Positions 1 to 33,688 of a stretch of DNA of 33,688 bases are shown piece after piece. This stretch comes from a virus: positions 1 through 33,688 of IMG/VR virus record IMGVR_UViG_3300025120_000258; one strand, given 5' to 3'. The notes under the pieces are model-generated. The model saw only the letters and a program-made list of their open reading frames with translations. It had not been told where the DNA came from and made no database searches. The number at the start of each line of letters is the position of its first letter. The stretch's first letter is position 1. Position numbers and translations under genes: made by a program.

Positions 1-254
1 TGTTACGTGAACTAAAAACGAGGGGGTATTAACCCCTGTGCATCGCACTCCAACCTATTTCGACTCGACGAGTATATACTTGTGAACAATTGAGGATACT
101 GCAATGTTCATAAGTGATCATAACGTTCTAAATGGGGATACGTCAATGAAACATTAAATACGTTGTGAATACAACAATAATAATAAAATAATGACGTAAA
201 CATTTGGATACCAGGGTAATAATTCGTATATTTACGTGTTAGATAATAAAGGTT
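1..254. other. Non-coding left flank, CpG-rich
   Basis: I see no credible gene here; the longest plus-strand reading frames starting with ATG are under 20 codons. The stretch has a short inverted repeat AGGGG/CCCCT at 21-37 without a T-tract, a perfect 11-base palindrome ACTCGACGAGT at about 63-73, and the promoter of the 32-residue ORF at its right end. CpG is frequent (about 12 by hand count), unlike the rest of the window. I saw no tRNA-like T-arm on either strand. Confidence 0.6.
203..236 (+). promoter_or_regulatory. Bacteroidota-type promoter P1 (TTTG-20-TATATTTACG)
   Basis: TTTG at 203-206 and TATATTTACG at 227-236 are separated by exactly 20 bases, matching the Bacteroidota -33 TTTG / -7 TAnnTTTG arrangement. 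The spacer contains TACCAGGGTA (209-218), an inverted repeat TACC/GGTA with two central bases. The same layout recurs at 1863 and 2257. The first ATG downstream is at 255, preceded by AATAAAGGTT. Confidence 0.75.
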
Positions 255-353
255 ATGATTGAATTAAATAAATTAATTGAGCAATACAATAACGATGAAA
301 TTACGTGTGATGAATATTATGCGGGGTTAGATCGTATTGGTTGGATGAAATAA
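255..353 (+). CDS. Small 32-residue ORF behind promoter P1
   Basis: A 32-codon frame starts MIELNKLIEQYNNDE and ends GLDRIGWMK. I do not recognise it. It is supported by context rather than homology: it begins 18 bases after the -7 element of a clear host-type promoter, and its leader carries AATAAAGGTT just before ATG, the same leader seen at the genes starting at 1941 and 2323. The peptide is acidic, soluble and probably helical in its first half, with no membrane segment or signal peptide. It may be a small early regulator or host-takeover peptide, or a leader ORF on a longer transcript that runs to the terminator at 743-766. Function is unknown. Confidence 0.5.
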   Translation: MIELNKLIEQYNNDEITCDEYYAGLDRIGWMK

Positions 354-601
354 TATATTCCAGACATAATAATATTTACCGTGGTACTCCTTACCGCGGT
401 GGTACTTCCCTACACCGTACTTAATACATTACTATTACATACTGAATTACATATTATTTATACCGTTATGCCCGCATACCGCCGCATATATATCGCTATA
501 ATACCACGCGCGTTGGTGTCCATATAGCGTGTATACGTGAGGTAAAGGGTGTAGCACAATTTATGAATCGTACACGATTTTACACCATCGATTGTATATA
601 C
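354..601. other. Non-coding, CpG-rich region with inverted repeats
   Basis: No convincing gene on either strand. It contains TACCGTGGTA (377-386) and TACCGCGGTG (392-401), which resemble the TACC-N2-GGTA element inside promoter P1, and the 8-base palindrome ACCGCGGT. A nested inverted repeat lies at 548-586. If promoter P1 is active and the terminator at 743-766 is the first one met, this stretch would be the body of a long 3' untranslated or non-coding RNA. Confidence 0.5.
548..586. repeat. Nested inverted repeat downstream of the minus-strand small membrane gene
   Basis: Outer arms GGTGTA (548-553) and TACACC (581-586) enclose inner arms AATCGT (566-571) and ACGATT (574-579) with a 2-base centre. 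It starts about 15 bases past the stop of the minus-strand ORF at 602, so it may form the 3' end structure of that transcript. No good T-tract follows on the minus strand. It could also be an operator. Confidence 0.45.
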
Positions 602-733
602 TTATATCTTACTACCAATGAAGAACAGTAGTATTGTGAAGATCGCCACCATTAGTGCAACGGATATGCTTATACCAACAATCAGTTTAACCATTAGGCT
701 CAAATTCCGTAAATCTTTATCTTCTTTACTCAT
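602..733 (-). CDS. 43-residue single-pass membrane peptide
   Basis: The frame from the ATG at 733 encodes a charged N-terminus (MSKEDKDLRN) followed by one long hydrophobic segment (about residues 14-40, rich in V, I, L, F) and a short GSKI end. A longer reading from 805 is possible, but it would translate through the promoter and hairpin described below, so the ATG at 733 is preferred. A clear host-type minus-strand promoter lies at 820-787, giving a leader of about 45 bases that contains the GC-rich hairpin 743-760. The peptide resembles phage holin/antiholin-size proteins and type I toxins in size and topology, but I cannot assign it to a family. A plus-strand transcript ending at the terminator would be antisense to the whole gene. 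Confidence 0.6.
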   Translation of the reverse strand: MSKEDKDLRNLSLMVKLIVGISISVALMVAIFTILLFFIGSKI

Positions 734-742
734 AATATTATA

Positions 743-766
743 GACCCCCCGAAGGGGGTCTTTTTT
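743..766 (+). terminator. Rho-independent terminator, plus-strand direction
   Basis: A 7-bp stem GACCCCC (743-749) / GGGGGTC (754-760) with loop CGAA is followed by six T (761-766) on the plus strand. On the minus strand the hairpin is followed by TATAATATTATG, not a T-tract, so termination is expected only for plus-strand RNA. In the minus direction the same hairpin sits in the leader of the 43-residue gene. Confidence 0.85.
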
Positions 767-773
767 CCATTTA

Positions 774-833
774 ACGCCAAAATTTGGGAAAATATAAAAT
801 GGCAACCTTACTTTTTCAAAACCTTTTTGGCGT
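774..833. repeat. Perfect 9-bp inverted repeat flanking the minus-strand promoter
   Basis: ACGCCAAAA at 774-782 and TTTTGGCGT at 825-833 are exact reverse complements. They bracket the promoter at 787-820 almost symmetrically (5 and 4 bases outside its -7 and -33 elements). This is the geometry of a paired operator; an RNA stem is less likely because one arm is upstream of the transcript start. Confidence 0.5.
787..820 (-). promoter_or_regulatory. Bacteroidota-type promoter on the minus strand
   Basis: Read on the minus strand, TTTG (820-817) is followed by 20 bases and TATATTTTCC (796-787), the same spacing as promoters P1-P3 and a close match to TAnnTTTG. Expected start of RNA is near 780. 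It would drive the 43-residue membrane peptide gene. Confidence 0.65.
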
Positions 834-849
834 CGAGGAAAATATATAT

Positions 850-1278
850 TTAATACCTTGCTTTTAAATTAGGGTCATCTTGAAACCGTTTTAATGCCCC
901 ATTTAATATTTGTATATCAGAATTAATTTTTCTAAATTGACTGTCCGCTACGTCAAATAGTTTTTTATTTGCGTTTCCCTGTTGATTAAATACTTTCGCT
1001 AAATCCGTTATTCGCTGATTTAATTCAGTATTCCCCACATACGCATCATCATTCATCTGCTTTATTAACTTTTCGTTCTCCTCATTTACTCTAATCATCC
1101 GCTTATTTGCATCATTAAATTTTCCTAAAACGTTTTCGCGAGTTGTTTGGGTGAGATCTAATAATTGCGATGACGACTCCAGCAATTCCGTATGTGAAGA
1201 TTTTACCTTACGTAATAACAATACCCCATATACTGTTCCTACCGTTAAAATACCACTAATAAAATAAATTAATTCCAT
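850..1278 (-). CDS. Membrane-anchored coiled-coil protein
   Basis: The 142-residue product has one N-terminal membrane segment (about residues 3-22, IYFISGILTVGTVYGVLLL) followed by a positively charged stop (RKVK) and about 110 residues rich in E, K, Q, N and L that read as coiled coil. The expected topology is N-terminus in the membrane with a long helical domain on the cytoplasmic side. No catalytic motif is visible. The architecture parallels the 93-residue protein at 6307. The gene has more CpG than the plus-strand genes (about 18 in 429 bases by hand count). Its start is the only ATG near the 5' end and follows a possible promoter at about 1320-1296. I do not recognise the family. Confidence 0.75.
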   Translation of the reverse strand: MELIYFISGILTVGTVYGVLLLRKVKSSHTELLESSSQLLDLTQTTRENVLGKFNDANKRMIRVNEENEKLIKQMNDDAYVGNTELNQRITDLAKVFNQQGNANKKLFDVADSQFRKINSDIQILNGALKRFQDDPNLKARY

Positions 1279-1295
1279 TGTCCATTTTTTATATA

Positions 1296-1320
1296 CATCA
1301 ATATACGAACCCCAATCAAA
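1296..1320 (-). promoter_or_regulatory. Possible minus-strand promoter for the membrane/coiled-coil gene
   Basis: On the minus strand TTCG is followed by TATATTGATG (1305-1296), close to the -7 elements of P1-P3. A TTTG is present at 1320-1317 but only 11 bases upstream; a second TATATA lies 21 bases after it. Neither arrangement is fully canonical. Confidence 0.35.
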
Positions 1321-1440
1321 GGTTCCACGTAATTTTATAAAATAAATGTAAGTATATTGTATATACGGATGTATAGATGTGGATATGTATAAGAGAAAGA
1401 GTCGTTTTCCGTTTGGAGATTTACGTCTCTATTATTTTAC

Positions 1441-1454
1441 ATATTTATAATAAA
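1441..1454 (+). promoter_or_regulatory. Late-promoter motif L1
   Basis: ATATTTATAATAAA lies 7 bases before the ATG at 1462. The same motif precedes the genes at 4114, 7336, 10692, 24922, 27800 and 30806. Its TATAATAA half resembles the T4 late -10 box TATAAATA, and a gp55-like sigma factor is encoded at 6588-7298. Confidence 0.6.
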
Positions 1455-1461
1455 ACAAATT

Positions 1462-1836
1462 ATGCCAAATTTTACTGGAGGACAATTAAGAGGAGCAGGT
1501 ACATTGGGACTTGCACTAGCTGGTGGATCTACTTATGAATTCGTTATGGTAGTACCCGATGAGTTATCTGGTTCTGGTTACTTTACTGTTGAAACCGTAA
1601 AAAATGGTAACGGTAATTATTCTGGATCCGCTACTAATGCATTAGGTGTTTATAGTGATTTAGTTAATATACCTTCTGGGAGTTTAATTAAAGATAGTTT
1701 TAAATCTTCTATTGTAGTTCATAAAACTTCTCCTACAGCAGTATCTTATAGATTTACACCAACAAGTGATGTTGAATTTGGTGATACAATGTATAGAAGT
1801 ACTGGGAATATTGGGTTACAACTTAATGCTGTTTAA
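1462..1836 (+). CDS. Unknown protein, probably a virion component
   Basis: The 124-residue product (start MPNFTGGQLRGAG) is rich in G, S, T, V and aromatic residues and reads as all-beta, with no signal peptide, membrane segment or catalytic motif. It is preceded by late motif L1 with only 7 bases between motif and ATG, so it is expected late in infection like the virion genes. It sits alone between the divergent minus-strand genes and promoter P2. A small decoration, neck or fibre-accessory role would fit, but that is inference from expression class and composition. I do not recognise a family. Confidence 0.75.
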   Translation: MPNFTGGQLRGAGTLGLALAGGSTYEFVMVVPDELSGSGYFTVETVKNGNGNYSGSATNALGVYSDLVNIPSGSLIKDSFKSSIVVHKTSPTAVSYRFTPTSDVEFGDTMYRSTGNIGLQLNAV

Positions 1837-1862
1837 ATTTTTTTAAAATTCCTGCGCACTCA

Positions 1863-1896
1863 TTTGGCTACCCGGGATATCCTTCGTATATTTACG
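1863..1896 (+). promoter_or_regulatory. Bacteroidota-type promoter P2
   Basis: TTTG (1863-1866), 20-base spacer, TATATTTACG (1887-1896). The spacer carries TACCCGGGAT (1869-1878), related to TACCAGGGTA in P1. TGCGCA lies a few bases upstream of the -33 box, as in P3. It drives the gene at 1941. Confidence 0.75.
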
Positions 1897-1940
1897 TGTT
1901 CGAATGTTTCGAGCTATTAAAATTTAAAAATAAAGGTTAT

Positions 1941-2234
1941 ATGTCAAATTTAAACGAAGTGTTAGAATTCATTAAAAATTCAGATTTACAAGAATTTAAT
2001 TCAATTAAAAATGCAGTTTCTATTAGAAAATCAGAACTTGCTTGGGATGCTAAATTATCATTTAGAGTAGGTGATATGGTTGGTATTGATCATAAAAAAA
2101 TATCTCCTAATGAAACATTTAAAGTTACTAAAATTAATAGTAAAAATATTAAAGTTCAAGGTGATAGAGGTTCATATACAGTAGCACCAAGTTTATTAGT
2201 TAAAAAAACATTCACAACAGAAGTTTATAGTTAA
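1941..2234 (+). CDS. Small protein with SH3-like beta-barrel segment
   Basis: The ATG at 1941 is chosen because it follows the leader AATAAAGGTTAT shared with the genes at 255 and 2323; an upstream ATG in frame at 1896 overlaps the -7 box of P2. The 97-residue product has a helical first half (about residues 1-33) and a second half of the form RVGDMVGIDHK...FKVTKIN..NIKVQ...YTVAPSLLVK, a pattern common in small phage proteins with a KOW/SH3-like barrel that may bind nucleic acid or protein. Expressed from a host-type promoter, it is likely early or middle. Precise function unknown. Confidence 0.7.
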   Translation: MSNLNEVLEFIKNSDLQEFNSIKNAVSIRKSELAWDAKLSFRVGDMVGIDHKKISPNETFKVTKINSKNIKVQGDRGSYTVAPSLLVKKTFTTEVYS

Positions 2235-2250
2235 TTTAAAAGTAATGCGC

Positions 2251-2276
2251 AGGTAGCTTGGCTCCCCAGGCTACCT
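2251..2276 (+). repeat. Inverted repeat overlapping promoter P3
   Basis: AGGTAGC (2251-2257) and GCTACCT (2270-2276) form a 7-bp stem with a 12-base loop. It sits between the stop of the 1941 gene and the -7 box of P3, overlapping the -33 box. It may attenuate read-through from P2 or be an operator; only a short T run follows. Confidence 0.4.
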
Positions 2277-2290
2277 TTCGTATATTTAGG
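2257..2290 (+). promoter_or_regulatory. Bacteroidota-type promoter P3
   Basis: CTTG (2257-2260), 20-base spacer, TATATTTAGG (2281-2290). The spacer GGCTCCCCAGGCTACC-TTCG aligns with the spacers of P1 and P2. The downstream gene at 2323 has the leader AATAAAGGTCAT. Confidence 0.7.
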
Positions 2291-2322
2291 TATAAATAAA
2301 TAATTAATTAAATAAAGGTCAT

Positions 2323-3132
2323 ATGTTAAATTTAGAAAGTAGTAAGTTTTTAAACAAGAAAGAGTTAAATGAGATCGCTCCAAGTATCTTCACAATGAAA
2401 CCTTCAAATACTGTTTCGGATAAGTACACACATATTCCAACTGAAAGAGTAATTGATGATATGGAATTAATGGGTTGGAAGCCTGTTGATGCTAAAGAAG
2501 TTAAAGCAAGAACTGAAGATACAAGAGGTGTTCAAAAGCATTTAGTTATTTTTAGAAATGATGATGTTGTTATTAATGGTGAGGATGGAGATACAGTTTT
2601 TCCTCAAATATTAATTACTAATTCTCATGATGGTAAGAATGCTTTCCAATTTACAGCTGGATTATTTAGAATGATTTGTGAAAATGGTTTAGTTATAGCT
2701 ACAGATGAATTTGAAGATTTAAAAATGCGTCATATGGGTTATACGTTTGAAGATTTACAAGTACTAATTAGAGGTATGGTTGGAAAATTACCTTTAACAG
2801 TAGAAGCAATGAATAAAATGAAAAGTGTTGAATTAGAAGAGGAGCAAATGTTTAATCTTGCTAAATCATTTCTAGACATTAGAGTAGAAGGTACTAACAA
2901 TACTTACGATGAGCAAGCAATTGATGATGTTTTAAATGTTCAACGTAAAAAAGATGAAGGTAATATGCTTTGGGAAGTATTTAATAGAATTCAAGAGAAT
3001 ATTATTGAAGGTAATTTTGAGTACAAAACTCAAGGTGGAAAAGTTCGTCAAGCTAGAATTATTAAGAATTTTAAGCAAGACCAGGACGTAAATAAAAAAA
3101 TGTTTAGTAAAGCATTAGAATTAGTAGCATAA
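2323..3132 (+). CDS. DUF932-family protein
   Basis: The 269-residue product contains the segment FQFTAGLFRMICENGLVI (residues 108-125), the typical core of the DUF932 family found in phages and plasmids (YafZ/YfjQ-like). Length is within the usual range of this family. No enzymatic residues are assigned to DUF932; roles in plasmid or phage replication or in countering host functions have been suggested but I know of no settled biochemistry. The start follows the shared leader AATAAAGGTCAT behind promoter P3, so expression is probably early or middle. Its stop overlaps the ATG of the lipoprotein gene by one base (TAATG), implying coupled translation. Confidence 0.75.
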   Translation: MLNLESSKFLNKKELNEIAPSIFTMKPSNTVSDKYTHIPTERVIDDMELMGWKPVDAKEVKARTEDTRGVQKHLVIFRNDDVVINGEDGDTVFPQILITNSHDGKNAFQFTAGLFRMICENGLVIATDEFEDLKMRHMGYTFEDLQVLIRGMVGKLPLTVEAMNKMKSVELEEEQMFNLAKSFLDIRVEGTNNTYDEQAIDDVLNVQRKKDEGNMLWEVFNRIQENIIEGNFEYKTQGGKVRQARIIKNFKQDQDVNKKMFSKALELVA

Positions 3133-3746
3133 TGAGAAAGTTAATTTACATAACCTTAATAAGTTTCTTCTGGGCATGTAGCCCAGAGGAGCTTATTTCA
3201 CCTTACCCATGTTTAGGAGATTGTGATACAGCTTTTTATATAGACCCCTTAGTATCACCTGGAGTTTATCAGGATAATAATGGGTACTGGCATATAGAAC
3301 ATCAAGGTATACAATATTTTACTATAAAGGGTAATGTCAGTGAATTACATCCTAATTATTTAATAAATGGAATCCCCCAAATAGAGACTATTTTTGATTC
3401 GAATTATTGGGTATGGATAGACAGTATAACATTTACAGTACCGTTATTTAGTGTATTAAGTTACTTTACCAATGGTGATTATAATAATCCTATCCCAGTT
3501 GGTAATCTAACGTATACTATTGAAAATATGGCTCAAAATTTTCCACCATTAAATATAGCTGGTTATTCTTATAATCCTAATTCTAATATAAATAGTTTGG
3601 GTACTTATAGTAAATATAATACTCACCCACAACAACAAATTTATTTTGATAATGAGATGGTTGGGGATACTGCTAAAGTATTTATTAAAACAATATTTCC
3701 TAATGAAATAGAAATTGAAAATGAATTTAAAATAATATTCGAATAA
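3132..3746 (+). CDS. Phage-encoded lipoprotein, probably surface-exposed
   Basis: The 204-residue product begins MRKLIYITLISFFWACSPEE: a basic start, hydrophobic core and a lipobox (FWAC) with the modified cysteine at residue 16. The residues after the cysteine (S-P-E-E) are acidic, like the lipoprotein export signal that sends lipoproteins to the cell surface in Bacteroidota. The mature part is rich in N, Y, P and beta-prone, without enzymatic motifs. It is translationally coupled to the DUF932 gene (TAATG). Phage lipoproteins that appear early often block superinfection by masking receptors, which is a reasonable but unproven role here. I do not recognise the mature domain. Confidence 0.8.
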   Translation: MRKLIYITLISFFWACSPEELISPYPCLGDCDTAFYIDPLVSPGVYQDNNGYWHIEHQGIQYFTIKGNVSELHPNYLINGIPQIETIFDSNYWVWIDSITFTVPLFSVLSYFTNGDYNNPIPVGNLTYTIENMAQNFPPLNIAGYSYNPNSNINSLGTYSKYNTHPQQQIYFDNEMVGDTAKVFIKTIFPNEIEIENEFKIIFE

Positions 3747-3748
3747 TT

Positions 3749-3886
3749 ATGGATGCAAATACTAAAGAAAGTTTATATTATAAAGTAAATAAAATGATAG
3801 ACCTATTAACAGATAATGATAAACAAACGGTTTTATTAATGTTAGAAGGATTAAGAAAAGAAATTCAAGATAATATTTACGATTAA
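3749..3886 (+). CDS. Small helical protein, 45 residues
   Basis: ATG at 3749 opens a 45-codon frame, MDANTKESLYYKVNKMIDLL... ending EIQDNIYD, two bases after the lipoprotein stop and ten bases before the next ATG. Its spacing, codon use and amphipathic helical composition fit a real gene of the same operon. No membrane segment or known motif. Function unknown. Confidence 0.65.
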   Translation: MDANTKESLYYKVNKMIDLLTDNDKQTVLLMLEGLRKEIQDNIYD

Positions 3887-3896
3887 AATTAAAATT

Positions 3897-4088
3897 ATGA
3901 CAAAAGAAGAATTAGAAGTAGCAAAATCGGAACTAATAGCAGATTTATTAGCAACATCAACAGTAATGGAAGAAGTTTGGAGATACCACCCAGATAACCC
4001 AAATAAAAAAGATGTTGTTAAAGAATATGAAATATTAAAACAAATTCAAAAAGATATTGAATCTGAATTAGCAGATCTAGATAAGTAG
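3897..4088 (+). CDS. Small acidic helical protein, 63 residues
   Basis: The product starts MTKEELEVAKSELIADLLA and is almost wholly predicted helix, with a short break at HPDNPNKKD (about residues 31-39) between two helices; it could form a helical hairpin or dimer. It follows the 45-residue gene in the same operon and ends just before late motif L2. No catalytic motif; family not recognised. Confidence 0.7.
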   Translation: MTKEELEVAKSELIADLLATSTVMEEVWRYHPDNPNKKDVVKEYEILKQIQKDIESELADLDK

Positions 4089-4091
4089 TAC

Positions 4092-4105
4092 ATATTTATA
4101 ACTAA
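4092..4105 (+). promoter_or_regulatory. Late-promoter motif L2
   Basis: ATATTTATAACTAA ends 8 bases before the ATG of the nuclease gene at 4114. It differs from L1 at two positions (C and T order near the end). Confidence 0.5.
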
Positions 4106-4113
4106 ACGTTATT

Positions 4114-4458
4114 ATGTATATTTATAAAGCAAAATGTGAAAGAGTAGTTGATGGTGATACCATTGATGCTACTATTGATCTTGGATTTGATACTTGGAAA
4201 AAAATTAGGATTAGATTAGTTGGAATTAATGCAGCTGAATCTCGTACTAGAGATTTAGAAGAAAAAGCAAGGGGATTAGCAGCTAAACAATATGTTAAAG
4301 ATATCTTGAATAAGCATAATAATGAATTTATATTACATTCGCAAGGTGTAGGTAAATATGGAAGATGTTTAGGAGATATATTTTTAGGTGATGTAAAATT
4401 AAATGATTTATTAATTACAGAAGGACATGCTGTAGAATATTTTGGAGGTAAAAGATGA
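4114..4458 (+). CDS. Staphylococcal-nuclease-like (thermonuclease) protein
   Basis: The 114-residue product matches the SNase fold: VVDGDT (residues 11-16, equivalent to Asp19/Asp21), IRLVGINAAES with Arg34 and Glu42 in the spacing of catalytic Arg35 and Glu43, and YGR with Arg84 in place of Arg87. The position of calcium ligand Asp40 is Asn39, a change also met in other bacterial and phage SNases. There is no signal peptide, so it would act in the cytoplasm, for example in host DNA or RNA breakdown, or be packaged. It follows late motif L2. The next gene starts within its stop codon (ATGA overlap). Confidence 0.85.
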   Translation: MYIYKAKCERVVDGDTIDATIDLGFDTWKKIRIRLVGINAAESRTRDLEEKARGLAAKQYVKDILNKHNNEFILHSQGVGKYGRCLGDIFLGDVKLNDLLITEGHAVEYFGGKR

Positions 4459-4880
4459 TAGATAAAGATAAAATATTTCAATTATTTGTAGACGGGAAGG
4501 AAATTAACGATGGTAAAACTAAATCCGAAATAAGGGATTTTATGAACGGTCCTTTCGCTAAAATAGGAATGTTTGTCAAATTAATTCAAAACCATAAAAT
4601 ATTTCATCAAAAATTAGAAAAGTTTCTTAAAAAAGAACAACCTAATTATGATGTACAATCTACTAAAGAAGCATCTGAATTTACAGTATATGGTAGAGCA
4701 TGGGGGTATATTAAAAATATTAGTTTAGATAACCATGATGATGTAAATGCTATTATAAATTTTGATTCTAAGGTATTTTATCGCGCATTAAATGAAGCTA
4801 TTTTTCATTTTCAACAATATGAAGAATATGAAAAATGCGCACACCTCCATAACATTCAAGAAGTAGTAAAAAGGATTTAA
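4455..4880 (+). CDS. Unknown 141-residue protein
   Basis: The gene overlaps the nuclease stop by 4 bases (ATGA), so translation is probably coupled. The product is mixed alpha-helical and charged, with a central YGRAWGYIKNI segment and a C-terminal helix YEEYEKCAHLHNIQEVVKRI (about residues 121-141). That tail resembles the UVR/McsA-type helical motif (YE.A..L...I), which often mediates protein contacts. No catalytic site seen. A 125-base gap with two stem-loops follows. Function unknown; partner of the nuclease is possible from the coupling. Confidence 0.75.
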   Translation: MIDKDKIFQLFVDGKEINDGKTKSEIRDFMNGPFAKIGMFVKLIQNHKIFHQKLEKFLKKEQPNYDVQSTKEASEFTVYGRAWGYIKNISLDNHDDVNAIINFDSKVFYRALNEAIFHFQQYEEYEKCAHLHNIQEVVKRI

Positions 4881-4923
4881 AAAATAATTAGGATTATCAA
4901 AATCCTCCTCGTACATTATTATT

Positions 4924-4986
4924 ACAGGGTTTTGGAATAAGAAGGAGTGGGGAATAAAGGCATAAAGGGGTTAAGGAACACCCTGT
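4924..4986 (+). repeat. Inverted repeat with purine-rich loop in an intergenic gap
   Basis: ACAGGGT (4924-4930) and ACCCTGT (4980-4986) form a 7-bp stem around a loop of about 49 bases that is almost all A and G. A smaller hairpin AGGATT/AATCCT lies just upstream at about 4891-4907. No T-tract follows either. The gap 4881-5005 has no gene. Confidence 0.4.
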
Positions 4987-5005
4987 TAATATATATATAT
5001 AAGTT

Positions 5006-5209
5006 ATGAGAAATAGAGAATTGATTTACAAAAAATTAGAAGTGTTGGAACACACCTTAATTAACCTACAACGAATAGTAAATACCCAGGAACCAATTGA
5101 ATCCTATAGAGCTAACATTGTAAAAGCCCAGGGGTTAACTGATGAAATTAGAGTTATGGTTGAAAGGGAACCTCGTTCATCACAAGAGCAAAATAGCTCA
5201 ATTAGATAA
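5006..5209 (+). CDS. Small helical protein, 67 residues
   Basis: The product starts MRNRELIYKKLEVLEHTLINL and is predicted to be two amphipathic helices, with a polar tail (REPRSSQEQNSSIR). The ATG is preceded by an AT-only stretch (TTAATATATATATATAAG), a degenerate relative of the late motif. Homologues of this kind in T4-like phages are uncharacterised; I cannot name a function. A GTG start for the zinc-ribbon protein lies one base past its stop. Confidence 0.7.
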   Translation: MRNRELIYKKLEVLEHTLINLQRIVNTQEPIESYRANIVKAQGLTDEIRVMVEREPRSSQEQNSSIR

Positions 5210-5210
5210 A

Positions 5211-5528
5211 GTGAGAAGAATAAACCAATTAATAAATGCATTTGGTAATATGCCCGCAATATATGAGGGTATTAGAAACAGAATTTTTAAAAGAGAAGAT
5301 GTTGAAGAAATTGCAGCTATTAGATGGTCAATTTGTAGAACTTGCCAACATTTAGATACCATAGGAAAAAATTGTACCGTGCCTGGTACACAACCTTGTT
5401 GTACCTTATGTGGGTGTGCAATGCAAACCAAAACCAGATCATTAATCTCATCATGTCCAGATGGAAAATGGTCAAGATTTTTAAACACTGAAGAAGAAGC
5501 AAGGGCATTAAACGATAATTTAAAATAA
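5211..5528 (+). CDS. Cysteine-rich zinc-ribbon protein
   Basis: The product carries clustered cysteines: ICRTC, then NCTVPGTQPCC, CTLCGC and SSCPDGKW, consistent with one or two zinc-binding sites. Upstream is a basic helical region (VRRINQLINAF...IYEGIRNRIFKRED). Two starts are possible. GTG at 5211 lies one base after the previous stop, giving 105 residues; ATG at 5142 gives 128 residues but overlaps the previous gene by 68 bases, out of keeping with this tightly packed genome. I prefer GTG. Related small zinc proteins occur near baseplate genes in T4-like phages without known function; a structural or regulatory role is open. Confidence 0.75.
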   Translation: MRRINQLINAFGNMPAIYEGIRNRIFKREDVEEIAAIRWSICRTCQHLDTIGKNCTVPGTQPCCTLCGCAMQTKTRSLISSCPDGKWSRFLNTEEEARALNDNLK

Positions 5529-5533
5529 AAGTT

Positions 5534-6310
5534 ATGAAACTAACAGCAGAACAAATCCAATCAAATTGGGAAATATTTTTAAATAATATAAATATCCATA
5601 TTCCAGGAAATAGGGGAGAACAATTATCTAGTTTTTATAAACGTTATGAAGAACGTGTTATTTTAATGCCCGCAGCTCATAAAAAAGAATACCATGGAGC
5701 ATTTCCGGGTGGTTATGTTGCTCATGTAAATAGAGTAGTTGAAGGATCACTTAGATTATATGATATGTGGGGAGAAATGGGATGTGATATGACCACATTT
5801 ACTAAAGAAGAGTTAGTATTTTCTGCTATTAATCATGATCTAGGTAAAATGGGAGATAAAAACCACGAATCCTACATCCCTCAGACAGATAAATGGAGAA
5901 AAGATAAATTAGGTGAAGATTATATGTTTAATAAAAAATTAGCATTTTGTTCAGTTCCTGATCGTGGGTTATTTTTACTTCAACAACATGATATTTCTTA
6001 TACTTTTAATGAAATGGTAGCTATACAAACTCATGATGGTTTATATGATGCTGCTAATGAAAAATATTTAAAAACATTTATGCCTGAACAGAAACCTCGC
6101 ACATCTTTACCATATATTTTACATCAAGCTGATTTAATGGCTGCACGTATTGAATTTGAACAAGAATGGCTTCCAAAGTTTTCTAAAAATAGCGTGGATA
6201 AGCCAAAATCCCAATTTACCTTATCGTCAAACAAAAAATCAAATGTTAAATCTAAGGCACTTAATACAGTATCAAGCCCAGGATTAAAAAACATGTTAGA
6301 TAGTCTATGA
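5534..6310 (+). CDS. HD-domain phosphohydrolase
   Basis: The 258-residue product has the HD-superfamily metal signature: His64 (VAHVNRV), His101-Asp102 (INHDLGK), further histidines at 152 and 167, and Asp200 (HQADLMAARIE). HD proteins hydrolyse phosphate esters, often nucleotides, cyclic nucleotides or (p)ppGpp; the substrate here is not evident. The C-terminal 45 residues are low-complexity, rich in S, K and N. It acts in the cytoplasm (no signal or membrane segment). It sits five bases after the zinc-ribbon gene and overlaps the next gene by ATGA. Possible roles include nucleotide supply or blunting of a host nucleotide-signal defence. Confidence 0.8.
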   Translation: MKLTAEQIQSNWEIFLNNINIHIPGNRGEQLSSFYKRYEERVILMPAAHKKEYHGAFPGGYVAHVNRVVEGSLRLYDMWGEMGCDMTTFTKEELVFSAINHDLGKMGDKNHESYIPQTDKWRKDKLGEDYMFNKKLAFCSVPDRGLFLLQQHDISYTFNEMVAIQTHDGLYDAANEKYLKTFMPEQKPRTSLPYILHQADLMAARIEFEQEWLPKFSKNSVDKPKSQFTLSSNKKSNVKSKALNTVSSPGLKNMLDSL

Positions 6311-6588
6311 TATTAGAAATCATTATTGCAGTACTAGGTTTATTAGTCGTTACTTTTGGGTATACGACTTTCAACCTTTTACGTAAAAATGAACATGCAG
6401 AAGATATAATTGATTCCCAAGAAAAATTATTTACTAAATTAGATGAACATCTTACATTTGCAGAAAAAAGAATAGAACAATTAGATGAAAAAAATGTGTG
6501 GAGAGAAGATGATGAAATAGGTTGGTTTTTTAATGAAATAAAAAAATTACAGAAAAAATTATCCCAATTTAGAAAAAATAACCTATAA
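6307..6588 (+). CDS. Membrane-anchored coiled-coil protein, 93 residues
   Basis: The product has one N-terminal membrane helix (MILEIIIAVLGLLVVTFGY, residues 1-19) and a charged helical tail (KNEHAEDIIDSQEKL... to KKLQKKLSQFRKNNL) that reads as coiled coil. It overlaps the HD gene by 4 bases and its stop overlaps the sigma-factor ATG by one base (TAATG), so the three are one translational unit. Proteins of this shape next to gene 55 recur in T4-like phages but lack a known role. Its layout parallels the minus-strand protein at 850-1278. Confidence 0.75.
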   Translation: MILEIIIAVLGLLVVTFGYTTFNLLRKNEHAEDIIDSQEKLFTKLDEHLTFAEKRIEQLDEKNVWREDDEIGWFFNEIKKLQKKLSQFRKNNL

Positions 6589-7298
6589 TGGCCCAAGTTA
6601 AAAAAAGAAGAAAAAAGAGTAAAAATTACTTTACTCAAGATACAGAAGATGCTATTGTATTATATAACAATACAGATGATTCTGAAATTAGATCAAAAAT
6701 ATATGAACGTGAAATCCATTTCGCGTTTTTTAAACTTACACAAAACATAATTCATACATTTAAATTTTACCATACTGAGGTAGAAAACTTAGAACATTTA
6801 CAACATGAAATAATTACTTTTTTATTATCTAAAATTCATCTATTTGACCCCACACGGGGAGCTAAAGCCTATTCTTATTTTGGTACAATTGTTAAGCGTT
6901 GGTTAATATTATACAATACTAAAAACTATAATAAAAAAATTAAAAAAGTAGGAGTTGAAGTACTAACTAGTGAAAATTCAACACATACTTATTCTCAAGG
7001 AGATGAAAGAGTTAAAAGTGATTTAGATAAATATGTAGATATTTTTATTGAACATGTTTCAGAACATATATATGAACTGTTTCCTAAAAAAAACGATGCC
7101 CAAATAGCGGATGCTATTTTAGAATTATTTAGAAAAAGAGAATCTTTAGAAGTATTTAATAAAAAAGCTCTTTATATCTATATAAGAGAAATGGTAGATG
7201 TAAAAACACCTAAAATTACTAAGATAGCTGATAAGCTCCACTTGATATTTAAATCACAGTATATTTTTTATTTAGAAAACGGTTACGCTAGATTCTAA
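6588..7298 (+). CDS. gp55: Late-transcription sigma factor (T4 gp55-like)
   Basis: The 236-residue product has a sigma-70 region-2-like core: HEIITFLLSKIHLFDPTRG then AKAYSYFGTIVKRWLI (residues 73-107), the form seen in T4-like late sigma factors, where a short sigma binds host RNA polymerase and recognises the late -10 box. It is longer than T4 gp55 (185 residues) owing to a C-terminal helical extension; region 4 of full sigma-70 factors is not evident. The N-terminus is strongly basic (KKRRKKSK). The window has seven copies of a TATAA(T/C)AA-containing motif just before virion genes, which this protein would be expected to read. Coupled to the upstream gene by TAATG. Confidence 0.8.
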   Translation: MAQVKKRRKKSKNYFTQDTEDAIVLYNNTDDSEIRSKIYEREIHFAFFKLTQNIIHTFKFYHTEVENLEHLQHEIITFLLSKIHLFDPTRGAKAYSYFGTIVKRWLILYNTKNYNKKIKKVGVEVLTSENSTHTYSQGDERVKSDLDKYVDIFIEHVSEHIYELFPKKNDAQIADAILELFRKRESLEVFNKKALYIYIREMVDVKTPKITKIADKLHLIFKSQYIFYLENGYARF

Positions 7299-7313
7299 AT
7301 CTTTTCTATATCC

Positions 7314-7327
7314 ATATTTATAATAAA
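7314..7327 (+). promoter_or_regulatory. Late-promoter motif L3
   Basis: ATATTTATAATAAA ends 8 bases before the ATG at 7336, at the head of the baseplate block. Confidence 0.65.
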
Positions 7328-7335
7328 ATAACATT

Positions 7336-7692
7336 ATGGGATCATTAGACAACATTGTATTTAAGAAAAAAAAGTTTTCGGATATTTTGAGTGAAATTTA
7401 TGATAATCAAAAGAAAAAAGAAGCTCAAATAACAGGTTTAATTTCAGAGTTAAAACCACTTATTAATGATATAGGTGATGCAACTTTAATTGTTCCACTT
7501 ATTAAAGAATATATGGAAATTGGCGTTAGAAACGATGAACAATTAATTAAAATGGCTACTATAGTACAACGTGCGCTTAATAATAGTAGTGGTGAAGATG
7601 CATTAGGTATAACGGAAGAAGAAAAAGCAGAATTAATGAAGGAATTAGATAAACTTAATACTAATTTCGAACAAAATAAAGATGGCAAATAA
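7336..7692 (+). CDS. Unknown helical protein at the head of the baseplate block
   Basis: The 118-residue product starts MGSLDNIVFKKKKFSDILSEI and is almost entirely helical, with heptad-like spacing through its length and an acidic C-terminal helix (GITEEEKAELMKELDKL). It lies behind late motif L3 and overlaps the spike-like gene by 11 bases. That arrangement suggests a small virion or assembly protein made together with the spike, perhaps a chaperone. I do not recognise the family. Confidence 0.75.
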   Translation: MGSLDNIVFKKKKFSDILSEIYDNQKKKEAQITGLISELKPLINDIGDATLIVPLIKEYMEIGVRNDEQLIKMATIVQRALNNSSGEDALGITEEEKAELMKELDKLNTNFEQNKDGK

Positions 7693-8956
7693 ATTTGGAT
7701 TTGCTAGCATAAATCAACAAATTAATGTTGGTTCAAATAGTTCAAATGATAAATTTTTATCGGGAATTAATGAACTAAAAGAAAATGTAATATATGCTAG
7801 GGTAGTAGATATAATTTTAGATGACCAACACCCCTTATTTGAAGGTAATGGTGGGTGGCCTGGGATTGGTAATATATTTTTTGAAAAAACTGAATTAAGT
7901 AGTGTAACGGCTAAATCTAACTTAGTAGCATCTCCTTTATTACCTTATTTAAAAAATTATCCTTTAGTTAATGAATTTGTTTTACTTTTTAAGTTACCAA
8001 CTAATCAAGTTTTAGAAAAAACAAACATTACTAAATATTATTATTTAAATCCTATTTCTTTATGGAATAATCAACATATTAATGCTTTTCCTAATTTAGA
8101 AGTTAACACTCAAACTCAACCTAGTGAAAGAAAAAGTTATCAAGCAATAGAACAAGGACAAACACGTAAATCTAGCAATGAAGAAGTTAATTATAATTAT
8201 AATTCCCCATTAGCAGGAGGAACTTTTATTGAAAGATCTAATATTCACCCATTGCTTGCTTATGCAGGAGATATTATAGTAGAAGGAAGATGGGGTAATT
8301 CAATAAGATTTGGCAGTACGGCAAATGTTCAAAGTGGAACATATACAAATAATTGGTCTAATACAGGTGAAAATGGTAATCCTATTACAATAATAAGAAA
8401 TGGACAACCCATTGATTCACCAGAAGAAGGTTATTTACCTACTATCGAAAATATTAATAAAGATTTATCCTCTATATACTTAACTTCTAATCAAACAATT
8501 CCTTTAGAGACAACAATAACATCAAATCCATCTATTAGCAATGATCCCCCACAATCAATACCAGGATATGAAGGTAGTCAAGTATTATTAAGTTCAGATA
8601 GATTAGTATTTAATTCTAAAGCTGATAGTATTATTGCTAATTCACAAAAATCAATATCATTATCTTCAGTTGGTACAATTGGTATTTTTTCACAAGAAGG
8701 TGATATAGTATTACAAACATCTAAAAATAAAGTTAAATTAGGAGATCCAAATGCTAATCAATCAATTATCTTAGGGGATAAATTTATGGATGATTTTAAA
8801 GATTTGTTAAATAAACTACAGAATTTATGCCAAACATTATCAATAGAACCTAAATTATATCTAAGTGGTGGGACTGCTGGTTCAGCAAAAACACAAATAT
8901 CTTTAATGTTAAATAATATAAAAGATTATACTTCTAAAATTGTAAAATCAGTATAA
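7682..8956 (+). CDS. Baseplate spike-like protein (gp5-type architecture)
   Basis: The 424-residue product has an N-terminal OB-fold-like part (VIYARVVDIILDDQHPLF, about residues 36-53, then GIGNIFF), a central segment GDIIVEGRWGNSIRFGS (about 194-210) seen in baseplate proteins of marine T4-like phages, and a C-terminal region with short alternating hydrophobic steps (LLSSDRLVFNSKADSIIANS, SISLSSVGTIGIFSQEGDIV), the look of a trimeric beta-helical needle. The last 70 residues are helical. No lysozyme domain like that of T4 gp5 is visible. It probably forms the membrane-piercing spike or hub. The neighbours and the late promoter support a tail role. Confidence 0.7.
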   Translation: MANKFGFASINQQINVGSNSSNDKFLSGINELKENVIYARVVDIILDDQHPLFEGNGGWPGIGNIFFEKTELSSVTAKSNLVASPLLPYLKNYPLVNEFVLLFKLPTNQVLEKTNITKYYYLNPISLWNNQHINAFPNLEVNTQTQPSERKSYQAIEQGQTRKSSNEEVNYNYNSPLAGGTFIERSNIHPLLAYAGDIIVEGRWGNSIRFGSTANVQSGTYTNNWSNTGENGNPITIIRNGQPIDSPEEGYLPTIENINKDLSSIYLTSNQTIPLETTITSNPSISNDPPQSIPGYEGSQVLLSSDRLVFNSKADSIIANSQKSISLSSVGTIGIFSQEGDIVLQTSKNKVKLGDPNANQSIILGDKFMDDFKDLLNKLQNLCQTLSIEPKLYLSGGTAGSAKTQISLMLNNIKDYTSKIVKSV

Positions 8957-10663
8957 ATGAGCGAGGATCAAATATTACAATTAGTAAACCAATCTCTACA
9001 AACCCCAAAAGGTAAATCTTTATTAGGGGGTGAATTAGATATTGCTGGGATATCTTCAAGATTAGGAGAATTACAATCTAAATATAATATAAGTCTAGAA
9101 GCTTTAGAAAATACTGAAATTAAAGATGTTAATTTTAGTTTAGGAAATAACTTAACTAGAGAAGAAAGAAGAGAAAGAAGAAAAAACAGAAAAATAACAG
9201 CTCAAGAAAGATTAAAGGAAAGACTAGAAGAACAAAATTTAGACCCTGAATTAGCATCTAAAAAAATATTAGCAGAAGTACAACTATTAAAAGATAAATT
9301 AAAAAGTCAAATTCCTAGATTTGAAACGTTTACCTTAACAGGAAGATTATTTGATCAAAATACGGGAAATGTTTTAAAAGGGGTAAGAGTACAACCTGGA
9401 GTAAGTCCTCAACAATTTGGAGCAAAAATTGAACAACCAAAATTAAATGGTAATGAATCAACACAAGAATTAATATCAAATAATATTAGTATCCCAAATC
9501 CAAATGATTTAATTTACACCCCAGTACCTGGTTTAGTTGAAGATGGACCTGTAACAACAGATTCACAAGGTAATTTTTTAATAAAAATGAAAATACCTGT
9601 AATACCAGCAACCCAAAAAGTACCATTAAATATAGCTTTATTATATACGAAGGGGGGATTTATTCCAAATACATCACCTATTATAAATGGTGATAGAACA
9701 GTAAAAACGGCACTACCCGCTTCTAGTTTATTAAATATTTCTGAAGCATCAGAAAAATTAGCCCAAGAATTTACTGATAAAATTGATTTAGCACAATCAG
9801 CAGTAGGAGCTATATCAATGAATATTTTTGATAGAATTATATCAGCTAGAAAATTTAGCATATCTAAAGTAGTAGATGCCATAAAAACAAAACTAATTCC
9901 TTTAGCTATTGGAATGTTAGTATCATTTGGTATTGCTAAACTATCCCAAGCAAATAGAAAAACATGCCCAACTCCTGCAGCTTTAAATGATGTAATACAA
10001 ACTAGAAATAGAGCTGTAAGACAATTAAATCAAATGTATTTAACAATTGTAACTAATACTATATTAGCCGCTGTTTTTTTATCACTATCCCAAGCACTAA
10101 AAGGAGTTAGACTAGCTTTAGATGCCATTCCAGCACCACAAGCAGTTGGTATTTTTCCTGCAAAAGATTTTGGTGGTTTAATATTTGCACAACCTTATTC
10201 ATTTACAGCAAAATTACAACATATTAATGATGAATTAGAAAAATTAGAAGAAAGGTACGAAGGAATGAATAGATCAACTTTAACTTCCTTAATATTTTTA
10301 ATAGCAGGATCTGTAACGGTTATACTTTTACTACAAGGTGTAGATAAATTAATTCAAGAATGTGCAGAAGAACAAGGAGCTACGGATTTACAATTAGAAG
10401 CTATTAATGCTGAATTATTAGCTATTGCAGAAGAAGAAGAAGAAGATGGTAATCCAATAATTGATAATTTAGCAGGATTTATATTTAGTGTAGAAACTGA
10501 TAATAAAAATCAAGTAGGCACATTAAAACGTAGATTTGCTGTTGCTAAAAATAAACAAGGGGTTACTTTATTAAAAGGGGAATCATCATTTAGTTCATCA
10601 GATCAAATATTAATTGATGAACTTGTATTTTATATACAACAAAATAATTTAAAAGCTAACTAG
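8957..10663 (+). CDS. Tail/baseplate-hub protein with membrane segments and a regulatory-like beta domain
   Basis: The 568-residue product starts directly after the spike stop. It has a helical, very basic stretch (REERRERRKNRK, about residues 68-80), then a carboxypeptidase-regulatory-like beta domain (FTLTGRLFDQNTGNVLKGV... VTTDSQGNFLIKM, about 117-225), then three hydrophobic segments (about 312-329, 360-381 and 440-462), and an acidic run EEEEED near residue 494. Hydrophobic segments in a tail protein of this size suggest insertion into the host membrane during DNA entry; T4 gp29, the hub/tape measure, is similar in length (590). Whether it is a tape measure or another hub protein is unresolved. 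Confidence 0.65.
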   Translation: MSEDQILQLVNQSLQTPKGKSLLGGELDIAGISSRLGELQSKYNISLEALENTEIKDVNFSLGNNLTREERRERRKNRKITAQERLKERLEEQNLDPELASKKILAEVQLLKDKLKSQIPRFETFTLTGRLFDQNTGNVLKGVRVQPGVSPQQFGAKIEQPKLNGNESTQELISNNISIPNPNDLIYTPVPGLVEDGPVTTDSQGNFLIKMKIPVIPATQKVPLNIALLYTKGGFIPNTSPIINGDRTVKTALPASSLLNISEASEKLAQEFTDKIDLAQSAVGAISMNIFDRIISARKFSISKVVDAIKTKLIPLAIGMLVSFGIAKLSQANRKTCPTPAALNDVIQTRNRAVRQLNQMYLTIVTNTILAAVFLSLSQALKGVRLALDAIPAPQAVGIFPAKDFGGLIFAQPYSFTAKLQHINDELEKLEERYEGMNRSTLTSLIFLIAGSVTVILLLQGVDKLIQECAEEQGATDLQLEAINAELLAIAEEEEEDGNPIIDNLAGFIFSVETDNKNQVGTLKRRFAVAKNKQGVTLLKGESSFSSSDQILIDELVFYIQQNNLKAN

Positions 10664-10667
10664 TATA

Positions 10668-10681
10668 ATATTTATAATAAA
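10668..10681 (+). promoter_or_regulatory. Late-promoter motif L4
   Basis: ATATTTATAATAAA ends 10 bases before the ATG at 10692 and heads the gp25/gp6 group. Confidence 0.65.
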
Positions 10682-10691
10682 TCAATATATC

Positions 10692-11048
10692 ATGAAATTA
10701 AGTCAATTAAAAACTATTGTAAAAGAAGCTGTAAAAGAAGCAATACAAGAGGAAATGAAAGAAATTCTTATTGAAGCTGTTCGCGCTCCTAAACAAGTAG
10801 TACAAGAAGTAGTTAAACCAACTCCACAATCTACTGTACTACCTGAGACAGATAAATTAAAATTAAGAGAAAATATGATGAGTGTTTTAGATGGAATGAG
10901 ACCTAATGCTAATGGGACATTAAATGCAACAACAAATGATATCCCTTTACAAGTTGGAAGTGGAGATACAACATCATCTAATGGTAGTTTACCACAAGGA
11001 AATGTTAGTATGGATCAAATAATGGGATTAATGCAAAGTAAAGGATAA
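10692..11048 (+). CDS. Unknown virion-associated small protein
   Basis: The 118-residue product starts with a charged amphipathic helix (MKLSQLKTIVKEAVKEAIQE), then a linker rich in V, P and T, then a second helix (KLKLRENMMSVLDGMRP) and a flexible G/S/N/T tail with a short final helix (MDQIMGLMQSKG). This style of N-terminal KLSQLK..V.EAV helix is common in small virion proteins of marine T4-like phages. It is two bases upstream of gp25 and shares its late promoter, so a baseplate or assembly role is likely. Exact identity unknown. Confidence 0.7.
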   Translation: MKLSQLKTIVKEAVKEAIQEEMKEILIEAVRAPKQVVQEVVKPTPQSTVLPETDKLKLRENMMSVLDGMRPNANGTLNATTNDIPLQVGSGDTTSSNGSLPQGNVSMDQIMGLMQSKG

Positions 11049-11050
11049 TT

Positions 11051-11458
11051 ATGGCATTTGGAGCAAGAAGAGTATATCCTAATGATTTAAGACCTAGAGT
11101 TGCTATTGGTGTAAATTTACCATTTAGTGCTCCTATTGCTTTTGCTTCAAATTACCAAACTAGAGATGCAGTAAAAAATAATTTAATTAATTTTTTATTA
11201 ACAAACCCAGGTGAAAGAGTTGATAATCCTTTATTTGGAGCTGGATTAAGAGAATATATTTTTACTCAAATCGAAAATAATAATTTAGAATTTATTAAAG
11301 AAGATTTACAAGAAAAAATAAATAATAATTTCTCAAATATAGATTTAGAAGAAATTGAAGTTTTGCAAAGTGTAAACGAAAACACTATTCAAATAAATAT
11401 AACTTATAGTATTCCTAACACAGGTATAAATGATACTTTAGAATTAAATTTTAACTAA
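11051..11458 (+). CDS. gp25: Baseplate wedge protein gp25
   Basis: The 135-residue product has the gp25/gpW-like pattern: NLINFLLTNPGERVDNPLFG (residues 44-63) followed by AGLREYIF, with the conserved N-P-G-E-R and F-G-x-x-L elements, and a C-terminal alpha/beta part ending in ITYSIPNTG. T4 gp25 is about the same length (132). It is part of the wedge core that contacts gp6 and starts sheath assembly. Its stop overlaps the gp6 start by one base (TAATG). Confidence 0.93.
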   Translation: MAFGARRVYPNDLRPRVAIGVNLPFSAPIAFASNYQTRDAVKNNLINFLLTNPGERVDNPLFGAGLREYIFTQIENNNLEFIKEDLQEKINNNFSNIDLEEIEVLQSVNENTIQINITYSIPNTGINDTLELNFN

Positions 11459-13350
11459 TGGCAGGAGAAAATAAAGATATAGTATATGTAAATAAAAGCT
11501 TTAATGATATTAGGTCTCAACTAATAAATTTTAGTCAAACTTATTTCCCTAATACTTATACAGATTTTAGCCCATCTTCCCCTGGAATGATGTTCCTAGA
11601 ACAATCAGCTTATGTATCTGATGTATTATCTTTTTATTTAGATAATCAAATACAAGAAACTTATTTACAATATGCAAGACAGTTTGATAATTTATATGAT
11701 CTTGCTTATATGTTTAGCTATAAACCAAAAACAACGGGTTTAGCTTCTGTTGATCTTGATTTTTACCAACAAGTCCCATCAAAAACTGTAGGATCAGAAA
11801 CTGTTCCTGATTTTGATTATGCTTTATATTTTGACGCTAATACAACAGCTACATCAACTACAGGTCAATCTTTTATTATAACAGAACCTATTGATTTTAC
11901 AGTATCAAATTCAATGGATCCAACAACTGTATCAGTAGCCCAAATTAATAGTAATGAACCAGAGTTTTATTTATTAAAAAAAACACGTAAAGGAACATCT
12001 GGAGTAATACAATCTCAAGTTGAGACTATGGGGGCATATGAAGAATTTCCAACTATTCAATTAAATGTTTCTAATATAGGAGGCATAATAGATATTTTTG
12101 ACTCAGATGGAAATCAATGGTATGAAGTAGATTATTTAGGGCAAGATTTAGTTTATAATAGTATTAAAAACACTAATGTAAACGATCCTAATAATTATGT
12201 AGATAGTAAAGATGCACCCTATTTACTTCAAACAAAATCAGTTAATAGAAGATTTGTTACTAGATTTTTAAATGAAACAACTTTACAAATTCAATTTGGA
12301 GCAGGAAAACCTTTACAGGTTGATGAAGAAGTTATACCAAACCCTGATAATGTTGGTCTAGGTTTACCTTTTGAACAAAATAAATTAACTACAGCGTATA
12401 GTCCAACTAATTTTATATTTACAAATACTTATGGTATTGCACCTAGTAATACTACATTAACAATAAGATATTTAGTTGGGGGAGGTGTATCTTCAAATGT
12501 AAATGCTAATACAATAAATCAATTATCTACAAGTGGGATTACTTTTATAAGTTCAAATATTAGTAGTAATACTATTGCCAACTTTATATTTGGAACAACA
12601 GCAGTTAACAACCCATCAGCAGCAAGTGGTGGGCAAGATGGAGATACTATAGAAGAAATTAGACAAAATTCATTAGCTAGTTATAATACACAGTTAAGAA
12701 ATGTAACTGCTGATGATTATTTAGTAAGAGCATTAAGTATGCCACCTAGTTTTGGTATAATTTCAAAAGCACACGTTCAGAAACCAGCAGCTAATGATCC
12801 AGATGTAACATTAGATTTATATGTTTTATCTTATAATCAAGATAAAAATTTAACTGTAGCCTCTAATACTTTAAAAAGTAACTTACAAACTTACATTAAT
12901 CAGTATAGAATTATTGGTGATACTATTAGTATTAAAAATGCATTTATTATTAATATTTGTTGTGATTTTGAAATAATAACATTACCTAATTATAATAATA
13001 ATGAAGTATTACTTAATTGTATAACGGCAGTAAAAAGCTACTTTGATATAAATAATTGGCAAATAAATCAACCTATTATATTAAGAGATATTTCTGTTTT
13101 ATTAGATAATATAGCTGGAGTTCAAACTGTAGCTAATATAAATATTCAAAATAAAGCAGGACTTAATATAGGATATTCTGAATATGCTTATACTATTAGT
13201 GGAGCGACACAAGGAGGAGTAATTTACCCTTCTATAGATCCAATGATATTTGAAGTTAAATATCCTGATACTGATATTAAAGGAAGAGTAGTAGCAATGG
13301 GAACAGGAACATTTCAACAAGGAACAGGTACCGCATTAGGTGGATATTAA
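11458..13350 (+). CDS. gp6: Baseplate wedge protein gp6 (baseplate J-like)
   Basis: The 630-residue product is close to T4 gp6 in length (660) and directly follows gp25, as expected. The N-terminus has the gp6 pattern (FPNTYTDFSPSSPGMMFLEQ, then YVSDVLSFYLDNQIQETYL), the middle contains the baseplate-J-like part with GGQDGDTIEEIRQNSLASY and VTADDYLVRAL (about residues 394-425), and the C-terminal half is alpha/beta. gp6 dimers link wedges into the inner baseplate ring. It is translationally coupled to gp25. Confidence 0.92.
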   Translation: MAGENKDIVYVNKSFNDIRSQLINFSQTYFPNTYTDFSPSSPGMMFLEQSAYVSDVLSFYLDNQIQETYLQYARQFDNLYDLAYMFSYKPKTTGLASVDLDFYQQVPSKTVGSETVPDFDYALYFDANTTATSTTGQSFIITEPIDFTVSNSMDPTTVSVAQINSNEPEFYLLKKTRKGTSGVIQSQVETMGAYEEFPTIQLNVSNIGGIIDIFDSDGNQWYEVDYLGQDLVYNSIKNTNVNDPNNYVDSKDAPYLLQTKSVNRRFVTRFLNETTLQIQFGAGKPLQVDEEVIPNPDNVGLGLPFEQNKLTTAYSPTNFIFTNTYGIAPSNTTLTIRYLVGGGVSSNVNANTINQLSTSGITFISSNISSNTIANFIFGTTAVNNPSAASGGQDGDTIEEIRQNSLASYNTQLRNVTADDYLVRALSMPPSFGIISKAHVQKPAANDPDVTLDLYVLSYNQDKNLTVASNTLKSNLQTYINQYRIIGDTISIKNAFIINICCDFEIITLPNYNNNEVLLNCITAVKSYFDINNWQINQPIILRDISVLLDNIAGVQTVANINIQNKAGLNIGYSEYAYTISGATQGGVIYPSIDPMIFEVKYPDTDIKGRVVAMGTGTFQQGTGTALGGY

Positions 13351-13361
13351 AATAAAAAATT

Positions 13362-14513
13362 ATGGCAGTATATAAATTATTTCCTTTACAAGACACTACA
13401 TTATATTCATTTTATCCCGATATGAATACAGGAATAGATGCTATGATTGAAGTAGGAAATTTAAACGTAAATATAAACCCAGTACCACAAGTATTTAGAT
13501 ATTTGATTGAATTTGATCAAGATGAAATAAATACAGTAGTAGATACAATAGTAGAAAGTGCACAATTTTCAAGTAGTTTAAAATGTTACGTAGCAAACGC
13601 CCAAGGGATAGATTTTAATACTAATTTAGAAATATACCCTGTATCAGGATCATGGAATAATGGTACTGGTACTTATTTAGATTCTCCTTTTACAACTAAT
13701 GGTTGTAGTTGGAATTATAGATTATATGAAGGTGGTGGTGCATGGGCTACTTCTAGCTTTAATACTTACGCAACAGCTTCATTTTCAGGAAGTGATACTG
13801 GAGGTGGTGGAAATTGGTACACAGGTTCATTAGATTCAAATATGCAAATTAAAGTATCTCAATCATTTAAACAAAGATCTAAAAAAGACTTAGATGTTAA
13901 TGTAAGTGATATTGTTCAAACTTGGTATTCAAGTTCCAAATTAATTTCAGGTGATTACACTAAAATGGTAAATGATGGTTTTATTGTTAAATGGGAAGAT
14001 ACTATAGAATTTAGTACTGTTGACGCAGTACAACCTATTATTCAATTTTATTCTATTGATACAAATACTATATTCCCACCTGTATTAGAAATAAAATGGG
14101 ATGACCAATCATTTAATACAGGAAATCTTAAACCTTTAACAACATCAGATTTATTTGTTGCATTGGATAATAACCCTGGAGTATTTTATAGTGAAAGTGT
14201 TAATAGATTTAGATTAAATTGTAGACCAGATTATCCAACAAGGACGTTTATGACTCGATCCATAGATACAATTAATCATTTTTTAAATAGTGAATCAATG
14301 TATTCTGTTAAAGATTTAGATACAAATGAAACATTAATAGAATTTGACCCCGAGTTTACAAAAATTAGTTGTGATTCAACAAGTAATTATTTTGATATTT
14401 ATATGAATGGGTTACAACCCGAAAGATATTATAAAATATTAATTCAAACAACTATTAATGGTAGTACAATAGTTAAAGATGACAATTATTATTTTAAAGT
14501 AGTTAATGGATAA
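13362..14513 (+). CDS. Structural protein with DNRLRE-like beta domain, baseplate-associated
   Basis: The 383-residue product starts MAVYKLFPLQDTTLYSFYPD, and the pattern (D-T-T-L..., IEVGNLN, FRYLIEFD) resembles the DNRLRE/CBM96-like beta-sandwich used in surface proteins. A glycine-rich loop (GGGGNWYTGS) lies near residue 147, and the C-terminal part has an Ig-like beta pattern (LQPERYYKILIQTTING). No enzymatic site is visible. It lies between gp6 and the giant wedge/adhesin, where T4 has gp7 and gp8, so a wedge or baseplate-peripheral role is likely. Its stop overlaps the next ATG (TAATG). Confidence 0.7.
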   Translation: MAVYKLFPLQDTTLYSFYPDMNTGIDAMIEVGNLNVNINPVPQVFRYLIEFDQDEINTVVDTIVESAQFSSSLKCYVANAQGIDFNTNLEIYPVSGSWNNGTGTYLDSPFTTNGCSWNYRLYEGGGAWATSSFNTYATASFSGSDTGGGGNWYTGSLDSNMQIKVSQSFKQRSKKDLDVNVSDIVQTWYSSSKLISGDYTKMVNDGFIVKWEDTIEFSTVDAVQPIIQFYSIDTNTIFPPVLEIKWDDQSFNTGNLKPLTTSDLFVALDNNPGVFYSESVNRFRLNCRPDYPTRTFMTRSIDTINHFLNSESMYSVKDLDTNETLIEFDPEFTKISCDSTSNYFDIYMNGLQPERYYKILIQTTINGSTIVKDDNYYFKVVNG

Positions 14514-15064
14514 TGGCAGAAGAAAGATTAGATCTTAGAAAAGAAGTTTTTGATAAACTCCAGTATATTAAAACTATAAATACTAGTTTTAGTGAGTTGG
14601 GAGTAGAAACTCTTACTGAAGAATTGCAAAACCAACCAACAGTTGCAGAATTCTTTGGATTATATAATTCTCTTTTTTATGATATACCAGCATTAGGTGA
14701 TACTAATTCTCATCAATATTTAGTTAAAACTAGTGGTGATTATATTAATTTTGATCAAATAAATGAAGAAGTAGAAGCTTTACAAGCAGAAATAGCTCAG
14801 TTAAGAAGTGATTTACTTCAAGCTCAAATGACAAATATAAGAGTAGCTGCATCCGCTTCTAATAGTCAAGAAACGGATAATACATTAGCTGAATTAGAAT
14901 CTGAATTAGTAAGTGCTAACCAAGCATTAATTGCAGCAGCAGCCGGTGCTTCACAAGATGCAGCAGCAGACTATGATATAGATATAAGTGTAGGAGGGGG
15001 AAGTACAGCTGGTGAAGGAGGCTCAGTTAGTGATTCTGCACCAGATTCAAGTTATGGGGGATAA
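14513..15064 (+). CDS. Unknown protein with coiled coil and Gly/Ser tail
   Basis: The 183-residue product has a compact N-terminal part (about residues 1-80), a coiled coil (EEVEALQAEIAQLRSDLLQAQ, roughly 84-105), an alanine-rich helix and a flexible tail of G, S, D and A (SVGGGSTAGEGGSVSDS). It is coupled to the previous gene (TAATG) and ends 9 bases before the giant gene. A small linking or trimer-forming baseplate component fits. Family not recognised. Confidence 0.7.
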   Translation: MAEERLDLRKEVFDKLQYIKTINTSFSELGVETLTEELQNQPTVAEFFGLYNSLFYDIPALGDTNSHQYLVKTSGDYINFDQINEEVEALQAEIAQLRSDLLQAQMTNIRVAASASNSQETDNTLAELESELVSANQALIAAAAGASQDAAADYDIDISVGGGSTAGEGGSVSDSAPDSSYGG

Positions 15065-15073
15065 TAAAAAAAT

Positions 15074-18000
15074 ATGAAATTGAAAACAACGGTAACACCA
15101 ATATTAGATTCACAAACATTTGAATTTCAAACATATGAGGATTCAGATGAAAGGTTAATTATTCAAACTAACCTTGATACTGCTTTTACTGCATCTGTGG
15201 ATTATATAGAATATTATATCTATAACCCTAATAATGTTTTAGTATATCCATCAACAACAGTACCCTTAGAACAATATAATATTAAAGAAGGTGATGTTTT
15301 ATTGGATCCTGAATTAAATTTAGAAACTAGAGGTTTTGATATTGGTACATACCAAATTTCATATAATTTTTACAGAAAACAACTTTCATCTAATGTAACA
15401 GAAAAATATTTTATATCAGAAATATCATCTGATAGAACAGAAATTAGATTAGATAGTAATGTTATTGTAAATGAGCTAATAATATCTTCCTCAAATTCAT
15501 TCATACAAACTAGAGAAAACTCAGAATATTTTGTTGATTTTTATTTAAATTTTGGAAATAATAAAACTGTAATTGCAAACAATATACAATTAGATATTGA
15601 TGAAGGTATAGATCCAACTTTATTAATTAAATTATATGAACCTTTACCCTCTAATTTTAGTTTAAAGGATGAATTATGGGTAGTAACAGAATTATCAGCA
15701 CCCCAAGCATATAAAGTAGTATTTCCTTTTGATCCTATTATCGAAGATGATTTTACTTATTTAGCAGGCCCAAATTATAGTTTAAATATAACACAACAAA
15801 CTGGAACCCCTTCAGAACCTTTTTCTTATAGTACTCTTCTTAATTCAGATATTACTAGTTCAATTAACCAAATTCAAAGTTTGTTAAATGAAAAAGAAAT
15901 AAATATTAATATTGATTATGAAAACTATGGGAACTTTATAAACTTTAGTTCTGCACAAACTAGATTAGAAAATTTTTATTACAAAGTTGGACTAATACAA
16001 TCAGCAAGTAATGATTTAGAAAACTTTTATGGTCAAGTATCAAGTGGTACTGTTAATCAACAATTTTTTAGTGCTAGTACTGCTACTTTAAAAAATCAAA
16101 TTAATGATATAATTAAAAATTTTGATGGATATGAATATTTTCTATATTTTAATAGTGGATCTTTATATTCTTACCCAAAATCTAATACAGAACCCCCATT
16201 CCAACTTTACGCAACAGGCTCAGCTCAAGTATTAACTTGGTTGGGTAGTGCTAACCCTAATAGTGCAGAATATGGAGGACAAGCGTTATCAGCTTCAAAT
16301 TATGATGAAAATAATAGAGATTGGTTATATTTTTCAATACCAGAATATTTAAGAGATGATTCAGCAAATAAAAAATATGAATTATTTGTTGATATGGTGG
16401 GTCAATACTATGATAATGTTTGGACTTATACTAAAGATATTACAAATAAATTTGATGCTGATAATCGTTTAGATTATGGTATATCTAAAGATTTAGTAGC
16501 AGATGCTATTAGAGATTTTTCTGTTAAATTATATTCAAATAATTTTAATACAGATGATCTATTTACAGCCTTTTTAGGATTAACTCCATCTGGAAGTGCA
16601 TTTCCTTTTCCAACTATGACTGGTAGTTTACCAACACCATCTGGGTATGAGTACGTAGATACTAAAATATCAGCGTCTAATGATATAATGCCATTAAATG
16701 ATGTTAATAAACGACTATATAAACGAATTTACCATAATATACCTTATTTACTTAAAACAAAAGGTACAGTAGCTGGTATAAGAGCTTTAATAACAGCTTA
16801 TGGAATCCCAGATACAATTTTAAGAATTAATGAATTTGGGGGTAAGGATAGAAATGAAGCACAAGATTATGATTTAAAACAAAATGTATTTAATTATGCA
16901 TTTAATACCGGCCCATCTGCTAATAACTATATATCATCTTCTTTACAAGCAAACTCAAAATTCCCCGTTCAAAGTGGTGATAATAAAGCTCGAACTATAC
17001 AATTAAGATTTAAATCTCCTACACTACCCTTACCAGTAAATAATGTAGCTAGTAGTGATATTAGACCTTTACAATCATTATGGTCAACAGATGATGGTGG
17101 TAATTTAGTATTAGAATATACAGGTTCAGGTTTAATAAGTGGTTCTTATTCAGGATCAATACCAGATCCATATGATACTTATGGTACATTAAAGTGGATA
17201 CCTGCTCAAGGAGACAACCCTGATTTAAGTGCTAGTGTATATTTACCTTTCTTTAATGGAGACTGGTGGTCGGTTCAAATGAATGTTAATGAAAACCCCA
17301 CTTCTAGTTTATATGCCGCTAATGAAATAGATGGTAAGATAGGATTTAACGAATCTAGTAGTATTGTAGGTTTTGATAATTCTTTTTTCAATCAAGCTAC
17401 TAAAGGATTTTTAAATAAAAATTTAAACGTTGTTTTTAATGATGGTACTACGTACACTCCTTTTTCTGGATCATTCCAAGAACTAAGATACTATGTAAAT
17501 GAAATTAGCCAAAGCTGTTTTTATGATTATACTGTTAATCCATATTCCAACGAAGGAAATGGAATCAATTCAACACCAGACCAACAGTTTTTTAGAGCTG
17601 CTTTAGGTACTCAATTAGACACAGGAAGTAGAACATCAATCCATCCTAGGGTAACAGGATCTGCTGTACAAATTACACAATCCTTTGCTACTAATAGTGA
17701 GTTTTATTTGGACGTTCCAAGTGATAGAGATAGTCAATGGGTTACAAATGTAGAAGATATATTCCAAGACCAAGTTGTTGCTGGGATGAAAAATAGAATA
17801 ACTGAAAAAATTATTTTAAAAAGTAGCAGTTTAGCAGAAGCACCTTATGGTTATAATGAAAACTCACCAGATTCTACTGGAGATATTTTACCTACACAAG
17901 GAAGAATAACGGCTTCTATATTGTCTCCAATGAGATCATTGCAACAAAACTCATTTACAAGTCAAAGTTATACTCCTAATGTTGATTATTTAGAAGTTGC

Positions 18001-21000
18001 CTTTTCACCAGCTAATCAAATTAATGATGATATTAATGCTCAATTAGGATATTTTAATATAGGAGATTATATTGGTGATCCAAGATTTGTTTCATCATCA
18101 GATTATAGTTATCCTGATTTAAATAGATTAAGAGATGCTTACTTTGAAAAGTATATAGACAGTTATGATATAGTTGATTTTATTAGATTAATTAAATTTT
18201 TTGATAATTCATTATTTAAAATGATTAAAGATTTTACTCCTGCTAGAACAAGTTTAGCTTCTGGTGTAGTAGTAAAACAACATTTATTAGAAAGAAATAG
18301 ACAAAGACCACCTCAAGTTTCATCTTCAAATGAAACATTAGAGGCATTAGTAGTTAATTTACCAAAAGATTATAGTTCAGGTTCTTTAGACTACCCACAA
18401 TATTCAACATCAGGTTCAGCTATATATAAATTTACAGGTGGGGCTGGTGGTTCAGTAAATAAATGGAATGGTTTACAAACTTATCAATTAACAAGTACTC
18501 ATATTTTAGCTGGTACAGAATTAATTAATAACGTAACTAGTGATACTATTAATTGGCCAGATTCTTCATTTACTTATGCAAATGTTAGTGCATCAGCAGT
18601 AACAGCCAAAAATGGAACTATTGATGTTATGTTAGGTCCTGCTCGAGGTTCTGTAAATTCAAGAGCATCAATAGAAAAACTCCCATTTCAAACATCATCA
18701 TCACTTACGGAATTTAGGGTTGGAGATACTATTATAGCAAATGGTAGTGACTTTAGTGCAAGTCTAACAGGACAAATAGTTATTACAGTTGATACTAATA
18801 TATTAGAACAACTTATATTTCCTAGTAATAGGTTTAATATAACACAAAGTTATAATATTGTAGGAACTGAAAGAAGTCCTAATGAATATTCTGTTATTAA
18901 TAGTACTTACTTTAATTATAGTAGTTCACAATTTTTAAGTGCTTCATATCAGGGTAGAGGATTTGAAGAAATAACTTCACAACATGAATTTTATGATGGT
19001 GAATTTAGTGGATCTAAAATAGTAGCCACTACACAATCACTAAACCCAGGTTGTTCACCCTATTTAAATGTAGTTGATAAAGGAGCTAGATATAATCCTT
19101 TATTTTTTAACGGAGAAATAAATTATAGTGAACAAGGATCAGTTTCTTTAAAGACTTTTAATAACCCAAATAATGAACCAATAGATGGATTTGCATGGAT
19201 TTATTCTCAAAAAATAACAAACCAACAATTATTGGCAGAAACTGGAGCAGATCCAAATTATAATTATGTTTTTTCTATAAAATTATCTAGAAGAGATCTT
19301 GATGGTAATGATGTAACAGATTATCTTGAAATTGGAACTGAAATTGAGGTTAATATGCCTTCTGCTCCAACATTTGGAGGTGGTATACCAACTTATTTAA
19401 TACAAGGAATAATACCTGAAGCTAATTCTGTAAGATTAAGAATTGCAATAGAAAAAGGAGACAATAAAGCCTCAGATCCTATAATTGTTAGTGAAAATTT
19501 ACTTTATAGTAGAGAAAATATATCTAGCCCAGCAGTTGGAGATATTTATTTTAAAGATTCTCAATCTTCGGCAAATTTTATTGATCCATATTCTTTAGAA
19601 AACATTATAATACCCGCATATTCTGAAAATAATATAGATAGTCAAGTTTATTTTGCTTCTGCATCGATAGCAAGTGGTTCTGGTGAAGGAACTCTTGAGG
19701 TATCATATAAATCTCGTACAGCAGGAAATGTTTCTATATTATATAACTATTCAGGGGCAGCTCAAATTTCATCTAATGGTACATCTAGTCAGTATAGATT
19801 TAATGTAGATGGAAGCACAGCTTTAATTAATCCTATTACAGGTGAATTACCTTCAGTTGGTACATTATTAGATATAAATCTAAGAACTCAGGGAGAATCA
19901 TTTTTTCCTATTACTTCTTCGGCAAATGGAGGATCTGAAAATTGGTCACTTGTTGTAGAGACAACATATACATCATCTGATAGTAATAGAAATGATTCTG
20001 ATTTACGACAACAAAATGTTTTTAAATCAGATACAAGTTTAAACCAAACAGAATTTGTAGTAGTATATTCAACCCCACAATCAGCATCACTACAATTTCC
20101 TAAATATAATTCCCCAACTACTAACTCAGTTGGAGGAACAAATCCATGGTATGGTCCACAAGGTTTAATAGGTCAACCTGGGCCGTTAAATTTAGGATTA
20201 CCTAACTTATCAATGGGGATAGGTACCCCAAGTGAAGGTGGAGTATTTGATCGTATATTAGCACAAGGTATGCTAAATGTAGAAAATAACGATGCTTATT
20301 TACAATTTGAAGCAACAGGAGAAGATGTACTAGTATCAAGTGGTTCTAGTGGAAAAAGATTAGCTAATATATCTAAAGACCCCTTTAGATATTCATCCTA
20401 TAATTTATATAGAACACCTAATGTTCCTTTAAATTTTTCAATGTCTTTCTTTTATAGTGCATCAAGTTTAGGTGATGGAAGTAGTGCATCCCCAATAACA
20501 TCATCAGGGGGTGTACATAATGGGCAAGGATATAACCCAAATAATGCAGGTAATACATCTCAAGCCCTTACATTAACATCAACTGGATCCGGTGCAGTAG
20601 GCTTATCAGCTAGAACATTTTTTGTGGAAACAGGATCAGGACACACTACTCTTACTGATGCTATTAATGCATTTCCATTACTCCCCTCATCAAGTTTTGG
20701 ACAAGTCTTTTCTGAAGGTAACTTTTTTGGAGCACAAATATCCCCCCAATCACAAGCAGGTACAACATTAAAGTCAAATGCACAATTAACTACTAACTGG
20801 GGTAAATTTGATATAGGGCTATCAAATGCATTCAATATGAAATATTATCCACTTAAAAATGTAGAGGATAATACTTTAGCTGGGGTAGGTAGAATAGGCC
20901 GTAATGGTGGACTTATACCTATTACTGAAGTACCTTATGATACATCAGATCCTAAGTTTAATGCTTTATATAGAGCAAATGGTGCATATACAACTAAATT

Positions 21001-24000
21001 AACCGGTTCTAATGCCGCAAGTGGAGGAGGTACTAACGAAGTATTAAGTGGTATTTTTACACCTCCAACTCAATTTGAAGGAGTGTCACCTCCTGTATTT
21101 GCTGAAGAATTAAATAATTTAATACCAGGAAATTCTGGGTCGGTTGAATATAACCAATCACTATTAACTGCTTCTCTTTTAACTAGACCAGCGGGTCATC
21201 CAAAAATAGCAATAAATGGTTCTGCTTCTTTATCTTATAATTTTGGTAAATTCCAATTTGCTGGGACACCAACAACAACACCAATAAAAACTATGACCCC
21301 ACTTTCGGGTTCAGATTTACAAACAGGTAATGGTACATGGAATCCTACTACAGGAGATATATATTGGCAAGCTAGTGCTTCAACTGGAGATGGTGCTTAT
21401 TCAATTGGGGAGGTAAATGGGTCATATAATTGGGATGAATGGGAATTTTTAGCAAGAAATAATTCTTCCACAGGATTTAATTTTAACTTCCTTACTTCAT
21501 TACAACCATATTATGATTTTGAAATTTTTTGTTATGTCCCAACTGGAGTAACATTTAATGCTACAGCTTCAGTACAACATTCAACTGGAAGTGATTATAG
21601 AATAGCAACTCAAGAATGCTATCCATTAGTGCAAGCTAATGGTGCTAGTTTTAATATAACTAACCCTTCAACAGGCCAAACAGAATCAGTTCAATTATAT
21701 AAAATTCAATTAATATTTGGAATTTCTAATGAAATCATACCCCGAAGTAGAGTTGTAACTGATGGTCCTTTTAGAGCAAGATTAGCAATTGAATCTTCTG
21801 TAGATTTTTCTTATTATGTAGATGAATGGGATGTTAGAGCGGTTATAATGAGATATCAAAAAGATGATGAAGTAAATGGTTCATTTGATGGTACTTCATA
21901 TGCATTTACAGGTGATGGTACTATAACAGGAACTGGATTAGGTGCATCTAATGATTTACAAATTTTTCAAACTGCTAATAGTAATGTCATACAATCTGGA
22001 TCTGTACACGTATCGGCATTATTAAAATATACAGGTTCTGTATATGATACTGCTACATCAAATACTGCATCAGTTGATATCGTATTAACTTCATCATTAT
22101 CTCAATCATATGATATTTATCCTGGAGCTGTAATAGATATAGAAAATTCAGCCTCAAATGCCGTAGGAACTTTTAGTAATTTTACTCCATATAATAGTAC
22201 TAGTAATACTTCTTCAACACTTAATTTAGCTGGGGGTATGTATTATATGCAATATTCTATGAGTAATTACTCTGCAAGTTTTACTGAAAATTATGATTTT
22301 CAATTTATAGCAGATTCAAACCAAGGAATAACAGTAACCCAAACATTATTACAGGGAACAGTTTCAACAGCTAACCCCACAGCTAGTATATACCCACAAA
22401 TTTATTTAGGAAATACTTCAGATAGAACAACTTTTGGTGAAATTGTACAATTTGAAAGTGGTGAAGTTCCTTTTACTAGAGCAGCAAATACATCATCAAC
22501 AGGATATTATTCATTCTCAGGAAGTTTTATCCCAATAGGGAGAGATGGATGGCAATTAAATGATTCATTAAGAATGGCTTTTAATGTTCAAAGAGAAGGT
22601 AGTAATATAGGAATAACAATTGTATCATCAAGTCTCGGCATATCACCAGGACAAAGTATTTATTCACCTTTAACAGCATCTGTAAACCCAAATGTGTTTA
22701 GAGTGCCAACTATTACACAATTTTCAATACCAACTTTTTATCAAAATGGTGTTTTACCATTTAGATTAGCATTAGATTGTCAACCTCTATTAAACAACTA
22801 TAATGCTAGTAGAAAAAGTGGATATATCATGGATGTTGATTACTCTAATGAATCTGGACCAATTATACCTGTTAATCAAAACCAAATCCTAGAAAATGTA
22901 GCAGTTAGAGCAGCAGTACCTGATTCTAATTATTCATCACAAGCTTGGACTATACCTAGATACTCAGGTTCTAGATCTATATGTAATCAAATAAATGTAT
23001 TTACTTATGGTGATATTGGTACTTACGGTCAATTACCTAATATTGAGAGTAGATTAGCCTACTTTGCTTACTTTGAATCTATTGTAAATCCTTATCCTTT
23101 ATATAATAATGCAACCCAACTAAATGTAGCTTATTTAATTGATGAACAAGAAAATGCATTACCTCCTTCATTAGGTGGACAAAGTTATGAAATAATGAAT
23201 ACACTTTACCCACCAGAAAGTGAAGTTTCTGTACAAGTAAACTCAGGTAGTAATATTTTACAAGAATTAAATGGCCCTCAAAATATAAAATCTGTAGGAC
23301 AAAGATATGAACCAATTAGTTTTTCTCAAACATCAAGTAATGGTTATACAAATAAAATACCATTATCTGGATCTGGTAGAATATCTGTTTATGATAATGT
23401 AGGAAGTGCTGCAGCAAAAACATTTTATGCAATGTCAATCATGGGTGGGGGTGTAACAGACGCATCAGATATAGCAGAATTAATTGGTAATCCTTATATA
23501 GACGGAAATTCTGCAGCGAACAGTGAATTCTATAGATTAAGACCAACCGCAAGTATTGTAACTGCTTCATATAATAATACTGATTCAGGTCCACTCCCAC
23601 CATTAGCAGTATATTCTAATGGGACTTTTTGTTTTACAAGTAGTGTTGATAATGTTGCCGGTCAACCATTAAAAAACCCACAAACTATATATGGTGAAAC
23701 TACTTTTGTAACATCATTTTTATATGAATCAGATACGGATGAAATGAGAATAATGCTTGGGTGTAAAAGACTTCCAGGTGGTGGTGGTTCTAATAATTTT
23801 ACTAATTTTAATTTAGTAGATATAGAATTAACTGCTTATTATTTAGGTCAAAGTAGATATTGTGGTAGTGTACTTGGTGCATTAGAAAATGGAGGTGGTT
23901 GGAGATCAGGGGTAATGGTAAAGTTTATTACACCTACTGGAGGTGAAAGTACTACCGTTCAACAAGATAGCAGTAAACGATATAATATGTTATTTGAAGA

Positions 24001-24871
24001 TCCAGTTATAAAAGCTTTATTATTAAATAGAGGAGTACAATGGAAAAGACATGGTGGTGTTGAAAATGGAGGACCTGTTGAATATCTAGAATGGAAAATA
24101 ACATATAATACAGAGGGTCGTGATTTTAATGCGGGTGATAGAATACAATTCCAATTATTTGGTAGTATGACAAAAACTGGTGGTAATAGAAGTTATTTAA
24201 ATGTCTTTTACCCTCAAGGATATGAATCCAGACAAGGAGAAAAATATTATTTACCAACAAACTATACAGTTGTAGGAGCATACGATTCAGCTGATGGAGA
24301 TAACACAGCATCAGCACCCTATTGGGAGTTTTCAGGTTCTGAATTAGACCATATAGAAATGGCATCTCCAAACTTTAATGAAGCTTATGGATCAGGATTT
24401 ACTCAAGGATATTTACCTTATGAAGCGGGTAATTCTCAATACTTTGAAGGTGGATTTGAACCTACAAATACTAAATTTCCAAGAATTACTAAACCACTTC
24501 AATTTAGAGTCAATGATGAAATAAGATTTGTAAATAACGAAACATATAATTATACTATTACAGCAGTAACTCCACCAGAAGAAAATATTAGTAGTACAGG
24601 GCAAGGAAAAGTTAAACTTAAACTAAATAAACCAGTTAATGGTGCTATTGATAAAAATTTCTTTTTAGTTAGAAGACCTACTGATGATGCAAGTATAGCA
24701 TATTTAAATTTAGATTATCCATATGATGCTGATATTACAAATGTTAATTTATCATCATCTGAATATTCTTCGGCAGGATTAATTTTACCAACATTCCCTT
24801 CAGAATTTATTAATGTTAGTGCTTCTCAAATAGTAAATAATTTAATTTCTAAAGGAATAATAAAATCTTAA
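15074..24871 (+). CDS. Giant gp7-like baseplate wedge/adhesin, 3,265 residues
   Basis: The N-terminal part is of phage wedge type: beta-rich start, then YDNVWTYTKDITNKFDADNR (near residue 446) and KRLYKRIYHNIPYLLKTKGT with AGIRALITAYGIP (about 545-580), the KGT...GIP pattern of gp7/tail-protein-I-like proteins. A LamG-like beta-sandwich follows (about 639-835, with SFQELRYYVNEIS), then FFDNSLFKMIKDFTPARTSL (about 1042-1061). The remaining 2,200 residues are Ser/Thr/Asn/Gly-rich beta modules like those of adhesins, with only about nine cysteines in the whole protein. T4 gp7 has 1,032 residues, so this is about three times longer. It probably joins the wedge to receptor binding. It ends in a short helix (ASQIVNNLISKGI). 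The frame is open throughout, with no frameshift seen. Confidence 0.75.
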   Translation: MKLKTTVTPILDSQTFEFQTYEDSDERLIIQTNLDTAFTASVDYIEYYIYNPNNVLVYPSTTVPLEQYNIKEGDVLLDPELNLETRGFDIGTYQISYNFYRKQLSSNVTEKYFISEISSDRTEIRLDSNVIVNELIISSSNSFIQTRENSEYFVDFYLNFGNNKTVIANNIQLDIDEGIDPTLLIKLYEPLPSNFSLKDELWVVTELSAPQAYKVVFPFDPIIEDDFTYLAGPNYSLNITQQTGTPSEPFSYSTLLNSDITSSINQIQSLLNEKEININIDYENYGNFINFSSAQTRLENFYYKVGLIQSASNDLENFYGQVSSGTVNQQFFSASTATLKNQINDIIKNFDGYEYFLYFNSGSLYSYPKSNTEPPFQLYATGSAQVLTWLGSANPNSAEYGGQALSASNYDENNRDWLYFSIPEYLRDDSANKKYELFVDMVGQYYDNVWTYTKDITNKFDADNRLDYGISKDLVADAIRDFSVKLYSNNFNTDDLFTAFLGLTPSGSAFPFPTMTGSLPTPSGYEYVDTKISASNDIMPLNDVNKRLYKRIYHNIPYLLKTKGTVAGIRALITAYGIPDTILRINEFGGKDRNEAQDYDLKQNVFNYAFNTGPSANNYISSSLQANSKFPVQSGDNKARTIQLRFKSPTLPLPVNNVASSDIRPLQSLWSTDDGGNLVLEYTGSGLISGSYSGSIPDPYDTYGTLKWIPAQGDNPDLSASVYLPFFNGDWWSVQMNVNENPTSSLYAANEIDGKIGFNESSSIVGFDNSFFNQATKGFLNKNLNVVFNDGTTYTPFSGSFQELRYYVNEISQSCFYDYTVNPYSNEGNGINSTPDQQFFRAALGTQLDTGSRTSIHPRVTGSAVQITQSFATNSEFYLDVPSDRDSQWVTNVEDIFQDQVVAGMKNRITEKIILKSSSLAEAPYGYNENSPDSTGDILPTQGRITASILSPMRSLQQNSFTSQSYTPNVDYLEVAFSPANQINDDINAQLGYFNIGDYIGDPRFVSSSDYSYPDLNRLRDAYFEKYIDSYDIVDFIRLIKFFDNSLFKMIKDFTPARTSLASGVVVKQHLLERNRQRPPQVSSSNETLEALVVNLPKDYSSGSLDYPQYSTSGSAIYKFTGGAGGSVNKWNGLQTYQLTSTHILAGTELINNVTSDTINWPDSSFTYANVSASAVTAKNGTIDVMLGPARGSVNSRASIEKLPFQTSSSLTEFRVGDTIIANGSDFSASLTGQIVITVDTNILEQLIFPSNRFNITQSYNIVGTERSPNEYSVINSTYFNYSSSQFLSASYQGRGFEEITSQHEFYDGEFSGSKIVATTQSLNPGCSPYLNVVDKGARYNPLFFNGEINYSEQGSVSLKTFNNPNNEPIDGFAWIYSQKITNQQLLAETGADPNYNYVFSIKLSRRDLDGNDVTDYLEIGTEIEVNMPSAPTFGGGIPTYLIQGIIPEANSVRLRIAIEKGDNKASDPIIVSENLLYSRENISSPAVGDIYFKDSQSSANFIDPYSLENIIIPAYSENNIDSQVYFASASIASGSGEGTLEVSYKSRTAGNVSILYNYSGAAQISSNGTSSQYRFNVDGSTALINPITGELPSVGTLLDINLRTQGESFFPITSSANGGSENWSLVVETTYTSSDSNRNDSDLRQQNVFKSDTSLNQTEFVVVYSTPQSASLQFPKYNSPTTNSVGGTNPWYGPQGLIGQPGPLNLGLPNLSMGIGTPSEGGVFDRILAQGMLNVENNDAYLQFEATGEDVLVSSGSSGKRLANISKDPFRYSSYNLYRTPNVPLNFSMSFFYSASSLGDGSSASPITSSGGVHNGQGYNPNNAGNTSQALTLTSTGSGAVGLSARTFFVETGSGHTTLTDAINAFPLLPSSSFGQVFSEGNFFGAQISPQSQAGTTLKSNAQLTTNWGKFDIGLSNAFNMKYYPLKNVEDNTLAGVGRIGRNGGLIPITEVPYDTSDPKFNALYRANGAYTTKLTGSNAASGGGTNEVLSGIFTPPTQFEGVSPPVFAEELNNLIPGNSGSVEYNQSLLTASLLTRPAGHPKIAINGSASLSYNFGKFQFAGTPTTTPIKTMTPLSGSDLQTGNGTWNPTTGDIYWQASASTGDGAYSIGEVNGSYNWDEWEFLARNNSSTGFNFNFLTSLQPYYDFEIFCYVPTGVTFNATASVQHSTGSDYRIATQECYPLVQANGASFNITNPSTGQTESVQLYKIQLIFGISNEIIPRSRVVTDGPFRARLAIESSVDFSYYVDEWDVRAVIMRYQKDDEVNGSFDGTSYAFTGDGTITGTGLGASNDLQIFQTANSNVIQSGSVHVSALLKYTGSVYDTATSNTASVDIVLTSSLSQSYDIYPGAVIDIENSASNAVGTFSNFTPYNSTSNTSSTLNLAGGMYYMQYSMSNYSASFTENYDFQFIADSNQGITVTQTLLQGTVSTANPTASIYPQIYLGNTSDRTTFGEIVQFESGEVPFTRAANTSSTGYYSFSGSFIPIGRDGWQLNDSLRMAFNVQREGSNIGITIVSSSLGISPGQSIYSPLTASVNPNVFRVPTITQFSIPTFYQNGVLPFRLALDCQPLLNNYNASRKSGYIMDVDYSNESGPIIPVNQNQILENVAVRAAVPDSNYSSQAWTIPRYSGSRSICNQINVFTYGDIGTYGQLPNIESRLAYFAYFESIVNPYPLYNNATQLNVAYLIDEQENALPPSLGGQSYEIMNTLYPPESEVSVQVNSGSNILQELNGPQNIKSVGQRYEPISFSQTSSNGYTNKIPLSGSGRISVYDNVGSAAAKTFYAMSIMGGGVTDASDIAELIGNPYIDGNSAANSEFYRLRPTASIVTASYNNTDSGPLPPLAVYSNGTFCFTSSVDNVAGQPLKNPQTIYGETTFVTSFLYESDTDEMRIMLGCKRLPGGGGSNNFTNFNLVDIELTAYYLGQSRYCGSVLGALENGGGWRSGVMVKFITPTGGESTTVQQDSSKRYNMLFEDPVIKALLLNRGVQWKRHGGVENGGPVEYLEWKITYNTEGRDFNAGDRIQFQLFGSMTKTGGNRSYLNVFYPQGYESRQGEKYYLPTNYTVVGAYDSADGDNTASAPYWEFSGSELDHIEMASPNFNEAYGSGFTQGYLPYEAGNSQYFEGGFEPTNTKFPRITKPLQFRVNDEIRFVNNETYNYTITAVTPPEENISSTGQGKVKLKLNKPVNGAIDKNFFLVRRPTDDASIAYLNLDYPYDADITNVNLSSSEYSSAGLILPTFPSEFINVSASQIVNNLISKGIIKS

Positions 24872-24880
24872 AAAAATCAT

Positions 24881-24913
24881 ATATTTATGACATATAACAA
24901 TATTTATATAAAA
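24881..24913 (+). promoter_or_regulatory. Tandem late-promoter motifs L5a and L5b
   Basis: ATATTTATGACATA (24881-24894) is followed by ATATTTATATAAAA (24900-24913), the second ending 8 bases before the ATG at 24922. Both keep the ATATTTAT half; the downstream half is degenerate. This is the only doubled copy in the window. Confidence 0.5.
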
Positions 24914-24921
24914 ATACAACA

Positions 24922-25590
24922 ATGGGATATTTAAATAACGCAGTAGTAACAGTTGACGCTATATTAACTACAAAAGGAAGAGAATTATTAGCAAGAAATG
25001 ATGGTTCTTTTCAAATTACACAATTCGCTTTAGCTGATGATGAAATTGATTATACACTTTATAATCCAAATCACCCATCTGGTTCCGCATATTATGGTGA
25101 AGCAATTGATAATATGCCTCTATTAGAAGCATTTCCAAGTGAAAACCAAATAATGAAATATAAATTAACAACATTACCTAGAGGCACAGCTAAATTACCT
25201 GTACTAGATTTAGGTTATGCTGGTATTGTATTAAAACAAGGTGCACAATTATCAATTACACCACAAACATTAAATTACTTAGGTAATGAACAAATTTTTG
25301 AAACATCAGGATATAGTGCAACTATTGGAGATGTAAGATTAATGAATACTTTTGTTGGACAAGGTATACAAACTGACGCAGCAATAACAGCAAATGCAAC
25401 AGCTACTACTACTATTGGTACTAGTATTTCTAAAACTGTAATAGGTACTCAAATTAATTTAACAGCAACAACTGTTAATACTTTATTTGGTAGTTTAACT
25501 CAATTAAAAACAACTTTAACAGTAACAGGTTTAGATAGTGGTGCAAGATTAACAATCCCAGTAACAGTAACTCAACAAGCATTAAATTAA
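24922..25590 (+). CDS. Virion structural protein, 222 residues
   Basis: The product starts MGYLNNAVVTVDAILTTKGR with FALADDEIDYTLYN and NMPLLEAFPSENQIMKYKL, a pattern I associate with structural proteins of marine T4-like phages, where an N-terminal helix-beta unit precedes a beta-rich end. The second half is rich in T, A, I and V. It lies at the head of the fibre operon behind the doubled late motif and six bases before the next structural gene. The position on the virion is not clear: neck, baseplate rim or fibre base are all possible. Confidence 0.7.
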   Translation: MGYLNNAVVTVDAILTTKGRELLARNDGSFQITQFALADDEIDYTLYNPNHPSGSAYYGEAIDNMPLLEAFPSENQIMKYKLTTLPRGTAKLPVLDLGYAGIVLKQGAQLSITPQTLNYLGNEQIFETSGYSATIGDVRLMNTFVGQGIQTDAAITANATATTTIGTSISKTVIGTQINLTATTVNTLFGSLTQLKTTLTVTGLDSGARLTIPVTVTQQALN

Positions 25591-25596
25591 TAAGAT

Positions 25597-26649
25597 ATGG
25601 CATTTAAAAGATTAGATCCTGAAGATTTTGTAGTAAGTTCAGATTCGGTAACATCAACAGTATGGAGTAATAATGCTCCCTCACTAAATTCTTACTTTAG
25701 TTCTTCAATTCAAAAAGAAGGTGCCTCTGGTCCTTTTTATATTAGCATATATAATACAGCATCTACAGATCCACAATCTGAAGTACAATTTCAAATTGCT
25801 TATGGAAATAAAAATGGTGGTGGAGGAGTAGATTATGATGGAGCAGTGCCAAATGTATCATCTACTTCAACAATTTATGGTCAATATAGAGCTTTAGTAT
25901 TAGAAGATGAAAATGCACAATTTATCTGGGGTGCAGATTTTACTGGAAGTGATGATAATGATTTTTATGCTATAAGTATAGAAAGAGCAAGGTATAAGCA
26001 AACATTATTACCTGGAGCTACAAATATTGTATTAAAAGCAGACGGTTCTTCAAACTCAGCTTTACATTTAACAGATAATTCAAATATGGTATCAACCCCT
26101 GATTTTTATGGTACAACTAGAGTTTACCAATTAATTAGTGGGTCTGATGGTTCTTCATTTGATGGAGGAACAGGATATACAACAAATAGTGGTTCTTATG
26201 GATGGGTTCTTCCTGATATTTCAACAATTTTACTAAATCCTTTTGCTTTAGCTAATACAAATGGTCAGGGTATTGGTTTAACTACAACAACTACTAATAA
26301 TAACAATTCTCAAAACCCAGAAGCATTATATCAAGTATTTTCTTCATCAGGAGCAGATACAGCAATACCTAATGTTTTTGAAGCTAATTCACAAGAAACT
26401 TTAACTTCTGATTTTGTATTTATTAGAACAAGAAATACAGAATTTAATTATTCAGAAAATCCAACATTTATATCTGGATCTACTGGTGAAGTAATTTATA
26501 CTTATTTTATAAATAACCCAACTGTATTTCCAACAACTATTGGTATGTATAACGATTCAAATGAATTATTAGCAGTAGCTAAACTGTCAAAACCATTGCA
26601 AAAAGATTTTACAAAAGAAGCTCTAGTAAGAGTGAAACTAGATTTCTAA
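25597..26649 (+). CDS. Virion structural protein A with shared C-terminal domain
   Basis: The 350-residue product is all-beta, starting MAFKRLDPEDFVVSSDSV. The last 70 residues (EFNYSENPTFISGST... TTIGMYNDSNELLAVAKLSKP) match the end of the next gene product (EFNYSTNPTIVSGST... TTVGLYDNNYNLLAVGKLAKP), so the two are paralogues or share an assembly domain. The N-termini are also alike in form (KRLDPEDFVVS and KQLNSQDLIVS). A poly-Thr/Asn run (TTTTTNNNNS) sits near residue 230. Probably a fibre or baseplate-peripheral protein. Confidence 0.7.
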   Translation: MAFKRLDPEDFVVSSDSVTSTVWSNNAPSLNSYFSSSIQKEGASGPFYISIYNTASTDPQSEVQFQIAYGNKNGGGGVDYDGAVPNVSSTSTIYGQYRALVLEDENAQFIWGADFTGSDDNDFYAISIERARYKQTLLPGATNIVLKADGSSNSALHLTDNSNMVSTPDFYGTTRVYQLISGSDGSSFDGGTGYTTNSGSYGWVLPDISTILLNPFALANTNGQGIGLTTTTTNNNNSQNPEALYQVFSSSGADTAIPNVFEANSQETLTSDFVFIRTRNTEFNYSENPTFISGSTGEVIYTYFINNPTVFPTTIGMYNDSNELLAVAKLSKPLQKDFTKEALVRVKLDF

Positions 26650-26654
26650 AATGA

Positions 26655-27770
26655 ATGAGCGCTTACAAACAACTAAACTCGCAAGACTTAATTGTATCTC
26701 CATTTGAAGTAAACAAAGGTTTTTACTTTCAAGGGGGTGAAGCCCTAACTGGGTCCGATGTACAAATTGGCAGATATCTAGGAAGAAGTGGCGATTGGCT
26801 AACTTCAGGAAGTATCCCTGGTACGGGTAGCCAAATTTTTAATAATAATGGTAATTTACCTGGGACTACCCAATACCCTATTGTTTTAATATATAATCAA
26901 ATTCAACAACTTTATTATGGAAATTACATATCTGGAAGTGGTGGATTTATGGGCGATGCTATTACATCTAGCATAGCTTTAGGAGCTGATGAAAATGGAA
27001 ATAGACGTATTGGTAAAATACAATCAACGAATTTTTATGATTACCCCCAAACAACTTTATGGCCTAATAGAGATTTTCCAACAGCAAGTGCTGCAACAGG
27101 ATCAGTACCAATTGGGGTAATATCAATTCCTACAAAATTATACGGTGATTATATCCAACCTCAATCTTTTTTAATAAAACATAATACAAGTGGATCTATT
27201 GGAGACGATGGAGAAGGAAGATTGTATTATAACTTTAATAATGTTAATAATGATCCCGCACAATATATGATGGGTAATATTATTTATGAACATGGTATAA
27301 TTACTTTATTTGATTCAAAATTAGTAGGTCAAGATTATCAAATAGGTTATGGACAAACCGCATCATATGGAAATACTATATATGGTACTCAAGAAATTGA
27401 AACAGAACTTTTTATAGATGCTTTTATTAATGATAGAGAAGTTACAATGTCATTTTCTAGTTCATACAAGTTATTTGAAACCCAATATCAAGTAACTATA
27501 AATGAAGATGAATTTAATTATTCTACTAACCCAACAATAGTAAGTGGAAGTACATTCCCGGTTAATTTAACAGAGTCAGCACCTTCATTAACATCTTCTT
27601 ATTATGGAAGACCTTTAGATTTTTCAACAGGATCTTATTTTGAACCTTATATAACCACAGTAGGTTTATATGATAATAATTATAATTTATTAGCAGTAGG
27701 AAAATTAGCAAAACCCTTACAGGCCTCTAGTGTAACAGATACTACAATTCTAGTAAATATAGATAGATAG
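26655..27770 (+). CDS. Virion structural protein B, paralogue of the preceding gene
   Basis: The 371-residue product starts MSAYKQLNSQDLIVSPFEVN and ends with the same domain as the product of the gene at 25597, with an insertion of about 17 residues before TTVGLYD. The middle part differs fully. An out-of-frame ATG at 26651 leads quickly to a stop, so the ATG at 26655 is used. It is followed by late motif L6. The pair probably arose by duplication with divergence of the exposed parts, as in fibre or whisker-type proteins. Confidence 0.7.
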   Translation: MSAYKQLNSQDLIVSPFEVNKGFYFQGGEALTGSDVQIGRYLGRSGDWLTSGSIPGTGSQIFNNNGNLPGTTQYPIVLIYNQIQQLYYGNYISGSGGFMGDAITSSIALGADENGNRRIGKIQSTNFYDYPQTTLWPNRDFPTASAATGSVPIGVISIPTKLYGDYIQPQSFLIKHNTSGSIGDDGEGRLYYNFNNVNNDPAQYMMGNIIYEHGIITLFDSKLVGQDYQIGYGQTASYGNTIYGTQEIETELFIDAFINDREVTMSFSSSYKLFETQYQVTINEDEFNYSTNPTIVSGSTFPVNLTESAPSLTSSYYGRPLDFSTGSYFEPYITTVGLYDNNYNLLAVGKLAKPLQASSVTDTTILVNIDR

Positions 27771-27773
27771 CTA

Positions 27774-27787
27774 ATATTTATAATAAA
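27774..27787 (+). promoter_or_regulatory. Late-promoter motif L6
   Basis: ATATTTATAATAAA ends 12 bases before the ATG of the repeat-fibre gene at 27800. Confidence 0.65.
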
Positions 27788-27799
27788 CAAGTATATAAA

Positions 27800-30766
27800 A
27801 TGGCAAAAGTACTTAATTACGAATCACAAATACAACAAGGAGAATTAGTTCAATCATGGCATGTATCACAATCAGTTGATGCATTTACTGGTGTTCAAGA
27901 TTATGCAATATCAATATCTGGTTCTGTTAATTTAACAAGTTCATTAACTATAAAACCAGATAATTTATTAACTACTGGTCAAAATTATTTACTAACCTAT
28001 AATAATACTACTGGTCAAGTATTTAAAGCTTTATCTTCAAGCATACAAGCAGCATCAACTCAAACAGTATATAGAACGGGATCAAGTGATAATAATATAA
28101 TTCCTAATAAATTTGGTGTTTTTGACAACACTGGTACTAATTCTTCAATAGCTTCAGGTAATTTAAATAAAATTAATTCTAATTGTACTTTTATAGGAGG
28201 AGGTATTAGCAATACTGCATCAGAGCATGCTTGTTTTTCTATTATTGGAGCAGGACAAAGCAATACTATTTCAGCCAGTATGTGCTCATTTATTGGATCT
28301 GGAAATAATAATTGTATTTTAGCATCTCTTAGTGGTTCCTTTAATAAGGCAAATGCAATTGTTGGAGGTTCTAATAATAAAATTCTTCGTGGAGAATGTA
28401 ATATTATTGGAAGTGGAGAATATAATATAATAGGTATTGATGCTTCTAATATTCTTCCTGGTGCTAGATATGCATTTATTGGTGCTGGTGTTAGAAATTC
28501 GGCTTCACGTGAAGCATGTTGTTCATTTATAGGTGGAGGATGTGGTAATAGTGTTTGTGGTTACCTAAATTTTATAGGAGGAGGTGAAAATAATTGCACC
28601 CAAGATCATCATACAACTATAGTAGGTGGAGGTAATAACATAGTAAATGGCGAATATGGATTTATAGGTGGTGGTTTTGTTAATCAAATTAATTTAGAAG
28701 ATTTTCAAGTAATAGTAGGAGGTTCTAATAACTGTATTACTGATAATGGCTGTAATAGCTTTATTGGGGGAGGGTGTAGAAATAAAATATGTTCAGTTTC
28801 AGGTCTTCCAAATTATTGCTCACCTTTTTCTTCTATATTAGGAGGGTGTCAAAATGCAATAGGTAATGGTTGTTTTGATGCTCACTTTAGTGTAATTGGA
28901 GGTGGTCAATCTAACACATCTTCAGCCTGTTACAGTGGTGTTTTTAGTGGTTTAAGTAATTATATTTGTAATGGCCATTATAGTACAATTGTAGGAGGTA
29001 CTTTAAACACTGCATCATCAGCATGTAGTTTTATAGGAGGTGGAAAATGTAATAAAGTAGATACTCAATCTCCCTCATCTGTAATAGGAGGTGGTACTAA
29101 TAACACTATAATATCAGCAAGCCATGGAGCTGTATTTTCAGGAATAAATAATTCAGTAAAAGAAATGTGTGGTTTTATAGGTGGTGGTCATAGTAATATC
29201 ATACAAATATCAGCTAATAACTTAGGATATAATGTTATAGGTGGTGGCCAATGCAACGAAGCTGCATGTGGAGGTTCTGCCGTATTAGGAGGGGCTCAAA
29301 ATGATGCTAATGGATGTCTCTCATTTATAGGTGGTGGTTTCTTTAACAAAAATGATATGTGTTATGGAGTTATAGCTGGGGGGTGTCAAAACAAATTAGC
29401 AACAGCAAAATGTAGATCTTCTATTGTTGGGGGTGCTTTAAATACAATATCAAGTAGTTTTTCATTTATAGGAGGAGGTTATGCAAATACATCATCAGGA
29501 GGTAATTATAATGTTATTGTAGGTGGTTTTGATAATGTATCATTTGCGGCATGTAGTTTTATTGGAGCTGGTTCAGGTAGTTTTATTAGTGGAAGTAATG
29601 ATCATGCATCATTTATTGGAGCGGGTAAAGGAAATAAAATTCAAGGACATTTAAATTTAGGTTCTTCTTATAGTGCTATTGTAGCAGGAGATAGAAATTT
29701 AATTACAGGAGCATCTGCATCAATTGATGGTAATAATTTTATAGGTGCAGGTCAACTAAATAAAATTGAAGAATTTTCACATAATTCCTCTATTGTTGGT
29801 GGTTTTTCTAACTTTATTTGTAATACTTCTACATATGGGAGAGGGTTTGATAATTCAATTTTAGGTGGAAGTCAAAATTATATAATAGGACATATTGGAT
29901 GCTTTGCATATAATACTATTACAGGTGGTAAAGATAATAAAATTATAGCAAACTCAGGATCGATTTCAGGTTCGTTTAATGGTAGTAATTCTATATTAGG
30001 GGGAAGTTTTAATTGTATTTCAATTGAACCCAATTGCAGTGCATGTTGGAAAGGAAGTAATACTATTGTTGGAGGTGCTTTTAACAAAATATGTGATTCT
30101 AAAATTACTGATATTACAAAGCATAATACTATTATTGGCGGCACTAGTAACAGAATATCAGGATCCGTACAATCAAATATTATTGGAGGAAATGGTAATA
30201 TTATAAGAAACTCAAAGGCAAGTGCAATTTTAGGTGGTTGTAATATTAGTATAGTACCAGCAAGTAAGGCATGTAATTTTGTTATAGCTGCAACTTGTGA
30301 TTACACAATTGATCCATGTAATAATACATTTTATACTTGTAATGCTGTTATAAATGGGTCTTTAGTTAAATCTTCTGGTACATTTAAAATAAACCACCCT
30401 AACTCAGATTTATCTGCCACACATGATTTATACCATAGTTTTGTTGAATCACCTACAGCAGGAGATAACATTTATAGATTTTCTGTTACAACTATTAATA
30501 ATGAAGCAGAAATTATATTACCTGAATATTATAGATATTTAAATAAAGATAGCCAATTGTGGGTTAGTGCAGACGGACATTTTGGAAAAGCTTTCGGTTT
30601 AGTAAATATTAGTGCTACTAAAATTAAAATTACATCAAATGAAGATGGTAAATATAATATAATGTTAGTAGGAACTAGAAAAGATACGGCGGCAACTAAT
30701 GCATGGAAAGGTGTTGTACGTGAAAAAACAGAAACAGAAAAATTAAATTACAAAAATAACTTGTAA
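27800..30766 (+). CDS. Cysteine-rich repeat tail fibre/adhesin, 988 residues
   Basis: The product has an N-terminal domain (residues 1-125), about 39 repeats of the form (S/T/A)-(F/I/V)-I-G-G-G-x-x-N-x-(I/A) spaced by 15-25 residues (about 131-820), and a C-terminal domain starting TFKINHPNSD (861-988) with LYHSFVESP, ILPEYYRYLNKD and MLVGTRKD. That last domain is known from ends of phage fibres and trimeric adhesins. The repeats resemble YadA-head-like left-handed beta-rolls. About 40 cysteines occur, nearly all in the repeats, unlike the other virion proteins here. It is very likely the receptor-binding fibre. The repeats are diverged in sequence and not recent copies. Confidence 0.85.
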   Translation: MAKVLNYESQIQQGELVQSWHVSQSVDAFTGVQDYAISISGSVNLTSSLTIKPDNLLTTGQNYLLTYNNTTGQVFKALSSSIQAASTQTVYRTGSSDNNIIPNKFGVFDNTGTNSSIASGNLNKINSNCTFIGGGISNTASEHACFSIIGAGQSNTISASMCSFIGSGNNNCILASLSGSFNKANAIVGGSNNKILRGECNIIGSGEYNIIGIDASNILPGARYAFIGAGVRNSASREACCSFIGGGCGNSVCGYLNFIGGGENNCTQDHHTTIVGGGNNIVNGEYGFIGGGFVNQINLEDFQVIVGGSNNCITDNGCNSFIGGGCRNKICSVSGLPNYCSPFSSILGGCQNAIGNGCFDAHFSVIGGGQSNTSSACYSGVFSGLSNYICNGHYSTIVGGTLNTASSACSFIGGGKCNKVDTQSPSSVIGGGTNNTIISASHGAVFSGINNSVKEMCGFIGGGHSNIIQISANNLGYNVIGGGQCNEAACGGSAVLGGAQNDANGCLSFIGGGFFNKNDMCYGVIAGGCQNKLATAKCRSSIVGGALNTISSSFSFIGGGYANTSSGGNYNVIVGGFDNVSFAACSFIGAGSGSFISGSNDHASFIGAGKGNKIQGHLNLGSSYSAIVAGDRNLITGASASIDGNNFIGAGQLNKIEEFSHNSSIVGGFSNFICNTSTYGRGFDNSILGGSQNYIIGHIGCFAYNTITGGKDNKIIANSGSISGSFNGSNSILGGSFNCISIEPNCSACWKGSNTIVGGAFNKICDSKITDITKHNTIIGGTSNRISGSVQSNIIGGNGNIIRNSKASAILGGCNISIVPASKACNFVIAATCDYTIDPCNNTFYTCNAVINGSLVKSSGTFKINHPNSDLSATHDLYHSFVESPTAGDNIYRFSVTTINNEAEIILPEYYRYLNKDSQLWVSADGHFGKAFGLVNISATKIKITSNEDGKYNIMLVGTRKDTAATNAWKGVVREKTETEKLNYKNNL
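28187..30246 (+). repeat. About 39 diverged coding repeats of an IGGG-x-x-N motif
   Basis: The DNA repeats a core like TTTATAGGAGGAGGT (Phe-Ile-Gly-Gly-Gly) with many synonymous changes. I counted about 39 copies by eye in the translated protein, at variable spacing. The first copy is TFIGGGISN near residue 130 and the last AILGGCN near residue 810. Confidence 0.8.
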
Positions 30767-30784
30767 AGTCTAAAATTATTACGT

Positions 30785-30798
30785 ATATTTATAACAAA
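30785..30798 (+). promoter_or_regulatory. Late-promoter motif L7
   Basis: ATATTTATAACAAA ends 7 bases before the ATG of the sulfotransferase gene at 30806, placing that gene in the late class. Confidence 0.65.
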
Positions 30799-30805
30799 TA
30801 GTATT

Positions 30806-31636
30806 ATGCATTCAAACACACCAAATTTTATTATCGCAGGAGTTATGAAAGGTGGCACAACAGCAGCCGCTTTTAACTTAAACAAACATCAAAATATTTT
30901 TTGTTTAACTCAATATTGGAAAAATAGAGTTTTAAATGATGAAGACTATAATTATGCTGCTCAAACAGGTTCTTGGGCTGGTAATATGAAAGTAGCAAAT
31001 AAAGAAACTGATTATTTTAATTTAGATACTAATTATAATTTATCTGGTTCATTTGATATATATAAATCCTTTTTTCCAAGAAACTTAGAAGCAATAGGAG
31101 AATCTTCACCTAATTATTTTCCTTTAGATGAAAACAATAATGGGGGAGCAGCAACAAGAATAGCATCAGACTTACCAGATGCTAAAGTAATTATTTTATT
31201 AAGAGATCCAATTAATAGAGCTTATAGTCATTGGAATCATATAGATTCAAAAAGACCAAGTTGGGGTAGTGCTTACCATGATAATTCATTTATTGATGTA
31301 GTAAAAGTAGATGGTAATAATCTAGTTTCTAGAAGTAAATATTTAGCTAATTTAACAGCATGGGTAACAGCTATAGGATCAGATAAAGTTTATGTCGCCT
31401 TACAAGAAAGTATATTAGCAAATCCACTAGAAGAATATAATAAAATATGTACCTTTTTAGGGGTTGATCCTTTTGAAGATACACAGTCCTTTATAAAAAT
31501 ATTTGAAGGAAATTATAATAGTACAATATTATCCTCAACTAAAGATTATTTAAAACCAGTATTTGCTAGCGATGTTGCAGGAGTAAAAGATTTATATCCA
31601 CATCTAGATTATAGTTTGTGGGAGGATTATTCGTAA
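30806..31636 (+). CDS. Sulfotransferase (PAPS-dependent)
   Basis: The 276-residue product has both cofactor-binding motifs of the sulfotransferase family: a 5'-phosphosulfate loop FIIAGVMKGGTTA (residues 8-20, Lys15) and the 3'-phosphate motif VIILLRDPINRAYSHW (128-143, Arg133, Arg138, Ser141), plus GESSPNYF (98-105) typical of heparan-sulfate-type enzymes. It would move sulfate from PAPS to a sugar hydroxyl or tyrosine in the cytoplasm; no signal peptide or membrane anchor is seen. It follows the fibre gene behind its own late motif and precedes a glycosyltransferase. The host must supply PAPS, since no kinase or sulfurylase is encoded here. Confidence 0.88.
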   Translation: MHSNTPNFIIAGVMKGGTTAAAFNLNKHQNIFCLTQYWKNRVLNDEDYNYAAQTGSWAGNMKVANKETDYFNLDTNYNLSGSFDIYKSFFPRNLEAIGESSPNYFPLDENNNGGAATRIASDLPDAKVIILLRDPINRAYSHWNHIDSKRPSWGSAYHDNSFIDVVKVDGNNLVSRSKYLANLTAWVTAIGSDKVYVALQESILANPLEEYNKICTFLGVDPFEDTQSFIKIFEGNYNSTILSSTKDYLKPVFASDVAGVKDLYPHLDYSLWEDYS

Positions 31637-31663
31637 AGTTTTATTTTTAATTAGTTATATTTC

Positions 31664-32371
31664 ATGATTTCAATAGATATTAACGCAGTTACAGTCTGTG
31701 TGAATTTTTCTCATTACCTTAAATATTGTATTTCAAATAAAAGATTTTTTAAAAGATGGGTTATTGTAACCCATGAAGATGATAATGAAACTATTAAATT
31801 GTGCAAAAAACATAATTTAGAATACATTTTATCTAAAACTATATATGATAGAAAATTTAACAAAGGATCGGCAATAAATGAAGGTATTAATTATATAGGT
31901 AAAGACCAAGAATGGTATTGCCATATAGATGCAGACGTTTTATTACAAGATAATTTTCCATCAACTTTTTCTTCAACTCATATCAATGGAAAACTTAGAC
32001 ACACGTATTTAGAACGTGTTTTACCGCATAATCATGAATTAGGTACAATGCCAGATGCTCTTTATTTATATACAATGGGTAGGATTAATCTTAATGGAGA
32101 CGAAAATCTTGATGAAATTAATTTTAAAGAAACATTTAAAATGGAAAGTAAAATAGTACAACAATGGTTAGGTTGGGGCTATTTTCAATTGTTTAATTTA
32201 AAAGCTTTAAATAAAGTATATGAAAATCTTTACCAAGTATATCCAACAATGTCTAGTAATGCTGGGACAGATGATTATGTTTTTAAACAACTATTTTACC
32301 AAGTAATCTCTTTAAATACACATTGTATTCATCTATCCCCAGAAAAAATTTATTGGGATGGAATTGGATAA
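31664..32371 (+). CDS. Glycosyltransferase, GT-A fold
   Basis: The 235-residue product shows a GT-A pattern: RWVIVTHEDD (residues 31-40), FNKGSAINEGINY (65-77; the N-K-G..A.N-G motif of nucleotide-sugar enzymes) and CHIDADVLL (86-94) with the metal-binding D-A-D at 89-91. A later GWGYFQLFN and GTDDYVF are consistent with the acceptor side and a catalytic acid. No membrane segment. It follows the sulfotransferase by 27 bases, without a clear late motif of its own (TTATATTTCATG only), so the two are probably one transcript and may act on the same glycan. Donor sugar and acceptor are unknown. Confidence 0.75.
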   Translation: MISIDINAVTVCVNFSHYLKYCISNKRFFKRWVIVTHEDDNETIKLCKKHNLEYILSKTIYDRKFNKGSAINEGINYIGKDQEWYCHIDADVLLQDNFPSTFSSTHINGKLRHTYLERVLPHNHELGTMPDALYLYTMGRINLNGDENLDEINFKETFKMESKIVQQWLGWGYFQLFNLKALNKVYENLYQVYPTMSSNAGTDDYVFKQLFYQVISLNTHCIHLSPEKIYWDGIG

Positions 32372-32396
32372 TACGTATAATCACAAAAATACACAT

Positions 32397-32879
32397 ATGA
32401 GTTGGACCTATAAAACACACAAAATAGGAGACATTACTCAATTCCCAGAAAATACATTTGGTTTCGTTTATATAGTTACACATAAACCCACAGGAAAATC
32501 ATATATTGGAAAAAAAGTCTTATTTCATAATAAAAAAAAGCGACTTGGTAAAAAAGAGTTAGCAGCATTAACTGGAATTGTTGGACGTCGTCCTACCTAT
32601 AAATTAGAAGTTAAAGAATCAGATTGGAAAAAATATTATGGTTCCCAAAAAGATATTAAACAACTACTTTTAGAAGGTAAAAAAGATGAATTTGAACGCA
32701 TAATTTTAAAAATGTGTCCCAATAAAAAATCAATGACATATTTTGAAATTAAATATCAAATGATATATCAAGTATTAGAAAAACCTGATGAATTTTTTAA
32801 TGATAATATTTTAGGTAAATTTTTTACAAAAGATTTAATAGATATTGAATTTGAAGATTTCGTGTCAGATAAAATATAG
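32397..32879 (+). CDS. GIY-YIG-type nuclease-like protein
   Basis: The start at 32397 (MSWTYKTHK) is chosen over an in-frame ATG at 32358 that overlaps the previous gene by 14 bases. The 160-residue product has FGFVYIVTHKPTGKSYIGKK (residues 21-40), the VYI...YIG core of GIY-YIG nucleases, then a basic stretch, SDWKKYYGS, and YFEIKYQMIY where a catalytic glutamate is expected. Similar stand-alone proteins are common in T4-like phages, sometimes annotated as homing or intron-type endonucleases. No intron is visible at its borders. It could act in host DNA degradation, recombination or competition between phages. Confidence 0.75.
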   Translation: MSWTYKTHKIGDITQFPENTFGFVYIVTHKPTGKSYIGKKVLFHNKKKRLGKKELAALTGIVGRRPTYKLEVKESDWKKYYGSQKDIKQLLLEGKKDEFERIILKMCPNKKSMTYFEIKYQMIYQVLEKPDEFFNDNILGKFFTKDLIDIEFEDFVSDKI

Positions 32880-32897
32880 TTTCATATATTACCACAT

Positions 32898-33688
32898 ATG
32901 GTAAATCAATTACTGGTTACGTTAGTGAACTCTGTGTTAGGTTCGGGCAAAGCTACTGCTCGAAATAATTATGCTTACCACTGTCCTTTTTGTAATCACC
33001 ATAAACCAAAATTAGAAGTTAATCTAACTGAGAATCGTGAAGGTAAAAATCCTTGGCATTGTTGGGCATGTGATGTTAGAGGTACTACTATATATAATTT
33101 ATTTAAACAATTAAAAACCGATATAAGTAAATTTACAGAACTTAAATCATTAGTTAAAACTTCAAAATCAATAAAAGAAACACAAGTTGTATCTAGTGTT
33201 GTATTACCTAATGAATATATTGGCCTAAATAACGTTGATACTAGCGATATTATGGCTAGACACGCGCTTGCGTACCTAAAAAATAGACACATAAGTAAAT
33301 ACGATATAATCAAGTATAATATGGGTTATTGTAAAGAAGGTTTATATAAAAATATGATTATTATCCCAACATATGACGCAGATGGTAGATTAAATTACTT
33401 TACTGCTCGTTCATTTGAAAAAGAACCATATGTTAAATACCGTAATCCATCAGCAAGTAGAGATGTAATCCCAAATGAACATTTAATAAACTGGAACGTA
33501 CCAGTTATTTTATGTGAAGGACTATTTGATGCTATTGCTATAAAAAGAAATGCTATCCCTTTATTAGGAAAAAACATACAGAGTAGTTTAATGAAAAAGA
33601 TAGTTACATCTGTAGTAGATAAAATTTATATTGCATTAGATAGGGATGCAATTAAACAAGCTTTAAAATTCTGCGAGAAGTTAATGGC
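32898..33688 (+). CDS. gp61: DNA primase (gp61-like), cut by the window edge
   Basis: The frame opens at ATG 32898 and stays open to the last base (263 codons seen). It has an N-terminal zinc-binding domain (YHCPFCNHHKP... and HCWACDVRG, residues about 25-65), a linker and a TOPRIM domain with LCEGLFDAIAI (catalytic Glu) and IYIALDRDA (D-x-D). This is the layout of T4 gp61, which makes RNA primers with helicase gp41 at the replication fork. It is 18 bases after the GIY-YIG gene, marking the start of a replication gene group to the right. The C-terminal part lies outside the window. Confidence 0.88.
   Translation, partial: MVNQLLVTLVNSVLGSGKATARNNYAYHCPFCNHHKPKLEVNLTENREGKNPWHCWACDVRGTTIYNLFKQLKTDISKFTELKSLVKTSKSIKETQVVSSVVLPNEYIGLNNVDTSDIMARHALAYLKNRHISKYDIIKYNMGYCKEGLYKNMIIIPTYDADGRLNYFTARSFEKEPYVKYRNPSASRDVIPNEHLINWNVPVILCEGLFDAIAIKRNAIPLLGKNIQSSLMKKIVTSVVDKIYIALDRDAIKQALKFCEKLM

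Follow-up and report, generated by a model that had tools for sequence, protein, structure and literature searches.

Why would a phage carry a sulfotransferase gene and a glycosyltransferase gene directly behind its tail-fibre gene, and on what would the two enzymes act? The question arises in a 33,688-nt fragment of the uncultured virus record IMGVR_UViG_3300025120_000258 (the window), for which the best deposited relative is Flavobacterium phage vB_FspM_immuto (Immutovirus). The source is a T4-like phage related to immuto, and because this closest deposited relative is a Flavobacterium phage, the host probably belongs to Bacteroidota. Window positions 13362-27770 are collinear with the baseplate/fibre-side genes of immuto and SegE and primase come next in both, so that the two phages agree in the order of the genes flanking the slot, from the baseplate region and fibre to SegE and primase. 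In immuto, the slot is filled by other tail fibre/spike genes, whereas the window clade has its fibre, sulfotransferase and glycosyltransferase genes there; neither enzyme has a match in immuto. The features of the locus are as follows.

27774..27783, + strand: promoter-like motif ATATTTATAA of the fibre gene (motif scan)
27800..30766, + strand: predicted tail-fibre gene, with an IGGG..N repeat shaft (25 repeats, 40 Cys) and the C-terminal domain HSFVESPTAGD..
30785..30794, + strand: promoter-like motif ATATTTATAA of the sulfotransferase gene (motif scan; kept in the nearest relatives)
30806..31636, + strand: predicted PAPS-dependent sulfotransferase (Sulfotransfer_3), glycan-sulfotransferase-like (Pfam, motifs, predicted fold)
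30839..30862, + strand: 5'-PSB motif GVMKGGTT, the PAPS 5'-phosphosulfate loop (alignment)
31100..31102, + strand: Glu99, counterpart of the catalytic base of 3-OST (alignment; invariant)
31199..31231, + strand: 3'-PB motif LLRDPINRAYS, PAPS 3'-phosphate binding (alignment)
31664..32371, + strand: predicted GT-A-type glycosyltransferase, in every case immediately after the sulfotransferase (predicted fold, invariant motifs, synteny)
31928..31936, + strand: DxD metal/nucleotide-sugar motif, D89-A-D91 (invariant in alignment)
32270..32275, + strand: DD (D203-D204), candidate catalytic acid pair (invariant in alignment; putative role)
32358..32879 (start may be 32397), + strand: SegE-type GIY-YIG endonuclease, slot flank (Pfam; immuto homolog at the same place)
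32898..33686, + strand: DNA primase, other slot flank, running off the window (Pfam and other profile matches)

The ORF at 27800-30766 was taken as a putative tail fibre on three grounds: the repeats, the C-terminal domain and the location, where immuto too has a tail fibre. A 3265-aa ORF (window 15074-24871), called a giant adhesin in an earlier note on this DNA, sits among the baseplate-region genes. Over its N-terminal part it shares 34% identity with a 1265-aa immuto protein at the same position, and no Pfam or PHROG match was found in the parts scanned. The adhesin label is therefore not established. At the flank of the slot, SegE-type GIY-YIG proteins (immuto26A_171 and phrog_447) are annotated "NAD synthetase" in phage genomes and PHROGs; the match of the window homolog to Pfam SegE at 1.7e-26 suggests that this label is wrong.

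Two predicted enzymes and their expression

The 276-aa sulfotransferase ORF lies directly after the fibre ORF, on the strand shared with the glycosyltransferase ORF, and matched both PF13469 Sulfotransfer_3 (E 2.1e-13; 51.5 bits, cut-off 27) and PF00685 (40.1 bits, cut-off 22). Residues K15 of the 5'-PSB motif and R133 and S141 of the 3'-PB motif did not vary across 12 aligned sequences with identities as low as 42%. Also invariant in these 12 was E99, which lies in GESSPNYF and aligns with the Glu of 3-OST "MEKTPSYF", a position that we take, from established knowledge of 3-OST, to be that of the catalytic base. The earlier note had described the PAPS-binding motifs as intact, and this was borne out. 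The protein thus appears to be a member of the PAPS-dependent sulfotransferase superfamily, with a presumed sulfotransferase activity.

In Foldseek comparisons, the AlphaFold model of the sulfotransferase (pLDDT 80, pTM 0.83) matched 3rnl and heparan NDST/3-OST with TM scores of 0.61-0.68 and the tyrosylprotein sulfotransferases (TPST) with scores of 0.39-0.49, below every glycan sulfotransferase. A phmmer search against solved structures matched 3rnl, 3-OST and NDST. By sequence and predicted fold, the enzyme would accordingly sit nearest to the glycan sulfotransferases (heparan NDST/3-OST) and not the tyrosine sulfotransferases. It has the PAPS motifs, the catalytic-Glu position and the predicted fold in common with NDST, 3-OST and the bacterial Sulfotransfer_3 protein 3rnl, at only about 17-23% identity, and differs from them in being viral and soluble.

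The 235-aa glycosyltransferase ORF starts 27 nt past the end of the sulfotransferase. Its match to PF13704 (E 0.0013, 19.6 bits) fell under the cut-off of 27.5, and one of five AlphaFold models was good (mean pLDDT 73); this model matched GT-A enzymes, first SpsA 1qg8 (E 5e-7, TM 0.56). We therefore place the predicted enzyme in the GT-A fold class and do not claim Pfam or GT2 family membership. The SpsA-like predicted fold, together with the invariant DxD and DD, agrees with the GT-A assignment previously made from the letters of the DNA.

Tblastn found no significant match to the sulfotransferase (E up to 10) or the glycosyltransferase in deposited phages, and PHROGs and NCBIfam hold no family for either. 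When bacteria and archaea were scanned at one genome per species, we found a single, weak (23%) relative of the glycosyltransferase and no bacterial source of the pair. Both genes appear to be under purifying selection, stronger on the glycosyltransferase (dN/dS of 0.08-0.17, compared with 0.17-0.42 for the sulfotransferase in a codon comparison).

The motif ATATTTATAA occurs seven times in the window, always on the + strand, and none of 100 shuffles of the window reached seven copies (mean, 1.96). For TATTTATA, 7 of 11 plus-strand sites lie 12-17 nt ahead of the ATG of an ORF (window 1442, 4093, 7315, 10669, 24901, 27775 and 30786), including those of the fibre and sulfotransferase genes, whereas none of the seven reverse-oriented sites is placed 12-17 nt before an ATG. 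The sulfotransferase had been credited with its own late promoter. A promoter-like motif in common with the fibre gene is indeed present, but "late" is a reading suggested by the occurrence of the same motif before structural genes, so the motif is best called a presumptive late promoter. Given the 27-nt gap and the lack of a separate promoter-like motif before the glycosyltransferase, the two genes are probably cotranscribed. With the motif this close to the ATG, the transcript would have hardly any leader in which to place a Shine-Dalgarno site, an arrangement compatible with a Bacteroidota host.

Linkage of the pair to the fibre in relatives

We scanned 2.9 million viral contigs with short conserved peptides, a search in which more distant relatives can be missed. 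Eighteen contigs contained the sulfotransferase and 20 the glycosyltransferase, all 18 of the former among them. Of the two extra glycosyltransferase contigs, one is truncated by the contig end and the other is a 27% outlier. The two genes were adjacent and in constant order in 18/18 environmental viral contigs, down to 41-48% identity, and a fibre-like gene lay at most about 6 kb upstream of the pair in all 17 records with upstream DNA, which represent 14 distinct viruses (L021-L024 are near-copies). Co-occurrence of pair and fibre in relatives had been set as a test by the earlier note, and the linkage held. Two syntenic relatives, L143 and L144, carry an IGGG-repeat fibre and lack the pair, and their 31-40 kb records hold no PF13469 sulfotransferase; the pair is therefore not needed for such a fibre.

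A scan with the C-terminal domain of the fibre (HSFVESPTAGD..) found it in 61 viral loci. Among loci with three or more IGGG repeats in the fibre, 29/34 had a sulfotransferase and/or sulfate-activation gene within about 5 kb downstream, compared with 3/23 loci whose fibre had the same domain and no IGGG repeats (counting only fibres with at least 250 aa in view); these loci are related by descent and so are phylogenetically non-independent. Three of the five exceptions among the IGGG-repeat loci carry a sulfotransferase elsewhere in the record. With near-copies collapsed by hand and distant prophage-like fibres dropped, the counts were 18/22 versus 2/9 (p 0.003).

Fibres of another kind occur as well, with 1782 collagen-like G-x-y residues in L018 (L018:1597-9678) and 645 in L020, and the L018 fibre adjoins the same sulfotransferase-glycosyltransferase pair. 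We considered a collagen-like fibre as the general acceptor and rejected it for the window, whose fibre has no collagen-like tract. A 2OG-Fe(II) oxygenase in L028 and GT25 in L021-L024 beside such loci are reminiscent of collagen modification.

The two enzymes do not have the same history. The fibre end and sulfotransferase of the window group with L002 (44 informative sites versus 2 and 6), and its glycosyltransferase, SegE and primase group with L003 (49 versus 16 and 6), the switch lying near 31.7-31.85 kb. In L019, the sulfotransferase is nearest to L017/L018 (74-78%) and the glycosyltransferase to L016 (92%), so that the former comes from a different lineage than the glycosyltransferase and the fibre C-terminal domain (L016/L017/L018/L019 are the same contigs as L004/L008/L009/L010). 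Because the groupings of the two genes differ in both the window and L019, the sulfotransferase appears to move between lineages independently of the glycosyltransferase, and on at least one occasion the fibre end moved with it.

Many relatives have further genes. Thirteen of 20 related records contain an APS-kinase-type gene, which in most of them is accompanied by an HxGH nucleotidyltransferase and DUF2061. Other genes sometimes found beside it encode a HAD protein, GT25, a 2OG-Fe(II) oxygenase, or a second (Sulfotransfer_3) and third (Sulfotransfer_2) sulfotransferase. The kinase gene is absent from the window and from six clade records, all of which are fragments.

Acceptor and role of the pair

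We give about even chances to the pair acting by glycosylation, then sulfation, of an acceptor of the fibre locus, most likely the fibre itself. The pair would then be a two-enzyme sulfoglycosylation module of the fibre locus in a T4-like phage, working in the infected cell while the fibre is being made. A soluble GT-A enzyme would put a sugar on the acceptor and a soluble sulfotransferase would move sulfate from PAPS to that sugar; with the phage's own repeat-shaft fibre as the likeliest acceptor, virions would carry negatively charged sulfated glycans. PAPS would come from the host or from genes outside the fragment in the window lineage, and in many relatives from their own APS-kinase/HxGH/DUF2061 trio. 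We infer the enzyme activities, the order of the reactions, the late timing and the identity of the acceptor from several lines of evidence: the pair is unbroken, with a fibre-like gene upstream and a promoter-like motif in common with the fibre; the sulfotransferase fold is of the glycan type; there is the association with IGGG repeats; and the fibre end and sulfotransferase have a recombination history distinct from that of the downstream genes. The addition in relatives of GT25, a 2OG-Fe(II) oxygenase and further sulfotransferases, which are glycan- or protein-modifying, points the same way, as does the finding that neither protein of the pair has a hydrophobic segment.

The fibre as acceptor has to be weighed against a different target, since a place beside the fibre gene would also suit enzymes that modify the fibre's receptor. 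The pair might alter the host surface polysaccharide late in infection, which would keep progeny from adhering to debris or shut out superinfecting phages; it would accompany the fibre because enzymes and fibre are directed at one receptor. This would explain the link to fibre type and the cotransfer with the fibre end, and is compatible with the glycan-type fold and with the GT9-like/heptosyltransferase-like glycosyltransferases (a weak match only) in many related loci. L143 and L144, the foreign lineage of the L019 sulfotransferase and the lack of PAPS genes in window-clade fragments also weigh against the fibre. We nevertheless consider receptor modification, though it is the main rival to the fibre reading, rather unlikely: neither protein has a membrane segment, late expression would leave little time for a surface change, and the neighbours examined include no Gtr-like flippase or membrane glycosyltransferase. 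In this last respect, the locus differs from Gtr serotype conversion (flippase GtrA, bactoprenol transferase GtrB and a multi-pass Gtr), as no Gtr-like gene was found in the Pfam-scanned neighbours.

A metabolic role, in which the pair makes a sulfated small molecule or alters host sulfur flow, strikes us as improbable. APS-kinase-type genes are common in the related records and widespread in other phages, and Sulfotransfer_3 enzymes are able to use small molecules, but the tight linkage to the fibre gene, the structural-type promoter motifs and the want of activation genes at the locus in the window clade argue otherwise. Tyrosine sulfation of virion proteins, which the earlier note had also raised, would make the glycosyltransferase an unrelated neighbour, which its unbroken pairing with the sulfotransferase renders unlikely. 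The superfamily is common to both kinds of enzyme and TPST structures do appear in the fold search, but with scores so far below those of the glycan sulfotransferases that a glycan acceptor fits better, and we regard this explanation as very improbable indeed.

Virion glycosylation by phage enzymes is known from mycobacteriophages Che8 and Rita, in which, according to PMC11256854, phage-encoded glycosyltransferases are thought to decorate virion proteins. That target is the capsid, and no sulfation is mentioned, whereas the window has a predicted fibre-linked glycosyltransferase and sulfotransferase with a putative sulfated product. Sulfotransferases have been reported in OM43 phages, and their function in phage genomes was called unclear (PMC10580990). 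Like cyanophages S-SCSM1, S-SKS1 and S-SRM01, the last with glycosyltransferase and sugar-epimerase neighbours, these phages encode Sulfotransfer_3 type proteins, but the proteins match the second type found in relatives of the window (ST2, about 30%) and not the window sulfotransferase. Our literature search, which covered few subscription papers, brought up no account of a phage sulfation cassette linked to the fibre.

A fibre-linked pair, natural relatives without it and testable fibres provide a concrete substrate hypothesis for phage sulfotransferases. To our knowledge, sulfated glycans on phage virions are undescribed; if the fibre is indeed the acceptor, charge and sulfation would form a new level of recognition between aquatic phages and their hosts, and one that can be exchanged.

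Candidate sulfate activation in related loci

The additional genes of relatives raise the tentative idea, which we think doubtful as a whole, that aquatic phages with IGGG-repeat or collagen-like fibres have a self-contained fibre-sulfation system with several sulfotransferases and glycosyltransferases and their own PAPS supply, of which the window pair would be a core that persists without the supply genes. The supply would consist of the APS kinase, the 116-aa HxGH nucleotidyltransferase as a minimal ATP sulfurylase, and DUF2061. If so, the cassette as a whole would point towards a pair of sulfate-activating enzymes that has so far gone unrecognised. Loci with the trio are listed here.

L025:11579-12576: phage kinase, ~116-aa HxGH and DUF2061
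L127:4492-5626: bacterial kinase, ~116-aa HxGH and DUF2061; also in L129, L130 and L132

All matches of the kinase profile to solved structures at E below 1e-6 were APS kinases, and HxGH matched NMN adenylyltransferases. With the HxGH profile, a kinase gene was found in 77/78 loci, mostly directly adjacent. These loci are usually without a recognised PF13469 sulfotransferase (above the cut-off in 12/50 records), which implies that the kinase-HxGH pair has an independent existence. The trio is located after cysH in four small alphaproteobacterial genomes, in one case within a cysG-cysI-cysH operon. No Sat or CysN scored above the cut-off in three of these four genomes, which are drafts that can miss genes; classical Sat is present in the fourth. 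In another genome (L126:3075-5627), CysN, CysC and DUF2061 are fused in one ORF after cysH and cysD, a fusion that links the membrane protein DUF2061 to sulfate assimilation.

Taken together, the bacterial cysH-linked clusters, the CysN-CysC-DUF2061 fusion and the lack of Sat and CysN in three of four genomes support the reading of the trio as sulfate activation and make the APS-kinase-like protein and HxGH candidate minimal sulfate-activating enzymes. We do not claim HxGH as a proven ATP sulfurylase, given the trio genome that also has classical Sat. HxGH and kinase might instead serve NAD salvage of the NadR type, an explanation disfavoured by the exclusive match of the kinase to APS kinases among its top solved structures and by the four bacterial cysH-DUF2061-kinase-HxGH clusters. 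APS-kinase-like enzymes can serve other pathways, as does the cytidine diphosphoramidate kinase of Campylobacter jejuni, so that the trio is best described as a putative PAPS supply.

In Stenotrophomonas phages DLP_6 and Bhz60 (L123:5590-6321 and L124:5584-6324), kinase and HxGH are fused in one protein, with annotated neighbours that include NADAR, MazG and cysteine dioxygenase in Bhz60 and an Fe(II)-dependent oxygenase in DLP_6.
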